Source: Sulfidibacter corallicola
GTDB lineage: Bacteria; Acidobacteriota; Holophagae; Acanthopleuribacterales; Acanthopleuribacteraceae
Assembly (NCBI RefSeq): GCF_017498545.1
Contig: NZ_CP071793.1
Coordinates: 124,001 to 188,000, forward strand
Reading direction: 5' to 3'
Length of the DNA: 64,000 bases
Made by a program: the position numbers and the translations under genes
Notes under the pieces: generated by a model
Database searches by the model: none
What the model was told of the DNA's origin: nothing
What the model saw: the letters and a program-made list of their open reading frames with translations, nothing else
Part shown: piece by piece, positions 1 to 64,000 of the stretch
How positions within the stretch are numbered: the first letter of the stretch is position 1
How the letters are laid out: each line of letters opens with the position of its first letter

Positions 1-327
1 GATGCGACCGGCTCGAAAGGCCGTACATGATCAATGGGTGTGAGTGGGATTGTGAAAGTGGATGGGTACATCTTAGGTTCTGATAGGACGGTTGTCTCGG
101 ATTCTGCACAGGATGGCCGAGCCCCGCTTCAAGAGACAGGGACGCAATTTACTCGATCACTTCAGCCGGATCGAATTCGAAAAACAACGAGTCTCCTCGC
201 TGTCAAGAAAAACGAGGTATTGCCAGTAGGTTTCTGCCTACATTGACAAACTCTAATCTGACAAAGTATGACTAGGGAGATAGATCCAAATCCAAACACC
301 ATCGTCAGATATTAAGCATCAATCAAC
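1..327. other. Window edge, no gene recognised
   Basis: This is about 330 bases of moderate GC with no convincing gene. A 70-codon open frame on the plus strand (34-246) has no ribosome binding site and no recognisable product, so I do not call it. The stretch lies downstream of the candidate immunity gene on the minus strand. I see no clear terminator hairpin with a T-run. Confidence 0.5.
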
Positions 328-918
328 TTAAAGTAAACTTCTCAAACCGAAAATATACTCACTCTCAGCCTTTTCATTCATATCAAATCTGCTAAAGCCC
401 TCATTCACCAGTTTCGCTCTCAGATTCTCAATTTCAACAAGTGACACAAAGTACTCACCGTCTAAATCTTCAAAGTCAAGCGGATCATTCCGTAACAACT
501 GCTCAAAGCGGGAAAAATAATCCAACGCATTTTCTCTATCTTCACGAGGAACATCTTTCAGCCTCACAAAAAAAGAAAGCGCATCTACCCTAACATATTT
601 GTTCAAAAGATAGATATCAGCATATTTCCCTGAGTCATCAAACCACTTTAAAACTGGTCTTGGGCCCACATTAATAAATAGCTTTTCCCAATCATGAATA
701 GAAAAGTGAATCCATAATTCGGGAAGAGAAAGCAGAAAATCTCGAACATACCTCAAAGAATATTCGCTCATATTAAACAAGATTACATCAAAAGCATTCA
801 CACACTTCAAAGAAGGCAAATACTGAACAAAGTACGCCCTTCCGGCAGTCTGACCAAAACCGTATCCACTTTCAATTTCTCTACACAGACTGTTTAGACC
901 TGGAGTGCCACGCTTCAT
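328..918 (-). CDS. Candidate immunity protein for the Rhs toxin tip
   Basis: This is a 196-residue soluble protein of a family I do not recognise, rich in acidic and aromatic residues and without a signal peptide or membrane segment. The ATG at 918 follows AGGAGG with a 5-nt spacer, and it overlaps the stop codon of the upstream Rhs gene in an ATGA arrangement, so translation is probably coupled. The gene is AT-rich, like the last 1 kb of the Rhs gene and unlike the GC-rich Rhs body. Known Rhs and other polymorphic-toxin loci place a cognate immunity gene exactly here. The immunity role is inferred from position and composition only. It would act in the cytoplasm by binding and neutralising the toxin tip. 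Confidence 0.7.
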   Translation of the reverse strand: MKRGTPGLNSLCREIESGYGFGQTAGRAYFVQYLPSLKCVNAFDVILFNMSEYSLRYVRDFLLSLPELWIHFSIHDWEKLFINVGPRPVLKWFDDSGKYADIYLLNKYVRVDALSFFVRLKDVPREDRENALDYFSRFEQLLRNDPLDFEDLDGEYFVSLVEIENLRAKLVNEGFSRFDMNEKAESEYIFGLRSLL

Positions 919-3900
919 CTCAACCTCCTTTGTGATATCAACTTCCTTTTGGTAATCATTCCGGAATCATCGTGCCAGAATTTCCAAATTTCCAAAGTAG
1001 CTTCTTTCATGTTTACGCCAAGGGATTTAAATATTTCTGGAAACCGGGCTGCTTCACTTGGGGTTGGGCGATAATGACCAGACAAGTTGTCTATTCGTCG
1101 AACGTTACCTCTCCCCCCAAGCTTAATTTGGCCTGCGGCTAGAACATTTCTATTTTGCCCCAGAAATGCGTGTTTTACCCCGAGAACTAACTTTTTATCA
1201 AGAGTTATCACAAAGTCAACTTCACGAGGAAGTCCCTTGCTTACATCCATCACTCTACCGTCATTGATTTCAGCAACTTTGTAAATCCTTGACCCGGCTT
1301 CATATGGATCATCAGGGAACTTATTGGTTATCACTTTTTCGTATTGCACACGTTCCCAGGTCATTCGATTGTCAATCGACCTGTCAAGATCGTGCGCAAT
1401 ATTCTTCAACGAAATTGGATCATTTGCCTTGACTCCTAGATCGGCTTGCCGAGCGATATCTTCGATGTAGTCATCTACTTGACGGGCTACGCTACCTGGA
1501 ATCTTGCGAGAAACTGACAAGCCTGCTTTTGGAAGCGAGGCCAATATGGTGATCGCTTCGACAAACTTGGTTGAGGCCACGCCAGCCTGGAAGTACTTCT
1601 TTTCTCCCGTGAGTGACACGGTATCTGCAAGACTGCTACCTCCCTCGGCACCAATGGTCTGGAAGATTCCTTTTTCCAACACCAGAGTCCTGATGGCCTT
1701 CTCAACCAGCTCGATGTAAGCGACATCATCTTCGATGCCATTCAGGGGCTCCAATCCCCAAATCTCAAGCGACTGGCTATGCTGAACCCGAAACTTCGCC
1801 GTGTTGTATCGATAGGTCAGCGCGCTGAAATCCTTCAAACCGAATAGGGTCTCTTTGGTCAACCCATAGGCCAGCCCCGCAGTGAACAACTTATCCGCAA
1901 ATACATCGTTGAAATATGCTTTAGTTGACAACCCATCCGGGTCCCAGTACAGGATTGGGTTGCCGGCGGCGTAGGCGTAGGGCTCCTGGACCGTGGTGGG
2001 GTCGTAGAGGTCCGGCTCGCGGAAGTCGGGGTTGAGGAAATGGCCCAGCTTTGCGTCGTAGTAGCGGTGGTGCATCTGCGTCAGGCCGGTTTCCCAATCC
2101 ATTACGTGACCGCCCAGGCCCAGTGGGGCGCTGGCGAAGACGCTGTCCGGCACCACGCCCGCCTCTGCACCCAGCGATGGGCTTTGGACCCGCTCGCCCC
2201 AGGGCGTCAGCGGGCTGAGGTACACCGTCCCGCTGGCCACGTGCTTGTACGCGTAGGGCGTTCCCAGGTGGTCCGTCGCGATGTAGTAGTCGTGGCCACC
2301 ACCCGTGAGGTCCTTCAAGAAGGCCGGGCCCAGCGGGCCCTGGCCGATGGCGTGCGTCCACGCGATGCGCGGCGCTTCCGCCGTGCCGCGCTGCTGCCCG
2401 ATCGCGATCACCCGCGAGCCGTGCCATGCGAACACCAACGGCACGTCGCTCGCCGGTGTCGCCGCCCGAATCCGGCGGTTCTGGTGGTCGTAGGCGTACG
2501 CACCCAAAACCTGGCCGTCCTCGCGGATCTCGGTCAAGCGCCGGAAACCGTCCCACGCGAACTCCCGCACACGGCCGTCGCGGTCATCGATCCGCGTCAG
2601 GTTGCCCAAGACTGGATCGTAGGCATAGACATCGATCCCGCCGGTACCGGTCACGCTGGCCACGCGGCGGTGATCGGCCGTGGCGTCGTGGGTGAAGACA
2701 TCGTCGCGCACCACCGTGCCGTTCAATACCCGAGTCAGGCCGCCCAGGAGCTGGTTCCGCACCTCGCCGTAGCTTTCGGTCAGGGTGTCGGGGCCCTGGC
2801 TGCCCGTGCGCGTGATCTGGATCGACTGGAGCTGCTGCGCCTCGGTGTACTCGGGCTCCCAGGTTTCTTCGAGGCCCGGCGCCCTGCGCGTCACCTTGCT
2901 GATCTTCTTGTCCGGCGGACCCGCCTCGCCTGCTTCGCTGCACAGGCCCTCGCTCGGCACGTCCTCCCAGTCGAGGTCGAGTAGGAAGACGCCGCCATCA
3001 CCCGTGATCGTGTCGAGCTGGCCCTTTTCGTCCTGTGCGAGGTCGAAGGTGGTGCCGTCGCCCCAGGCGATCCGGGTCGGCATGCCGTTGACCCACTCGG
3101 TAAAGGTCGCCTCCATGCCCATCGCGCGGATCTGGGTCTGGTTGCCGCCCGCGTCGTAGGCCATCTGGAAGCTGGGCCCCTGCGCGATGTCGATCAGGGT
3201 GACCTGACCGTCTTCGTAGCCGTACGACATCGTCACGCCATTGGGGTCGGTGTAGCTTTGGACCCGGTTGGGATCGGCCAGTCCTTCCTGTTGGCGCAGG
3301 TCCGCCAAATCGGGGTAGGTCCAGCTTCCCCAGGCGACCCCGTCGCGTGTCAGGCTCGTCAGGCGGCCCTCGGCGTCGTACCCGTAGACGTAGACTTCCT
3401 CGCTGCCCGGCTCGCCCGCCGTGATCTGTTCCAACCGACCCTGGCCGTACTGGTAGCTTCGCAGCAGGACTCCGCCGATCGTCACGCGGGTCATCCGGCC
3501 CAGGCCGTCGTAGCCGTATTCCTTGGTGGCCAGGCCCGGGTAGGTCACCTGTGACAGCCGGCCCTCGGCGTCGACGTCGGCCGTGACCCCGCCCGGCAGG
3601 TTGACGGTCGCGCTGTCGCCGCTGCCGAAGACCTGCAGCGGTTGGCCGTTGCCCACCGTCATGCTCGCCACCGCGCCCCAGCGGTTGTAGCTGTACTCGG
3701 TCAGCGGCTGGTTGCCCCGCTTGAGCCCCACCAGGTCGCCGTGGGCGTTGTAGTGCATCTGCGTCGGCAGTCCGCCCTTGCGGGTCAGGGTCGCGCAGCT
3801 CGGCCGGCCGCCCGGATGGTACTGGACCTCGATTCGCGCCACGTCGCCGATCTCGATGGTCTGCGGCTGCCCCAACGGGCTCCAGTTGCTGAAGTTCAGG

Positions 3901-6900
3901 TCGTGGCGGCCGCCCGTGATCGACGCCAGCCCCTGGCTCTCCTCGCTGTAGGCGAAGTCGTAGACCCGGTCGGGGGTGCGGACCTCGTCGACCCGGCCCA
4001 GCGCGTCGCGGACCCACTCGCGCGTGGTCACGCCGTTGTCGCGAAACGCCCGCGGCTGGCCGAAGCCGTTCAGCTCCAGCTCGCGCTCCGCGCCGTCGGG
4101 CAACGTCGCCCGGACCCGGCGGCCGAAGCGCTCGGGATCGACTTGGGTGCGGTTGCTCTCGAAGTCGTCGACCGTTCGGACCTGGCCGGTCTCGGCGTCG
4201 CGCCGGACCCGCATGGTCTTGCCGTTGCGGCTGACGTCGACCCCAGCCGACGCGTTGGCGATGTGCCGCGTGACCTCGGTGGTCGCGCCCAGCCAGGAGG
4301 TGCCGCGTTCGGTCAGCAGCGACATGCCCGCCTGGCCCTCCCGCTCGCGGCTGAACAGGGTCAACGTCTCGTTGCCGGAACGGTTGGGCTCGGTGGTGGT
4401 CACCGCGCGCAGGGTGTCCTGCCAGTCGTCGTAGCTGCGCTGGGTGCTGAGGCCGCGGGTGTCGGTCGTGCCCGTGGGCCGCCAGCGCCCGTCGTAGCCG
4501 TCGACCGACCAGTCCTGCCCGTGGGCGTTGGTCCCACCCGTGACGCGGTTGTAGCGGTCGTACGTGAAGGCCACGGACGTGGCCGCCTGGGCCCGTTTCG
4601 CCTGGCCGTCACCCAGCGTCGAGGCGACCGTCATCTGGGTCGGCATGCCCGCGCTGTTGAACGCGTCGGCGGTCACCTCGATCGGGCCCGAGCCGGCCTT
4701 GACCACGGCGCCCCGTCCGTTGACCTCGGCCGTGGTGGTCACGGTGTGACCTTCGCTCTTCTCCTCGGTCACCACGCGCAGCCGTCGCGGGCTGCCGGCA
4801 ACCGTGGTGGCAGTCTCGGTTTCGCGCGCCTTGTCGACGCCGCTGCCGGACACCGTGGTGGTCACCGTCTGCCCGGCCGGGTCGGACCAGCGCGTCACGG
4901 TCGTGACGTCCTTGAACCCGTCCGCCACGGTGATCTTGCCCTTTTCATAGGTGATCACGATGGCGGGCTCGGCGACGTCTTCCCCCGACCCGTCGGCCTT
5001 GGCCGGGTCCTCGGGGAGCTTCTCGACGCGGGTCGCTCGACCGAAGACGTCGTAGGCGATGCGCACCCTGCCGACATCGGCCATCTGGGTTTCCACGACG
5101 CGGCCGAGCGCGTCGGTCACCAGGTGCTCCGCGTGGGATTCCCCCTCGGCTTGAACCGTCATCCCCTGGATGACCGGACCTTCCCCGCCCTGCACGACGT
5201 TGTAGGTGGTCGTGACACTGCTGCCCGCCTGGCCGGTGACGATCCGCGTCGGCAGGGACGTGGTCCCGAAATACGCGTAGGTTTCGGTCTGGCCGGTTTG
5301 GGTGTCGGTGGTGCGCGCCAACCGGCCTAACGCGTCATAGGTATAGGCCTGGTTGCGGGGGTCCGGCGCGGTTCGACGTTCCGCCGTGACCCGGCCCCAG
5401 ATGTCGTAGTCGGTCTCGGTGGTGACCTCGATGCTTTGGTCCACGACCGCCACCCGCGGCCCCTGACCCGCAACGACCTCGTAGTCGAGGTTCAGCGTGC
5501 GGCCCAGTGTGACGTCGGTCGCGGTGTCGAGCCGGCCCAAGCCGTCGTAGGTGAACCGGTTCGTGACGTCGAGGTGGGTTTCCTCGGTCACGTCGCCGAA
5601 CGGGTTGAGGCGACGCTCGGTCATGGCCTTGCCACTCCCGGGCAGGTTCAGGGTCCGCACGCTGAAGGAATCCGCGTCCAGGTCCTTGCCGCTGGGGCGG
5701 TAGTGGACCGAAGCGGTCCCGCCCTGGATTCGGCCCACGAGATCTTCTGTTCGGATGGGCACGCCGCTGGTGCTGAAGAAGGTGGTGTGGGTCGCGCTGG
5801 TGCCGCCCTCGCCCGAGGCGGTGGCGTCGGAGACCCGCAGGAACGCCTGCGTCACGTCGTAGCGCAGGGTGCCGCCCACGGCGTCGGTCGTGGTGGCGGG
5901 CGTCTCGATCCACCAGGGCATGGCTTGGTAGGTCCAGCTCTGGCTGGCGCCGTGGATCTGGTGGGCGGTCAGGCGGCCCAAGCCGTCGTAGTCGAAGGTC
6001 TGATCGCCGAAGCCGTCGCCCGTCAGCAGCCACTGGTGGATGGGCAGGATCGAGCCCCCCATCGCCACGGCCGTGCCGCCCTGATCGGGATCGAAGCGGA
6101 ACCCGTCCAGCTTGCGCCGTTCCCAGGTTCGCGAGAAGGTGTGGGTTGCGTCGACCCCTGCGAAGGTGTAGCCCGAGGACAACCGCGTCCCGCCCACCGT
6201 GGCGAAGGTCCGACCCAGTTCCGGCACCTCGCCGCAGCCCGGCAGGGCCACCGACACGACGCGGCCGCTCGTCCCGTCGCGGGTGACGTCGAGACTCTGG
6301 AGGCAGTAGCCGTCGCCCAGGTGCGATGCGGCCAGGCTGTTCTCCGGGTACTGGGCTTCGAAGACCACGTCATCGTCGCCCGCGTGCAGCGCCTCGACCT
6401 TGACCAACCGCCGCAGTTTGAGCTGGCCCACTTCGGCCACGGGTTCGCTCCAGGTCAAAGTGTAGCCGCGCGGTGTCCCGCCGCCGCTGGTGGTTTGGTT
6501 CAGTTCCACCCGGGCCAGGTAGCCGTCGTCCGTGTAGGCGTAGGTGCCCCGGATGCTGCGGGTCTGCATCGTCTGGGTCTCGATCACGGTGCCGACCGGG
6601 TTCATCTTCCAGGTCCGGTCGACGGTGCGCCGGCCGCCGCGGTCGTTGGGCGCGTCCCACAGCTCGGTGGGGAAGCGGGCCGCGTCCTCCGCCCCCATCC
6701 GGTTCTTCCAGGGGTAGTCGACCCGCTCGGTCAACTGGACCTCGCCGTAGAGCGCGCCCGGCGCCTGCATCGAGCCCGGGAAGCGCATCAGCGGGAAGCG
6801 GAGCCGGTCGGTTTCGTCGCTCGCGCGGGTCTTCTCGTTGATCTGGCCCAGCAGGTCGCGGTACTCGGGCCAACGCAGTTTGCTGCGGAGCTTGTAGACG

Positions 6901-8252
6901 ACGTTGCCGCGGTGGATCAGGTGCCAAGGGCCGCGGTCCGGGAAGCGGCGCACCTGGCTGAGGGCGTCGTTGCGCACCCCGACCTGGTCCCCCTCCTCGG
7001 CGAGGCCGGCCTGGATCTGGAACTGGCCCGGTTGCTCGAAGATCAGCCGCTGGTGGACCTTGGCGCCCGTGAAGTCGCGGGCGATGGTCCCCTCGGATTT
7101 GGTGGCCGTACCGCCTTCACCCGGCTCCGGGGCGGCGCCGTCGACCGCGGCCACGTCCTGCGGCCGCCACCAGACCGGCATGGCCTGGTAGAGCCGCGCG
7201 CCGTCCAGCATGCCGACCCCGTACGGCCCGCTGCCGAAGGCGTAGTCGCGGTGGAAACTGCGGCGCCAGCTCAGGTCGAGCCGGGCATCGCGGGCGCTCA
7301 CGGCGAGGTCGGTCTGGTGCAGTTCGGGCGAACCGGCCAGCAGGTCGAGGCCGCCGTGGAAGCGGAGGTCGTCCACGTAGCGGGTCGGCACGCTGTGCCA
7401 GGCCACCAGGAACGGCAGGGTCCGCTGCATCACGGTGGTGCCCTGGCGGGTGAGGGTCAAGGCCACCTCGCCCTTCAGGAACCCGTGCTCGCGCAGGGCC
7501 TTGGCCTGGTTCTGGATCGCAACGTTCAGCTTCCGGGTGTCGAAGCCCACCAGCGTCCGAGCCTTCGCGTCCTTGACCTCGTGGACCACCTCGGCCGCGC
7601 CGGACTCGCCTTCGAGGCGGTAGGTCAGCTTCAGGCTCTCCTGGGCGAAGACCTCGACCTCGAAGGTGCCCATCTCAACCGTGAAGGCCAGTTCGGTCTG
7701 GGCCTCGCCCGTTCCGCCAGCCGGCACTTCGCCCTCGACAGCCAGGTCGGTGGCGTAGAGCACGCCGTAGGGCTGGTGGGTCAGCATGCCCTGCGGGTCG
7801 CGGATCCGGCCGCTCGTGTCGTGCCGCGCCGTGCCGGCCTGCCAGCGGGCCAGGTCGTAGGTCAGCCAGCCGAAGGTCCGGTAGGGGTTGCTCGCCAGCG
7901 GCAGGCGGCGCAGGCGCTCGTCCGACAGGCTCCAGTAGAGCGCGCCGTCGTGCATGAACAACTGGCGCCCCACCGGGGCTTGGTCCGCGTCACCGTCGAT
8001 CCAGGTCAGGAACATCTCCTCCGCGAACGCCTGGTCGAGGGTCCATTGGCTGACACCTTGCGCCCGGCCTCGGGCGTAGAGCGCGCGCAGGTCCAGCACG
8101 CCGACGCCCACCTCTTCGTTGCCGATTCGGGTCCGCACCGCCACCAGGCCGTGGGCGCGGTCGGAAGGCCAGGCCCAGGAACCCGCCAGGCAGGTGCAGG
8201 GTGAAGCGCGGCGGGGTATCCTGGTCGAGGTCGGCCTTCTCGGGGACTTCAT
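915..8252 (-). CDS. Rhs/YD-repeat toxin, C-terminal part (frameshifted gene)
   Basis: This open frame encodes 2445 residues, but the gene really begins at 14012 and reaches this frame after three apparent frameshifts near 8.57, 8.47 and 8.16 kb; the first dozens of residues read from 8252 are not genuine. The bulk is YD repeats (motifs such as YDGLGRL, YDALGRL and YDAEGRL) that form the hollow Rhs shell. Near the C terminus lies the Rhs-associated core, with NPDFREPDLYD, YAYAAGNPILYWDPDG and its final DPDGL at 1943-1929. The last 337 residues, coded in AT-rich DNA, are the variable toxin tip and contain SGHYRPTPSEAARFP near the end. I recall SGHYRP-type motifs in the tips of other polymorphic toxins but cannot name the activity. 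The protein is presumably exported or surface-bound and acts in contact-dependent competition. The immunity gene overlaps the stop. Confidence 0.85.
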   Translation of the reverse strand: MKSPRRPTSTRIPRRASPCTCLAGSWAWPSDRAHGLVAVRTRIGNEEVGVGVLDLRALYARGRAQGVSQWTLDQAFAEEMFLTWIDGDADQAPVGRQLFMHDGALYWSLSDERLRRLPLASNPYRTFGWLTYDLARWQAGTARHDTSGRIRDPQGMLTHQPYGVLYATDLAVEGEVPAGGTGEAQTELAFTVEMGTFEVEVFAQESLKLTYRLEGESGAAEVVHEVKDAKARTLVGFDTRKLNVAIQNQAKALREHGFLKGEVALTLTRQGTTVMQRTLPFLVAWHSVPTRYVDDLRFHGGLDLLAGSPELHQTDLAVSARDARLDLSWRRSFHRDYAFGSGPYGVGMLDGARLYQAMPVWWRPQDVAAVDGAAPEPGEGGTATKSEGTIARDFTGAKVHQRLIFEQPGQFQIQAGLAEEGDQVGVRNDALSQVRRFPDRGPWHLIHRGNVVYKLRSKLRWPEYRDLLGQINEKTRASDETDRLRFPLMRFPGSMQAPGALYGEVQLTERVDYPWKNRMGAEDAARFPTELWDAPNDRGGRRTVDRTWKMNPVGTVIETQTMQTRSIRGTYAYTDDGYLARVELNQTTSGGGTPRGYTLTWSEPVAEVGQLKLRRLVKVEALHAGDDDVVFEAQYPENSLAASHLGDGYCLQSLDVTRDGTSGRVVSVALPGCGEVPELGRTFATVGGTRLSSGYTFAGVDATHTFSRTWERRKLDGFRFDPDQGGTAVAMGGSILPIHQWLLTGDGFGDQTFDYDGLGRLTAHQIHGASQSWTYQAMPWWIETPATTTDAVGGTLRYDVTQAFLRVSDATASGEGGTSATHTTFFSTSGVPIRTEDLVGRIQGGTASVHYRPSGKDLDADSFSVRTLNLPGSGKAMTERRLNPFGDVTEETHLDVTNRFTYDGLGRLDTATDVTLGRTLNLDYEVVAGQGPRVAVVDQSIEVTTETDYDIWGRVTAERRTAPDPRNQAYTYDALGRLARTTDTQTGQTETYAYFGTTSLPTRIVTGQAGSSVTTTYNVVQGGEGPVIQGMTVQAEGESHAEHLVTDALGRVVETQMADVGRVRIAYDVFGRATRVEKLPEDPAKADGSGEDVAEPAIVITYEKGKITVADGFKDVTTVTRWSDPAGQTVTTTVSGSGVDKARETETATTVAGSPRRLRVVTEEKSEGHTVTTTAEVNGRGAVVKAGSGPIEVTADAFNSAGMPTQMTVASTLGDGQAKRAQAATSVAFTYDRYNRVTGGTNAHGQDWSVDGYDGRWRPTGTTDTRGLSTQRSYDDWQDTLRAVTTTEPNRSGNETLTLFSREREGQAGMSLLTERGTSWLGATTEVTRHIANASAGVDVSRNGKTMRVRRDAETGQVRTVDDFESNRTQVDPERFGRRVRATLPDGAERELELNGFGQPRAFRDNGVTTREWVRDALGRVDEVRTPDRVYDFAYSEESQGLASITGGRHDLNFSNWSPLGQPQTIEIGDVARIEVQYHPGGRPSCATLTRKGGLPTQMHYNAHGDLVGLKRGNQPLTEYSYNRWGAVASMTVGNGQPLQVFGSGDSATVNLPGGVTADVDAEGRLSQVTYPGLATKEYGYDGLGRMTRVTIGGVLLRSYQYGQGRLEQITAGEPGSEEVYVYGYDAEGRLTSLTRDGVAWGSWTYPDLADLRQQEGLADPNRVQSYTDPNGVTMSYGYEDGQVTLIDIAQGPSFQMAYDAGGNQTQIRAMGMEATFTEWVNGMPTRIAWGDGTTFDLAQDEKGQLDTITGDGGVFLLDLDWEDVPSEGLCSEAGEAGPPDKKISKVTRRAPGLEETWEPEYTEAQQLQSIQITRTGSQGPDTLTESYGEVRNQLLGGLTRVLNGTVVRDDVFTHDATADHRRVASVTGTGGIDVYAYDPVLGNLTRIDDRDGRVREFAWDGFRRLTEIREDGQVLGAYAYDHQNRRIRAATPASDVPLVFAWHGSRVIAIGQQRGTAEAPRIAWTHAIGQGPLGPAFLKDLTGGGHDYYIATDHLGTPYAYKHVASGTVYLSPLTPWGERVQSPSLGAEAGVVPDSVFASAPLGLGGHVMDWETGLTQMHHRYYDAKLGHFLNPDFREPDLYDPTTVQEPYAYAAGNPILYWDPDGLSTKAYFNDVFADKLFTAGLAYGLTKETLFGLKDFSALTYRYNTAKFRVQHSQSLEIWGLEPLNGIEDDVAYIELVEKAIRTLVLEKGIFQTIGAEGGSSLADTVSLTGEKKYFQAGVASTKFVEAITILASLPKAGLSVSRKIPGSVARQVDDYIEDIARQADLGVKANDPISLKNIAHDLDRSIDNRMTWERVQYEKVITNKFPDDPYEAGSRIYKVAEINDGRVMDVSKGLPREVDFVITLDKKLVLGVKHAFLGQNRNVLAAGQIKLGGRGNVRRIDNLSGHYRPTPSEAARFPEIFKSLGVNMKEATLEIWKFWHDDSGMITKRKLISQRRLR

Positions 8253-8312
8253 ATATATAGAGGGAACCGTCCTGGTCGAGGCCGCGCTCGCCGAAGATCG
8301 CGATGTCGCGGG

Positions 8313-11300
8313 TCAGTGTCTCGCCCAGGGCGGATTGGGTCGGGAAGGCCTCGACCACGGCGCAGCGCAGGCGGGAGACGCCGAAGCGGCCCGGCTCGCC
8401 TGGCGCGGCCTCGGTGCCGGCGCGGTGGGGCCAGACGGTTTTGGCCAGGGCGCGGCGGTCGTAGGGCGGGATGGTCGGGTGGCAGCAGGTCGGATGCCTG
8501 GGGCACGATCGCGTTCAGGCCCGGGAAGCCGAAGGCGGCCGCGGCGAAAGCCGGGACCAGCCCGTCCCTCGGTCTGGTGGAGGAAGGGCGCGAGGCGGAC
8601 CACCCCGCGCGGGTTGGCGTAGTGGCCCACCGGCTTGGTTTGCTGCCAGGCATGGAAGTGGCGGCCGCCGCCCAGGCTGTCCTGAAGCGTGGTGGGGTCG
8701 ACGTTGGCGAGCCGTTCCAGGTACTGGCGCACGTCGTGGACCGTGGCCGTGCCGACCGGGCCGGCCTCGGTCAGGTCGAAGTCACCCAGGATCAGGTAGG
8801 GCCCGATCGCGGCGAACCCGCCCTGGGTCCCCGTGGTCGGCACGCGGAAGTGGCCCTTTTCCTCGAAGGTGGCCCCGTCGTAGTGCAGGAACATCAGGAC
8901 GTAACTGTGCTGGGCGAACGAGTAGTACTGCACCACCAGTAGGGTCCCGGCGGGCAGGGCCCGCAGCCGCTCGCGGTTGTCGCGCTCAATGGCGAAGACC
9001 TCGGCGCCGGGCACCGCGGCCAGTGCCTCCTTCGTGATCAGCACCAGCTTGGGGGCCAGCATGCCCGGGGCCCGAATCGCCTCGCGGTACTCGGTGAGCA
9101 GGCGCGGCTCGGCGTGGCGGGTGTCGGTGTCGTAGACGCGCAGCTTGAAGCCGGAGGCGATGCCGTCCGGGTTCGTGATCCCGTCCAGGCCTACCAGCAG
9201 GTTGCGTAGCCCGGCATAGGCGCGCAGGTCGCCCGCCTCCGGCACCACCGTCTGGGGCCTGCTGGTCTGGGTCCGGAACTGGATGCGGTAGTGATCCTTG
9301 GCTGGCTCGGTGCCCGAGGCCGTGGTGTCCGCCGGCTGCAGCAGGGTCCGGTTCTCCTGGTCGCGGACGCCGCGCACGTCGAACGTGTAGCGCGTGTCGA
9401 GCTTGAGCGCTTCGGTCGGCTGGACGGTGAGCAGGCGGACCTCGGTCGCGGCTTCGACCGGCAGGCCGTTGGCGTCGGAGAAGGCCAGCGTGACCGGGTC
9501 GCCGCCGTCGGGGGTCAGGGTCACGGTGGCCGGGCCCACGTTGCGGACCGGCTCGCTGAATTCGAGGTAGAGCGGGTCGGCGATCAGGACGTCGGTGCCT
9601 TTGTCCTGGGGCGTGCTGGCGAGCACGGCCGGCGCGACGTTGGGGATGCCCGCCGCCTGGTCGGGTCGGACCAGCCAGACCCGCTTGTAGACGTCCTGGC
9701 TCTGGTCGAAACCATCCACCACGGTCAGGGCGACGTCGAGCTTGCGCTCGGTGCCGTAGGCGGTGGCGGGCAGCAGGACGGTGATCGCGTCGTGGCGGGT
9801 GTCGCGGGTGACCGTCTCGTTCCAGTCGACCTCGGGGATTTTGGCCACGGCGTGTTTCAGGGGCTGATCGGCCTTGATCGTGACTTGGATCTGGGGGGTT
9901 TTGCCTTCGGTTTGGCCGGGATCGAGCAGCAGCTTGCCGGTCTGCCGAAAGGTCTCGGTCAGGCCGGCGTGGACCACGGGCTCGTCGCCGTCCAGGGTCA
10001 CGACCCGCCAGTCGAGTTCCAGCTCGGCGTCGTTGCCGGCGCCGCCTTGCTTGGGCCAGCGCAGCCAAGCCGTGGCCCGGTAAGCGTGAGAACCGGCCAG
10101 CAGGTACGAGGCACTGGAAGGGCGCAGTTCGAGTAAGGTGAGCCGGTGGGTGACCGGGTCCATCGCCAGGATGGTGGGCTGGCCGGGGTCGGGCTCGGCG
10201 AGGAAGTCGCCGTCGGCCAGCGGGCCGGTGAGACCGAGCGGCTTGAAGAAGGCGTTCTCCCCGTCCCCGAAACGCTGGTAGAAGTAGACGTTCTGGCAGG
10301 GATAGAAAGGTGTGGTCCCGCGGGTATAGAGGCTTGGGTTGTACCAGCTCGGCGGCGGCTCGACCCACATCAGGTTGCCGTAGGTGGACTCGACATCGTT
10401 GCGAACGTCCTCGCGCAGGCTCTGGCCGAAGATGAAGCTGGTGCTGTCGGTGTGGAACAGGCCGTAGAGGTGGGCGTAGGCCTGGCCCAGCGAGGCGGCG
10501 ATGCGGCCACCGAACCGCTTGGTGCGGGTCCGTTTGGTCGTGCTGCCGAGCTGGCCGTCGCGGACGGCGACGGCATCGGCCAGCGTGGCGAAGGTGTGGG
10601 GCGTCAGAGTCTCCGGTTCGAGCGGGTTGGCCGGGAACGGTGCTTCGGGCTGCAGCGCCACGAACGAGAGCATGGCGGTCCCGATGGTGGCGGGGTCGAG
10701 GTCGCGTTGGAACCGGCCGGCAAGCCGGGGCACGGGCCCACCGTCGAGCGGCGTGATGCGCAGCCCGCCGTAAAAGGTGCCGAAGGGGTCGTCGCCGTGG
10801 CGCGGGACCTTGGCCAGTTCGGCGCGGACCTCGGCCTCGTCGGCCAGGGCGAAGCGGACCTCGCGGCCGACGCCGCCCAGCACGCGCTCGACGTGGAGAG
10901 TGGAGCCGTCGCCGAGGTCGAGCACGAAGGGTTGGCCGCCCAGGATGACCTGACCGGGACCCGTGCGGACGCTGTCCAGCTCGATCGAGGCGGTTTGGCC
11001 GTCGGGCCGGGTGACGGCCACCTGGATCCGGTCGCCGATGTGCCCGGCGATGCCCCGCTGGTAGTCGCCGCCCAGCATGGTGTCGGTCACGGTGGCGGCG
11101 GTGTGGCGATTGATCAAGCGGATCCGGCTGCGGGCCGGGTAGGTGTCGGCCGGCGCGTGGACGACGAGGTCGTCGCCGCTAGCGGTGAGGTAGAACTTCT
11201 TGAGGTCGAGGGTGCCGACGGCACTGCGGTCGGCGGTTCGGTAGCTGAACGACGCGGCCGAAACCAACGGATGGCCGTGTTGGCTGAGCAGACCGGTGCC

Positions 11301-14012
11301 GACGGTGACGGTGTATTCGGTGTCGTCGGCGAGCGGGGCCTGGGGGTTGAGGGTCAGGGTGCGGTAGTCGGCCTGGCGCTGGATGCGCAGCGGGACGGTG
11401 GTGCCGCCGCCCTGGAGCGTGATCGCCTGGGTCCAGTCGTCGACGCTGCCGCCGAGGGCGTGGGAGAAAGTCAGGCTGGGGATCTCGTGGCGGCTGACGT
11501 GGACCTGATTGGCGGCAGGCCGGTGGTCGACGAGGCGGAAGTCGGGCGCCTGGAGCGCGAGGTCGAGGCCGTCGCGCAGGTCGTCGGCCGAGGTGTCGGC
11601 CAGGTGGAGCTGGGCGCTGCGGGTGGTGGCGGGGTCGTAGGCGTCCACATTCTGGGGCTGGTTCCAGCGGGCGACAGCGAAGCGGAAGCCGCCATCGGCG
11701 GCGCTGGTCGCCCGCCAGGGGTGGACTTCGGTCTGGAGGGTGACCTCGGCGACGGGATCCGCGGCAAAGGTGACCTGGCCGCGCAGTTCGGTGATCGGGA
11801 ACGGCAGGGCGACCAGGGCGTAGGCGCCGGAGACGGTGGCGTCGACGTCCTCGGGCGCAGCCTGCCAAGCGCCGTCGACGAAGCGGAGTCGGCCGGCGTA
11901 GACCCAAGTCTGCGCGTCCTGACGGCGCAGCAGGACCAGCGCCTCGCGGTCGCCGTGCTGGAAGCGAATGCTCGGCGAGGTCTCCAGCTCGCGGCCGACG
12001 GTGAGCGTGAAGGAGGCGAGCCGCTCGGCGCCGGCGGGCATCGGGACGTCGGACATGTCGGCGAGCCGGGTGCGGACGGCGCGCGGGTCGGCGGGCTGGG
12101 GCCCGAAGTCGAGCTGGAGCGGGCCGAGGTCGTGCACGGCGTCGTAGCGGAAGCCGCCGAGCGGCGGGGACCCGCCTTCCAGGTAGAACTTGATCGAGGC
12201 GGCCCGGGTGTGGCCGCGGCTGATCTCGCCGCGGGCCACGATCGGCAGGTGGCCCACCAGCTTGGCGCGGCCGTCGAGCTGGTCGCCGTAGTGGTAGCAG
12301 GCCACATCGAGCAGGTAGTCGGGGAACAGGTGCTGGCCGTCGAAGGTGGTGTGGTGCTCGCGGGCGCGGAGACGGGCGAAGGCGCCGGAGGGCTGGTGGC
12401 CGTGGGCCAGGAAGCGGAGTTCGGTGCGCGGCGTGTCGAGCAGCGAGACCATCTTGGGGAAGGCGACGGCGTCCGCGGTATCGGCGCCCGGGATCCAGGC
12501 GTGGCCTTCGCGGATCAGGAGGCTGCCGACGGCGGGCGCTTCGGGGACGAAGCGGGTGTCGCGGAGCACGGCGGCGTAGACCCCGTTCCCGGCGGCGGGC
12601 CAGGTGGCATCGATGCGGGTCCCGCCGGCGATCAGCCGCTCGGAGACGCGCCAGCCGTCGCCGTCTTGGCGCAGGAGCAGGACTTCGGTGGCCGGCGGGA
12701 GTTCGCGCGGCGGTCGGCGGAGCTGGGCCTGAATCGGGCCGGACCCGGTGGCGTCGGCCAGTTCGAAGGCGCGCAGCGGAGCGTAGCCGAGCGGGAGCAG
12801 GACGGGCAGGGCCTGGGTGCGGAGCGGGGTGACACAGGCGGTGCCGCTGAAGCCGGAGACGAACTGGAGCCGCAGGAAGGGGTCGTCGAAGACCTGGGCG
12901 GTGGATTGGGGCGGGCCGCGGCGGGTGAGGCGCAGGTCGAAGAGCCGGGCGCCGCCGGCGGGCGGGACGTCCAGGGTCCGGGCGATGGGGACGTAGGTGG
13001 GGTCGGTGACACGGGCGGTGATGGGCGAGCCGGCCAGGTAGGCGACGTAGCGGCCGGCGGCGTCGGTGACGGCGGTGGTTGCGGCCGCGGGGCTGGCGAG
13101 CTGGACGGTGACGCCGGCCAGCGGGTGGCTGGTCTCGCTGTCGAGGACCAGGCCGTGCACGAAGTTGGGGTGGGCCACGGGCAGGTCGCGCTCGAGCTGG
13201 GCCTGGTTGCCGTAGACGTCGCGGACCTCGATGCGGAGCTGGTGGCCGACGCGGCTGCCGTCGTCCTGAAAGGTTTGCTGCAGGGCACTGCCGTCGCTGG
13301 CTTCGCGAACCAGGTCGGCGTTCAGGTAGACCCGAACCGAGACGATCTCGCTGGCGGGCTCGAAGGACACGGCGATGTCGAAGCTGCCGCGGGCGTCGAC
13401 GGAACCGGGCGCGGTGAGGTCGATCGTGGGCGGCTCGGTCTTGTGGTGCACGGTCAGCGATCGTTCGGCGGTGTTGCCGGCGGCGTCGGTGAGGGTGTAG
13501 TGGAAGGTGTTGGCACCGGGCTGGAGGGGGACGTCGCGGTCGTAGAAACGGCCGCCGAGAACGGTGACGGGCTGGCCGTCCCGGGTGAGGCTGACCGGTT
13601 TCGACAGGGCGTCGCCGGCCTCACCGATGATGTGGAGGCTGGTCCGGTTGGTGCGCAGGTCGGGCAGCGGCTCGGAGATGGCGAGAACCGGTGCGACGGT
13701 GTCGCGGAAGAGATCGCGTTTCAGGCGAGCCTCGGGCAGGCCGTCCACGGTGGCGATGAGAAAAAAGGTGTTGAGGCCTTCGGTGAGGGTGACGTCGTGG
13801 CTGAAGCGGCCATTGCCGTCGAGGGCCAGGGCGGCACCGTCGAGCGAAAGGCTGGCGTCGACGGGGGTGACGGTACCGGAGAGGGTGGCGGTGGCCGCGG
13901 CGCGGAAGCGGGGAGTGTCGTCGAGCGCGATGGTGATGGTTTCCTGCGCGAAGGCAGCCCAGGCGGAGCCCAGGAGCAGCAGGAGACCCGGAATCAATCG
14001 CTTGGCAAACAT
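8313..14012 (-). CDS. Rhs/YD-repeat protein, N-terminal part (frameshifted gene)
   Basis: This open frame encodes 1899 residues and starts with a clear signal peptide (MFAKRLIPGLLLLLGSAWAAFAQ). The ATG at 14012 is preceded by GAGG about 8 nt upstream. Several Ig-like modules follow (around residues 25-200), then a carboxypeptidase-regulatory-like module (around 290-370, GLVLDSETSHPLAGVTVQLA) and SbsA/Big-type Ig domains with ...TLNPQAPLADDTEYTVTV and ...FSEPVRNVGPATVTL. Similarity of coding style continues past residue ~1790 only in other frames: DGLVPAFAAAAFGFPGL, then RRALAKTVW and LGETLTRDIAIFGERG, then the 915-8252 frame. The last ~110 residues of this frame are therefore spurious. The intact ancestor would have been about 4360 residues. 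As sequenced, the product would stop before the YD repeats. The cause is either real decay or sequencing error. Confidence 0.8.
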   Translation of the reverse strand: MFAKRLIPGLLLLLGSAWAAFAQETITIALDDTPRFRAAATATLSGTVTPVDASLSLDGAALALDGNGRFSHDVTLTEGLNTFFLIATVDGLPEARLKRDLFRDTVAPVLAISEPLPDLRTNRTSLHIIGEAGDALSKPVSLTRDGQPVTVLGGRFYDRDVPLQPGANTFHYTLTDAAGNTAERSLTVHHKTEPPTIDLTAPGSVDARGSFDIAVSFEPASEIVSVRVYLNADLVREASDGSALQQTFQDDGSRVGHQLRIEVRDVYGNQAQLERDLPVAHPNFVHGLVLDSETSHPLAGVTVQLASPAAATTAVTDAAGRYVAYLAGSPITARVTDPTYVPIARTLDVPPAGGARLFDLRLTRRGPPQSTAQVFDDPFLRLQFVSGFSGTACVTPLRTQALPVLLPLGYAPLRAFELADATGSGPIQAQLRRPPRELPPATEVLLLRQDGDGWRVSERLIAGGTRIDATWPAAGNGVYAAVLRDTRFVPEAPAVGSLLIREGHAWIPGADTADAVAFPKMVSLLDTPRTELRFLAHGHQPSGAFARLRAREHHTTFDGQHLFPDYLLDVACYHYGDQLDGRAKLVGHLPIVARGEISRGHTRAASIKFYLEGGSPPLGGFRYDAVHDLGPLQLDFGPQPADPRAVRTRLADMSDVPMPAGAERLASFTLTVGRELETSPSIRFQHGDREALVLLRRQDAQTWVYAGRLRFVDGAWQAAPEDVDATVSGAYALVALPFPITELRGQVTFAADPVAEVTLQTEVHPWRATSAADGGFRFAVARWNQPQNVDAYDPATTRSAQLHLADTSADDLRDGLDLALQAPDFRLVDHRPAANQVHVSRHEIPSLTFSHALGGSVDDWTQAITLQGGGTTVPLRIQRQADYRTLTLNPQAPLADDTEYTVTVGTGLLSQHGHPLVSAASFSYRTADRSAVGTLDLKKFYLTASGDDLVVHAPADTYPARSRIRLINRHTAATVTDTMLGGDYQRGIAGHIGDRIQVAVTRPDGQTASIELDSVRTGPGQVILGGQPFVLDLGDGSTLHVERVLGGVGREVRFALADEAEVRAELAKVPRHGDDPFGTFYGGLRITPLDGGPVPRLAGRFQRDLDPATIGTAMLSFVALQPEAPFPANPLEPETLTPHTFATLADAVAVRDGQLGSTTKRTRTKRFGGRIAASLGQAYAHLYGLFHTDSTSFIFGQSLREDVRNDVESTYGNLMWVEPPPSWYNPSLYTRGTTPFYPCQNVYFYQRFGDGENAFFKPLGLTGPLADGDFLAEPDPGQPTILAMDPVTHRLTLLELRPSSASYLLAGSHAYRATAWLRWPKQGGAGNDAELELDWRVVTLDGDEPVVHAGLTETFRQTGKLLLDPGQTEGKTPQIQVTIKADQPLKHAVAKIPEVDWNETVTRDTRHDAITVLLPATAYGTERKLDVALTVVDGFDQSQDVYKRVWLVRPDQAAGIPNVAPAVLASTPQDKGTDVLIADPLYLEFSEPVRNVGPATVTLTPDGGDPVTLAFSDANGLPVEAATEVRLLTVQPTEALKLDTRYTFDVRGVRDQENRTLLQPADTTASGTEPAKDHYRIQFRTQTSRPQTVVPEAGDLRAYAGLRNLLVGLDGITNPDGIASGFKLRVYDTDTRHAEPRLLTEYREAIRAPGMLAPKLVLITKEALAAVPGAEVFAIERDNRERLRALPAGTLLVVQYYSFAQHSYVLMFLHYDGATFEEKGHFRVPTTGTQGGFAAIGPYLILGDFDLTEAGPVGTATVHDVRQYLERLANVDPTTLQDSLGGGRHFHAWQQTKPVGHYANPRGVVRLAPFLHQTEGRAGPGFRRGRLRLPGPERDRAPGIRPAATRPSRPTTAAPWPKPSGPTAPAPRPRQASRAASASPACAAPWSRPSRPNPPWARH

Positions 14013-14213
14013 GGAGCAGACCTCACAGAAGCATCGTATCGGAACGAGTTGGGATTGGTGATGGGCTTGTTCGTTCGATTTCGAAGTGCACGGTGTGTCG
14101 ATCGGGTAGACCCATGCCGTTTGGACGGGGGGCCAAGTCGTCCGGCACGCTCGGTGTTCGAAACCCTTGGGTTTGAAGAGTATGGAGCCCCCAGGGCAGG
14201 GGCCCCGGTTGGA

Positions 14214-17200
14214 TTAACGGGAACTCACTTCCACGTGCGGTGTGAGGAACCACTCGATGCCGCGGTGCATCGGGCGGCCTTCCAGCAGGAGCAACCAGTG
14301 GTTTTCGGGAAGGCGCGTCACTTCGCGGATGCGAACCGTGCCGGTTCCGGACCGAAGCCACAGCCCGCGGAACACCCGCAGATCGGTCTCGATCTCGCGA
14401 AGTTCCAGCACATGGCCGGCCGGCGTTTTCACGACCCCGCGAATCCGTTCGCTTGAGATGGCGATCGTCTCGGGATGCTGGGCAGGGAGCGCCAACGGCT
14501 GGGTCTCGGGGTAGGCGGCGACATACCGGAAGTCGAGAGCTTGGAGATCAGCCAGCACGATGGCTCGCTGGGCAGGCTTGCGCACGTCGGCGATCAGTCT
14601 TCCACTGAACCGGAAGAGCCGATCCACGTGGAGGACCAGTCGGCCGGCCCCGCCGAGTCGGTCTTCATCGCGACCACCGGTCACTTCGATCCGACCACGG
14701 CCGCTCAGTTCGCTGGCCCGCAGCAGAACGCTGCCGCCTGAGCTGAAACCGCGACCCCGCGCCAGGACCGCACCGTCGATCAGGATTTCGGGTGCTTCGA
14801 GGCGAACCTGCCCGCCGCCGGCCTGGCCACGTCCCGGTTGGTAGGGCCACAGCGGAGCTCCGTAGGTGGTTCCGATGCTGACTTTCTCGACACTCGGATC
14901 CTCCGCGAAGGTGGCGTGGGCCGGGTTTAGGTCGTCCTCGGCATCGTGCCAGCCCTTGCCGTCGAGGTCGATCAACGAGCTGGCGTCGATTTCGATGCGC
15001 TCGGTGGCCACCAGGCGCAGCCCGCCCTCGACCTCCTTCGGCAGCACCGGATGGGTGAGCACGGCGCCATCGCGCAGGTGGATCGACCTGGCTCGGAGCG
15101 TCCCGCGGATTTCGAGACGGGTCCCGATCAGCCACAGGTCGCGGTCGGTTTCGAAGTGGTCGAGTTGAAGCGTTTCGCCGCGAAATTCGAGCGGTTCCTC
15201 GAGCTCATAATCCTCCGACGGTTGGTGTTCGATTGGATCGGCAAGATCGTCGGATTCTGCATCTTCGCGGTCTGTGTCGCGGTTCTCGACTTCCGACGCT
15301 CGCTTCTGCTCGGCCGTCAGGCCACCGCCGCTGACGATGATCGGCAGGGTGTCCGGGCCCACGCGGCAGTCGGTGCATAGGTTGAACGTCTGCAGTCGAA
15401 GCACCGGGCTGATCTGGGCGCCCACCGCCAAACTGGGCAGGTCGCCGGCCAGCACGAATTCGGTGCCGCCGTCCCGCTGGGTCATGGCCAGGATCGGCCA
15501 GGTCGTGTCGGTGACGCCGTTCACGGCCAACTCGAAGCCCACGAACCAGGGTTCGATCGTCGCGCCGTCGAGCCAGAGCGTGGTCTGGTCGGCGACCGAA
15601 TCGTAAGCCTGGGTGGTTGTACCAGTGGTGGTGACGGGATCGAAGCTGGGCAGCGGCGTCAGGTCGTCGGCCTGGCCGGAGGTGGGCCCGTTGTCGATGA
15701 CCAGGGTCCCCAGGGCTTGGTCCTTGTCGCGCCGGAAGTAGGTGCCGGAGCTGACCGTGCCCTCGGTGTCGGTGGTGATGGTGGCGCCGCTCTTGTCGCG
15801 GTAGTGGAGCGCGATCCGACCGCCGGCAGCTCTGCCGGTGCCCAGTCCCGCGTCGAGGAACAGGTTCCCGGTCACGGTTTCCACGTCGAGCCAGATCGAG
15901 CCGGAGCCCGCCTCGCGGCCGTGGACCTGGAAGGTCCCCCCGGCCAGGCTCTCCGCCTTCAGGAAGATGCGACCGCCCGCGTAGTAACCGGAACCCGGCA
16001 TGTCGGGGTACATCAGCGAGCCGTAGGTTCCCGTTTGCGACGAGGAGTAGAGGCCGCCATGGACGCGGTGACGGGTGCTGGTGTTCTGGTAGAAGGCGTC
16101 GCCCTCGATGCCCTCGAAGCGGCTGTCGGCGTCGGCGCTGACGTGGCGCGCGGTCAGGTGGAGCCACGGCATGCCGAACCGCAGGTTCTGATCCCAGATG
16201 GGCGAGTGTTGGATGGCCGCGTTGACCAGGGTCACGTCGCGCGCCTCCAGCGGCCGGTCGAGTACCAGGCTGCTGTCGGTGAGGTGAATGTCGCGGGTCA
16301 GCCAGGCGTCGCCCGGTTCCTCCAGGATCAAGCGCAACTTGCGGTTGCCCTCCAATCGGAGTTCGGGACCCAGACCAATCAGGTCGGTGGCCCAGACGCC
16401 GCTGGTGTGGCCGTCCGTGCCGATCTCGAGTGTGCCCACTTCCATGGGACCGTCGAAGAACAGGCTGGCGCCGTGGCTGAGGGTGAGTTTGTCGATTTTG
16501 AATGCGAAGGTCAGCGTCGTGCCGGCGGGGATCAGGCTGGGCAGAATGCCCGCACTGGGCGGACCGAGCCGGATCCAGTTGGGCCCGTTGTCCAGCACCT
16601 GAGCTTCGTAGTCGGTGTCGGCCACGCGGAAACGCGCCCAGATCCCGGCCATACCCGGCGGCAGGTCGGTCCAACCGGCGTCGTCGATGACCTGCGGATC
16701 GCTGTCGCGATCGCCGACGTTCAAGGTGATCTCGCGACGTCCGGTGATGCCGGAGTAGCGCGAACGCATCAACAAGTCGTGATCGGTTTCAAGGTGGGTC
16801 GGATCCTGGCGGACGATCAGTTCGCCGTGCTGCTGGGCCGAACCCTTGAGGTACAGGGTGCCAGCACCTTTATTGTTGAGTTCGTTGGAGTTGTACTTGG
16901 TCGGTGCCAACTCGAAAGTCCAGGCGTCGACAAAGGTCCGGTCGTTGCCGTAATGGACGGCGATGCGGCCGCCGCCTCCCGCGGAAGTGGCGGCATTGTC
17001 CTTGGCCGAGATGGTTCCGGCCCCGCTTCCTTGCTGGACCTCGAGCCAGACCGAACCGCCGGCACGACGTCCCGAGTCGGCGTGGATGGCCCCGTCGAGG
17101 TTCAAGGTCCCGACCTGGAGGCGGATGGCCCCGGAGTTCCCCGGCCATGTGGGGAACATGAAGGAGCCGGCCGCCTCGTGATCGACGCGTTGACCGTTGT

Positions 17201-20200
17201 CGGTGAGGTTCATGCGCGAGTAGCCGCCGTGTGCCTCGCCGGTGTAGCGCTTGTTGTTCCACACGGGATAGTCGGTGTTCTTGAGTTTGTCGCTGACGGA
17301 GATGGCCGAGCTGGCGTCGACGCTCAGCGTGCCGCCGATGCTGGCGCGCAGCGGGTACGACACGGTGGAGACGCCGTTGTTGTAGGCATCGGCGACCGTC
17401 CACAAACTGCCGTTGGCCAGGGTGACGTCGTCGGCGGTGAATGCGAAGCCGTCGCCGGTGACCTGAGCCTGAACGGTAGCGTTGTCGGCCTCCAGCGTGG
17501 CGACGCGGATCGCCTGTTTGTAGGTCAGGCTGGCGCCGTTGCGCAGGGTGATGCGGTCCACGTCCATGGGGAAATCGACCGTCAGGTGGAAGTTGTCCAG
17601 CTCGTAGGCGCGGGTCCCGTCGTCGACCACCAGTTCGGTGGCGCCATCGGTCAGGACCACGGCATCGGAACCGCCGGGCTCCTCGACGGCGGCGTTGATG
17701 GTGCCGCCGTCGCGGATGAGCTCGCCGTGGACGACGATGCGGTCGGTGGCGTAGAGCGTGGCGCCGTTGCGCACTTCGAGCACGTCGAACTGGTAGATGC
17801 CTTCGTAGCTCTGGCCGGAGGTGACCGCCGGGAAACTGGTTTCGGGCAACAACTGCACGCTGGTGTGGCTGGCGACTCGGGCCGGATCCTGGCCGTCGAT
17901 CGCGACCCAGAGCCCGGCGAAGTCGTTGTACGCGGGGAAGCTGCCGCTTATCGAGGTGCCGTCGCCGGCCGACGCGGCCTGGCGGGTACCGAAGCTGGGC
18001 AGGACGGTGCCGTCGGCCTCGCTCTGCATGCCACCGTTGTCCACGACCAGGCGGCCCATGGGCCAATCGCTGGTGCGGTAGAAGACGGTGCCGGCGCCGC
18101 CGGGCTTGTTGCCGGGGTTGGTGGAGGACTGGTGCCAACCGAAGGCGGTGGCGGCACCGGTCCAGCCGGAGAGATCGTCGACATGGATCGCGATCCGGCC
18201 GCCGCCGGCGCCGTGACCACTGTAGCGATAGCCGTGGGCCTTCAGGCTGCCGTTGCCGGTCAGGCTGGTTCCGGTCAAACGGATGGCGCCGCCGGCCGAG
18301 CCCCCACCGGCGTTGCCCTGGCCACTGACATCGATGGTCCCGGTCAGGTCGAGGTTGGTAAAGTCGAGGGTGACACGGCCGCCGTGGGCGCCAGCGAAGG
18401 ACTCGGCTCGGTAGAAGGAGCCGCTGACGACGTCCAATGCGGTGGCTCTGGACTCGCGGCCTCCGTGATGGCGGGTCCCGTTGAGGCGCTGGGCGGCCGT
18501 CAGGGTCCCGGCGATGTCCATGGTCGGGGCGGACAGCGCGATGGTGCCTTCGTCGCGTCGGTCCTCCAAGGCCAGGGTGGCGTCGGCGGGAATCGTGAGT
18601 TGGTTGGCGGTGATGTTGCCGTCCAGGTAGAGGGTCTGGTCCGCATCCAGTTGGAAGTGATCGGCCGACCACTGCCCGCGCAAGGTGCAGACGCCGGTGA
18701 AGGTTTCGTCACCGCGCAGGAGCAGGTTCAGGCCGTCCGGCAGTTCCCAGCGGGCGTCGTGGAAGCCGAGGCCAGCCGGGATGGCGGTGTCCTGCTGCAA
18801 CAGCGTCGCCCCGTCGCGGACTTCGACCGCATCGTAGGGGAACCCGATGACCAGCGTGTCGCCGGGCTGGAAGTTGGGGAAGCTGACGTTGGGATCGCTG
18901 TAGACCAGGTCGCCCTCGGAGCGGGCGATGCGGCCGCGAGCCTCCGGCGCCCCCTCGGCCCAGACGTACATGCCGGTGAAGCGGTCGAAGCCGGTGAGTC
19001 GCGGCAGGCTGAGCCGGTCGACGGTATCGGGCCCGAACGGGACGTCACGGGTCAGGGTCATGTCGGTGTCGAGCACACCGCGGATGCCGACCAGCGGCGT
19101 TTGGTTTTGGCCCGAGTTGTCGGGGTGATCGGCCACGATGAGGCGGTCGTCGAAGCCGTCGACCTTGCTGGCGTCGGGACGACGCACGAACACGGTGCCC
19201 GCACCGCCGTCGCGAGCGCCGAAGGCTTCCACTCGCAGATCGGCCGGATCGCCCCAGATGGCGATACGCCCGCCGCTGCCGTCGAGCTGGCTGCCGGCGC
19301 TTTCGCCCTCGGGGTAGGCGTTGGCCGTGACGCGGGCGAAGCCGTGGATGGCGGCGGCCTGCAGCCAGAGACTGCCGCCGCTGCCGTTGTACAGGCTGCC
19401 GGTGTTGACGCCGTTGGCGTGGACACCGCCCTGGAGCCAGAGGGTTCCGGCCTCGAGGTGGATGGCGCCGCCGCCCTGCCAACTACCGACGGTCGTCGGT
19501 TCGACGATGGAGCCCGGGTTCAGCCAGGGATCGCCACCGTTGCTGCCGCCGTGGCCGGCCTCGGCGATGTCCGGGCTGTAGAGCATGGCGTTCTGGAAGC
19601 CTTTGGTGGAGACGTCGATGCGCGAGCGGCTGTCGACCACGAGGTGCTGGGCCACGTTCAGGTGCGAACCCGCGACCTGGTGGATGTCGGTGCGGTCGCT
19701 GGCGGTTTGGGTCAGCACCGCGCCCTGGACCAGAACCAGGTTGTCGAGGCTGAAAGCGCCGTCGAGGATGTGCTCGCCGCCGTCGAGGATGACCGTGCTC
19801 GGCAGGTCTCGGGCATCGAGTCGGGTGCGGACGAGCGGGTTCGCCCCATCGAAACGGGTGCCGTCGATGCGGTTCACGGTGATGGTTCGGGCGGTTTCGT
19901 TGCCACCCAGGTCGCGGGTAGTGACGGTGACCTCGAACGAGGCCGCCGCACGCAGCGCTTCGGGGATGGCGTAGCTCGCGGTGAAGGTGAAGTCGTTTTC
20001 GAACAGGCTGCCCGCGTCGAGCTCTTCGTTGGCCACGGTGACGCGGTAGTCGAACAGGCCGTCTGCATCGTGCAGGCGAATGTCGAGGTCGAGCGTGAAG
20101 CCGGTTTCAAGATGGAACGGCAATGGCTGGTCGGGCAGTGGCGAGACGAAGGTGACGTCCGGCCCATCGACCGCCGTGCGGTTGGCGACGTCGAGCTGGA

Positions 20201-23200
20201 GCGCCAGGCGGCTCTCGTTGCCCAGGCCGTCGACCCCGACGATGTCGAGGGTGATCGGGCCATCCGCATCGACCCCGGGCACGCGGGTCTGAACGGTCGT
20301 GCGGTCGGTGTTGGGATCGTAATCCTGAGCCGTCAGGGGCAGGCGTTCGCTGCCGAAGGTCAGGTAGGATTCGGCGACGCCGAGCGGGTCGGTCATCTTG
20401 AAGACGACGGTCAGCGGGTCGCCTTCGGTGACGGCGCTGTTTTGCATCGGCTCGTGGAGCGTGATGGTCGGGCCGGTCAGGTCGTGGACGATTTGAACCG
20501 TGCCGGTGTGCACGCCGATCTGGCCGAAGTGATCCTCGACCTCGACGCGGTAGGCCATGGTGCCCTCGGGCAGGTCGTCCGGCAAATCGAAGCTGGTGCT
20601 GAAGGAACCGCTCGTTCCCGACACAACCTTGCGGTCCACGTGGCCGGGGTTGCCGTCGTAGGTCAGCCGGATCTCCGCCAAGTGACGGTCGTCGGAGGCA
20701 TGGATCGTCATCAATTGGGTCAGCGTGGGGTTGATGGCGGTTGGCACGTTGACGCCGTCGACGACCGGAACCTGATCGACCTGAAGGCTCAAGTCGCCCA
20801 GATCGAGGGTCTCGCGATCCAGCGTGAACGCCTGCTGGACGAAGGCGAGAAGCGCCTGCGATTCACCGTCCAACGTGTAGTCGCCGTAGGGGAGGTTGGC
20901 GATGGCGAAGCTGCCGTCAGTTTCGGTGGCGACTTCGGCCAGCACCTGCTCGCCGTCGAGCACGCGGAGGGCGAAGCCCGTGACCGGATCGCTCTGGGCG
21001 TCGCGCACCACACCGGAAATCGCACCGGCCGGTTCGAGAATCAAGTCCTGGGTGCGGCTCTGCTCCGGTTGCAGGTCCTCGATGGTCTCGATGCCGACGC
21101 GGCCGGAGATCGGATCGGTCGCGGTCAACCGCAAGGTGCGGGCGATGACGTCGGTGAAGCTGTAGTTCCCGGAGGCATCGGCCTGGGTGGTTTGCCAAAA
21201 ATGCTCGGGCAGATCGGGATAGCTCAAGGTGACCGTCGCGTTGGCGATCACGTCGACCTCGTTGGTGTCCAACACCTGACCGGACACCTGACCCAGGCCC
21301 TGGAGCTGGATGTCGTGGCCCGTGCTGATGGCGCCGGCCTGCTGGAGACTGGGCGCGTCCAGGTAGCCGAAACGGCCGGGCGCCTCGACCGTGATGGCGT
21401 GGGCGCGGTTCAGGGGCAGCAGGTCCAAGACGTAACGGCCGTCCTGATCGGTGGTGGTCGGGACGCCGTCCGCGCGGACGATGGCGCCGACCGCCGGGCT
21501 GCCATCGGGATGGGTCACGATTCCCTGGTAGCCGCCCATGGGATGCAGGAAAAGGAAGTGGGTTTGGGTCAACGGGTGGCCATCGACCTGAACCGCGGTG
21601 TACCGACCGCGGGTGGCGGTGCGCAGACGGAGTTCGTGGGTGCCCGTTGGTACCTCGTGGAGGTACACCTGGTCGTCGACGGCGTCGATCGGTGCCTGGT
21701 CGTTCAGTTGGATTTGGAACGGGCCGCTGTCGGTGCCGACGTCGAGCGAGAGGTGCAGCGTGGGGCCGTCGAGCTGGATGTGCAGCGGTACCTCGCGATA
21801 GGCCTTGGCTGCCGAGCTGTTGCCGGCGAACACACGCAAGATGTTCTCTCCCTGGCTGAGACCGGTGGGGACCTGATCCAAGTGGAACCGCAGCCCGTCG
21901 GCTTCGAGCGTGGTGTGGGCGGCTAGCGACAGGCCTCCGGTCATGAGATAGGTGAGCGCGGGGTCGATGGTCGAGTCCTGATCGGTTTCGTCGATCGGGA
22001 TCGTGACGGTGAAAGGCAGGCTGTCCAGCGTGTAGCCGCCGGCGGGCGCGTCGATGGTCGGCGCGGTGCCGTCCAGGTACAGTGTGCCCAGGTTCAAATC
22101 GTCGGTCGGTGCGCCCAGGTCCCAGGTGCGGTGGGACGTGCCCGCGCTGATCTCGAGTTGGTAGGTCGAGCCCACGGGCAGGCGCGGGATCGAGAAGCTG
22201 CCGTCGGCCCCGACGCGCCCGCCGCGCCAGAGCTCCCCGCTCACGATGCGCCAGGTGGTCAGGCGGGCCGTGTCGCTCTGGTAGATCAGGTCGCCGGTCA
22301 GGTCGACCGTAGCTTGGGTGCGCACGGTGACGGCGTTGGCGCCGCTGACCAGCGTGACGTTTTGTTCGACCGCGATGAAGGCGTCGCGGACCTGGAGGAC
22401 GAAGTTGCCGGTAGGCACGTCGTCGAAGCGGAACTGCCCGGTCGCGCTGATGATGTCCGACCCGACCAGGCGCCCGGTGGTGGTCAGGAGCTGCACGGAT
22501 CCGCCCGGCATGATCCGGTCGCGGGTGTCCAGCACGGTGCCCACCAGGTAGGCGGTGGGGTTGAGGTAGAGGTCGAGGTCCTCGCGGTCGGCGGCCTGAA
22601 CGGTCAGCGACTCCTTGAGCACGTAATCCAGGTTCTCGTCCTGGGCGACCAATCGGTAGACGCCCGGATAGACGTGATCGAGGCCGAAGACGCCCAAATC
22701 GCTGGTCGTGGTGCTGTACACGCGATCGTAGCCGCTGCCGGTGGCCCGTTGACGCCACAGTTCGACCAAGGCGTTGGCGACCGGCGTCTGGCTGCCGTTG
22801 ACCCGCACGGTTCCGCCCAGGAAGAAGCTGGGCTGGAAGCCGAGGTCGGCGGTGTAGGTCTGGCCGTCGGTGGCGGCGTCGATCGTGACCGGCAGGGTGC
22901 TGGTCGTGCCGCGGTCGGCGTCGTAGGCGGTCAGCGTCACTTCGCCAACGGGAATGTATTGGAAGTAGTAGGAGCCGTCGCCGAACAGGGAGGTCGTCTT
23001 GCGGGCCTCACTGCCGGCCATGGTGAGGGTCACGTGGCCGTGGGTGACGGGCGTACCGTCGGAGAGGGTGACGTCGCCGGTGATGTCGGCCACGCCGCCG
23101 AGCTGCAGTTCGAGGTCGTGGTGGGGCTGGGGATCTTCACCCTCGGCGGCGTTGGTGACCAGCAGGGTCGCGGCCTGGCGCGGCGAGAAGGGATCCTTGG

Positions 23201-26200
23201 CGAAGAGCGAGACCTCGCCCGTGACGATCGGCGCCAGTTGGAACCGGCCCAGCGCATCGGCTTGGGTGTCGATGTAGGCCGGGCGCTCGACCCAGACCTT
23301 GGCGTAGGGGACCGGGGTGCCGTCGGCGTAGGTGACGGTGCCGCCGGCGAAGGTGGTGGCCCGGAAGGTCAGGTCGGCCTGGACCTCTTCGCCGTGGCTT
23401 TCGAGCTGGACGGTTTTCGAGGCGGCCTGAAGCGAGACCGGCTCGGTGGCGATGACCCGGATCGACTTGCCCAGCGGGGCGCGGTTGTAGCGGAAGGAGC
23501 CGTCGGCCAAGGAATCGACCCAGACCATCTTCATGTTCTCGCCGCCGCCGTACCACATGAGGCCCACGCGAACCGGCAGGCTCAGGGGCGCGCCGGTCTC
23601 GTCGCGGACGAACCCGTGAACCACGCCGGTGCCCGCGAAGGTCACGGTTCGCTCGGTGTGGCCGCCGTCGGCGTCGGTGAGCACGATGTCGGTGTCCAGC
23701 TCGTGGTGGTGGACTTCGTCCTTGGCGCGGACGTTGAGGTGGGTGCGGGGCAGGTTCTTGAAACTGACCTGGCCGTCGACGTCGGTGAAGGCGTGGCCCA
23801 CGATCAGATCACCTTGACGCAACATGACTTGGAGCCGGGCCGGCGGGCGGCCGTCGGCGAGCTGGAGCTGCAGGTCGAGGTCGACCATGGTGGCGTATTC
23901 GAGGTTCTGGGTGGTGGTTTCGTGGGCGCGGTCGAGGCGGACCTTGACCCGGGCACGCGCACTGACGCTGCTGTGGTAGCTGTGGAGTTCGTAAGTACCC
24001 AGCGCGAGGTTGGTGAAGCTGTAGCGGCCCGCGCTGTCGGAGCCGGTGAACAGGGAGCGTCCCCGTTGGCGCAACTCGACGGTGGCGTTGGCGAGCGGCT
24101 GGCCGTCGTAGAGAACCAGGCCGTCGAGATGGGTGACGGGGTCGATTTGGAGGGTGACGTCGGGGTTGGGTCGGTACAGCGTCGGCGTGACTTCGAGGTG
24201 GCCTTCGAGGCTGGTGGCGGGGTCGGTGCCGCGTAAGGTGTAGGGCCGCATGGGCAGGCCCTCGAAGAGGAAACGACCCTCGTCGGCGGCGCCGAGGGCG
24301 CCCGTCAATTTCTGAAGCAGGACGTCCCGCTCGCGTTGCAGGGCGACCTCGGCCTCGGCGATCAGGTCGCCGGCGTGGTCGATGAAACGACCGCCGACGG
24401 TGACCGCGCGTTCGAGCCGTAAGGTGATTTCGACGGGCTCGCCGTCGGCGGGCAGGCCGAATGTCTCGGCAGCGATCAGGCCGTTGCCGGCGTTGGCGGC
24501 CAGCGTGATGGTGCCGACGGGCACCAGGTCGAAGCTGGCCATGGGCTGGCTGGGGGTGAGTTGGAGCGTGCGGGCGACGCGCCGCTGCGTCAGCGGATCG
24601 TCGGTGTTGTTGGTGATCAAATCGGGGTAGACCAACTCGATGCCGGCGTAGTCGACCGGCGTACCGTCGTGGTCGACGACCCGAACTTGGACGGTGCCGC
24701 GACGGTTGAGAATCAGGTCGTGGCGGAAGCGCAGGTCGCGGTCGAGCTGGATCTTGGCCATGGCGAGGTGTTGGGTGTCGGGATGGTAGACGCGCAGGTC
24801 GACGATCTTCTTGGTCTGGGAGTCGACGAGCGTTTCGAAGCGGTACCAGCCCTCTTCGTCGACCGTGGTGCGGGCGCGCACGCCGGAGACGTAGGCTTCG
24901 ACGATGGTGCCCTGCGGTGCGGGCGTGGTGGTGTCGACGTCGAAGATGCGGCCGAAGAGGTTGCTGGGCTCGGCCTCCCCGGCGAAGGCCAGTACGATCT
25001 CGCGGGGCTCTTCGCCAGGCGCGAGCGCCGTCGGGATGTAGGTGTACTTCTCGGTTTCGCCGAGCAGCGTGTTGCTGCCCCAAACTGTGGTTTCGCGGGT
25101 GTTGAGCCGGTCGAGGTGGATCCGGCCCTCGCCATCGGTGATGACGCTGTAGATGACCGCGTCCTCGATCGGCATGCCCGGGCCGTTCTGGCTGGTGTCG
25201 GGCAGGGAGCCGGTCACGGTGACGCGGCCGATGACGGGAAAGCCGGAGGCGTCGACGAGTCGGACGACCAACTCGGATTGGGGTTCTTCCCGCACGATGA
25301 CGTCCTCGCGCCCGGCGAGGGGCACCCAGGTGTGGGTGTGGGCGATCACGGGCGGACGCAGACCGGTGAAGTCGTGAGGGCCGACGCCGGCGTTGTCGAT
25401 CGGGGTCGGGCTCTCCGCGCCGGAAAACAACACGCCGCTCCAGTTGCCGGCCCCGTCGGTGTAGGAGAAGGGTCGGCCCTTGAGTTCACCGGTGGAAGGG
25501 TTGTAGATCGGGGCGAACGGGATCGGCTGGTTGGCGACATCGAGGTAACGACCACTGACCCGCGAGGGCGGGCGCACGACGATTTCGAGGCTGGCGATGT
25601 CGGGTGTCTCTTCGGTCAAGCTGACACGCAGGCCGCCGTAGAGCGCGATGTCGCCGGTGACGGGGTCTTTGCGATGGGCGGCGACGTAGGTGGACGGCAG
25701 ATGCGGGATGTCGCGCAAGGTGAAGCGGCCGTCGGCGCTGGCGACGGTCCAGCGACCCTGGCAGGCGACCTTGATATGGGCGACGGCGAAGCCGTTGAGG
25801 TCCACCACCTGACCGCTGATGGACCCGGTCTTAGCGACGTGGTCAATGTAGACCAGGTTCTGCGCGACGGATTGATCGGCGACCAGGCTGGCGGTGGCCT
25901 GCAGCAGGCCGAGATCGCGGCGGTAGCTCCAAAGCGTGCCGGTTCCGACCGGTGCATTGGCGAACAGGAAGTTGCCGTCGCCGTCGGTGCGGGTCAGATG
26001 GGTGTAGGGGAAGCCGCTGACCCAGTTGGGTTGGGCGCGGAACTCCAGCGGGTTGGTGCCGTAGACGGCCCAGCCGACCCAGGCGTCGACGACCGGAGTT
26101 TCCACGCCGTCGATCAGGGTGGTGACCCGGCCGGAGATGGTGCCGGCCCCTTCGGTGAAGGCGATGTTCACTTCCAGGGGCGAGGTGTTCTGGGTCAGGA

Positions 26201-29200
26201 ACACGCCGCGCATGCCGATGTGGCCGTCCTCGGATTGGGTCTTGATCAGCACCTGGCCGACTTCGACACCGGTGAAGCGGTAGCGGCCGTCGGCATCGGT
26301 TTCGGTGACCTGGGTGCCGTAGATGCTGGTCTGGGGATTGAGGACGACGGGGGTGTAGGCGACGGGGCGACCGTCCTCATGCTGGACGCGGCCGTAGATC
26401 TCACCTTGTTGGAGGAAGGCGAATTCGGTCTCGACTTCTTGGCCCACGGCTTGGGGGTGAAAGGTCTCTTCGCGGTATCGGCCGTCGGGCAGGAGGATGC
26501 CGATCTTGAAGCTCCGCAGGCTCTGGATGGCCTCGCTGAGCCGGTCCCACGCGGGGTTGTCGGGCGGGACCTGGTAGTCGTCCCAGACCGCACTGAACGG
26601 GTAGAACGGGACGAAGTCGAAACTGAAACGGCCGTCGGCGTTGGGCGCGACGGTATGCAGGATGACGGCGTTGCGGTGGTCGTAGCTGGTGCCTTGATCG
26701 TTGGCGTCGACCAGGTCCTGCCAAAGGAAGACCTGGGCCTGGGTGAGATCGGTGCCGTTGCGGTCGGCGACGCGACCGGCGACGGTGACCCCGCTGAAAA
26801 AGGTGGACCCTTCCAGGGTACCCGACGCGGTTTCGAGGAGCGTGCCGTCGACGGCGGTGAGATTGCGAAGGTTGTAGTGAATGGTGCGGTAGGGGCCGAG
26901 CGGCATGCGGGCGGCCACGGTCAGGATGCGGCCGTCGTCCTGAAGGACGGCGGCGGCGACGGGCTCACCGTTGATTTCGAGGTGGTCGCCCAGGTCACCG
27001 AGTGCGGTCAGGTCCAGGGGTTTGGTGAAGCGGAAGACCAGGTCGCGACCGTAGACGTCGGCAGCCATGTTGTGGCGCGGTGTGAGTTGCTGCACGCCGG
27101 CGAGCGCGAAGGGGGTTTCGGCAAACGCGGAGGCGGTGGTCGACGCATCGCTGCCGTCACTGACGTGCTGCATCAGGTTCCGATCGAGGTCGAAGCCGAC
27201 TTCCATCAAGGTGGTCATCGAACGGGTGCCGCTGTCCCAGAATCGCGTGACGTGGGGATCCAGGGCCTCGGTATCGGCAAGGAATTCGTCGTCGGTGTCG
27301 GTGGCGGTCGTCGCCGTGTGGACGTTGGTCAGTGTGGCGAGGACGCGGACGTTGGCCGGCGTGTCGGGCGACTGTGGGGTCAACGAAAGGCGCGGCGTGG
27401 CCTCCAGGTTGGAGAGCCAAACCAGGTGGCGGTTGGATCCCAGGGGAAACAGGCCACCAAACGGGATGTCGCGCGTGCCCTGACTGTCCATCACGGCGCC
27501 GCGACCGTCGCGGATCGTGACATCGAGGGGTTGGTCACTCTCGATCAGACCGAGGAACAGGCCCGGGGTGCCTTCGGTTTCGCGCAAGAGGAACTCGAGC
27601 AACGAGGTGGCGCTGCGGCCGTCGGCGATTTGGGACAGCACCGTGGCGAAGACCGCATCCAGGTCGGGCTCGCCCAACCGCACCGCGTGGCGGCGGAAAC
27701 GGTCCATTTCGGGCAGGTCGTTTTGGGAGCGCATGGTCCGGGCCCACAACTGGGCGTGGATCTGGTCGAGGTCGTTGCCGAACGCGGCGCCCTGGACGGC
27801 GCGCACCAGACCCTCGTTGTAGGCGCGCGGGATCGCGCCGGGCAGGGGGGCCAGGCCGACCGGCAATTCGTCGTCGGCCATCTGGGCCAGGTCCATCAGG
27901 GCCTTGGCGTAGCGCTTCAGTGGCTCGCGCAGGGCCGCGTCGATTTGATCGAATTCGGCGGGGAAGTTGAGCACGTAGGGGGAGATCCGCTCACCGCGGG
28001 GCGAGACGCCGACGCTCAACTGGAGCGCGCGGTCGACGCCGCCCTCGACGCGGTAGTAGGAGGCGATCACCTTGCCGTTCACCAGCGAGCGCATGCGGTA
28101 GTGGAGCGTGCCTTGGGCGCCGGGGGCGAGGTCGGGAAGGGTCTGGTTGGGATTCCAACCGTTTTCGATCTCCACCCCGGTGAGGCGGAAGGGATCGAGG
28201 CTCACCGAAAAACTTTGCAACGGTACCGTGCCCACGTTGGTGATGTGCATGAAAAGATCGTAGGGTTCACCCTCGGCGACGGCGTCCGGGTGCTCGAAGG
28301 TGACCGAAAATTCCGGGCTGCGCACGTAGACCGTGCCGACGCTGGAGGTGCGCACGGTTTCGGTGCCTTGGGGCAGGGCGACTTCGCCGGTGATGTCGAC
28401 AGCCACCTCGTACATGCCCGAGATCTCGCCGGTCAGAAGGTACTCGGCGACGGCTTCCTCGCCGCCGGCGATGTCGGCGCGATCATCCTCGGTGGCGGCG
28501 ACGCCGTCCTCGCCCAGATTGACCATGTCGCGACGAAGCTGTTGATCGCCGCCTGGCGCCAATTGAACCGGGACGCCGTAACGCGTGGCGTCGGGCAGGC
28601 GGATCTCCGATTTCAGGTCGGTGACCCGAACGTCGAACCCATCCGGCGCGGCATTGAGCACGATGGCCGAGAGGTTGAAGTGGTTCTTCATATAGTGGAA
28701 CTTGCCGGGGATGACCAGTAGGCTCATCAGATAGCGTTCGGTCGCGATGGGCGTGGTCTCGGAACTGCCGTTGCCGCCGCCGGAACCGCCGCCCAGCGGT
28801 TCGCGCACGACGAAGCTGCGGAAGTAGGGTTGGATCGGGTCCACGATCACCTTGGGCTCGAAGGAGCTGTGCTCGTTGCGCGGCAGCAGAACGGGGACGT
28901 CGACATCGACCTCTTTGGATCCGACGATCAGCGACAGGTTGAAATTGATGGAGCGGAAGTCGTCTTCGTTGAAGGCGTAGCCGAGGGCCTGCAGGTCGTC
29001 GCGCGAGAGTTCGTTGACCTCCACGCGGCCGACGATGAGCTCCTCCAAAACCTGAATGGTGGCTTCGCTGGGCTTGGCGAGGGTGAGGGTTTCGCCCTCG
29101 TAGTGAAGCTGGACGTCGCGCAGGACGTAGGGCCCTTCTTCGGTGAACAGTGCCCGCGGCAGGGTGATGGCCATGTCCGCGGCCGGCACCGAAAAGGTTT

Positions 29201-29456
29201 GTTCGACGAAGTTACCTGGCCCGGTGAGCGAGGCGCGCAGGGTCATGCCCGCGCGCAAATCGCCGTCGTAGCGAAGCTGAACGACCGGGTCGACTTCGGC
29301 ACCGCCCAGCAGCAGCACCTGTTCCGGGTTCTCGATCGTCAACCCCATGGTCTTGATTTCAAACTCTTTATTGAAATTGGGAGCTTCGGAAAATGATGTT
29401 CCTTGCCCTAAACTTGAAAGGAAAACCAGATTCAAAATAAAAAGCGTAGAAATCAT
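14214..29456 (-). CDS. Giant secreted multidomain protein, 5080 residues
   Basis: The ATG at 29456 follows GAGG with a 9-nt spacer and opens a signal peptide (MISTLFILNLVFLSSLGQG). Residues ~1-900 are an unrecognised exported region with a CARDB-like stretch. Residues ~900-2600 are many carboxypeptidase-regulatory-like/Cna-B-like modules, each with a recurring A.GRY.F pattern (for example DADGRYRFTGVEVG and SADGRFTLRDIP). Ig-like modules follow around 2700-3200. The C-terminal ~1800 residues contain five copies of a ~390-residue Gly-rich unit with GG-I-L and GGGGRIA[IV]H motifs, probably beta-helical. No sortase, autotransporter or GPI-like anchor is visible. The downstream Rhs gene lies 201 nt away on the same strand with a similar ribosome binding site context (GAGGTCTG), so the two may be co-expressed. 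A role as a surface adhesin or Rhs delivery scaffold is only inference. Confidence 0.85.
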   Translation of the reverse strand: MISTLFILNLVFLSSLGQGTSFSEAPNFNKEFEIKTMGLTIENPEQVLLLGGAEVDPVVQLRYDGDLRAGMTLRASLTGPGNFVEQTFSVPAADMAITLPRALFTEEGPYVLRDVQLHYEGETLTLAKPSEATIQVLEELIVGRVEVNELSRDDLQALGYAFNEDDFRSINFNLSLIVGSKEVDVDVPVLLPRNEHSSFEPKVIVDPIQPYFRSFVVREPLGGGSGGGNGSSETTPIATERYLMSLLVIPGKFHYMKNHFNLSAIVLNAAPDGFDVRVTDLKSEIRLPDATRYGVPVQLAPGGDQQLRRDMVNLGEDGVAATEDDRADIAGGEEAVAEYLLTGEISGMYEVAVDITGEVALPQGTETVRTSSVGTVYVRSPEFSVTFEHPDAVAEGEPYDLFMHITNVGTVPLQSFSVSLDPFRLTGVEIENGWNPNQTLPDLAPGAQGTLHYRMRSLVNGKVIASYYRVEGGVDRALQLSVGVSPRGERISPYVLNFPAEFDQIDAALREPLKRYAKALMDLAQMADDELPVGLAPLPGAIPRAYNEGLVRAVQGAAFGNDLDQIHAQLWARTMRSQNDLPEMDRFRRHAVRLGEPDLDAVFATVLSQIADGRSATSLLEFLLRETEGTPGLFLGLIESDQPLDVTIRDGRGAVMDSQGTRDIPFGGLFPLGSNRHLVWLSNLEATPRLSLTPQSPDTPANVRVLATLTNVHTATTATDTDDEFLADTEALDPHVTRFWDSGTRSMTTLMEVGFDLDRNLMQHVSDGSDASTTASAFAETPFALAGVQQLTPRHNMAADVYGRDLVFRFTKPLDLTALGDLGDHLEINGEPVAAAVLQDDGRILTVAARMPLGPYRTIHYNLRNLTAVDGTLLETASGTLEGSTFFSGVTVAGRVADRNGTDLTQAQVFLWQDLVDANDQGTSYDHRNAVILHTVAPNADGRFSFDFVPFYPFSAVWDDYQVPPDNPAWDRLSEAIQSLRSFKIGILLPDGRYREETFHPQAVGQEVETEFAFLQQGEIYGRVQHEDGRPVAYTPVVLNPQTSIYGTQVTETDADGRYRFTGVEVGQVLIKTQSEDGHIGMRGVFLTQNTSPLEVNIAFTEGAGTISGRVTTLIDGVETPVVDAWVGWAVYGTNPLEFRAQPNWVSGFPYTHLTRTDGDGNFLFANAPVGTGTLWSYRRDLGLLQATASLVADQSVAQNLVYIDHVAKTGSISGQVVDLNGFAVAHIKVACQGRWTVASADGRFTLRDIPHLPSTYVAAHRKDPVTGDIALYGGLRVSLTEETPDIASLEIVVRPPSRVSGRYLDVANQPIPFAPIYNPSTGELKGRPFSYTDGAGNWSGVLFSGAESPTPIDNAGVGPHDFTGLRPPVIAHTHTWVPLAGREDVIVREEPQSELVVRLVDASGFPVIGRVTVTGSLPDTSQNGPGMPIEDAVIYSVITDGEGRIHLDRLNTRETTVWGSNTLLGETEKYTYIPTALAPGEEPREIVLAFAGEAEPSNLFGRIFDVDTTTPAPQGTIVEAYVSGVRARTTVDEEGWYRFETLVDSQTKKIVDLRVYHPDTQHLAMAKIQLDRDLRFRHDLILNRRGTVQVRVVDHDGTPVDYAGIELVYPDLITNNTDDPLTQRRVARTLQLTPSQPMASFDLVPVGTITLAANAGNGLIAAETFGLPADGEPVEITLRLERAVTVGGRFIDHAGDLIAEAEVALQRERDVLLQKLTGALGAADEGRFLFEGLPMRPYTLRGTDPATSLEGHLEVTPTLYRPNPDVTLQIDPVTHLDGLVLYDGQPLANATVELRQRGRSLFTGSDSAGRYSFTNLALGTYELHSYHSSVSARARVKVRLDRAHETTTQNLEYATMVDLDLQLQLADGRPPARLQVMLRQGDLIVGHAFTDVDGQVSFKNLPRTHLNVRAKDEVHHHELDTDIVLTDADGGHTERTVTFAGTGVVHGFVRDETGAPLSLPVRVGLMWYGGGENMKMVWVDSLADGSFRYNRAPLGKSIRVIATEPVSLQAASKTVQLESHGEEVQADLTFRATTFAGGTVTYADGTPVPYAKVWVERPAYIDTQADALGRFQLAPIVTGEVSLFAKDPFSPRQAATLLVTNAAEGEDPQPHHDLELQLGGVADITGDVTLSDGTPVTHGHVTLTMAGSEARKTTSLFGDGSYYFQYIPVGEVTLTAYDADRGTTSTLPVTIDAATDGQTYTADLGFQPSFFLGGTVRVNGSQTPVANALVELWRQRATGSGYDRVYSTTTSDLGVFGLDHVYPGVYRLVAQDENLDYVLKESLTVQAADREDLDLYLNPTAYLVGTVLDTRDRIMPGGSVQLLTTTGRLVGSDIISATGQFRFDDVPTGNFVLQVRDAFIAVEQNVTLVSGANAVTVRTQATVDLTGDLIYQSDTARLTTWRIVSGELWRGGRVGADGSFSIPRLPVGSTYQLEISAGTSHRTWDLGAPTDDLNLGTLYLDGTAPTIDAPAGGYTLDSLPFTVTIPIDETDQDSTIDPALTYLMTGGLSLAAHTTLEADGLRFHLDQVPTGLSQGENILRVFAGNSSAAKAYREVPLHIQLDGPTLHLSLDVGTDSGPFQIQLNDQAPIDAVDDQVYLHEVPTGTHELRLRTATRGRYTAVQVDGHPLTQTHFLFLHPMGGYQGIVTHPDGSPAVGAIVRADGVPTTTDQDGRYVLDLLPLNRAHAITVEAPGRFGYLDAPSLQQAGAISTGHDIQLQGLGQVSGQVLDTNEVDVIANATVTLSYPDLPEHFWQTTQADASGNYSFTDVIARTLRLTATDPISGRVGIETIEDLQPEQSRTQDLILEPAGAISGVVRDAQSDPVTGFALRVLDGEQVLAEVATETDGSFAIANLPYGDYTLDGESQALLAFVQQAFTLDRETLDLGDLSLQVDQVPVVDGVNVPTAINPTLTQLMTIHASDDRHLAEIRLTYDGNPGHVDRKVVSGTSGSFSTSFDLPDDLPEGTMAYRVEVEDHFGQIGVHTGTVQIVHDLTGPTITLHEPMQNSAVTEGDPLTVVFKMTDPLGVAESYLTFGSERLPLTAQDYDPNTDRTTVQTRVPGVDADGPITLDIVGVDGLGNESRLALQLDVANRTAVDGPDVTFVSPLPDQPLPFHLETGFTLDLDIRLHDADGLFDYRVTVANEELDAGSLFENDFTFTASYAIPEALRAAASFEVTVTTRDLGGNETARTITVNRIDGTRFDGANPLVRTRLDARDLPSTVILDGGEHILDGAFSLDNLVLVQGAVLTQTASDRTDIHQVAGSHLNVAQHLVVDSRSRIDVSTKGFQNAMLYSPDIAEAGHGGSNGGDPWLNPGSIVEPTTVGSWQGGGAIHLEAGTLWLQGGVHANGVNTGSLYNGSGGSLWLQAAAIHGFARVTANAYPEGESAGSQLDGSGGRIAIWGDPADLRVEAFGARDGGAGTVFVRRPDASKVDGFDDRLIVADHPDNSGQNQTPLVGIRGVLDTDMTLTRDVPFGPDTVDRLSLPRLTGFDRFTGMYVWAEGAPEARGRIARSEGDLVYSDPNVSFPNFQPGDTLVIGFPYDAVEVRDGATLLQQDTAIPAGLGFHDARWELPDGLNLLLRGDETFTGVCTLRGQWSADHFQLDADQTLYLDGNITANQLTIPADATLALEDRRDEGTIALSAPTMDIAGTLTAAQRLNGTRHHGGRESRATALDVVSGSFYRAESFAGAHGGRVTLDFTNLDLTGTIDVSGQGNAGGGSAGGAIRLTGTSLTGNGSLKAHGYRYSGHGAGGGRIAIHVDDLSGWTGAATAFGWHQSSTNPGNKPGGAGTVFYRTSDWPMGRLVVDNGGMQSEADGTVLPSFGTRQAASAGDGTSISGSFPAYNDFAGLWVAIDGQDPARVASHTSVQLLPETSFPAVTSGQSYEGIYQFDVLEVRNGATLYATDRIVVHGELIRDGGTINAAVEEPGGSDAVVLTDGATELVVDDGTRAYELDNFHLTVDFPMDVDRITLRNGASLTYKQAIRVATLEADNATVQAQVTGDGFAFTADDVTLANGSLWTVADAYNNGVSTVSYPLRASIGGTLSVDASSAISVSDKLKNTDYPVWNNKRYTGEAHGGYSRMNLTDNGQRVDHEAAGSFMFPTWPGNSGAIRLQVGTLNLDGAIHADSGRRAGGSVWLEVQQGSGAGTISAKDNAATSAGGGGRIAVHYGNDRTFVDAWTFELAPTKYNSNELNNKGAGTLYLKGSAQQHGELIVRQDPTHLETDHDLLMRSRYSGITGRREITLNVGDRDSDPQVIDDAGWTDLPPGMAGIWARFRVADTDYEAQVLDNGPNWIRLGPPSAGILPSLIPAGTTLTFAFKIDKLTLSHGASLFFDGPMEVGTLEIGTDGHTSGVWATDLIGLGPELRLEGNRKLRLILEEPGDAWLTRDIHLTDSSLVLDRPLEARDVTLVNAAIQHSPIWDQNLRFGMPWLHLTARHVSADADSRFEGIEGDAFYQNTSTRHRVHGGLYSSSQTGTYGSLMYPDMPGSGYYAGGRIFLKAESLAGGTFQVHGREAGSGSIWLDVETVTGNLFLDAGLGTGRAAGGRIALHYRDKSGATITTDTEGTVSSGTYFRRDKDQALGTLVIDNGPTSGQADDLTPLPSFDPVTTTGTTTQAYDSVADQTTLWLDGATIEPWFVGFELAVNGVTDTTWPILAMTQRDGGTEFVLAGDLPSLAVGAQISPVLRLQTFNLCTDCRVGPDTLPIIVSGGGLTAEQKRASEVENRDTDREDAESDDLADPIEHQPSEDYELEEPLEFRGETLQLDHFETDRDLWLIGTRLEIRGTLRARSIHLRDGAVLTHPVLPKEVEGGLRLVATERIEIDASSLIDLDGKGWHDAEDDLNPAHATFAEDPSVEKVSIGTTYGAPLWPYQPGRGQAGGGQVRLEAPEILIDGAVLARGRGFSSGGSVLLRASELSGRGRIEVTGGRDEDRLGGAGRLVLHVDRLFRFSGRLIADVRKPAQRAIVLADLQALDFRYVAAYPETQPLALPAQHPETIAISSERIRGVVKTPAGHVLELREIETDLRVFRGLWLRSGTGTVRIREVTRLPENHWLLLLEGRPMHRGIEWFLTPHVEVSSR
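14600..19600 (-). repeat. Five ~390-residue protein repeats (about 1.16 kb each)
   Basis: Within the 5080-residue protein, the motif set GG[AR]I-L-...-G-I-A-G...GGS[VI]WL...GGGRIA[IVL]H recurs five times. The copies start near residues 3327, 3720, 4108, 4490 and 4878, a period of 382-393. Examples of the landmark are GGAIHLEAGTLWL, GGAIRLTGTSL, SGAIRLQVGTLNL, GGRIFLKAESL and GGQVRLEAPEIL. The DNA copies are diverged, so this is an old protein-level duplication. Glycine- and leucine-rich alternating strands suggest right-handed beta-helix coils. Confidence 0.7.
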
Positions 29457-30138
29457 GAAAACAGACCTCGACCTTGGCCCTTTCTCTCAGACGGCGGAAA
29501 AAGCCTGCAGAATGTGGAAAAGTGAGTGAGAGCACGCTACTGGCCGTTGAAGCCACAGCAATGCCAGTCGGTCTAGAGAAACCGACGCACCAAATAACCC
29601 CTTTCAGTGGGGCACGGAACAGAGTCGATCAAAGGGTATTAGCAGTGTCATTCCAGATGATTGGGTTTATGACATGGGGCCTCGAACCGAAGTGAGCGCA
29701 CTGAGCGGCAGTGCACGATCGATGTGTCCGTTGGGTTATTGGGTTGATGGAGAATCCAAGATGAAAACAAGCTCTGTTGGTTTTTTTTAAATGGTTGCTT
29801 TTTCACGAGAGAGCAAAAAAACCCAAAAAACGACTGTCTAGATTTTCAGCAATGATTGGTTTTTCTAGGCTTTTTGACCTTGATGGTAGCTTGTTTAGCT
29901 ACGTCAACTGTGTCTCATTTTAAACTTTTCAACCTGATTGCAAAAGTAAATTTTTGTGCATTTGGCTCTCATTGCGATGCACGGAGAACTTTGAACCTTC
30001 ATCCCTATTTACTTTTCTTTTCACTGTTGAATGAACCGAGGTTTCCACGAAAGATTCTCTCACGCAGCCCAGACAGCCCTTGTCTATTTATTCAAATTTG
30101 AACTGGTTTTTTTAATCATGAATCAGGATTGGCCCAAC
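29457..30138. other. AT-rich spacer without a recognised gene
   Basis: This 682-nt stretch lies upstream of the giant secreted gene and downstream of the small minus-strand gene at 30139. It should contain the promoter of the giant gene, but I find no confident -35/-10 pair. A 12-bp perfect palindrome TTCAAATTTGAA sits at 30091-30102, just past the stop of the 30139 gene. Homopolymer T and A runs occur near 29780-29840. No open frame here has a ribosome binding site or a recognisable product. Confidence 0.5.
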
Positions 30139-30654
30139 TTATTTCCAATTGCGGCGCACCCATTCGGAGAAAACGGCCATGTCCACCAGGAAAGTGCCGG
30201 CATCGGGATCTCTGAAGACACCGATGGTCTCCCGGGCGTTTGGAGAGATGTTTGCCTGGTAACGCATTTGGTGCGCCGTGAAAGGAATCAGCCTGCAGAC
30301 ATCCGTCAGGCGAAACAGCCCGGTTTGGGCTAAAAGTTGATTGCCATTCCACCCGGTATCTACCGGCCTCCATTTGGGTACCAGGTGTTCCCGATAGTAG
30401 GGCGCGAATACAGTCATGCGGATGACCCACTTGGAGAACTGTTTGCGAACCCCCATGACCAACCAGGGATTATCTCCACGGGCTATGATTTGTTTGAGGT
30501 GGCTCCTGATCTTGACGATATCCAGTTTTAGGACACCCTGAATGTCCTTTGCGAAGAAAAGCCCAGGGTAGCCCAGAATTTGGTCCTGGTTCCAAGTCTT
30601 GCAGTCGGCCCGAGTTACGACACTCAATTCATCATCATCAAAAATGTCAGACAC
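30139..30654 (-). CDS. Hypothetical protein with possible HTH at C terminus
   Basis: This is a 171-residue protein starting at GTG 30654, with AAGGAG 7 nt upstream, 57 nt downstream of the PP2C phosphatase gene and on the same strand, so the two are probably one operon. The N terminus is acidic (SDIFDDDEL). The C-terminal ~50 residues (LTDVCRLIPFTAHQMRYQ... ending SEWVRRNWK) have the spacing of an excisionase/MerR-like winged helix, as in the HTH protein at 48.6-49.0 kb, but similarity is weak. I do not recognise the family. With a phosphatase partner it could be a regulator or a phosphoprotein, which is inference only. Confidence 0.65.
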   Translation of the reverse strand: MSDIFDDDELSVVTRADCKTWNQDQILGYPGLFFAKDIQGVLKLDIVKIRSHLKQIIARGDNPWLVMGVRKQFSKWVIRMTVFAPYYREHLVPKWRPVDTGWNGNQLLAQTGLFRLTDVCRLIPFTAHQMRYQANISPNARETIGVFRDPDAGTFLVDMAVFSEWVRRNWK

Positions 30655-30711
30655 GATGGGACTCCTTTTTCGTTTGGATGGTGTTCCATGTCAGGGCTAG
30701 TGGTAACTTCA

Positions 30712-31605
30712 TCAAGGTAACGGGCCCTGACGACGAGGCGCTTCTCCAGACGCCAAGAACACCACAATGAGAGCTATGTTGTCTCGTCCACCCTGGGAAT
30801 TGGCTTCCTGAATCAACTGGTGGACCAGTTGATTCGGCGATACATTCGATTGGCCCATGAGAAGAGTGAGCGCTTCATTCGGAACCATGTGATGGAGCCC
30901 ATCAGTGCATAGGAGGAGCCGATCTCCCTCTTGCAACACTTGAAGACTGTGGTCAATGGCCATGGACTTGCCGCCCAGGGACTGCAGTAACCGTGTGCGA
31001 GCAGGATGGTTCCTAGCTTCCTCCGATCGGACAAGGCCGGCATCGATTAGGAATTGGAGGTAGCTGTGGTCCCGAGTGCATTGCTTTAGTTGGCCGTCGC
31101 GAAATAGGTAAAGGCGAGAGTCACCCACATGTGCGATGTGGAGCCTCTGACCAGAGATGATTGCCGCCGTCAGGGTGGTCCCCATCCCAGCCCACTCCGG
31201 TTGGGCTACCATAGAGCGAATCAAGAATCGATGGGCAACCCACAGGGCATGACGGAGGATTTTGGGAGGTAGATCATCTTGGGGCTCTAATCGCATGCGG
31301 CCCCAGGAGGAGGGCCAGATCCAACGATTTTCGGACCATGCCTCGGCGATTACGCGATGACACTGTCGGATGGCTAGTGTACTTGCCACTTCACCCGATT
31401 GATGACCACCGAGTCCGTCGGCTACGGCAAAGGCGCCCATATCGGCGTCATACCAGAGCGCGTCCTGGTTGGTAGGGCGCACAAGACCTTTGTCTGTGCC
31501 ACCGAATGCTTCACATATGGGCTTTGGTGAGTTCTCAAGATCAGCAAGGTGAGGAGGAGACTTGAAAGACAGGAATTGGCGAAGACGTCGGCAAAACGCT
31601 GGCAT
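30712..31605 (-). CDS. PP2C-family Ser/Thr protein phosphatase
   Basis: This is a 297-residue metal-dependent phosphatase of the PPM/PP2C family, which removes phosphate from Ser/Thr residues in the cytoplasm. All landmark motifs are visible: R43 and N46-Q-D48 (GLVRPTNQD), the metal ligands in D63-G-L-G-G-H68, GTTLTAAII, HVGDSRLYLF, LLCTDGLHHMV and a terminal GGRDNIALIVV. I chose ATG 31605 because it has GAGG 5 nt upstream; the frame stays open to a GTG at 31728, but the extra 41 residues lack a good ribosome binding site and are not conserved PP2C sequence. It has the size of stand-alone bacterial PppA/Stp types. No Ser/Thr kinase gene lies in the window. The gene just downstream (30139-30654) probably shares its transcript. 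Confidence 0.9.
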   Translation of the reverse strand: MPAFCRRLRQFLSFKSPPHLADLENSPKPICEAFGGTDKGLVRPTNQDALWYDADMGAFAVADGLGGHQSGEVASTLAIRQCHRVIAEAWSENRWIWPSSWGRMRLEPQDDLPPKILRHALWVAHRFLIRSMVAQPEWAGMGTTLTAAIISGQRLHIAHVGDSRLYLFRDGQLKQCTRDHSYLQFLIDAGLVRSEEARNHPARTRLLQSLGGKSMAIDHSLQVLQEGDRLLLCTDGLHHMVPNEALTLLMGQSNVSPNQLVHQLIQEANSQGGRDNIALIVVFLASGEAPRRQGPLP

Positions 31606-32580
31606 AAATACCTCGAATTGGGGGGAAATAACAGGAGGAATCATAGAGAAACCACGGGCAATCATGGCTTTTCCGGCAATCGGAAGTCCTTTGTCGTCCT
31701 CCGCACCTCCAAAGGAGGGATGAAGCACTTAGAGCAGGCTGGAGCCTTGAAATTTGAAAATTCTTTTGGTATCAGCCCTGTGAAACCGCAGCGCGAATCA
31801 AACCGAGGCTCCCCTCACATGACGCACTGGGACACATCCCAATCCAAGCGTTCGGCTGAAAGCATCAACGCTCAGAAAAGTGAGCCAGTAGAGACACCGA
31901 TGGCATAGAAACCACGACAAAGACCGTGAAACGGGCAAAGAGCAGGGCAAAACGAACACAGTTGGGTCTTAGACGAGAGGTGTTCGATGGGAATGAAGAG
32001 GCCGGTCGCAACCATGGACGCTGGTGGAGTGAAAAATCGGCTCAGGGTGCCAATCCCCTCACGTGGAGCTTTTTGGATACCCATGGAAATCGGGACCACA
32101 ACCCGCCTCAATCCCAGGAGAAGCCACAAAAAAGTGGCACAGAGACATCTCGAAACATATTGAGCAGGACAGATTGCCACCTTGGACTTGCCGATAGTGG
32201 TAGAGGTCTCCGAAGGTTAGGGCCGTATTTTTGACGCGTGATTTGGGGCAAGGACGCTTTGGCATGGAGGATTGTGCACGTTCAAAAATCCGGCGAGTTT
32301 TCGGGACCTGACTGAGTATGGGCACGAAAAAGTTGGCTTGGCCATGCGGGCCAGAGAAAGGGCGAAAACTGAAAAGACTCCCAAACGGATGACCATTTAA
32401 CGAGGAAGAATGGCTGGGCCTGTCAATCATCGCTCTAAATATATAGGCCCGACTGTTGGGATTTTGCAACTAGAAATTAATTCTATGTTTTTTGGCATTT
32501 TCGATAGAATGGAAAATAGAACTAGATAAGCTCCATCGAAATTCGCCAGACCTGTAGAATCACTGAAGCAAGGCACAAAT
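31606..32580. other. Long noncoding or degraded stretch
   Basis: Nearly 1 kb without a supported gene. Short open frames on both strands (for example 31872-32234) have no ribosome binding site, no conserved motif and mutually overlapping coordinates. It must contain the promoter of the phosphatase operon, but I cannot place it confidently. It may hold decayed genes. Confidence 0.45.
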
Positions 32581-32796
32581 TTACAACAGCTTAGCGGAGT
32601 ACAATTGATCTTCGGTGGCAGTAAGGATGTTTTCAAAAAAGGAGGGAAGAAATCTCAAAAAATCCATCGCAGCATTTTGAATGATGAAGGACAAAGCAAA
32701 AGCCGCAAGAGCAATGGCCTTGTGCAAGAGATTTAAGTGTCTTGGTTTCAAAAAGATGGATGGGGTACCAATGGCGCCCCCGGCAAAGAGGGACAT
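32581..32796 (-). CDS. Small hypothetical membrane protein
   Basis: This is a 71-residue frame whose ATG at 32796 is preceded by AGAGGAGT with a 9-nt spacer, the best ribosome binding site in this stretch. The product has one likely membrane helix around residues 28-41 (AIALAAFALSFIIQ) followed by an amphipathic F/L-rich segment (FLRFLPSFFENIL). It stands alone in an otherwise noncoding stretch, with no neighbour within 550 nt. I do not recognise it. Short hydrophobic proteins of this kind are often toxins or membrane-complex subunits, but nothing here decides that. Confidence 0.4.
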   Translation of the reverse strand: MSLFAGGAIGTPSIFLKPRHLNLLHKAIALAAFALSFIIQNAAMDFLRFLPSFFENILTATEDQLYSAKLL

Positions 32797-33366
32797 TTCA
32801 TTTGTACTCCTCTGAAAATCATCAAAATGTAAGTGGAATCGAGTCGTGCCGACAAGAAAAGCGGAATGTCTGCGAATAACAATTCATTTCTCCCCATGCT
32901 GACTTGTAGCTTGAATGGATTTTGAACACAGGAAGGTTGAATCTTAATTGAAATCGACCTTAAAAGATAAGTGTTTTTTTATCAGTGTTTTAGGGGATGC
33001 TTTGTTTCTTTCGGGTGAGAAAAATGGAATCCACCTCAGTCGACTAAACTGAGTCGCTGTCAAGTTCTTGCCATTGATTTTTGTCGACTTACCTCATGGA
33101 AGTCTGATCCGCGGTCAAAACTCCCTCCCTGCTAGAGGTTGACCTCAGAGCAGGGAGGAAATTAGAATAATGAGTTAAATTAGGGAGCGCTGTATTGCGT
33201 GAAAAAGGGCGTGCCGTCGGAAGAGCTGGCGCTTGGGCTTGAAAATGAGCCAGCTTACCAATCCAAATTCGAAACCGATCCCAGTTTGTCAGAAAAGCGT
33301 TTGAGGGGCGTGTCGGGGTTCAGGTGAAGAAGCATTGCGGCATCAGATGGGCAACTGGAGGAGTTA
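32797..33366. other. AT-rich spacer with one strong hairpin
   Basis: This 570-nt stretch separates the small minus-strand gene from the plus-strand gene at 33367. Besides the hairpin at 33124-33158, I see a short inverted repeat CTCAGT/ACTGAG near 33040 and several T-runs, but no gene. Promoters for both flanking genes should lie here. Confidence 0.4.
33124..33158 (-). terminator. Strong hairpin, possible minus-strand terminator
   Basis: Perfect 10-bp arms CCTCCCTGCT and AGCAGGGAGG enclose a 15-nt loop that itself contains GAGGT/ACCTC, so nearly the whole element can fold. Read on the minus strand it is followed by GAGTTTT, a short T-run. No minus-strand gene ends just upstream of it, so its role is unclear. 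Confidence 0.4.
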
Positions 33367-33690
33367 ATGCCGCGGGACATTGCCCCGGGAAAGAGTTTTG
33401 CCAAGGAAAAGGGTGCCGGTAAAAAATGGAAAAATGAGAAGTACCTCTTACTTCTGCCTCCGATGGTCGCTCTAAAAACCGGCGATATTGCCAACATCTG
33501 GAAGCACCATCCCGACGTACCATTGGAACTCAAAGAGGCCATCAGAACCAAGCGCAAGAACATCTTGAATATCTTAGGCCGCTATATGGATGGCAGATTG
33601 GAGATGAGAAAAAAAGGCTTGGCGAGGGTGAATCCTTGTCTCTTGACGAGGCTCGGATCTACCAACCGATTGATCGGATCCCCTATCTGA
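33367..33690 (+). CDS. N-terminal part of TPR-like protein (0 frame)
   Basis: The ATG at 33367 follows GGAGGAG with short spacing. The frame encodes 107 residues rich in Lys, with LPPMVALKTGDIANIWKHHP and an amphipathic KRKNILNILGRYM segment. At 33609-33615 it crosses seven A residues placed as A-AAA-AAA. From there the 0 frame gives unconvincing sequence to a stop at 33690, while the -1 frame reads smoothly into the 498-residue frame below. A -1 shift would join the first 83 codons to 505 more, giving a 588-residue protein. I think the two frames are one gene, by programmed slippage, recent mutation or a miscounted homopolymer. No family is recognised for this part. Confidence 0.6.
   Translation: MPRDIAPGKSFAKEKGAGKKWKNEKYLLLLPPMVALKTGDIANIWKHHPDVPLELKEAIRTKRKNILNILGRYMDGRLEMRKKGLARVNPCLLTRLGSTNRLIGSPI
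33609..33615 (+). promoter_or_regulatory. A7 slippery site linking two frames
   Basis: The reading AGA AAA AAA GGC contains A-AAA-AAA in the correct register for -1 ribosomal slippage (X-XXY-YYZ). The next -1 codon is AGG, and the frame is then open for 505 codons. I did not find a well-placed downstream stem-loop by eye. Transcriptional slippage on A7 is also possible. Confidence 0.4.
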
Positions 33691-35132
33691 AAACACCTAA
33701 AGACCAAAAGCTATATTTGGGTATTCAATACAAATGGGCTGCCCGTGCGAATATGGGAAAACCGCAGCCGGTCGAAGCCAGTGCGGTAGCGGGAATCCTT
33801 GGGGAAAAGGAGTACCGACGGTTCCATCTAGAGATCTGGCTTAAGGAGCTTCAGGAGCAACGCTCCAACTCCTTAGAGAAAAACCAGGTCATCGAAGATG
33901 CAACCGAATTTGGCTCGGCTTTGGGTGACGGCCCGATGGAACTCGATCGCTCCCCAGAACCAAGTGATTCAGTCCCGATAAAGGAATCTCTGCGCTTCAA
34001 TCACACGTTGGAGGTTTCCGGCGGCTTTTCTTCATCAATGACGGAAAATGAGACTGAGGAAAACGGTTTATTTGACTCGATCGAAGAGGTACCAGATAGA
34101 GAAACCCCCTCATTCCGTGTCGGCAATTTTCACAGGTCCCATTCTCATACAGAGGTTGGAACACAACCTGAAAGCAAGGCTTGGAAGAATTTCATTCGTC
34201 GAAAATCAGGTATTCCTTCAATGGCAATCGCAAAGACCCGACTTTTCATATACGGAGTGATTTTTTCAATCTTGGCAGGGGCTGCATTTGCCGGGGCAAC
34301 CGCTTTGTTTTCAACAAATCGGCCCATTGAAGCATTAGTAGAAAATTGGGAGAAGAAAGGTCCTGAAGGCATTAAAGATTTCATTTCAAAAAAAGAGAAT
34401 GATCTCACTAAAGCAGCTGCCATTAGCTGGAATGCAGCCTATGACAGAGAGGTCCAAATCAAAAAGGTCAAAAGCCTAACTCAACCTCTCATAGAAAGCA
34501 CGAGCAAAGGCTGGCGAGCGAAGGGGTTCTATACTTTAGGAGCCGCACATCTGTATCGTGGAAATCCTGGCCTGGCTTTGGATCAGTTTGATGAGGCAAT
34601 TTTTCTTCTGGAGCGCCTGCCAGGGCAAAGGAGAGACCTAAAGCGAGCCTACCTTTATCGAGCGGAATGCTACATTTACCTAGAAGACACAGAAGAGGCA
34701 TTGAGAGAGTTCTCTCTTGCTGAAAACGTCGGCGATAAAAAATACGACAATGTGAGCAAGTATTTGAAGGCTATCTGTGTTTTTAATAATGGCGATGTCA
34801 AAAGGGCTATTGATCTTGCGGATGAATCTCTTAAAACGTCCTTGCTTGATGGGAATGAGTACCATGCAGCATTTGCTAGTTCGTATCTGTGTTTATTTCA
34901 TACCGCAAACAGAGAACTCGATAAAGCGTACAAATATTTAAAACTGAGCAAAGAAATATCCCAAGAATTTGATGACCCATTTTTAGATCAATTGAATATT
35001 TTCTTTGAGTATTTCTGGGCCGAGAGAATGGATCTACCACTAGAGTTTTTCGAGCGCCAGTTATTCAAAACGAAGTCGTCTGTTTCTCTTGAGAATCAGA
35101 AAGTATTCATCGAGGTAATGCAGAGGTATTGA
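33636..35132 (+). CDS. Membrane-anchored TPR-like protein
   Basis: This frame gives 498 residues from a weak TTG at 33636 without a good ribosome binding site; open sequence of the same style extends upstream to the A7 site at 33615, so the true N terminus probably comes from the 33367 frame. Residues ~1-205 are hydrophilic and acidic. One membrane helix follows (RLFIYGVIFSILAGAAFAGATALF, about residues 206-230). The C-terminal half has TPR-like helical pairs (AAHLYRGNPGLALDQFDEAI, YIYLEDTEEALREFSLAE, LDKAYKYLKLSKEI). This layout, with a cytoplasmic region, one helix and extracytoplasmic TPRs, suits a scaffold that recruits partners at the inner membrane. Codon use is AT-richer than in the conjugation genes. 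The precise function is unknown. Confidence 0.75.
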   Translation: MSLDEARIYQPIDRIPYLKTPKDQKLYLGIQYKWAARANMGKPQPVEASAVAGILGEKEYRRFHLEIWLKELQEQRSNSLEKNQVIEDATEFGSALGDGPMELDRSPEPSDSVPIKESLRFNHTLEVSGGFSSSMTENETEENGLFDSIEEVPDRETPSFRVGNFHRSHSHTEVGTQPESKAWKNFIRRKSGIPSMAIAKTRLFIYGVIFSILAGAAFAGATALFSTNRPIEALVENWEKKGPEGIKDFISKKENDLTKAAAISWNAAYDREVQIKKVKSLTQPLIESTSKGWRAKGFYTLGAAHLYRGNPGLALDQFDEAIFLLERLPGQRRDLKRAYLYRAECYIYLEDTEEALREFSLAENVGDKKYDNVSKYLKAICVFNNGDVKRAIDLADESLKTSLLDGNEYHAAFASSYLCLFHTANRELDKAYKYLKLSKEISQEFDDPFLDQLNIFFEYFWAERMDLPLEFFERQLFKTKSSVSLENQKVFIEVMQRY

Positions 35133-35168
35133 CCTTTAAACATACAAAAACGCCAAGGGAGGTATTAC

Positions 35169-35390
35169 ATGAGAATAGAAGGCAACTCTTTGAGCTTGTC
35201 ACAATACATTCAGCAACCTGCATCAACCATCGAAAACAGGGATCCTGGGAGGATTCAAGATGGTGATTCCTTTTCCTTTTCTGAAGAGGCGTATCAAGCT
35301 CTAGAAAACCAGGGCAGCGCCTTTACAGTAACGGAAACTTTGGAAGCAGGAGGAGATCCACCAGGCGATCCTGTCAATGACAATCCCTAA
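35169..35390 (+). CDS. Small acidic hypothetical protein
   Basis: This is a 73-residue protein whose ATG at 35169 follows GGGAGGT with a 5-nt spacer, 36 nt after the TPR-like gene, so it is probably co-transcribed with it. It is polar and acidic, with DSFSFSEEAYQALENQ in the middle and a disordered Gly/Pro/Asp end (GGDPPGDPVNDNP). There is no membrane segment or cysteine pair. I do not recognise it. It could be an adaptor or substrate of its upstream neighbour. Confidence 0.6.
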   Translation: MRIEGNSLSLSQYIQQPASTIENRDPGRIQDGDSFSFSEEAYQALENQGSAFTVTETLEAGGDPPGDPVNDNP

Positions 35391-35866
35391 GATCGTTTTT
35401 TCTCAAATCAATCCGTGCTTCCTTTGTGAAAAAACAAATTCCCGATAAAGAAATTGCTCTATTACAATCAAGAGGTATCTAGCTGATACTGTGCCTTTGT
35501 TTGTACAACTGAAGTCACTATTGTTGCATTTTGATAATGATGCTTTGTATGTTGTTGTTTTCAAAACGCATCAGCTTTATTACTGAATTTTATATTTTAA
35601 AGAATATATCCGATATCCTACTACCTTATCAAGGTTAAACTGCGTCCGGGCGCTTGAGCCCGAAAGAACTGTCGCCGCACGTAAAAACAATCGCAACCAC
35701 CATATAGGCGCCTTGTGCCTTACTTGGGAAGAGTTGTTTTTTCAAACGCTTCCCGCTCAAGAACACTTTCACCTTTGTCTTTTTGCCTTCCCTAGTAAAT
35801 GACAAGATATGCGCCCGTCGCGCGGGCCCCACCTGATTGGTCTCGATCCTGGGTGCGGAACCCGAA
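35391..35866. other. Spacer spanning a sharp composition change
   Basis: The first 240 nt are very AT-rich and continue region 2; from about 35640 the sequence becomes GC-rich. The change probably marks the edge of the conjugative element or of an older insertion. A short hairpin GGGC-GCTTGA-GCCC lies near 35650. A 107-codon minus-strand frame (35635-35958) crosses the structured leader and has no ribosome binding site, so I do not call it. No att-like direct repeat is evident by eye. Confidence 0.45.
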
Positions 35867-35975
35867 GTGGGGCAAGCCTCGCTTCGCTGTTCCGGCTTGC
35901 CCCACCTCGAAACCCGCCCCCGTGTTCCGCCCAAATCAGGGAGGCCCGCTCTCGGCAACCTCCCTCATCGGGAGG
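35867..35975 (+). promoter_or_regulatory. Structured 5' leader, copy A
   Basis: Hairpin 1 has perfect 12-bp arms (35867-35878 and 35894-35905, GTGGGGCAAGCC/GGCTTGCCCCAC) and a 15-nt loop. A conserved CCGCCCAAATCAGG follows. Then come three competing segments: GGGAGG at 35939-35944, CCTCCC at 35959-35964 and the Shine-Dalgarno GGGAGG at 35970-35975. CCTCCC can pair with either GGGAGG, so the ribosome site can be open or closed. The same layout with compensating base changes lies before the gene at 52815. It acts on the methyltransferase-helicase start at 35981. Confidence 0.6.
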
Positions 35976-35980
35976 AACAC

Positions 35981-38900
35981 ATGACCGTTCAGTTCTATCC
36001 AACCAAGCCCTCCGTCGCCTATCACCTGGGTGACCTTTTTTCCAGGCAGTGCACCTCGTCCCTCGAATCGTTCGCTGATCTAGGCGCCGGTACCGGGAAT
36101 CTCACCCGCGGCATACTCCACCAGTTCCCCAAAGCATGGGGTCAACCCACAGCCCACCTGGTCGAACCGGTTCGTCGCATCGACGGCAAAGGCCATTTCG
36201 AATTGCAATCCTTTGTGGATCAGTCGGGCGCCCGACTCTACCAAACCACGGCCGAAGAATTCGCAGTGACCTATGCTGAATCGGATATGGTCGATGCGGT
36301 GATCTGCAACCCACCCTTCGGTAAGCGGATCGGAACCACATCACTCGACGAGCTGGTCACCGACATCCACCTGCCGCAGCTCTCCTGTTTTGAAAGCTAT
36401 TTCCTGTTCCTCGCCAGCCAGATCGCCAAAACCTGGATGATGTTCATTTTGCCCGACAGTTTCGCCAACCAAGAGGAGAATCGGATCATGCTCAGGCGGC
36501 TGGCGAATCTGGGTTGGGATCTGCAAGACCTTCGTCGCCTGCCGCTCGACGCCTGTGAAAACTCATTGGTTCATATGAGCCTTTGGCTTTTCAAACGAGT
36601 TGGGCCCAGAGAAACCGTCTTCGACTGGGTCGACCGAGCGATTGGCACCACCCAAGCTCACGGGGGACCGCCTCTCTACCGACAGGTCACCGAGGAAACC
36701 GTCACCAGCCGTCACGGTGCACTGCAAGGCTATCTATTGCCGGAAAAACCGAGCATTTCCTCCTGGCAGGCATTCAAGACCACCAACGTCTGGACACCCG
36801 ATCTGACCATTCCGGTCATCAAATGGACGCCTGAGCCCCAGCCGATCGGGAATCTTTGGGAACGCCAAGGATGTATGTACGTCTTGACGGATTCAGGCTG
36901 GGCACCCGCCAACGAGGGCGGCTACGCCGAGGGGTTGCCCGTATCGAAACCCTTTCAGAAAGCCCGGCGTGCTCATGCTTTATTCCGCGCGGGCATGGCT
37001 TATACGGCCTACACCCTGCTGGAATGCCTCGACCTCGCCGCACTTCGGGAAGAATACGGTGCCTTCGGCTTTGGCAGCTTCCTGGCCGGCTTGGAAAAGG
37101 GTCCTGCGGTTCCAGATCCCATCGCTCGAGATTTGGCCAATCTGCAAATGGTCGACATTGCGGAAGATCTTTTGACCGGGTTTGAACAACCGGTGCAATT
37201 GGCTCGCATCGGCGACGCCTTGTTCGATCCCTCATGCTTGGATGTGCCGCAAATCGCGAGTTTGGCTGCCCGCTTTGGTGAAGACCAGTTACTCTCCCAG
37301 AATCGCAAAACCTTGGACGAGGCGTTGGAAAGCCATCAAATCCCCCTGAGCCAGTTGAAGCTTCGGGCGGCCTGGATTCCTAGATCAGTGATCGAAAAAC
37401 TGTTCGGGCTCGCTACCTGCTGTGATGGGTACTATTACTCTCCCCGAAAAAAAGAACCGATATTGACGGCTTTGTACTCGGGTGTGGTGGCCTACCTGAA
37501 CTACGGCCGTGGCGGCACCCGCATCAAGGAAGGGTATCAAGATATCTATGAATTGGCGTGCCAGGAGTTCGCAAGTTGGGCCAATGTTTGGGCCCGCCCG
37601 GAAGCAACACACCTTCGCCGTCAACTTCACCTCCACTACTTGGCGACGAAGACAGGAAGCACGAATGTGTTGGCCCGCCTTGGTTCCTCGCAACCGAGTG
37701 TCCCACCGCATTGGTACCAGAAGGAAGACGTCCCCTTCATGCTTTCGGGAGGACTGCTGGCTTGGGATGTAGGCCTCGGCAAGACCTTTGGTGCCATCCT
37801 TGCGGCCGTGTCCCACGGAAGTAAAGCGGTGATCGTGGTGCCCTTAGCGGTGCTCTCGAAATGGGCGAAGGAGGTTCGCTTATTCTTTCCCAATTTACCA
37901 TTTCGTGTACTCGGTTTCCGTAAGAGCAAACGAGATTCGACGAAGTACGTACGCAACACCGACGATATGGAACAACAGGTGCGCGACTCGTTTTTCAACC
38001 CAACCATCCGAATCATCTTGACCACCTATGAGCGTTGGGCGGCGCTGACCTTGGACCCCCAAGAGCGGATCCGAGCCGACAAACAGGACGCCTTGGACTG
38101 CTACGGTACAAGCGACAAAGAAACGATGAAGAAACAGCGGGCGGCCTTCGTGCAACATGCAGCGGAACGGAACTACCACTTCGGTGGCCTGTTCAAATTC
38201 ACGGATCTCCCCCTGAACAATCTGCTCTTGATCGTCGACGAGGCCCACAACTACAAAAGCCTGTATGCGATGCCGACCGGCGGCTGGGGCGAATCGCTGG
38301 TGATGGCGGGCGGCTGCGGCGAGTCGAAACGAGCCCGCGACCTGAAGATGAAGGCGGACTTGATCCGCGAGGCGGGCGGTAAGGTGCTGGGTTTGACTGC
38401 CACACCGGTGACAAACTCGGTGGCGGAAGCCTTCAACATGCTGCGTCTGTTCTACCCGGACGCCTTGGCCAAACGAGGCATTCGCTCGGTGCAGGCCTTC
38501 ATCGACAGCTTCTGCACTATTGCGCCGATCTGCACGGTCAAGTTGAACGGCCAGGCGGTGACCGGAAACACGATCACGGGCTTCACAAATCTGAACGAAC
38601 TGCAATCGATCTGGCAGGAGGCCATGATCGCGCGCACAGCCAATGACGCCAAGCTGAAACTTCCCGAAGTGGAAGAAACGGTGATTCGCATCGAGCCCAA
38701 AGGGGACCTGGCCCTGTATATCGACGACCAAAAGAGGCAGCTTGCCGAGAGCCTCAGTCAAAAACCAAGTGACTCCGATACAGAAGTGCCCCACCTGTTT
38801 ACCGTCATGGCCCGGTTGAACGCGGTGGCGGAGTACCCTGGTCTCTGTGATGTGGGGAGCAATCCGAAAATGACACGCATGGTCGACCAACTGATGCAGT

Positions 38901-40618
38901 TGTACCGCGAAACGACAGGTGGCCAAATTGTGTTCTCGGACATGACAGAGGCGCAACAGGCCATCAAGCGAGAACTCGTCGAAGCGGGCATCCCGGAGGC
39001 CGAACTGGCGATCATCAACGGCAAGACCTGTAAAACGCTGGCGCAACGTCAGAAGATTCAGGACGATTTCAACAGTGGCCACATACGGGTTGTCATCGGC
39101 GGCGTGGTTGCGAGCGAAGGCCTGGACTTGCAGAAGAACGCCGTGGCGATCCACTTCAACACGATTTGCTGGAATGCGCAGGCCATGCACCAGCGAACGG
39201 GCCGGGCGGTCCGGCAGGGGAACCCCCACCCACGCGTGTACCTCTTCTACTATTTGTTGGACGGCACGCTGGACGTGTACCGGTTCGCGACCTATCAAAA
39301 CAAAAGCCATTGGTGGGAGATGCTGCGGAAGGCGCAAACCGACAGCATTCAGGAGTCGGTGTTCAGTGAGGGGATTTCGGATGAGATGATCGCGTCGTTG
39401 GCACCCGATCCGATCGTGGCCCTGCTTGAATTGAAAAACCTTCGCCGAGAGAAAGAACTGGCCAAGCACATGAAGGACTTCACCAAGCTCCTGATTCAGA
39501 TGTTGGAGTTTATGGGACCGATCCACAAAGGCGGCGGAGCGCCGGTGTTGAGCCAGTTAGAAGAACGGATTCGGACCTTGGAATGGATTCCAGAGCATAT
39601 CGTCCAAGAAGGTCTGCGGAGGGTTTGGACCTACCACCAATTTGGCCGTGCCATTGTGCCTTCGAAAGTCGCCAACAAGGCCGAACGATGGAACAGGGCC
39701 ATCTCCAATGCACTCAAGGACTATCAACGCACGTTGGACCTTTGGGGGGAATCGATTCTGGGAACCGTGTTCGGATTGACCGTTGAGGAAAACGAGGTCG
39801 TGTTCCGCTGGCAACCCGAATTCCTGATCCCCGAGGCCTTTCGGGATCGAATTCCAGAATGCCCGGAAACCTTCATCCTGCCACAGGAAACGAAGACATC
39901 TATCACGGATCGGTTCTTGGCGAAGGGTCGTCGCATGATCGTACTGGGTGAGCCGGTTCCCGCACCATCGGACATCAAACCAGAGACCGTTATCGATGTG
40001 TATGTCCATGCCGAAGGCGAAGAAAGCTCTGATCAGAGGACAGCGCAAACTGCGGTCGAACCATCGGGGAAGGGCACTCCAGAACACCAGGTGCCCACAG
40101 AAATGGAGAAGCGTTCCACGGCTGTGGCAATCCCAAAGGCATCGGATACCGAATTGAAGGTTTCGCAACTCGATCCCGAACCTGTGACAGCGTCAGCCGG
40201 ATTCGAGCTGGCCAAGATGCCTACGGTTAAGGGCCACGAACCGGACACCCATGAATCTCTGGTTGCTTGTATCGTCTCCGAGAAACCCGAGACCCAGGCC
40301 ATGGATCAAGCAGAAGCCGAGCCGCCCGTCACAGCGCCGAAGGCTGGACCCAAAGCCCCAGCGACGACAAAATCGAAGCGGCAGATCAAAACCAAGCGAC
40401 CGAGAACCCGGAAACCCAAAGTCGCCAGCAAAAAGACCAGCGCACTGCGTACCTCGAAGGCTGGAAAAGCAGCCCAGCCGAAGCGCAAGACCAAGGTCCC
40501 CCAAGGGCAAATGCTCTTACCAGGCATGGAAGCCTACCTGACGAGTGTGGAACCCAAGATGGCCGAAGTCAAACCGATGCCCCACCAAATGGAACTCCCG
40601 CTGGCCAAGGCTGGGTAA
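35981..40618 (+). CDS. N6-adenine methyltransferase fused to SNF2-type helicase
   Basis: This is a 1545-residue protein starting at ATG 35981, with GGGAGG 5 nt upstream. Residues ~30-260 form a class I SAM-dependent methyltransferase with the SAM motif DLGAGTG (33-39) and the catalytic motif NPPF (110-113), which indicates N6-methylation of adenine. Residues ~590-1090 form an SF2/SNF2-like motor with Walker A GLGKT (~598-602), DEAH (~753-756), GLTATP (motif III) and QRTGRAVRQG (motif VI, ~1070). The last ~200 residues are a disordered Lys/Pro/Thr-rich basic tail. Large proteins of this build are typical of conjugative elements and phages, where they may protect or remodel incoming DNA. No specificity subunit or nuclease motif is visible, so a complete restriction system is not shown. 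A structured leader and a terminator flank it. Confidence 0.85.
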   Translation: MTVQFYPTKPSVAYHLGDLFSRQCTSSLESFADLGAGTGNLTRGILHQFPKAWGQPTAHLVEPVRRIDGKGHFELQSFVDQSGARLYQTTAEEFAVTYAESDMVDAVICNPPFGKRIGTTSLDELVTDIHLPQLSCFESYFLFLASQIAKTWMMFILPDSFANQEENRIMLRRLANLGWDLQDLRRLPLDACENSLVHMSLWLFKRVGPRETVFDWVDRAIGTTQAHGGPPLYRQVTEETVTSRHGALQGYLLPEKPSISSWQAFKTTNVWTPDLTIPVIKWTPEPQPIGNLWERQGCMYVLTDSGWAPANEGGYAEGLPVSKPFQKARRAHALFRAGMAYTAYTLLECLDLAALREEYGAFGFGSFLAGLEKGPAVPDPIARDLANLQMVDIAEDLLTGFEQPVQLARIGDALFDPSCLDVPQIASLAARFGEDQLLSQNRKTLDEALESHQIPLSQLKLRAAWIPRSVIEKLFGLATCCDGYYYSPRKKEPILTALYSGVVAYLNYGRGGTRIKEGYQDIYELACQEFASWANVWARPEATHLRRQLHLHYLATKTGSTNVLARLGSSQPSVPPHWYQKEDVPFMLSGGLLAWDVGLGKTFGAILAAVSHGSKAVIVVPLAVLSKWAKEVRLFFPNLPFRVLGFRKSKRDSTKYVRNTDDMEQQVRDSFFNPTIRIILTTYERWAALTLDPQERIRADKQDALDCYGTSDKETMKKQRAAFVQHAAERNYHFGGLFKFTDLPLNNLLLIVDEAHNYKSLYAMPTGGWGESLVMAGGCGESKRARDLKMKADLIREAGGKVLGLTATPVTNSVAEAFNMLRLFYPDALAKRGIRSVQAFIDSFCTIAPICTVKLNGQAVTGNTITGFTNLNELQSIWQEAMIARTANDAKLKLPEVEETVIRIEPKGDLALYIDDQKRQLAESLSQKPSDSDTEVPHLFTVMARLNAVAEYPGLCDVGSNPKMTRMVDQLMQLYRETTGGQIVFSDMTEAQQAIKRELVEAGIPEAELAIINGKTCKTLAQRQKIQDDFNSGHIRVVIGGVVASEGLDLQKNAVAIHFNTICWNAQAMHQRTGRAVRQGNPHPRVYLFYYLLDGTLDVYRFATYQNKSHWWEMLRKAQTDSIQESVFSEGISDEMIASLAPDPIVALLELKNLRREKELAKHMKDFTKLLIQMLEFMGPIHKGGGAPVLSQLEERIRTLEWIPEHIVQEGLRRVWTYHQFGRAIVPSKVANKAERWNRAISNALKDYQRTLDLWGESILGTVFGLTVEENEVVFRWQPEFLIPEAFRDRIPECPETFILPQETKTSITDRFLAKGRRMIVLGEPVPAPSDIKPETVIDVYVHAEGEESSDQRTAQTAVEPSGKGTPEHQVPTEMEKRSTAVAIPKASDTELKVSQLDPEPVTASAGFELAKMPTVKGHEPDTHESLVACIVSEKPETQAMDQAEAEPPVTAPKAGPKAPATTKSKRQIKTKRPRTRKPKVASKKTSALRTSKAGKAAQPKRKTKVPQGQMLLPGMEAYLTSVEPKMAEVKPMPHQMELPLAKAG

Positions 40619-40655
40619 GCGATGCTCCTATCCAGTCATCACGGCCCAAACACAG

Positions 40656-40694
40656 CGTTCGGGTTCCCCCCCCTGACCTGAACGCGTGTTTTTC
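40656..40694 (+). terminator. Rho-independent terminator after helicase gene
   Basis: A 9-bp stem CGTTCGGGT/ACCTGAACG, with one G-U pair, is followed by CGTGTTTTT. It closely resembles the terminator after the 52815 gene (CGTTCAGG/CCTGAACG then CTTTTTTT). The next 300 nt (40695-40998) contain no gene that I can support. Confidence 0.65.
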
Positions 40695-40998
40695 TGTGCC
40701 GTCGACATGTCGGGCCCCTACTTGGCGATCCTATTCTCACCACGCTTCGAGCAGGGAGTAGTATCCGCAGTGTTGGCCCTTGAGCCCAAGCAGTGATCCC
40801 AGGAATGCCAGTCCCTAGCGTGGCAAAAGGGAAGTTACCTCATTCGTCACTTGCGCGATCTTTTCTATTGGTCTTTCTCTTAACGAAACGGCCAAGCGAA
40901 ATAAGGAGCCTCCAACGACAGAAGCTCGATTTCTCCGCCACCTCGAGATCAGTGCGAGGGGCGCGTATTCCATGGGTCTCAATCCATCTGGAATAGTG

Positions 40999-42234
40999 CT
41001 ACAACCACCGAAGGCGATCAATGGTCACGGTCCCCTGGGCGTTCTGGAAATGAACGTCATTTTGGTCGGTCCAACGCGAGCCCATGCAGGCTTTGATTCG
41101 TTTCTTTTCTGCATCATCCAGCTCATTAAAAAACCGACGAAACGTCACACCCGGCGATTGGCGCCGCAAGTGGGCACCAAGGCTCTGAACCAGGTCGAGA
41201 TCCTTCTCCCGCAAAATCAACAATTCCAAGGCGATCACATGTTCAGCCGACGAAGCGTTTGATCCATGAAAGGAGGACCACAGGTAGTACCCATTCAGAA
41301 TGTGGTGGATCTTGCGGATGCTGCGCACATTGTAGGCCTCCAAGCCCTTGCTGACCCGCTGCACCACATCGGCTTTTCCGCTCGGGGGCTCCTCGCTTGG
41401 CCAAAGCTCGTCGACTCGGGCGGCGAGCAGGGCATTGTGCTCGTCGCGGGAAAGGAGGGGAAGGTTCACCGTCGCGTGAAAAATCTTGCGAAAGTAATTG
41501 AACGCGTAGCTCTCGTCCATCCCTTCGTAGCGCTTGACGATGAACCGCTTGGCCACTTCGGTATCGATGCCCGCAATGAAGATCACCCGAGCCCTTGGGA
41601 TGACGAACAGGTTCTTCAATGCCTCCAGCATTTCGAGGGCCATGTCTGGCAGGCAGCGGTCCAGATCGTCCAGGAAAACCACCAGCGGGTATTTCCCATG
41701 ACTGGTTTTGTCCACGATGAGGCCGGTCAGTTTCTCAAAGTCTTCTTTCAACAAAGCCACCGGGTCTTCGTAGTCCCGTTGTCCCAAGGCCTTTTCAATT
41801 TCGCTGTAGATATCTGCCATGTTCTTGAAATTGATGGCATTGCGACTGACTACGCGGGCAAAGGCGTCGACACCGCTGGTGAAAAAGGACAGAGAAAACA
41901 CCTTGAAGTCACTCCAGTCCAACGGCCATTTGGATTGGGTCTTTTGACAAAGAGAAGCGAGGAAGCACAAGACCACGTCCTCAGCCCGCTCGTACTCCCA
42001 GGGGTTGAACCATACCGTGGGGAACCCGTCTTTCGTCAATCGCGCCTGAAGTGCCATCATTAGTGAGGTCTTGCCGCTGCCCCAGGTACCGTTGATCGAC
42101 AGGCAAAAGGGGGCTTCAATTTTGTGGCAAACCAGTCTGTGGAGCTGTTTCAGGAACGGGCTTTTTTCGAGCGAGGTCAGCTCCCCTTCGTCAATCAGCG
42201 GATCGAGTGGACGCAACGGCTTGTAGGTGGACAT
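40999..42234 (-). CDS. KAP-family P-loop NTPase
   Basis: This is a 411-residue protein from ATG 42234, with GAGG 4 nt upstream. Walker A is GTWGSGKT (residues 49-56), and Walker B is in LVVFLDDLDRCLP (around residues 180-192) with the tandem acidic residues typical of the KAP family. FNPWEYERAEDVVLCFL, downstream of Walker A, is also a KAP hallmark. The transmembrane insertion seen in many KAP NTPases is not obvious, so this looks like a soluble form. KAP NTPases are STAND-like ATPases repeatedly found in bacterial conflict and defence islands. It is divergent from the NACHT-FGE target gene at 42516 and separated from it by 281 nt that must hold both promoters. A joint defence role with the DGR is inference. 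Confidence 0.85.
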   Translation of the reverse strand: MSTYKPLRPLDPLIDEGELTSLEKSPFLKQLHRLVCHKIEAPFCLSINGTWGSGKTSLMMALQARLTKDGFPTVWFNPWEYERAEDVVLCFLASLCQKTQSKWPLDWSDFKVFSLSFFTSGVDAFARVVSRNAINFKNMADIYSEIEKALGQRDYEDPVALLKEDFEKLTGLIVDKTSHGKYPLVVFLDDLDRCLPDMALEMLEALKNLFVIPRARVIFIAGIDTEVAKRFIVKRYEGMDESYAFNYFRKIFHATVNLPLLSRDEHNALLAARVDELWPSEEPPSGKADVVQRVSKGLEAYNVRSIRKIHHILNGYYLWSSFHGSNASSAEHVIALELLILREKDLDLVQSLGAHLRRQSPGVTFRRFFNELDDAEKKRIKACMGSRWTDQNDVHFQNAQGTVTIDRLRWL

Positions 42235-42515
42235 GCTTCCTCACTTTACCGGATCACCCTAACCCTGGCCCAGGTGGTGGTGCGTGGAAATTTGATAGTG
42301 TTGATAAGGGCAGCATACCATTAGAAAGAGGAAGGAAGGCACTTCTCTCAAAAATCATGTTTTGCTTAAATAGTGAATTGGCTCGAAAAAGCTGATTGTG
42401 CTGCCGGGTGATAGGCCGATACGGTTTTCAAGCTGACCCATAAATGAATACCTGTTCGCCAGACAAAAACTCAGGGGCATCATTCAATCCATCGTAACTA
42501 AAGATTGGAGGAACC

Positions 42516-45167
42516 GTGGCAAATGACGGCTGGAAAACTTGGTTTGGCTGGGGTCGGCGTGCCTTTGTCAAGCATCCAGCCTGGCAACGATACCGCGAAG
42601 GTTTGGAAGTCCAGTGTGCCCACATGCGGAATGCTGCCCTACCCCTGGATGGATCTGGGACCAGCGCCACCTTTGACGAATTGTATGTCCCAATGAACAT
42701 GAAGGATGTGTCCAACGATCCCGGCGCTTCCCTCAGAGTTGTGCTTACCAAAGCTGACGTTGCCGCTCACATCGCATCCTCTGATCCCGAGCGGGTCGAT
42801 CGGATTAAAACGGCATATGGCGACGCATTTGAGACTGTCATGCACCGGGATCTGGAAGAACAACTGGACACCAACCCCAACTTCCGCATCCCCGGACGTA
42901 CCGACCAATTGTTCGAAAATCCAGTGGATGACCTTCTGAAAGAGCCGAAACCTTTGACCCTCATCGCCGGCGAGGCGGGCAGTGGCAAGTCCACCTTTAT
43001 GCGGCACGCCGTCAGAACCACCCTGGAAACAGGCCGGGTGTATCCCATTTTTGCCGAATTAAAAGATGCGGCCGTGTGGTTGAAGAACCAAAAAAATCCC
43101 GACCTGCTGACCTGGGTGTCTGAGCAGGTTTTTGGCGGATCGATTGCGGTGCTCGAACTCGAACGACAGGCAAAGGACAAGTCGTTGTGGCTCTTTTTAG
43201 ATGGGCTGGACGAAATCCTAGACGACCACCGCTGTTTTCGCGCGGCAGAGATGATCAGAATCTGGGCGGGCACTTCGCCCGGTTCCGGCTGCGCGACTTT
43301 TGTGACCATGCGGCCCCATTTGTGGATGAGGCAGCCGACGATGGCCATTTTCCAGGATGCCCGAAAAGTGCGGCTTTGCCCATTGGGCAATCAAGGGCAA
43401 CAGGCCTATTTCGAGAGGTTGTTGCGGGCTCAAGGGAAACCCGAAGAGCAGGCGTCGCGCCTGTGGCGCGACATGAAAAGCTTATCGTTTCTAGACGCCG
43501 ATTTTTGCGGGAACCCGCTGTTGCTCTCGATTTTGGCGTTGGTGGATGGTGGCAAACAACGTCTTCCCAACCGGATGGCGGAACTCTATCAGCGCGCCAT
43601 CACGCAATTGTTGCAGCAGCGTTTTGGCGAAGACCGCCGGGCCGAGACCGGATTGACCAAGGAGGTCGCCCGCGGGTGTCTGCTAAGGGTGGCCCGGACC
43701 ATGTTCGATCGCGGTGTCGCGGGCGGCATTTGCGAAACCATGTTATTGAACCATTGGGTGTCCGAAGAAACCTTCGATCGCTCTTCGGAACAGGATGAAG
43801 CCCGCAAGAGTTGGCGCCAACAGCTACGGGCCCTTGCCTGCTACTCGGGTTTGTTGATTTTGGAGGGTGACCCACTTCACTACCGCTTCGCCCACGGCCG
43901 GTTTCGCGAATTTTTGGCCGGCCAAAGCCTGGCCAGCGCCCCGATCAAGGCTTGGCATGGAAAATTGACCTTGGAGAGCCATGCACAGATCGTGGTTTTC
44001 ACTATTGGGCACCTTTGGCTGACGGGCGACACCGACAAGGCCTACTACCTGATTCAAATGCTGAAGAGCACCGAACAGGGTCAGCCGTCCGGCCTGGACA
44101 CGGCCATGCGCGGGCTTTGTGAGCGCGCGACGGAAACGACGGTTCGAGAGGGCGTGGACCGGGAAATTAAAGAGCAGGTAACGACTCTTTTGGGGGACGG
44201 CGAGGTTCCTCTGCCGATGCGGAAAAAGCTGGCGTTCAGTTTGGGCCGGTTGGGCGACCGACGGCTCGACCCCCAATCCGAGACGAGGTGGGTCACGATA
44301 AAAAAAGGATCGTTCACCATGGGTGACAACCAAGGTTTTGAGGATGAAAAACCCGAGCATTCGGTCGTGGTAGCGGAGGACTTTTGGATCGGGACCTATC
44401 CGGTCACCAATCAGGAATACAACCGTTTCATCCTAGATCAGGGATACCACAACTCGGATTGGTGGAACGATGGCTGGTGGTGGCGGGAAATGAGTGAGGC
44501 AGCTTTTCAAGCCTGGCTCGCAAAAGAGCGGGAAACCATCGCCGAGCTGTATGGTTTTGAACCCGATCCACAATATTTTCGACCGGATGAGAAGCCCCTC
44601 TACTGGGACCATCCTTACTTTAAAGGTCCCAACCAACCCGTGGTGGGCGTCAATTGGTTCGAGGCCACCGCCTATTGCAACTGGCTCACGGCCAGATTGG
44701 AAGAGGAGCCACCCTCCTGGTGGCAAACGGGCATGCAGGTGCGACTCCCCAGTGAGACACAATGGGAATACGTGGCCAAAGGGCAAGAGGGACGGCCCTA
44801 TCCCTGGGGCAGCCCATCACCCAGTCCGGATCGCGCCAATTACGGTGTCGTGGAACGAGGCACCATGCCGGTAGGCATCTACCCCAAGGGAGCCACGCCG
44901 GAGGGCGTTTACGACATGGCGGGCAATGTCTGGGAATGGTGTGTCGACCATTATGTCAACGATATTTACAAAAAACGCAATGTGTTAACAACAGAAATGC
45001 CTGTAATTATTGAAGATAGCGCCGTGCGCGTGCTGCGCGGCGGCGCTTGGCTCGACGTCGCTCCCAGGCTGCGGTCGTCCTCCCGCGACAGGTACCATGC
45101 TGCCAGCCGCGACTTCAGCGTCGGCTTTCGGTGTGTGTTGTGGTTGCCGCCCGAGCCCGGTTCTTGA
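42516..45167 (+). CDS. NACHT NTPase-FGE fusion, DGR target 1
   Basis: This is an 883-residue protein from GTG 42516, with GGAGG 4-5 nt upstream. Residues 1-145 are an unrecognised N-terminal domain, possibly the effector. A NACHT-type STAND NTPase follows, with Walker A GEAGSGKST (~152-160) and Walker B LFLDGLDE (~225-232), then a helical region to ~585. Residues ~590-880 are a formylglycine-generating-enzyme-like (FGE/SUMF1, C-type lectin fold) domain: FTMG, YPVTNQEYNRF, VVGVNWFEATAYCNWL, RLPSETQWEY, DMAGNVWEW, VLRGGAW and GFRCVL. The last 47 residues include the DGR variable repeat. No signal peptide is present, so it acts in the cytoplasm. In DGR targets this fold is a ligand-binding scaffold rather than an enzyme. 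By analogy to NLRs, the variable face should sense a ligand and the NACHT should oligomerise. Confidence 0.9.
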   Translation: MANDGWKTWFGWGRRAFVKHPAWQRYREGLEVQCAHMRNAALPLDGSGTSATFDELYVPMNMKDVSNDPGASLRVVLTKADVAAHIASSDPERVDRIKTAYGDAFETVMHRDLEEQLDTNPNFRIPGRTDQLFENPVDDLLKEPKPLTLIAGEAGSGKSTFMRHAVRTTLETGRVYPIFAELKDAAVWLKNQKNPDLLTWVSEQVFGGSIAVLELERQAKDKSLWLFLDGLDEILDDHRCFRAAEMIRIWAGTSPGSGCATFVTMRPHLWMRQPTMAIFQDARKVRLCPLGNQGQQAYFERLLRAQGKPEEQASRLWRDMKSLSFLDADFCGNPLLLSILALVDGGKQRLPNRMAELYQRAITQLLQQRFGEDRRAETGLTKEVARGCLLRVARTMFDRGVAGGICETMLLNHWVSEETFDRSSEQDEARKSWRQQLRALACYSGLLILEGDPLHYRFAHGRFREFLAGQSLASAPIKAWHGKLTLESHAQIVVFTIGHLWLTGDTDKAYYLIQMLKSTEQGQPSGLDTAMRGLCERATETTVREGVDREIKEQVTTLLGDGEVPLPMRKKLAFSLGRLGDRRLDPQSETRWVTIKKGSFTMGDNQGFEDEKPEHSVVVAEDFWIGTYPVTNQEYNRFILDQGYHNSDWWNDGWWWREMSEAAFQAWLAKERETIAELYGFEPDPQYFRPDEKPLYWDHPYFKGPNQPVVGVNWFEATAYCNWLTARLEEEPPSWWQTGMQVRLPSETQWEYVAKGQEGRPYPWGSPSPSPDRANYGVVERGTMPVGIYPKGATPEGVYDMAGNVWEWCVDHYVNDIYKKRNVLTTEMPVIIEDSAVRVLRGGAWLDVAPRLRSSSRDRYHAASRDFSVGFRCVLWLPPEPGS
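45024..45140 (+). repeat. DGR variable repeat VR1
   Basis: This 117-nt core aligns without gaps to the template repeat at 46534-46650. Inside it, 16 of the 25 template adenines are changed (to G, T or C), and only one other base differs (C to T at 45128, silent). Just 3', the two bases 45141-45142 (TG, against GT in the template) mark the IMH/IMH* difference, and the shared TTGCCGCCCGA follows. It codes for the exposed end of the FGE domain. Confidence 0.95.
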
Positions 45168-45219
45168 TTTTTGGCTTTTGGTGTTTGTAGGGTGGGCTTC
45201 CCCATGCGGCCCGAGCCCA

Positions 45220-45258
45220 GCATGCGGGTGTCACGCCGCAACAGGCCGCATGCGCTTT
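45220..45258 (+). terminator. Inverted repeat after VR1, terminator-like
   Basis: Perfect 8-bp arms GCATGCGG (45220-45227) and CCGCATGC (45246-45253) with an 18-nt loop are followed by GCTTTT. It lies about 80 nt beyond VR1, so it may end the target 1 transcript. Hairpins downstream of VRs also aid retrohoming in known DGRs, but those are usually closer. Confidence 0.45.
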
Positions 45259-45342
45259 TGACAAAATGACAAACCGATTGACACTGTTCGTGAGTGCCGT
45301 AGCTCTTTGTCACTTTGACCGAAACCGTTTTGTCAAATGCGA

Positions 45343-46338
45343 TCAGAAAAGCCAAGCTCCGGCCGTGGATACCAGGGACCGATTTTGTTGCGCTTGGGAC
45401 ATGCTCCGTAGACGTCTCCCTCGCTTGCGGAATCGTCGCACTGCCTTTTTGCCCAAGTCGATCCCGGACGGATGGACTCGATAACCCAAGAACGTGTGGC
45501 GTTGATGGCTGGGCCGGACGTGGGCCCTCTCTTCATGGAATTGCAGGCCGCGTTCCCGCCACAGCCATTGCCGAAGCTCATTTCGCCAATCGGCCAACGT
45601 GCTGCGGGCTTCGGCGAACAGCACAAAATCATCCATGTAGCGCAGGTAACCCTGGCAGCCCAGATCTCGCTTGATGAAATGATCGAGGCCGTTCAAGTAG
45701 AAATTCCCCCACCATTGACTGGTGAGATTCCCAATTGGGAGTCCCCACGGCACTTCCTTCGACAAATGACTGCCTTCAAGACCAAAGAATTGCTGGACCC
45801 GAGGCTGTCGATAAAAAGCAGCGCCCGAAGCCAAGATTTCCCGTAGAAACGGCGCCCAGCGGTCGTCGCGAAGAAAGGGCAGCAGCAGATCCAACAAAAT
45901 GGCGTGATCGATTCGGGCGTAGTACCCACGCAGGTCCAAATGAAGCAGCCATGGGTACCGGGTTTGAAATTCGCGGAAACGCAGCACGGCGCGGTGGCTG
46001 CCCCGACCCGGTAGGCAGGCATAGGTGTCGTCGATGAGTTTCCGGTTGAAAAAGGGGCCCAGTGCGCGGTAACACGCCATGTGGACCACGCGATCTCTCA
46101 CCGAGGCCCTCGCAATCAGCCGTGGTTTGGGATCTTGGATGGTCATCAGCCGATAGGGGCCGTGTCGATAGTGGTCGTCTTGTAGCTGGTCGGCTAGTCG
46201 GACCAAGTAGCGGTCTTGTTCCAGTTCGAAGGCGGCCACATCCGGCCGACGACGTTTCCCCCGTCGAACATCGCGCCAGGCTTGATATAGGCAGGGAAAC
46301 GCCATGGTTTCTTCAAATCGAACCGCCAGAGATTTCAA
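45343..46338 (-). CDS. DGR reverse transcriptase
   Basis: This is a 331-residue reverse transcriptase from TTG 46338, or 320 residues from ATG 46305, which I consider equally likely since neither has a strong ribosome site. Motifs in order are RLIARASVRDRVVHMA, PGRGSHRAVL, LHLDLRGYYARIDH (first catalytic Asp), GLPIGNLTSQWWGNFYLN (the GLPIGN..SQ form of motif 4 that typifies DGR enzymes) and RYMDDFVLF (catalytic Asp pair, ~233-236), then a short thumb with TFLGYRVH. There is no maturase, endonuclease or RNase H domain, which fits DGR enzymes and not group II introns. It reverse-transcribes TR RNA, misreading adenines, and the cDNA replaces VR sequence in the targets. It is the last gene of the avd-TR-RT cassette. 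Confidence 0.93.
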   Translation of the reverse strand: MKSLAVRFEETMAFPCLYQAWRDVRRGKRRRPDVAAFELEQDRYLVRLADQLQDDHYRHGPYRLMTIQDPKPRLIARASVRDRVVHMACYRALGPFFNRKLIDDTYACLPGRGSHRAVLRFREFQTRYPWLLHLDLRGYYARIDHAILLDLLLPFLRDDRWAPFLREILASGAAFYRQPRVQQFFGLEGSHLSKEVPWGLPIGNLTSQWWGNFYLNGLDHFIKRDLGCQGYLRYMDDFVLFAEARSTLADWRNELRQWLWRERGLQFHEERAHVRPSHQRHTFLGYRVHPSGIDLGKKAVRRFRKRGRRLRSMSQAQQNRSLVSTAGAWLF

Positions 46339-46533
46339 GGCGTCTGCCGGTGCTCTGGGGATCTGCTTTCAGGCTGATTGAAGGGAAAAAGCCCACTCGG
46401 ACGGTGGGCCTGCGGGAACACAGGCTTACTGGAACGAGTGGGCAGGGTGGTTTCAGACACCTTGGCGGTGGTCTGGGATCCTGTCTGCACGGTTCTCCAG
46501 GTTCGGGCGGGAAGCGTGTTCGGGCGGCAACAC

Positions 46534-46650
46534 CAACACACACCGGAAGCCGATGTTGTTGTTGCGGTTGGCTGCATGGTTCCTGTTGCGGTAGGACGAC
46601 CGCAGCCTGGTTGCGTCGTTGTGCCAAGCGCCGCCGCGTAGCACGCGCAC
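46534..46650 (-). repeat. DGR template repeat (TR)
   Basis: The 117-nt template lies between avd and the reverse transcriptase on their coding strand. It is rich in AAC codons exactly where the targets vary; read in the target frame it gives NDATRL, YRNRNHAANRNNN and IGFRC. There are 25 adenines from the CTA codon to the ATC codon. VR1 differs at 16 and VR2 at 15 of them. The flanking TR sequence GTGTTGCCGCCCGA (IMH*) differs from both VRs (TGGTTGCCGCCCGA). Confidence 0.95.
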
Positions 46651-46678
46651 GGCGTTTTCGACAAAACCCCTGACCCCA

Positions 46679-47005
46679 TCATACGGCCTGAAGCGATTTG
46701 AGCCAACCACCTAGTTGCCGACCCAGACTGTCACATTGACGGCACCCGTAAGCGTATTGGCGATCGTCGATCATCTGCTTTTCCAAGGCCAAGCGGAGGT
46801 AGAGCCGAACCAAAGCGAGGGCTCGGTCGGCCTCGACCACGTTTTCCTGTCGATCAAAGCCTTTCAAGGCGAGGGTGATGGCTTCCAATAGAGCTGCACT
46901 GCTTTGGCCAAGCTTTTGGGCGACCAATTCCCCATGGTATGTCATCCGCTGATCCAACCAAAGAAAAAGATCAAAGCTGATCCCGAACAAAGGCGCCTCG
47001 TTCAA
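46679..47005 (-). CDS. avd: Avd-like DGR accessory protein
   Basis: This is a 108-residue all-helical protein from TTG 47005, with GGAGG about 8 nt upstream. The pattern FDLFLWLDQRM, LLEAITLALKG, ADRALALVRLYLRLALEKQMI and CDSLGRQLGGWLKS matches the four-helix-bundle accessory variability determinant, a positively charged pentamer in studied DGRs that binds the reverse transcriptase and TR RNA and is needed for cDNA priming. It starts by overlapping the stop of an upstream truncated frame (TTGA) and ends 29 nt before the TR core, the standard avd-TR-RT order. The identification rests on pattern, size and position. Confidence 0.85.
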   Translation of the reverse strand: MNEAPLFGISFDLFLWLDQRMTYHGELVAQKLGQSSAALLEAITLALKGFDRQENVVEADRALALVRLYLRLALEKQMIDDRQYAYGCRQCDSLGRQLGGWLKSLQAV

Positions 47006-47197
47006 CGGTTGCGCCTCCGCTCCACGCGTTTGATCAGGGCTGAGAATTTGGGCAGTAATTCCGTCTCCAACTTGGTGGCCAGGGGCGATGGCTCAGGCTC
47101 CAAGTAGAGCAAGGCCGTCGCCTGGCAGATGTGACTGCGTGCCTGATTGAAGAACCGCGCCTTCTCACTGCGGTGAAAACTGTGGCAGCCTTCTGAG
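47002..47197 (-). pseudogene. Truncated four-helix-bundle (Avd-like) gene remnant
   Basis: A frame with no start of its own runs out of the IS end near 47198 and stops at 47002, overlapping the avd start as TTGA. The residual ~63 residues (EKARFFNQARSHICQATALLYL, then TELLPKFSALIKRVERR) resemble the C-terminal half of four-helix-bundle/S23-type proteins, the same superfamily as Avd. The IS3-family insertion apparently removed the N-terminal half and probably the original promoter of the cassette. The assignment is tentative because of the short length. Confidence 0.55.
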
Positions 47198-47236
47198 TAT
47201 AGTGGACCCCGTTGTCTAGACCAAAAGGTGCCAAAC

Positions 47237-48025
47237 TTAAGCTTCGGTGGCGTGGTACACCTCGGAGGGTTTCTGGTTGCCGAGCGATTGATGTGGCCGC
47301 TCGTTGTTGTAGTGTTCAAAGTACCTGTGAAGCCCATGGTACAGTTCCAGGCCGTTTTCGTAACTGTGCAGGTAGATGTGCTCGTATTTCACCGAACGCC
47401 ACAATCGTTCCACAAACACGTTGTCCAGTGCGCGTCCCTTGCCGTCCATGCTGATCTGAACCTCTGCCTCCTGAAGGATTTCGGTGAATTTCGGGCTCGT
47501 GAATTGCGCGCCTTGATCGGTGTTGAATATCGAAGGTTTCTTGTTTTGCAGCGCGCGTCTCAGAACCTCGCGGCAAAAGGCTCCATCCAGCGTGTTGGAG
47601 ATTTCCCAAGCCACCACGTACCGGCTGTACCAGTCGATAATCACCGTCAGGTACATGTAGCCTCGCCGCATCGGCACATAGGTGATGTCGGTGCTCCAAA
47701 CGTGGTTGGGATGGGTGATGGTCAGGTCTCGCAGTAAGTAAGGATACACGCGATGGGCCGGGTTGGCCGCGCTGGTGCGAGGCTTGGGATATACGGCCTC
47801 CAGGGCCATCAACCGCATGAGCCGTTGAATCCGTTTCCGGTTGACCGCATACCCTCGATCTCGTAGGAAGGCGGCCATGCGTCGGCTGCCGAAGTAGGGG
47901 AAATCCAGGTAAATACGATCGATCTCCGACATCAAGGCCAGGTTTTCGGGCCTCTCGGGTCGCGGCTCGTAGTAGTACGAGGCTCGCGATAACCCAAGCA
48001 AGGCGCACTGCCGGCGAATGCTCAA
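47237..48025 (-). CDS. IS3-family transposase OrfB (DDE integrase)
   Basis: This frame gives 262 residues from a weak TTG at 48025; coding-like sequence (NLNPCIEEKRLCIEP) extends upstream to the A9 run, so the active enzyme is probably an OrfAB fusion. It has the HTH_21-like N-terminal part (LGLSRASYYYEP, FGSRRMAAFLRDRG) and an rve catalytic core with DDE residues in WSTDITYVP, FNTDQGAQFTS and DNVFVERLW, ending YNNERPHQSLGNQKPSEVY. It catalyses cut-and-copy transposition at the IS ends. The core looks intact. Confidence 0.92.
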   Translation of the reverse strand: MSIRRQCALLGLSRASYYYEPRPERPENLALMSEIDRIYLDFPYFGSRRMAAFLRDRGYAVNRKRIQRLMRLMALEAVYPKPRTSAANPAHRVYPYLLRDLTITHPNHVWSTDITYVPMRRGYMYLTVIIDWYSRYVVAWEISNTLDGAFCREVLRRALQNKKPSIFNTDQGAQFTSPKFTEILQEAEVQISMDGKGRALDNVFVERLWRSVKYEHIYLHSYENGLELYHGLHRYFEHYNNERPHQSLGNQKPSEVYHATEA

Positions 48026-48062
48026 CCGGCGGTGATGGGGTTCGATGCACAGCCGTTTCTCC

Positions 48063-48356
48063 TCAATGCAGGGATTCAGATTTTTTTTTGAGCCAGTCGA
48101 GCTCCACCTGGAGACGACCGATTTGTTCGTAAAGCTTGCCGATTTCCGGTGATTCGCCGGCGGGTTTTCGAGGAACCTTCCCGCTCTCGAACACCTCCGG
48201 CAGGGACTCGATCACCTGCTTTTTCCAGCGGTTGATCAGGGTCGGGTGGATCCCGTACTGGGCTGACAGTTCCGAGACCGTTTTGATGCCGCGGATCGCT
48301 TCCAAAGCCACCCGGGACTTGAACTTGGGATCGTGATTGTTGCGCTTCCTAGCCAA
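48063..48356 (-). CDS. IS3-family transposase OrfA
   Basis: This 97-residue protein starts at ATG 48356 and has an HTH (FKSRVALEAIRGIKTVSELSAQYGIHPTLINRWKKQ) that binds the IS ends, then a leucine-zipper-like helix (KLYEQIGRLQVELDWLKKK). It ends just after nine A residues (48081-48089 in the opposite strand reading). OrfB lies in the frame reached by +1 or -2 shifting; the usual -1 frame meets a stop at once. Loss of one A on A9 transcripts would fuse the two genes. Confidence 0.9.
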   Translation of the reverse strand: MARKRNNHDPKFKSRVALEAIRGIKTVSELSAQYGIHPTLINRWKKQVIESLPEVFESGKVPRKPAGESPEIGKLYEQIGRLQVELDWLKKKSESLH

Positions 48357-48423
48357 AACTCGGTTTACCTCTCTCCGGCTCCGCAGTAGCTGTTGGCCGA
48401 GGGGGATATAAACGGACGAACGA

Positions 48424-48532
48424 CCATGGTGTTAGGGTGGACCCCTGGCGCACCATGGACATCTTGATGGCGCAGCTTGCTGGGCCGTCAAGGTGTCCCC
48501 TGGGGTACGAGGGGTGGGCCCCAACACTATGG
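48424..48532. repeat. Imperfect 22-bp inverted repeats flanking ~65 bp
   Basis: The segment at 48424-48445 (starting CCATGGTGTTAGGG) and the reverse complement of 48511-48532 (starting CCATAGTGTTGGGG) match at about 17 of 22 positions. The stretch lies just outside the IS3 orfA and contains no gene. It could be a small non-autonomous element or the relic of another insertion. The rest of 48357-48610 shows nothing else that I can support. Confidence 0.35.
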
Positions 48533-48610
48533 TGGAGCGCCCGCTTTATGCTCCCCCTTGGCTCTCTGCCCCGCTGTTTACCCGAGGTCCCACCTTAACG
48601 CTTTTGAAGC

Positions 48611-49006
48611 TTAGCTCCTGGTCTCGATTATGGGGTCCATTATAGAGATCGCGAGCATGCCGGCCTGCAAGGCCGCGGTAGCCGGATCGTTGGCGCCTCG
48701 GACTTTTGCCAGTTCCAAGTAAATTTCGCGCCCAATTTCAAAGACGCGGAGATTGCGAACCGAATAATTCTTATCGATGGCCTGGGCTGCATCCTCTCCG
48801 ATGACCTCAGAGGTGAGCTTTTGGAAACTCTTTGCTTTTTGGCGGGCTGCCTTCGCTTGGCCACTGCTCAGCGGCAGTTCGTTTTTATCAATGTAGTGTC
48901 GACCTTTGATCTTCCGGGACGGAAGTTTGCCCGTTTGGATCAGATAGCGAAGCTGGCGCTCTGATTTCCCTAGGTACCTGGCTGCTTCTTGAAGCGTGAG
49001 TTGCAT
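48611..49006 (-). CDS. Excisionase/MerR-like HTH protein
   Basis: I choose ATG 49006 (131 residues): the in-frame GTG at 49048 lies inside a large palindrome that looks like an operator. Residues 1-45 are a helix-turn-helix 17/excisionase-type winged helix (LTLQEAARYLGKSERQLRYLIQTG, GRHYIDKNELP). The C-terminal ~80 residues are helical and unrecognised (VRNLRVFEIGREIYLELAKVRG, AALQAGMLAISIM). The gene is 304 nt downstream of target 2 on the same strand but has its own regulatory palindrome, so it is probably transcribed separately and autoregulated. It could control the DGR or the conjugative element, which is inference only. Confidence 0.75.
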   Translation of the reverse strand: MQLTLQEAARYLGKSERQLRYLIQTGKLPSRKIKGRHYIDKNELPLSSGQAKAARQKAKSFQKLTSEVIGEDAAQAIDKNYSVRNLRVFEIGREIYLELAKVRGANDPATAALQAGMLAISIMDPIIETRS

Positions 49007-49025
49007 GGTGTTCCCCGGTAGGTTG

Positions 49026-49080
49026 AAGCTCCCAGCGTTGTCAGTCACTTGTTAACAAGCGACTGACAACGCTTCAGCTT
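49026..49080. promoter_or_regulatory. 55-bp palindrome before the HTH gene
   Basis: The centre is GTTAAC within CTTGTTAACAAG. Outside it lie GCGTTGTCAGTC/GACTGACAACGC and then AAGCT/AGCTT. Only one mismatched pair breaks the inner 38 bp. A possible -10 (TATGAT, 49092-49087, minus strand) sits directly upstream. The position between this -10 and ATG 49006 suits an operator for the HTH protein. The stretch from there to the end of target 2 (49093-49352) is AT-rich and without a gene. Confidence 0.6.
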
Positions 49081-49352
49081 TACAACATCATAAAACAGAG
49101 CGAGATGAAGAAGAACCAAACAATTTATTTGATTTCTTTGAGACAGCGCAAGGACAAAGATTTGTCATTCTCGCTCGATTCCGGGAAAAGGGCAACCCGC
49201 TTTGCGAAGCCAAAGCTTGAACTATTTACAAATGGTCCGCTTAGGTGCCTGAATCGGGTCACCGTATTGTCAAAAGCAAAATGACACATGACAAAATTGG
49301 GAACAGACGGTGAAAGTGCTGGCGGGATCACACAACGTCCAAAAATCAAAGG

Positions 49353-52300
49353 TCAAGAACCGAGCTCGGGCGGCAACCACAACACACACCGGAAGCCGAT
49401 GACGTTGCCGCGGCGGGCCGCACGGTTCCTGAAGCGGTAGGACGACCGCAGCCTGGTCGCGCCGCCGCGCCAAGCGCCGCCGCGTAGCACGCGCACGGTG
49501 CTATCTTCAATAATAACAGGCGTTTCCGCTTTTGACACGTTGCGTTTATTGTAAATGTCGCTGACAAAATTGTCGACACACCATTCCCAAACGTTGCCCG
49601 CCATGTCAAACAGCTTTGTCGGTGTGGCGCCCCTGGGATAGATCCCCACTGGCGTGGGTCCACTCTGAGAACCGTCAAAGTTGGCCATTTCTTCGGTCGG
49701 AGGGTCGTCACCCCAAGGATAGGGACGCCCCTCTTTGCCCTTTGCGGCGTACTCCCACTGGGCTTCGCTGGGAAGCCCCACCGCCATACTCGACGGCCAC
49801 CATAAAGGTCGGTTGTTTTTGAAATGGGCTTCCAGCCAACGACAATAGGCGCAGGCCTCGTACCAGTTCACACCCACCACCGGCAGATTGTGGTCCTTTT
49901 TCTCCGGGCGGTTTCCGGCTCCCCAAAACCGAGGTGCCTTACTGGGTCGAAACCAATCTTCTGCCCAAAAGTCGTATTCGGGGTTCTGCTGCTTCTGCTT
50001 CTCGAGCCATGCCTCAAACCGCCCTTCCTTCTCCGATTGAAGCCAATCCCACCCCGCATCGCCCCACCAGCGACTGTCTTCGTACCCGCCCTTTCTGACG
50101 AACGCCAGGTATTCTATCTCCGTGACCGGATATTTGCCCATCCAGAAGGGTTGTGTCACGCGCACGGTTTGGGATTCTTGCTCCCCTCCCATCAGGAACT
50201 GACCCGGTTCGATTTCGACCCACCGGTCGCGCTTGTGCATCCCCAAACGAGGATCACCGACAACCCCCAACGCCGCCACCGCCTCGATCCGATCCTGAAC
50301 GCACATTTCTTCGGGGTTCTCGGTAACGGCTGATACCTCGCGGCGCACGCGCGTGGCCAATTCGGCATCCACCGGTTTCCCCGCGGCCTCCAAATCGGCC
50401 ACGGCATTCATGGCCAGCGCAACGCCTCGGCCATGTCTCGACCAATCGATGGGTTCCTTGTCCCCGCCGGCCAACAGCACCTTGACCACATTAGAAAACA
50501 AAGGATATTGGCTTCGCCCCAGATCCGAAAGTGCCAGCATGATGGGCTCATGCCACCAGTCCTTCAAAATGTTTTTCTCGAAAAATGCGGCAATCTCACC
50601 TCTCTCAAACTTTTCCACCAGGCACAATGCGGCCAGGTACTCGCGGTACCCATGATGGCTAAACCGCAATTGGGTTTGATGGCCCTCGGCGCCATCTCGC
50701 CGGTACAAGAGACCGCTGCGGACCTCCAACCATTGGAGCAATTTGCGCTTTTTCTGGTCTCTGGCGCCGCGGGACAAGTTCTTGCTCTCCTCATCCGCTT
50801 CGATCCGCTCCTCCAAACGATCCAAGACCGACTGTTCGCCGAAGATCACCACCTCTTTCTCGTGATGTTCCGAATCCTGCTTGTCTAGGTGGAGACCCCA
50901 AGCCAAAACCTTCAACGTTTCCATCACAACCCTTTGTTCCCAATCCTCTAGATTCCGCGTCACCCTTCGATCTCGGTCTTTTTTGGAAAGGAACAATTCC
51001 AAGGCTTGCTGATACAATTCCACCCGCATTTCCGGCATTTTTCCGGAGGAAAGGCGGATGATTGCCAGCAAGGTCAGCACATTGGGGTTGCTTGCCATGT
51101 CCTGAATGTGGTCGTGCGCTTCGATCTCCGACGCAACTTTAGCCGAAATTCCCACTTCCAGAGGGCTTCCCATCGCTTGGTAAATGGGTTCTACCGCGGC
51201 AAACCACTTGTTCAAAAAGGCCCGACACTGGGTCACATCCATTTCTTTGACCCTGAATGCAGTGAAACGGGCCCGTTCCTTGTGTAGGAAGCGACGCTGA
51301 AATGCTCGGGTGCGGCACGTCAACATCACCAGACAATCACGGTGGCAGCATTTGGCAAGAAAGGCTTCAACGGCCCAACAGACCCTTTGGCGTGCTTCCT
51401 TGGTGGACACTTCGTCCAGGCCATCCACAAAAAGAGCCGCTTGGTTTTCCTTGAAGAACGTTTCGATGCCGTGAGGGATGCGGGCCTCTTCTTCCAGCAG
51501 CCGCAACACTTCGCTTCCTCTGGGTGTCTTGTCGGATTCCAGGTGTTCAAGTACCTGGCTGCACGTAAGGAAAAACGGAATGGGCAGCTCGCCGTTGTAG
51601 GTCGGAACCTTCGCCCAGAGTTGGTGAGCCTTTTCTTGATCCTGACCGTTAAGATGGCCGGCTGCGGTCCGTGCCGCCAAATAGCGCAGCAACGTGGTCT
51701 TGCCTGAGCCGGGGTCGCCGATCACCACCAGCCTGGGGCCATGTTCCAGCAAAGAGAGTACATCGGCGGTGTTCGGTTCGTGGGCCATGGTCTCTTCACG
51801 CCCGGCCCAACCTTGCTGCTCCCGATTGATTTCGCGGTGCTGGGCCTCCAGCCGAACAAAAATCTCACGCAATTCAATGGTCTCCACCCGAGCACCGTCA
51901 CCAATTCCGGGAAGGCGAATGCACGAGGTATCCGCATAGAGTCGGGTCAGGTAATCGCGCAACCCCGGGTCGAGCGGATCGGTGACAAAAGCGGCTGCCA
52001 GCGCATCGAGGTGGTCCAAGAAGGATGGCACTCGATGGCCTCGAAGCCGCGTCACACAGCCTGGTTGCCGGGATTCAAGCTCGCCCAGCAGACGCAAGAG
52101 TTCGCTGCAACGGATGTGGAACTGAGCCATCTCGGCCAGACTCACAGGCTCCGGGGGTACTGCTTCCGCTTGAAGAAAAATGTGCAACCGGGGAAGGCGA
52201 TTCTGTTGAGATAAAGCTAACGTGGCAGACATTTTGAAAAGTTGGGTGAGATGGATCAGCGGTTGGGTGGGGCCGTCGTTCACATCGCAAAAAATAAAAA

Positions 52301-52472
52301 TACCGACCAGGTCTTCCATACCAGTGGATGGAACTGGCACCAGGTTGAAGGATGGGTTCTCTTGAGAGCCCTTCACATCATGAAAATCCTTCATGTCCTT
52401 GCGCAATTGCAATTCGGGGAGTGCTTCAAACGCGGGGGACGTCAAAAGGGAGATCTGTAGTTCGGTCGTCAC
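49353..52472 (-). CDS. NACHT NTPase-FGE fusion, DGR target 2
   Basis: This is a 1039-residue cytoplasmic protein from GTG 52472, with GGAGGGG just upstream. Residues 1-235 are an unrecognised N-terminal domain, unrelated by eye to that of target 1 and a candidate effector. A NACHT NTPase follows, with Walker A GDPGSGKTT (~250-258) and Walker B ALFVDGLDE (~340-348), plus sensor-like LTCRTRAFQRR, then a helical arm to ~745. Residues ~749-1036 are the FGE/C-type-lectin-fold domain: FLMGGE, YPVTEIEYLAF, VVGVNWYEACAYCRWLE, GLPSEAQWEYAAKG, DMAGNVWEW, VLRGGAW and GFRCVLW. The variable repeat covers ~993-1031. It is convergent with target 1 across the RT cassette and shares its terminal PPE-GS residues and stop context. 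It is likely an NLR-like sensor with a diversifiable tip. Confidence 0.9.
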   Translation of the reverse strand: MTTELQISLLTSPAFEALPELQLRKDMKDFHDVKGSQENPSFNLVPVPSTGMEDLVGIFIFCDVNDGPTQPLIHLTQLFKMSATLALSQQNRLPRLHIFLQAEAVPPEPVSLAEMAQFHIRCSELLRLLGELESRQPGCVTRLRGHRVPSFLDHLDALAAAFVTDPLDPGLRDYLTRLYADTSCIRLPGIGDGARVETIELREIFVRLEAQHREINREQQGWAGREETMAHEPNTADVLSLLEHGPRLVVIGDPGSGKTTLLRYLAARTAAGHLNGQDQEKAHQLWAKVPTYNGELPIPFFLTCSQVLEHLESDKTPRGSEVLRLLEEEARIPHGIETFFKENQAALFVDGLDEVSTKEARQRVCWAVEAFLAKCCHRDCLVMLTCRTRAFQRRFLHKERARFTAFRVKEMDVTQCRAFLNKWFAAVEPIYQAMGSPLEVGISAKVASEIEAHDHIQDMASNPNVLTLLAIIRLSSGKMPEMRVELYQQALELFLSKKDRDRRVTRNLEDWEQRVVMETLKVLAWGLHLDKQDSEHHEKEVVIFGEQSVLDRLEERIEADEESKNLSRGARDQKKRKLLQWLEVRSGLLYRRDGAEGHQTQLRFSHHGYREYLAALCLVEKFERGEIAAFFEKNILKDWWHEPIMLALSDLGRSQYPLFSNVVKVLLAGGDKEPIDWSRHGRGVALAMNAVADLEAAGKPVDAELATRVRREVSAVTENPEEMCVQDRIEAVAALGVVGDPRLGMHKRDRWVEIEPGQFLMGGEQESQTVRVTQPFWMGKYPVTEIEYLAFVRKGGYEDSRWWGDAGWDWLQSEKEGRFEAWLEKQKQQNPEYDFWAEDWFRPSKAPRFWGAGNRPEKKDHNLPVVGVNWYEACAYCRWLEAHFKNNRPLWWPSSMAVGLPSEAQWEYAAKGKEGRPYPWGDDPPTEEMANFDGSQSGPTPVGIYPRGATPTKLFDMAGNVWEWCVDNFVSDIYNKRNVSKAETPVIIEDSTVRVLRGGAWRGGATRLRSSYRFRNRAARRGNVIGFRCVLWLPPELGS
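49380..49496 (-). repeat. DGR variable repeat VR2
   Basis: This 117-nt core aligns without gaps to the TR. Fifteen template adenines are substituted, and no non-adenine position differs. VR1 and VR2 differ from each other at many of the same codons, so the two targets carry independent variants from one template. The IMH that follows (TGGTTGCCGCCCGAGC) is the same as after VR1; here it continues into the palindrome CCGAGCTCGG. Confidence 0.95.
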
Positions 52473-52490
52473 CGTCCCCTCCGTATATTG

Positions 52491-52521
52491 ACTGTACAGT
52501 TATGATTTTGCGGTAATTATA
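52491..52521 (-). promoter_or_regulatory. Possible promoter and operator of target 2
   Basis: TATAAT lies at 52521-52516 (minus strand). A 10-bp perfect palindrome ACTGTACAGT at 52491-52500 sits between it and the Shine-Dalgarno. TTGACC at 52541-52536 is only 14 nt from the -10, so the -35 is doubtful. The palindrome could bind a repressor, but I cannot assign which. Confidence 0.4.
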
Positions 52522-52716
52522 GACTTTTTGAAAAAGGTCAAGAACCCTTTATTTGAAGAACATGACGGGGGATGGTGTTTTGACGCCATTGGGCATATGT
52601 CGTCTGGAAAACACGTCCTTCGAACTGGGTAGGGAACACATCCTTGAATACGTTCCCATTCTTCCTCTCGCCGCAGGCTTCCCGATGGGGCGCCAAGATC
52701 AGTGCCGAACCCGACA

Positions 52717-52811
52717 CGGGCCAGCCACGCTTCGCTGTTCCGGCTTGCCCGATTCGGAACCCGCACCGGGATGCCGCCCAAATCAGGAAGCCGCGTGCTT
52801 CCCTTGGGAGG
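52717..52811 (+). promoter_or_regulatory. Structured 5' leader, copy B
   Basis: Hairpin arms lie at 52717-52726 (CGGGCCAGCC) and 52742-52751 (GGCTTGCCCG), with a 15-nt loop nearly identical to copy A (ACGCTTCGCTGTTCC). CCGCCCAAATCAGG is conserved. GGAAGC (52786-52791) pairs with GCTTCC (52797-52802), which can alternatively pair with the Shine-Dalgarno GGGAGG (52806-52811). Both stems differ from copy A by paired changes, so the structure rather than the sequence is kept. It precedes the start at 52815. Confidence 0.6.
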
Positions 52812-52814
52812 AAG

Positions 52815-53504
52815 ATGATGTTCCACACGGTTCGCATTCACCATCAGATCTACACGACCTGTCGCTATCTCTGCCACGGCGATTCCACTGGAAGCAGCAT
52901 CGAAGCCGCCAACATCCGCTACTTAGAAGAACTCAGGTTTCTCAATCCGTTTCCCAAAAACCCTTCGGATCCGCGATTTGAGACATACTGGCACCAACCC
53001 GACATTTCGGAACAACGGTTGATCCGGTTCAAAAATGGGAGCGTGGCCGTTCCCGAAATCGAAGCCATTCGCAAGCCGCTGTTCAAAACCTACTTGGATC
53101 CCTGTACCTACCAGGTTTGGATGGCCGAGGGTCTGGCCGCCAAGTATGCGTTGCCATCCCGCCTCGAACAGTACCCCATCCTATGTGAGGATTTGGTGAC
53201 AGAAGTCGAAATGGCCTGGGAAGCTGAAGATTTTTCCCTGTGGATCGATGGCGATATTGGTCGTCTTCTGGAGGACGGCGTGGCAGGCGTGAACCCAGCG
53301 CTCGCCAAGGTGTGGGCCAACTTGCCCGAAAATGCCCGGTTCGCGTTGTATCACACCGCGAAAGAGGCGATGGGTATCGATTACCTCGCAGGACCAGGTG
53401 GGGAACGCGGTCTTTCAACCGGGTTAGGTTGCCTGATTCCCGGTATCGCCGCGCCTCTGAGCCAACACGCCCTAAGAACCTTGAAGACCACAAGCAAAAC
53501 GTGA
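52815..53504 (+). CDS. Hypothetical protein of the conjugative element
   Basis: This is a 229-residue protein. There are two adjacent ATG codons (52815 and 52818) after GGGAGG; the second has better spacing (6 nt). It is a soluble protein with no signal peptide, helical in the middle (EAIRKPLFKTYL, LVTEVEMAWEAEDFSLWI) and Gly/Pro-rich near the end (GPGGERGLSTGLGCLIPG). I do not recognise the family. The structured leader and the terminator type are shared with the methyltransferase-helicase gene 12 kb upstream, so the two are probably expressed under the same signal. It is not obviously a relaxase, coupling protein or integrase. Confidence 0.7.
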   Translation: MMFHTVRIHHQIYTTCRYLCHGDSTGSSIEAANIRYLEELRFLNPFPKNPSDPRFETYWHQPDISEQRLIRFKNGSVAVPEIEAIRKPLFKTYLDPCTYQVWMAEGLAAKYALPSRLEQYPILCEDLVTEVEMAWEAEDFSLWIDGDIGRLLEDGVAGVNPALAKVWANLPENARFALYHTAKEAMGIDYLAGPGGERGLSTGLGCLIPGIAAPLSQHALRTLKTTSKT

Positions 53505-53557
53505 TCTGCGCCCATGATGCCTTAAACAGTCAGCTCTCTCAGAATCAGCGTTCGAGT

Positions 53558-53584
53558 CGTTCAGGCGACCTGAACGCTTTTTTT
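53558..53584 (+). terminator. Rho-independent terminator
   Basis: Perfect 8-bp arms CGTTCAGG/CCTGAACG with a CGA loop are followed by CTTTTTTT. It ends the 52815 transcript and separates it from the type IV secretion operon. It is similar to the terminator at 40656-40694. Confidence 0.9.
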
Positions 53585-53684
53585 ATGGAGCATGGGCAAC
53601 TTTTGCGAACCCTGACCGCTGCCAACAAGTGACGCCCAAGTTTCCCTTTTATTCCTCTCTGTTACCGCCCATTTCCTTAAAATC

Positions 53685-53706
53685 GTTTAATTTCAACAAG
53701 TTAAAC
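53685..53706. promoter_or_regulatory. Inverted repeat before the secretion operon
   Basis: GTTTAA (53685-53690) and TTAAAC (53701-53706) form an inverted repeat with a 10-nt spacer in the AT-rich gap ahead of the first gene of the operon. It is placed where a promoter and operator should be. I cannot identify a confident -35/-10 pair. Confidence 0.3.
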
Positions 53707-53770
53707 AATATCTCTGCACTTTCGTCTACATTGGTGTTGCGCGCCACATACCACACCAGCGAGGTGCCCC

Positions 53771-53962
53771 ATGGATCTTCCCTACACCGATAACGACCTG
53801 CTCTCCTTTCAACCGCTCACCCCCGAACAAATCGCCCTCCACGATGCGGATCGTATCCAAACGCTTTTTGATCCCTTGCTCGATCCGGCCACCTGGTCGG
53901 TGATTCCCCGCTCCACCCGTCTTCTGTTGGAACACCCCGGCACCCACATGATCGTGGCTTGA
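53771..53962 (+). CDS. Small hypothetical protein, first of the T4SS operon
   Basis: This is a 63-residue protein from ATG 53771, with GAGGTG 4 nt upstream. It is soluble and acidic, with LTPEQIALHDADRIQTLFDPLLDP, and is unrecognised. It is followed after 14 nt by the VirB3-like gene. It is too short and not hydrophobic enough to be the pilin. Its conserved-looking start and operon position support it being real. Confidence 0.65.
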   Translation: MDLPYTDNDLLSFQPLTPEQIALHDADRIQTLFDPLLDPATWSVIPRSTRLLLEHPGTHMIVA

Positions 53963-53976
53963 ACGGGAGACGGACG

Positions 53977-54372
53977 ATGCTGTCGCGTTATGCCCTGATC
54001 GGCAAACAACTCACGATGATCAAAGGCAAAGTGACCGTCTTGGGCGGCCTGCTCTACGTGTTTACTTTTTTCGGGTGGTCGGCGTTGCTGCTCACGTTCG
54101 CCAGTGAGTTCCACCTTCTCGCCGACTGGGCGCTTTGGCAAATCGGGCTCATGATTTTGGCTGCCACCTGGATCACCACGCGCTTGATCGCACGCGTCCT
54201 GTTCCACCCGATGCCGCCCGCACCCACGCCCCGCAGCACGCCGAACACGGTCGAGCCCGGCATCCTACTCCGTATGCTGGCGTCACGACGCTACCAAACC
54301 TTGGGCCGCCTGACACCGGGTCAGCCCTTGGCACCCGTCATCTTCGAGGGAGTTCACCATGAATTCGATTAA
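53977..54372 (+). CDS. VirB3/TraL-like inner-membrane protein
   Basis: This is a 131-residue protein from ATG 53977, with GGGAGA upstream; an in-frame ATG at 53959 overlaps the previous gene and is less likely. Two close membrane helices (VTVLGGLLYVFTFFGWSALLLTF and LWQIGLMILAATWITTRLI) are followed by a short cytoplasmic tail. A small two-helix protein directly before, and overlapping by 14 nt, the VirB4/TraC ATPase is the usual place and shape of VirB3/TraL, which anchors the ATPase at the inner-membrane complex. The assignment rests on topology and neighbourhood, not on sequence motifs. Confidence 0.6.
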   Translation: MLSRYALIGKQLTMIKGKVTVLGGLLYVFTFFGWSALLLTFASEFHLLADWALWQIGLMILAATWITTRLIARVLFHPMPPAPTPRSTPNTVEPGILLRMLASRRYQTLGRLTPGQPLAPVIFEGVHHEFD

Positions 54373-57100
54373 GGAATATGGTCGGTTTTGCCTGCTCTTT
54401 GGTGCTGCGACCATCGGTGGCGGCATGATCATGGGCGAGCTGTTCTTGCTCATGCGGATCCACTTCAACCCGATTCCGATTCTCATCGCATGTGCGCTGA
54501 TCGGCCTGGCCGCTGGCTACCTGGTCCTGTTCCAACACTACGGACCCTTTGTGGCCACCTGGCTGGCCCAGGTCTCCGAAACATCGCTGTCCCGATTCAC
54601 GGCGGACTTCCAGGAACAGCGATCCCCCAAAGGCGCGCCCTACCTTGTCACGCCGTCGGGACCGCGTTTCTTTTTCCGTTTGGTCCTCGATCCGGTCGAG
54701 TTCGACAAAACTCGAGAGACCCCGCCCCGCCTGGCGACCCTTCTCGAGACACTGAACCATTTCGAGTCGGTCAGCCTGCTCACCAAAAAGGTCGCCATCC
54801 GCCACACAGGCTATGCCTGTCATCAGACCGGGTTCCTGAGTGCGTTGATGCAGCGAGTGAACGAGACGTTGCCAACCCCACGCGAAGCGCTGGTGATCGA
54901 TGTTGCCGTCTCCGCCGAGCCGGACCAAATCGACAACGTGAACTTGTTCGGGCTGGCCCTGAAACCTTCCAAACCTGCGACGATGTACCACACCGCCACC
55001 CCCTTGCCCATGCAGGACTACCTGGGCGGGTTGGGAATGACTCACGGCGTGCGTCTTGTGACGAAGCCGGATACGGTGCCCTTTGTGCGGTGCATGGACG
55101 GCCGCCTTTGGACGGTGCTCGAATGTTCCGGGTTCCACGCAGCCGATCACGGCGACACGGGCTCGTTTGATCGACTGCAAAAGGCCTTGGATGCAGAGCT
55201 GGTGCTCTTCACCCACTATGCAATACCGTCCCCTGAAGAAGTACGCCGTGCTTCCGCCGTGAGTAGCCTGACCCAAATCGCGGCAGGTTGGTTCTTCCGT
55301 CACACTGCAAAGGATTTCGACCCTGCCACCTTGGAACACGCCTTGAGTGACTACCGCGATCGAGTCCAAAGCGCACCAACTCATTGCCCCCGCCAATTAC
55401 GTGGTTTGGTCCTCATTGGGCGCGAAATCCCATGGCAGAGCTTGGAAGGGATCCGCTATCAGTGCCGCGATAAGGTAGGCCTGGACGTGACGCCACTACC
55501 CGAAGGCGAGACCACCCGGGCGCTCTTGTCCCTGATTCCCGGTTGGGAAGGCGCCGCAGCGGGCCTCGGCCATCACAGCCTCGGTTTCAACGCCTGCCCT
55601 TCGGAGATCGTCACGTGGCTGAGCCAGGTGACCGGTTCGTGGGTCGGTGACCTCGGCCAACGCGCCTACCTGGTCATCGAAACACCCGATGGTAATTCGT
55701 TTTCCTGGAGCCCATGGCAGGACACGGCCTACAACTCGGTCGTGGTGGGCGAGACGGGTTCGGGCAAGAGCTTTCTTTTGAACATGAAGGTATTGGCCCA
55801 CGTGGCGTCGTCCCCAATGGCGCGCACGCTGTTGCTGGACTACGGCGAATCCTTTCTGAATCTGACCCGCCTGTGCGGTGGCCGGGTGATCGACAAACAC
55901 CAACGCGACCCTGTGACCGGAGAGGCTTACCGGTTTGCGCCGTTGGCCTGCCTCGGCGAGGATGCGGCCGACCTGCCTGCCGCGTCGCTGGACAGCCTTC
56001 TGGAGGACGCGGCCATTCTGACCATGGATTTGTGGCTGTACAAGGTGAATCTGGCCAACTTCGCCCCGCCGACCGACGAAGGGGGATTGCGCAACCTGTT
56101 TGACGGCCATTTCAAAGAGATGATTAAAGTTGCGGTACGCGCGTTCTCGTTCGATGGCGAGACTTTCGGACGCTGTCTCAACCACTGTGCGGCTTACCTC
56201 GACGCCCAAGACACACGGCTGCGTCACGAGACCACGCCTGACGCCGCCAACGAACGCGAAGCTGTGGCTCACCTGCGCCGAACCCTGAACGCTGTCCGCG
56301 CCTTGCGTCGTACCTATCTGGCCGAGTCGGCGACGGCCTTGCGGTTCGCGGACCCCGGGTCTTTCACCTATATCAACCTCGACGGATACCCGGACGCCGA
56401 AATTGCGGAACTGCTCCCAATTATGTTGATCAATGCGGCCCAACTCACCACGCGCACCGTGGGTGTGCCAACCCTGTTCCTCATCGACGAGTACAAGAAA
56501 CTGTGCGGATTCCAGGGTGGGGATTTGGTAGGGGACTTCGTGGAAGCCTATTTGAACATCGTCCGTAAGTACCACGTCGCCATGACGTTATCGTCCCAGC
56601 GAGTGGCGCACTTCTCGCCTGGTATTCTGGAGGCGACCCAAACCCACCTGGCACTGATTCAGGACATGACGGCCGCGCCGAGTGCGTGGCGGATCAAGGA
56701 CCCGACCCTGGTCCACCTGGCACGCGACGCTAGTCCGGCGGCGGATGTGGGGTACTCCACGGTGACGTTGGCCAAAAAGACCGGCAGTGGGTCACCGGTT
56801 CAGATCGGCGGTCGTCTTCGCGTGCCGCCCATCCTGGTGGAGCTGTTCGAATCCAACAAAAATCTGAAACGCCTGGCTGGCATCGTTGGTGACCGTTTGG
56901 GCGTGGCGACCCACCAGCTCGCACTCGCAGCCCAAAAAGGCGATGCCTATCGACCCATTGCTTCACCGGGTTGGTACAGAGCGTTGGCTGAAGCGTTCCC
57001 CGAGCAGGGCACCTGGTTACAGGAAGCCGCGCAGGTTCTTACCCCCGAAGGCATGCAGACGGGCAAAGCCCAGGGCTTTTTGGCGCGTACCCCTAGCTGA
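54359..57100 (+). CDS. VirB4/TraC-family conjugation ATPase
   Basis: This is a 913-residue protein from ATG 54359, with AGGGAG 5 nt upstream. Two N-terminal membrane helices (~12-60, ending YLVLFQHYGPF) are unusual for soluble TraC and recall VirB3-VirB4 fusions, though a separate VirB3-like gene precedes it. The C-terminal AAA domain has Walker A GETGSGKS (~463-470), TLLLDYGESFLNL, Walker B TLFLIDEYKK (~704-713) and MTLSSQRV (the conserved Gln motif). It powers pilus assembly and substrate transfer at the inner membrane. The next gene starts 49 nt downstream. Confidence 0.9.
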   Translation: MNSIKEYGRFCLLFGAATIGGGMIMGELFLLMRIHFNPIPILIACALIGLAAGYLVLFQHYGPFVATWLAQVSETSLSRFTADFQEQRSPKGAPYLVTPSGPRFFFRLVLDPVEFDKTRETPPRLATLLETLNHFESVSLLTKKVAIRHTGYACHQTGFLSALMQRVNETLPTPREALVIDVAVSAEPDQIDNVNLFGLALKPSKPATMYHTATPLPMQDYLGGLGMTHGVRLVTKPDTVPFVRCMDGRLWTVLECSGFHAADHGDTGSFDRLQKALDAELVLFTHYAIPSPEEVRRASAVSSLTQIAAGWFFRHTAKDFDPATLEHALSDYRDRVQSAPTHCPRQLRGLVLIGREIPWQSLEGIRYQCRDKVGLDVTPLPEGETTRALLSLIPGWEGAAAGLGHHSLGFNACPSEIVTWLSQVTGSWVGDLGQRAYLVIETPDGNSFSWSPWQDTAYNSVVVGETGSGKSFLLNMKVLAHVASSPMARTLLLDYGESFLNLTRLCGGRVIDKHQRDPVTGEAYRFAPLACLGEDAADLPAASLDSLLEDAAILTMDLWLYKVNLANFAPPTDEGGLRNLFDGHFKEMIKVAVRAFSFDGETFGRCLNHCAAYLDAQDTRLRHETTPDAANEREAVAHLRRTLNAVRALRRTYLAESATALRFADPGSFTYINLDGYPDAEIAELLPIMLINAAQLTTRTVGVPTLFLIDEYKKLCGFQGGDLVGDFVEAYLNIVRKYHVAMTLSSQRVAHFSPGILEATQTHLALIQDMTAAPSAWRIKDPTLVHLARDASPAADVGYSTVTLAKKTGSGSPVQIGGRLRVPPILVELFESNKNLKRLAGIVGDRLGVATHQLALAAQKGDAYRPIASPGWYRALAEAFPEQGTWLQEAAQVLTPEGMQTGKAQGFLARTPS

Positions 57101-57148
57101 TCCTCCGATCCCCGAACCCATACCTCTGAATAGAATAGGAGCCCTCTC

Positions 57149-57652
57149 ATGAAATTGACGGTTGCAGCGGGATTCGTGTGCCTGCTTTCCACCCTCCACT
57201 TGGCCCTGACGCTTTTCGCGCTCGCGCAGCATGTCCCCCAAACCGAATCGATGAGTGTGCTGGACCCGGCCCGCCATGTCGCCAACCAGGCTGCGCACCT
57301 ACCCGACGCGCCGCAGGCCCGCGATTTGGGGTTGAAAGAAGCACTCCGCCTCCATTTCCGCTGGGGTCGGTATCGATCCCAACCACCTGAATTCGTGAAT
57401 GCCCGAGCATCGGCCTACTGGATTCAGGCGGTCATGGACGAGGCCTGCAAGCCGCTGGTCGGCAGTCAGGTGACCGTGACCCGCGTCGTATGGGGCGCCA
57501 ATTATGCCAAGGTTGCCTTCCGCGATCACCCGCAATGGCTGCAACTCAACTTTTGGGCGATCGAGCAAGGTCCTCAGTCTTCAGAGAACCCGACCGGTTG
57601 GCGGTTCAGCGCTCGGATCAGTCTGATCGACGCGCGCGGGGTGACCCTATGA
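57149..57652 (+). CDS. VirB8/TraE-like membrane protein, first copy
   Basis: This is a 167-residue protein from ATG 57149, after ATAGGAG. One N-terminal helix (VAAGFVCLLSTLHLALTLFAL) is followed by an extracytoplasmic domain with beta strands near the end (VTVTRVVWGANYAKVAFRD, WRFSARISLIDARG). This shape, and the stop-start ATGA overlap with a second protein of the same build, suggest a TraE/VirB8-type structural subunit bridging the inner membrane and the periplasmic core. Sequence evidence alone is weak. Confidence 0.5.
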   Translation: MKLTVAAGFVCLLSTLHLALTLFALAQHVPQTESMSVLDPARHVANQAAHLPDAPQARDLGLKEALRLHFRWGRYRSQPPEFVNARASAYWIQAVMDEACKPLVGSQVTVTRVVWGANYAKVAFRDHPQWLQLNFWAIEQGPQSSENPTGWRFSARISLIDARGVTL

Positions 57653-58245
57653 GTTCTCTGCGCCATGAGCGCTTCCAACTGGGTCTCATGGGCTTCGCGG
57701 CAGCGGTGATCCTGGGCGCGGCGCTGGTCCAAGTTCAGGCGATCCGCAATTTGCCGGTGCTTCTTCTCGACGAGGCCCGCGACCTGCCGATCTTGGCCGA
57801 GGCCGAGACCGGCATCGATGCCCAGTACACCCGCTGCAAAGCGGTCCTCCTGGCCTTGGGTGGTGTGCTCGCCGCGGTCCCACCTTACGAGGACCCCACC
57901 CGGGCGGAAGCCGCCCTATCCGCCTGGACCCACAACGAGACGTTGATGCGTCGGCTCCAAAGCTACCGCCACAAGCTTTCGGCCGCGCTCCCCGACGAAC
58001 CGCGCCGGGTGCTGATGCGCACCGACCCCAAGCAACACATCCAAATCTTCCGCACGCACGAGAGTGGGTTCACCGCCAACGTGACCTTCACCGTCGTGCG
58101 CGAATCCGATCACCGCGAGTGGTTCACCTGCCACTTTGAAGTCCGCCTGGACCGCGCCGACGTGACCCTCGCCAACCCGATGGGCTTTGCCCTCACCTAC
58201 GTGAAACCGCTCGATCATGTCAACTTTTGGGAGGAAACCCCATGA
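57649..58245 (+). CDS. VirB8/TraE-like membrane protein, second copy
   Basis: This is a 198-residue protein whose ATG at 57649 overlaps the previous stop (ATGA). Helix 1 is LGLMGFAAAVILGAALVQVQA. The periplasmic part has a helical first half (CKAVLLALGGVLAAVP, ETLMRRLQSYRHKLS) and a beta-rich end (ESGFTANVTFTVVRES, WFTCHFEVRLDRADVT, GFALTYVKPL). That fold order matches the NTF2-like VirB8/TraE domain. It overlaps the VirB9-like gene, also by 4 nt, so the subunits are translationally coupled. Confidence 0.6.
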   Translation: MSSLRHERFQLGLMGFAAAVILGAALVQVQAIRNLPVLLLDEARDLPILAEAETGIDAQYTRCKAVLLALGGVLAAVPPYEDPTRAEAALSAWTHNETLMRRLQSYRHKLSAALPDEPRRVLMRTDPKQHIQIFRTHESGFTANVTFTVVRESDHREWFTCHFEVRLDRADVTLANPMGFALTYVKPLDHVNFWEETP

Positions 58246-59210
58246 CCCCGACTTTGCTTTGCCTGCTGACTCTGGCTTTCAGCCCCAACGTCACCGTCAC
58301 CGACTCGGCCCACACGGTCGAAGTCAACCCCGTGCAACAACGCGCGGCGGTTCATTTCAAAGTCCACCCGGATCGACCCACCCTTGTGACGTTCAGCCGT
58401 CTGCCCGATCCACGGCTCATCGCCGGGAACGAGAGCCACTGGTACGTCACGACCCCGGCCCAGGGCTTGCCGAAGAACATGGTCCACCTCAAGCCGAAAC
58501 TGCGAGAGGGCGGCCTGCTCAACAACATCCACGTGATGTTCAAGGGCTACCCGGTTGAACTAGTCTTCGAATCCACACTCGATCCCAAGCAGGCATCCAG
58601 CCAGGTCCAGGTGGTGATCGTGGGCGTCGAGGCCCGCGAGGAGGTGGCCTTCGAGGAGCACCAACCGGAAATCGTCTCATTGCAGGAACCCGAGGAGGTG
58701 CCCGAGATGGGATCAACCACACCGGCCCTGACCGATCTTTTTCCAGCACTCGGCCTCGAAAAGAAATCGTCGACGGCTCCGACCGAGAACGCTCCGACCC
58801 AACCCGCTGGACCTCAGCCGACCCCTCACACGGTGGAGGACGACGAAACCAAGGATGCCGAGCAGGGTGACCCGCAAGCCAAGCCCATCAAGTGGCGTCA
58901 AAAAGAGACCCGCTACGGCACAGTTCGCTGGACGGTCAAGGGGACCACGCCCGCAGTCACGTTCCAAGCGCGACCGGACATGGCCGAGCTGTACAGCCTG
59001 GAAGTGGTCCGTGGCAAGAAAACGTTTCTGACCCGGCACATGCGTTATGCCGAACCGCTGGCGGTCCACCCCGAGCCCTACGTCGGCCAAAACCACGTCC
59101 TGACCTTCAAACGTGTCCATCTCGCGCCGCGAGAGGGCTACTATCTGCGGCTATTTTTCGCCGGGTCCCGCGATCCCGTGTACATCAAGCTGCATGGGGT
59201 CAGGGGGTAA
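58242..59210 (+). CDS. VirB9/TraK-like secreted core protein
   Basis: This is a 322-residue protein from ATG 58242, after GGGAGG. A short signal peptide (MTPTLLCLLTLAFSPN) leads to a beta-rich N-terminal domain (VTVTDSAHTVEVNP ... VQVVIVGVEA), a long disordered acidic and Pro-rich linker (~130-215), and a second beta domain (VRWTVKGTTPAVTFQARPDM ... YIKLHGVRG). TraK/VirB9 proteins have the same two beta domains and form the outer-membrane core ring with VirB10. Its place directly before the VirB10-like gene supports this. The linker is longer than usual. Confidence 0.6.
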   Translation: MTPTLLCLLTLAFSPNVTVTDSAHTVEVNPVQQRAAVHFKVHPDRPTLVTFSRLPDPRLIAGNESHWYVTTPAQGLPKNMVHLKPKLREGGLLNNIHVMFKGYPVELVFESTLDPKQASSQVQVVIVGVEAREEVAFEEHQPEIVSLQEPEEVPEMGSTTPALTDLFPALGLEKKSSTAPTENAPTQPAGPQPTPHTVEDDETKDAEQGDPQAKPIKWRQKETRYGTVRWTVKGTTPAVTFQARPDMAELYSLEVVRGKKTFLTRHMRYAEPLAVHPEPYVGQNHVLTFKRVHLAPREGYYLRLFFAGSRDPVYIKLHGVRG

Positions 59211-59213
59211 GGA

Positions 59214-60524
59214 TTGAACACCATCAAGAAATGGATGCAGACCTTTCAGACCAAATCATGGGACCGGCGGCTCATCGCGCTGGTGGCGATCGTGCTGTTG
59301 CTGGTGGCGGCCTTGTACGCCGCGTTCAAGCCACCCCACCGGTTGCCCATCCAGGAACCCGCCGTCAGCACGGTGGGCGAACCCGAAACGGTCTTGCCCG
59401 TGCGACCCGGATTGCCGACTTCACCGGTTCGGCCTGCACAACCTGTCGATTTGATCCCGCCGAATCTCATCGCTGCCGACCGGCCGGTTCAGGTCGAAGA
59501 CGCCTCTGACCCCGGTCCGCATCGTGAACAGCCAGGGGCGACCCAACTCCCCAAGGAGAAAGACTTGAAGCAACAAGCTTTGGCAACGCTGGCTGCACGC
59601 GAAGAAGCGCCGGCCGTCTTGACCCCTTCCGAATTGAACGAGGCCATCGCCGAGCTTGCCCGTCGCAACGGTGCCGAGCCCAACGAGGTCGAGGTAGATA
59701 TCGAAGGCTATGAAGCGTCGACCCCCGACCTCTTTTCCTTGGCAGAGGGAACCGATCCCGTCGCGGAACCTGCCAGACGCGTGGCACCCAAAATGACCAA
59801 AGCGCCGGTGTTCGGCTGGGTCGCGCCAAAAGAGGCGAGTCGCTTTCATTTTGGCCAAAGTCTACCGGCGCGTCTGCTCTCGGATGTGGTGGCGACGGAG
59901 GGCGTCACCCATGCCATCGCGCAGGTGTTCGACCCGTTGACCAACCGGTCGTTGGGGTTGACGCTCCTACGCGTGACCAAGGCAACCGACGCGGCCCGCA
60001 TCGGATTGGAGGGCACCCGCATCGTCGACCCCGATGGGCACGAGATCTATGGTCGGTTCGCCGCCTTCCGTGAGGACGGCGCCGAAGGCCTCATTGGCCG
60101 CACCAAAATTCATGTGGCGCGTCACCTCGGCTTGCGCCTCTACCGAACCGCGCTTGGGGTGCTTCCCCTGCATGCGGCATCCGATGACAGCTTGGCCTCA
60201 GTCATCGCAACGGAATCAGGGACCTCCATTCTCGACGACCTGGCCGGTGAGATCGGCGATGAGGGCCTGCCACGCACCGTCTTCCTGCCACGTGGCACCC
60301 GCTTCCGCTTGGTGTTCCTCGGTGCAGCCTCGGTGGACGAAGCCCTGACCGGTACAGCCGAAACGGCCTTGTCGTTTCCGGGTTCGGGCAGCATGCCTGA
60401 ACCCGAAGCGCGAGAAAAAGCGCTCGGTGCCTATATGCGTCGATTGGCGACTTCGGCCAAGGGCAAGGCCCCTTCGTTGGAGGCATTCTTGTCGGACCCC
60501 GGGTATCTCCAGGAGCTGAACTGA
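59214..60524 (+). CDS. VirB10/TraB-like core protein
   Basis: This is a 436-residue protein from TTG 59214, with AGGGGG upstream. It has a short cytoplasmic start, one helix (LIALVAIVLLLVAALYAAF, ~21-39), a Pro-rich spacer (~43-110) and a C-terminal beta-barrel-type domain (~200-400) with FHFGQSLPARLLSDVVAT, GTRIVDPDGHEIYGRF and FLPRGTRFRLVFLG, the order seen in VirB10/TraB. It spans from the inner to the outer membrane and senses ATPase energy. Its stop overlaps the next ATG (TGATG). Confidence 0.75.
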   Translation: MNTIKKWMQTFQTKSWDRRLIALVAIVLLLVAALYAAFKPPHRLPIQEPAVSTVGEPETVLPVRPGLPTSPVRPAQPVDLIPPNLIAADRPVQVEDASDPGPHREQPGATQLPKEKDLKQQALATLAAREEAPAVLTPSELNEAIAELARRNGAEPNEVEVDIEGYEASTPDLFSLAEGTDPVAEPARRVAPKMTKAPVFGWVAPKEASRFHFGQSLPARLLSDVVATEGVTHAIAQVFDPLTNRSLGLTLLRVTKATDAARIGLEGTRIVDPDGHEIYGRFAAFREDGAEGLIGRTKIHVARHLGLRLYRTALGVLPLHAASDDSLASVIATESGTSILDDLAGEIGDEGLPRTVFLPRGTRFRLVFLGAASVDEALTGTAETALSFPGSGSMPEPEAREKALGAYMRRLATSAKGKAPSLEAFLSDPGYLQELN

Positions 60525-62104
60525 TGGGACTATTTCTGCTTTTCTGGTGGCTTCAAGTCAAGTCGCCGGCCCCCTGGGATGACGCGCACGTGCTTCAGGT
60601 GCTCTGGCAACAGAAGGGCGCTGAGGCCGAATGGATGCGAGCCTATCTCACGGGACAATGGTCGCTCCACGATCTGCGTGCTGCTGCGGTTCGTCGCTCA
60701 GTCCCAGAGCGGAGTCTTCCCAAACGCGGCGACGGCGGCCTTCCCGATGTGGCCATTCCCGAAGGGAGTGCGATGGGGTTCTATGGCGGCGACGCCCTGT
60801 GCGACGGACCCGGCGTTCCCATGGCTCACCCGTTTCTCATTCCGAGCTACATCACCATCCTCTACCAGCGTCTGGTCTACGACCCTGGTGTGGCGGCTTG
60901 GACCGATGAGCGACACGGTGTCGACGGGGATGTAGGTGTGGTGTATCGGGGTTTCGTCCAGCGCATTTGGGGGCATGGGTTTTTCATCGAGATGGAGACC
61001 GACCCGTTGGGTGGTGTCCACCAACGGGTCGATCTGATCCATTTCCGTGAGGAGGATTGCCACCCCGATCCACTGATCGAAATCCCCTGCATTCGTGACA
61101 AATCCTTGTATACCTTTACGTGGGCGGTGCGCGACGGCACCTACCAAATCCGTCGGGCCAAACCAGGTTGGCGCGACGTGCCCCAGTTGACCGATTTCTA
61201 CGTACCCGCACAGCACGTCCAGGTGGCGGGCACCCCGTGCATCGAGATGCGGGCACTTCAGGGCATCGATGCAGGCTATTACGAGGGGTCAAACTCGATC
61301 TGGACCACCGCACCGGATTTCCCCTTCACCCCCTGCGGCGACTTTCCATTCGACCTGTTCCACCTGATCACCCAGCGACGGTGGAACCCCTGGCCCGGTT
61401 CGGGCATGCCGCTGCTTTCCTTCACGGCAGCCAACCCAACCGATAAGCAGCGAGACCGCACGATGGCCGACTTCGAGGTAGCTCGGGCTCCGACCGCCTT
61501 GGACGAGGAAGCCGGGTTCGATCCCGAACTGCTCGGTGCTGACCGACACACTCAGCTCTTAGATACGGACGATTATGCGCAACGGGCCACCCGAGAGGCA
61601 CGGGCACGGCTGGCCCAACTGGAGGCAGAGCTCATGCAACTCGGTGAGTCGTTCCCGGACTCCCCACTGGCCGGATTCGCCAGGTTTGCAAGCCGGAACG
61701 TGGATCCTGACCATGTGCTGTACCTCTACGATCTGGCCGACGCCGATCAGCTCACGACGTTGCGCGAGATGTTCCCCGCCTGGGTCGGGGAAACCATCCT
61801 GGGCAAACCCGATCGGGGGTTCACCCACGAAGTTGCGGTTTGGTTCGACGTCGACTGGCGCCCACCCTGGGAGTCGGAACAGTACGAGGTCGCGTTCAAC
61901 CATCCCAACGAGATCATTCCGTATCTGGACAACCTCGATGCGGAGCTGGTCGCGCAAGGGGAGCAGACCAAAGCGATCGTGACCACAACGGATCTGGTCG
62001 ATCGCTACGACGATACCCAACGTGCCTCGGGTTGGCCTCAATGGGGCTGGCCCGACATCGAGAACCCAGACACCTACTGGACCATCTACCTCACCTGGCG
62101 GTAG
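60524..62104 (+). CDS. Unrecognised exported protein of the T4SS operon
   Basis: This is a 526-residue protein starting inside the VirB10-like stop (TGATG). The first residues (MGLFLLFWWLQVKS) could be a signal anchor. It is Trp- and Asp-rich, with five scattered cysteines in a central part (CDGPG, CHPDP, IPCIRD, TPCIEM, TPCGDF), which suggests periplasmic disulfides. A helical stretch near 345-375 (RATREARARLAQLEAELMQL) is followed by a C-terminal domain with WFDVDWRPPWESEQYEV. Cysteine-rich periplasmic factors such as TraU, TraW and TraN occupy this part of F-type operons, but no specific similarity is visible. Confidence 0.65.
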   Translation: MGLFLLFWWLQVKSPAPWDDAHVLQVLWQQKGAEAEWMRAYLTGQWSLHDLRAAAVRRSVPERSLPKRGDGGLPDVAIPEGSAMGFYGGDALCDGPGVPMAHPFLIPSYITILYQRLVYDPGVAAWTDERHGVDGDVGVVYRGFVQRIWGHGFFIEMETDPLGGVHQRVDLIHFREEDCHPDPLIEIPCIRDKSLYTFTWAVRDGTYQIRRAKPGWRDVPQLTDFYVPAQHVQVAGTPCIEMRALQGIDAGYYEGSNSIWTTAPDFPFTPCGDFPFDLFHLITQRRWNPWPGSGMPLLSFTAANPTDKQRDRTMADFEVARAPTALDEEAGFDPELLGADRHTQLLDTDDYAQRATREARARLAQLEAELMQLGESFPDSPLAGFARFASRNVDPDHVLYLYDLADADQLTTLREMFPAWVGETILGKPDRGFTHEVAVWFDVDWRPPWESEQYEVAFNHPNEIIPYLDNLDAELVAQGEQTKAIVTTTDLVDRYDDTQRASGWPQWGWPDIENPDTYWTIYLTWR

Positions 62105-62237
62105 CAACACTGCTGCCGTCTCCCATCCCGCAAACCGTCCATCCGCCTGACGACCGAATCACCTGGTCGCACTGGGACCGGTGCGCTCTGTACTCGGCCC
62201 CATCCATTGCTCACAACGCAAGCAAAAGGAGGACTCT

Positions 62238-63218
62238 ATTCCAAACGTGATTGAACACCTGTTTCAACCTGCCGGATCCCTGTTGCTACTCACCACCGTG
62301 GCTACGGGATTCGCCTGGTATCGCAATGCCCTGGACATGCGCAGGGCGTGGCTCTGGACGATGTTTTTGAGCCTGTTTGCATTCAACTGGCATGTCTGGT
62401 TGGTTTTCTTGGAACCCCCAACCGTGCTCGACAACCCCTTCCAGTTCATTCAAGGCGCGCAACCCAACCCAATCGCCCGCTACCTCTGGCTGTGGATCAA
62501 ATACATCTGCTACACCCTGGGCGGTGCCGCCGGCTCGACCGGGGCCATTTTCGGCATTGGCGGGTTCTGGATCGGGCGGCAGGACCTGATGAAGCAAGGC
62601 GTGATCTCGGCGATTGCGGGCTTTGCGTTCATTCTCGTCATCCCCTTCGTGCGCATGGTATTCGGCTCGTGGATAACGTTTGCGGAGCAGCAACCCTACT
62701 TGCCGGAGGTGCAAGCACGCATGCCGGTGGTCGCAGAGCCGGTTTCGGAAGCGTGGGTGTCGGATCTCGAATGGTTGGTCGCAAAACGACGCGACGCCGG
62801 GAACCATAAGGACCCGCGTAAGCCCGGTGGACCTCGCCTTGCCATGGGCCGCAACAGCGGGAACCACAAGGACCCCCGCAAACCCGGTGGACCTCGCCTC
62901 GCCATGGGCCGCAACAGCGGGAACCACAAGGACCCCCGCAAACCCGGTGGACCTCGCCTCGCCATGGGCCGCAACAGCGGGAACCACAAAGATCCCCGCA
63001 AACCCGGTGGACCTCGCCTCGCCATGGGCCGCAACAGCGGGAACCACAAGGACCCTCGCAAGCCCGGTGGACCTCGCCTCACCATGGGCCGCAACAGCGG
63101 AGACCACAAAGATCCACGAAAACCCAGTGACTATCCCGCCACTGCATGCCGTAAGCACGGTGGCTGCATCATAAATCCCTTTGACCGAGCAGGTAGGCCC
63201 CATGCCTTCGGTGTCTGA
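62238..63218 (+). CDS. Multi-spanning membrane protein with repeat tail
   Basis: The start is uncertain. GGAGG at 62228-62232 is spaced 5 nt from an ATT at 62238 and 14 nt from a GTG at 62247; either gives about 325 residues. About four membrane helices are visible (LLLLTTVATGFAW, LWTMFLSLFAFNWHVWLVFL, ICYTLGGAAGSTGAIFGIGGFWIG, VISAIAGFAFILVIPFV). The C-terminal ~110 residues are a basic tail of five 20-residue repeats (GNHKDPRKPGGPRLAMGRNS) plus a partial sixth. Small polytopic T4SS subunits include VirB6-like proteins, but the tail is unlike anything I know. The 133 nt before it hold no gene. Confidence 0.65.
   Translation: MPNVIEHLFQPAGSLLLLTTVATGFAWYRNALDMRRAWLWTMFLSLFAFNWHVWLVFLEPPTVLDNPFQFIQGAQPNPIARYLWLWIKYICYTLGGAAGSTGAIFGIGGFWIGRQDLMKQGVISAIAGFAFILVIPFVRMVFGSWITFAEQQPYLPEVQARMPVVAEPVSEAWVSDLEWLVAKRRDAGNHKDPRKPGGPRLAMGRNSGNHKDPRKPGGPRLAMGRNSGNHKDPRKPGGPRLAMGRNSGNHKDPRKPGGPRLAMGRNSGNHKDPRKPGGPRLTMGRNSGDHKDPRKPSDYPATACRKHGGCIINPFDRAGRPHAFGV
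62799..63135 (+). repeat. Five 60-bp tandem repeats plus partial sixth
   Basis: Units start at 62799, 62859, 62919, 62979 and 63039, with a degenerate partial unit at 63099. Units 2 and 3 are identical as read, and the others differ at a few mostly silent positions. The period is a multiple of three, so copy number can change without breaking the reading frame. It is coding and contiguous, not a CRISPR array. Confidence 0.95.
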
Positions 63219-63597
63219 CCGGCCACGATCCCCTTCGCGTGACCGCGGCCCGCGAGCGATCGATCGCTGGAAGCCGCAACACCAAGAATCGGGGAAGGAA
63301 GGTGATACCAAGCCAAAGCCACCCGCTGGGCTTGCCCACTTCGAGTTCCTTTTGGAACAGGGCCGATTGCCACCCTATCTCCAGCTCATCGAAGACCTTC
63401 CCCAAGTCTGCGATGCCCCTCCAACCCCCTGGGCGGTACAGGCCCGCCGTGAATGGCCCAAAGTCGCCAAACGGCTCTCACTCCCGGTCGGCAAGCACGC
63501 AGCCAACACCGAACAGGGCATCATCATCCGCATCCAACACCACCTGATCGCCTTTGACCTCGATGCCCTTTGGCGTCACCTCAACCTCTTTTATTAG
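63202..63597 (+). CDS. Hypothetical protein
   Basis: This is a 131-residue soluble protein. I choose ATG 63202, which overlaps the end of the preceding gene by 17 nt; an upstream TTG at 63181 is the alternative. A disordered Arg/Pro/Lys-rich N terminus is followed by a helical part (HFEFLLEQGRLPPYLQLIEDLP, AVQARREWPKVAKRLSLP) and a short ending DLDALWRHLNLFY. There is no membrane segment. It is unrecognised and belongs to the operon by spacing. Confidence 0.6.
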   Translation: MPSVSDRPRSPSRDRGPRAIDRWKPQHQESGKEGDTKPKPPAGLAHFEFLLEQGRLPPYLQLIEDLPQVCDAPPTPWAVQARREWPKVAKRLSLPVGKHAANTEQGIIIRIQHHLIAFDLDALWRHLNLFY

Positions 63598-63605
63598 GAG
63601 TCCCC

Positions 63606-63836
63606 ATGTTCCAAGCCATTCGTGACTGGATCGAGCGCGAACCCACTCTCGCACAGCGGGAAATGCTTGCCCGTGATCTCCAAAACCCCTGGTTCCGCGC
63701 GGCCTGGACGATCGTCGACCTACCGCGTCGATACTTCATGCCCATCCTGTACACCTGCTTCGGCTTGTTCGTGTTCCTCGCCTTCCTGGGAACCGGCGTC
63801 CTTGATCCACTGCTTGATCTCATCTACTACCGCTAA
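63606..63836 (+). CDS. Small single-span membrane protein
   Basis: This is a 76-residue protein from ATG 63606, with AGGAG 5 nt upstream, 8 nt after the previous stop. An amphipathic N-terminal half (IEREPTLAQREMLARDLQ) leads to one membrane helix (MPILYTCFGLFVFLAFLGTGVLDPLLDLI). It is unrecognised. Its size and single helix are compatible with a T4SS accessory subunit. Confidence 0.65.
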   Translation: MFQAIRDWIEREPTLAQREMLARDLQNPWFRAAWTIVDLPRRYFMPILYTCFGLFVFLAFLGTGVLDPLLDLIYYR

Positions 63837-63865
63837 AGCTTGAACCGGGCGCGGGTTCCCATTCC

Positions 63866-63883
63866 GGGGCCCCGCCCCTTTTT
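63866..63883 (+). terminator. Short rho-independent terminator
   Basis: GGGGC-CCC-GCCCC is followed by TTTTT. It lies 29 nt after the 63606 gene and before the next ribosome binding site, so it may end or attenuate the operon here. Confidence 0.6.
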
Positions 63884-63922
63884 CTCCCGTCCCTTCCCAA
63901 TAGGGCGGGCCAAGGAGGCTAT

Positions 63923-64000
63923 GTGCCACAAACTCTTTACATTCAACGCGTCATCATCGGTGTTTTGGCCGTGACCAGTTTGGTCGGGATCGTTTTCTCC
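63923..64000 (+). CDS. Partial gene running off the window, N-terminal membrane helix
   Basis: A GTG at 63923 follows AGGAGG (63913-63918) with a 4-nt spacer. The 26 codons visible read PQTLYIQRVIIGVLAVTSL and continue hydrophobic to the window end, a typical signal anchor. An ATG two bases upstream is in another frame and stops after 17 codons. It probably continues the conjugation gene cluster. Confidence 0.6.
   Translation, partial: MPQTLYIQRVIIGVLAVTSLVGIVFS

Follow-up and report, generated by a model that had tools for sequence, protein, structure and literature searches.

The window, a stretch of 64,000 nucleotides from Sulfidibacter corallicola (contig NZ_CP071793.1), carries a DGR between positions 42516 and 52472. 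It is composed of a reverse transcriptase (RT) gene, an avd gene, a template (TR) and two recipient repeats (VRs), each at the 3' end of one gene of a convergent NACHT-FGE pair (Table 1). Neither the Rfam scan nor the tRNA scan of the window gave a match. The original prediction did not include the IS3 insertion, the repeat arrays 3' of both targets or the second DGR of this genome (L012), in which genes for a MoxR-like AAA protein and a trypsin-like peptidase lie beside an FGE target.

Table 1. Parts of the DGR locus, in coordinates of the window.
Feature	Position	Strand	Evidence and remarks
Target 1 (883 aa)	42516..45167	+	Convergent with RT; PF05729 30.1 bits, PF03781 169.5 bits (Pfam); NACHT at residues 148-305, C-terminal FGE/C-type-lectin domain at 589-874
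VR1 core (120 nt)	45021..45140	+	Against TR: 16 A differences and one C>T
Tandem 7-bp repeat array, target 1	45161..45188	+	TTCTTGA TTTTTGG CTTTTGG TGTTTGT; begins at stop codon; 4 YTTGN units
DGR-type RT (331 aa)	45343..46338	-	PF00078 51.8 bits; LPIGNLTSQ and YMDD; clusters with DGR RTs
TR core (120 nt)	46534..46653	-	Three copies in the genome (TR, VR1, VR2)
Avd (108 aa, TTG start)	46679..47005	-	PF22296 42.6 bits, cut-off 40
3' piece of conserved HTH/four-helix gene	47002..47197	-	HMM of 13 relatives, positions 122-185, E 2.2e-20
IS3-family IS (1447 bp)	47198..48644	-	NF033516 277 bits; terminal inverted repeats; 3-bp GAG duplication (47195-47197 and 48645-48647)
5' piece of conserved HTH gene	48645..49048	-	ATG probably at 49006; PF12728 HTH_17 38.9 bits; HMM of relatives, positions 1-116, E 1.8e-37
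Tandem 7-bp repeat array, target 2	49339..49359	-	TTCTTGA CCTTTGA TTTTTGG; at stop codon; chain of 3 units
VR2 core (120 nt)	49380..49499	-	Against TR: 15 A differences and one edge G>A
Target 2 (1039 aa)	49353..52472	-	PF05729 50.8 bits, PF03781 158.9 bits (Pfam); N-terminal region 1 to ~240, NACHT/STAND NTPase, C-terminal FGE at 749-1030

We compared the repeats over a 120-nt core with 25 adenines. Adenines account for 16 of the 17 differences between VR1 and TR and for 15 of the 16 between VR2 and TR. The exception in VR2 is the first base of the core and lies outside the 117 nt used in the original prediction, whose counts (16 adenines plus a C>T in VR1, 15 adenines and nothing else in VR2) we re-derived within that stretch, together with its thirteen changing residues (13 codons vary among the three translations). 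The hypergeometric probability of such a restriction to adenines is about 1e-12 for VR1 (16 of 17) and 7e-13 for VR2 (15 of 15, edge base left out). The search for further copies of the TR covered the whole 11.79-Mb genome. The claim that one TR serves two NACHT-FGE targets is supported: both VRs match the TR, and 14 relatives within the RT clade share the convergent two-target layout. More differences at bases other than A follow 3' of the core and are mostly common to VR1 and VR2; directly 3' of both cores, these shared differences form the pattern that an IMH/IMH* pair would give (terminology of PMC4372165).

The SQ motif, seen in our alignment of the RT, is a mark of DGR RTs, and the RT groups with RTs from other TR/VR loci. 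Its distribution is patchy (3 of the 61 nearest genomes, own genome counted), and its nearest named relative comes from an Acidobacteriota MAG. As the DGR accessory, for which either Avd or HRDC is expected, we find Avd. It scores 43.2 bits with the NCBIfam DivGenRetAVD model, under the cut-off of 80, and 3e-39 with an HMM of the relatives' Avd that was built with the window sequence included.

In both targets a STAND/NACHT NTPase is followed by a C-terminal FGE/C-lectin domain in which the VR lies. The NACHT scores lie above the cut-off of 26.7 in both, and the FGE matches are likewise above their cut-off. The model of the target 2 FGE domain reached a pLDDT of 89.3 and a pTM of 0.90. The two targets have duplicate FGE ends, which appear as an inverted repeat of 276 nt (84%). 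The original prediction of two different N-terminal domains stands for target 2, with about 240 residues before the NTPase, but not for target 1, where about 147 residues precede the P-loop and no effector is recognised. A search for relatives of the target 2 N-terminal region returned only the region itself, and a Pfam scan of both targets at an E-value of 0.1 found no TIR, peptidase, EAD or other effector or adaptor domain. With the NCBIfam model of the antiphage NACHT protein EruA the targets score 28.2 and 50.6 bits, far under its cut-off of 1000. A KAP NTPase in the neighbourhood matches the defence candidate PDC-S20.

The adenine-directed TR/VR pattern recurs in relatives. Among the 14 in which a convergent target pair flanks TR and RT, 12 passed a filter of at least 70% of differences at TR adenines, and L018 and L024 were added despite their weaker share (10/16 and 12/21; 20/30 and 16/32). 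One RT clade is characterised by the HTH/four-helix gene together with the convergent receptor pair. The two receptor arms have exchanged places around the cassette in Magnetococcales. TIR, SIR2, metallophosphoesterase or EAD1 domains are borne by 14 of the 21 scanned targets of relatives, and the other 7 had no effector domain at an E-value of 1e-4. NACHT is listed in just 14 of these 21, some matches being below cut-off, and NPHP3_N in one more. Judged from sequence, the domains in the relatives' targets favour the reading of the receptors as immune sensors.

The HTH gene lies upstream of avd, and its stop overlaps the avd start. It is found in 16 of 20 clade rows, including the split copy of the window, where the IS3 element interrupts it. 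The DGR had been called complete, which is correct for the RT, TR, Avd and VRs but not for this gene. The genome holds 10 full-length copies of the element, the window copy counted, and one other copy is 100% identical to it, which points to a young insertion. The element is possibly polar on avd, TR and RT, yet its transposase genes run in their direction. We found no empty insertion site in sister genomes (3 of 61 relatives have the RT, and the only close RT, that of L014, is no more than 52% identical). In a phylum sample of 396 genomes, with at most eight candidates scored per genome, the HTH gene appeared only in its own genome among the matches listed. The protein is predicted to consist of an HTH plus a four-helix bundle; in the model of the L025 homologue the C-terminal half forms four helices (residues 81-183, pLDDT 89.1, pTM 0.56). 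We rejected this half as a proven duplicate of Avd, as the profile probability is 0.6% and helical bundles reach middling Z scores by chance. With less certainty, we infer that the DGR has the HTH protein as a further accessory and now diversifies less, or no longer, because the gene is interrupted.

Tandem 7/8-bp repeats occur just 3' of the VR in 38 of 67 cases, and after the TR in 2 of 67. Our literature search found no report of such repeats 3' of VRs. YTTG-type chains of at least 2 units are present in 18 of 27 clade targets versus 1 of 65 others. The chain is weaker in stretches outside this first count: of 19, nine have two units or more and three have three or more. For the A/B ends of L125, L127, L128 and L129 (eight in all), the corresponding numbers are four and one. 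A motif-free test also detects the 7/8-bp periodicity in the DGR targets outside the clade (z 9.7 and 11.0). We therefore rejected the arrays as a marker specific to the HTH clade, and any connection of the HTH protein with the array is hypothetical. The Bordetella phage BPP-1 requires a hairpin 3' of its VR, according to the part of Guo et al. that deals with it (PMC3240598). Folds of the 60 nt 3' of the window VRs showed no excess over shuffles (z -0.21 and 0.46), and none of 10 stretches folded had a z below -2. Some relatives have GC-rich inverted repeats farther out from the VR, which were spotted by eye only.

The type of system is already described. Dore et al. 2024 (PMC10907252), in the sections on these loci, report paired STAND-FGE DGR targets and propose that they act as antigen sensors, a role called untested in the abstract. 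As in DGR 3 and DGR 6 of Thiohalocapsa PB-PSB1 and other clade 5D DGRs presented there, the window has two targets with a middle STAND/NACHT NTPase, a VR in the C-terminal FGE/C-lectin domain and a transposon inside the locus, a likeness in target layout. The differences are that no EAD8 or TIR was detected in the window targets and that the insertion breaks the HTH gene; the same sections name neither an HTH accessory of this kind nor a repeat array. The coupling of a DGR-diversified FGE domain to an NTP-dependent conflict system is shared with the VMAP/MoxR ternary systems, as outlined in Kaur et al. 2020 (PMC7159879). L012 recalls these through its MoxR-like and peptidase genes, whereas the window locus has NACHT receptors and no adjoining MoxR or VMAP gene was identified. 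The RT, Avd and TR/VR, together with a putative cis element immediately 3' of the VR, are as described for BPP-1 in the corresponding part of Guo et al. 2011; the phage has a GC-rich hairpin there, the window 7-bp tandem repeats and, in the 60 nt folded, no hairpin in excess of shuffles. The NACHT matches are also a likeness to Avs and bacterial NACHT anti-phage proteins, from which the window targets differ in having as sensor an FGE domain under DGR control. This analysis adds the IS3-split HTH gene, the clade markers, the 7/8-bp arrays and the Magnetococcales arm swap.

We consider it likely that error-prone reverse transcription by the DGR alters the FGE tips of two NACHT receptors, putative intracellular sensors of invaders, because both VRs differ from the TR almost only at adenines. 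The RT, together with Avd, would copy the TR RNA and make errors at its adenines, and the resulting cDNA would replace either VR. The altered FGE surface might then bind foreign ligands and trigger the NACHT NTPase. In the relatives the TIR, SIR2 or phosphoesterase domain would be the effector. As neither window target has a recognised effector, the two may signal through a partner or through the target 2 N-terminal region.

The receptors may instead have been diversified only until IS3 broke the HTH gene, leaving the VRs frozen, which is possible but does not reach an even chance. The insertion with its 3-bp duplication, its youth and the retention of the HTH gene in most of the clade all agree with this, and degenerate, transposon-hit DGR loci are known in Thiohalocapsa (Dore et al., sections on that genome). 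However, the RT, Avd and TR are intact, and with one non-A change per VR core any freezing was necessarily recent. In addition, the relative L021, with neither HTH nor Avd adjoining, keeps clean VRs (19/19 and 17/18 differences at A), perhaps because L027 in the same bin serves it in trans. We think it rather unlikely that the diversified receptors have a non-defence role, for example in kin recognition or in detecting self or metabolites. No effector domain is recognised in either window target, nor is a ligand known, and the caution of Dore et al. about the sensor role applies here too, but TIR and SIR2 N-termini among clade members and the PDC-S20 match of the KAP NTPase speak against it. 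It is extremely improbable that duplication followed by ordinary selection or gene conversion produced the TR-VR differences without mutagenic reverse transcription: the FGE ends are indeed duplicates, but RT and Avd adjoin the TR, relatives show the same pattern, and the base spectrum refutes this origin unless such a spectrum can arise otherwise.

Within our preferred reading of rewritten receptor tips, the arrays raise the question of how a recipient is told from the template. Cellular DGRs might mark the recipient by a tandem 7/8-bp array directly 3' of the VR that the TR lacks. In the NACHT-receptor clade, a DNA-binding HTH protein with an Avd-like four-helix bundle would be the second accessory that reads this array and delivers RT and Avd to both receptor genes. 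IS3 would here have switched delivery off and frozen one repertoire, and VRs facing each other across the cassette would let the cassette flip between receptors. We put this forward tentatively, as taken jointly these parts are unlikely to hold in full.

DGR-driven sensors are among the few bacterial candidates for anticipatory, antibody-like diversification. With its single template, its two receptors and a conserved, putative accessory gene that has been knocked out naturally, this locus is a clean case, and the role of the HTH gene can be tested in it directly. The discrimination between recipient and template has so far been explained mainly by the hairpin of one phage, and the 7/8-bp arrays, which follow VRs far more often than TRs, are a concrete candidate for how cellular DGRs may achieve it.

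The core of the original prediction, a diversity-generating retroelement (DGR) with two NACHT-FGE targets, is right: a reverse transcriptase (RT), a template repeat (TR), avd and two variable repeats (VR1 and VR2) were found. The window is C1:124001-188000 of a single-contig genome of 11,786,365 bases, and the gene order is target 1 (+), RT (-), TR (-), avd (-), an IS3-interrupted gene and target 2 (-). RT is convergent with target 1 and lies on one strand with TR, avd and target 2. Both targets carry a NACHT and a C-terminal FGE-sulfatase domain above the Pfam cut-offs, with identities of 55% between the FGE parts and about 24% between the NACHT parts. A known effector domain would not fit into target 1, and residues 1 to 240 of target 2 had no match but themselves among 7999 scored candidates. 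A KAP NTPase gene adjoining target 1 matches PADLOC PDC-S20 (4.9e-38).

The near restriction of TR/VR differences to adenines, as first read from the sequence, was also borne out. Within the 120-nt core, 16 of 25 adenines and one C are changed in VR1 relative to TR, and 15 adenines plus an edge G in VR2. Both VRs alter nine adenines, a single VR 13, and three stay unchanged. First and second codon positions hold 22 of the 25, and no core codon can reach a stop through adenine changes. Directly 3' of the core, VR1 and VR2 share non-A differences from TR, a pattern that would suit an IMH/IMH* pair. The genome holds three copies of TR-like sequence.

Features and their positions (window positions unless otherwise stated)
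Feature	Position	Strand	Details
DGR	42516-52472		
Target 1 array	45161-45188		7-bp units from stop codon: TTCTTGA TTTTTGG CTTTTGG TGTTTGT
Target 2 array	49339-49359		7-bp units from stop codon: TTCTTGA CCTTTGA TTTTTGG
KAP NTPase gene	40999-42234	-	
Candidate conjugative-element stretches	35837-40618; 54359-57100; stretch L101:5390-7135, 8323-9408, 10023-11549		
Tyrosine integrase	genome 196022-197548		
Very large ORFs	915-8252; 8313-14012; 14214-29456	-	RHS-repeat protein, 2445 aa; Big_5/carboxypeptidase-regulatory-like protein, 1899 aa; ORF of 5080 aa
Second DGR (L012, G000:C1:7655000-7674500)	L012, about 8729-17303		trypsin-like peptidase, MoxR-like AAA, FGE target (979 aa), HRDC, RT, TR, second FGE ORF

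The surroundings of the DGR hint at an integrative conjugative element: an SNF2-type helicase, a PriCT-2 primase, the tyrosine integrase, a coupling-protein domain (22.0 bits, above the cut-off of 20.5) and a TraG-like P-loop protein (23.7 bits, below the cut-off of 25.8). Very large ORFs are found elsewhere in the window. The same genome has a second DGR, with 16/18 and 14/17 of its TR/VR differences at A, which resembles the MoxR-type DGR conflict loci of Dore et al. 2024 (PMC10907252); at E 1e-4 no vWA domain was matched in this second DGR.

The relatives' loci are the best 80 of 332 confirmed in a genome scan with an RT alignment. A quick tree, with 76 RTs after omission of six short ones and with support by SH-aLRT only, pairs the window RT with that of locus L014 (97) within a clade of 20 rows (99) from Acidobacteriota, Myxococcota, Pseudomonadota and Planctomycetota. 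An HTH gene is found in 16/20 clade rows and a convergent target pair, labelled by hand, in 15/20, against 0/56 for each outside the clade. No pair was called in five clade rows: L015 (one target found), L026 (whose stretch starts at RT), L035, L044 (FGE genes on both sides, no TR found) and L053. L042 and L086 have a convergent target only, and L055, omitted from the tree, has a weak HTH match (3.5e-6). At L021 we see TR, RT and two A-biased VRs and no HTH or Avd matches; since L027 of the same bin (A14_bin-2326) has both, their supply in trans is possible.

Among the receptors of these relatives, FGE is found in 21/21 scanned targets (Pfam, E 1e-4) and NACHT is listed in 14, some below the cut-off, with NPHP3_N in one more. 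Metallophosphoesterase (7), TIR (4), SIR2 (3) and EAD1 (1) domains together occur in 14 of the 21. Short FGE-only partners of 338-373 aa, outside this set, lie at L017, L021, L022 and L027.

In the relatives the HTH gene lies between target and avd, and its product, an HTH_17 protein, is roughly 185 to 230 residues long. The copy in the window is parted by a 1447-bp IS3 transposase element with matching ends and a GAG duplication: on one side lie about 120 residues from its start (model positions 1-116, E 1.8e-37) and on the other its last 63 (122-185, E 2.2e-20), aligned separately. The element is present full-length ten times in this genome and one other copy is identical, so the insertion is probably young. 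The description of the DGR as complete therefore stands for RT, Avd and TR, which are intact, but not for this conserved gene. Because the transposase genes and avd-TR-RT point the same way, read-through is possible.

Searches for the HTH gene in further genomes were mostly negative, with matches in 1/396 (phylum sample), 3/210, 2/28 and 5/48, several of them loci already known. Six new stretches resulted. Four have an RT, and all four have a convergent pair and A-biased repeats, with differences at A of 19/19 and 16/19 (L125), 14/15 and 15/19 (L127), 10/10 in both VRs (L128) and 17/17 and 15/15 (L129). The other two (L126, L130) have HTH and FGE genes and no RT match within the stretch.

Among Magnetococcales loci, L018 and L020 align with each other along their length. 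Against L023, L020 8370-11260 (VR ends, HTH, avd, TR, RT) aligns forward, while both receptor arms are inverted and exchanged relative to the TR-RT cassette; no outer flanks aligned. One explanation would be that recombination between FGE/VR ends facing each other inverted the cassette relative to its arms.

Many cellular DGRs have tandem 7/8-bp repeats just behind their VRs, whereas none follow the TRs. In 67 non-redundant 50-mers from VR 3' flanks, bases 7 apart match at a rate of 0.410, compared with 0.285 for dinucleotide shuffles (z 17.2), with 0.389 at distance 8 (z 13.3) and 0.373 at 15 (z 8.8); the test was designed after the sequences were seen and the relatives are not independent, and the shuffles correct for neither. 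Taken singly, 38/67 VR flanks but 2/67 TR flanks lie above the 95% point of shuffles of the same flank. Neither the stretches upstream of VRs nor 400 further ORF ends have an excess at 7 or 8; at other distances the excesses are small (up to z 3.8, distance 9). A separate set of 14 ends, outside the first 27 and made up of eight new ends plus six of L018, L024 and L044, gave z 6.8 at distance 7 and only 0.7 at distance 8. The unit varies by lineage, for example CCCTTTTA in cyanobacteria, and the effect is weaker in viral DGR loci (8/45, z 2.7 and 4.4). The sections of PMC3240598, PMC8144416 and PMC4372165 consulted describe hairpins instead of tandem repeats, which other papers may report.

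The core finding is of an already known kind. The parts of Dore et al. (PMC10907252) drawn on here describe a DGR 6 with two STAND-FGE targets, two targets as common in clade 5D DGRs, and antigen sensing as a proposal, untested by their own account; those of Kaur et al. (PMC7159879) link conflict systems to DGRs. An HTH gene appears in the same portion of Dore et al. at DGR 8 in a different role, the accessories named in the part of PMC10053308 used are Avd, HRDC and MSL, and no description of an HTH accessory of this type was found in the portions of the DGR literature searched. What this locus and its relatives add is the natural interruption of a conserved gene, a putative accessory, together with a clade-wide plan and recipient-side repeats.
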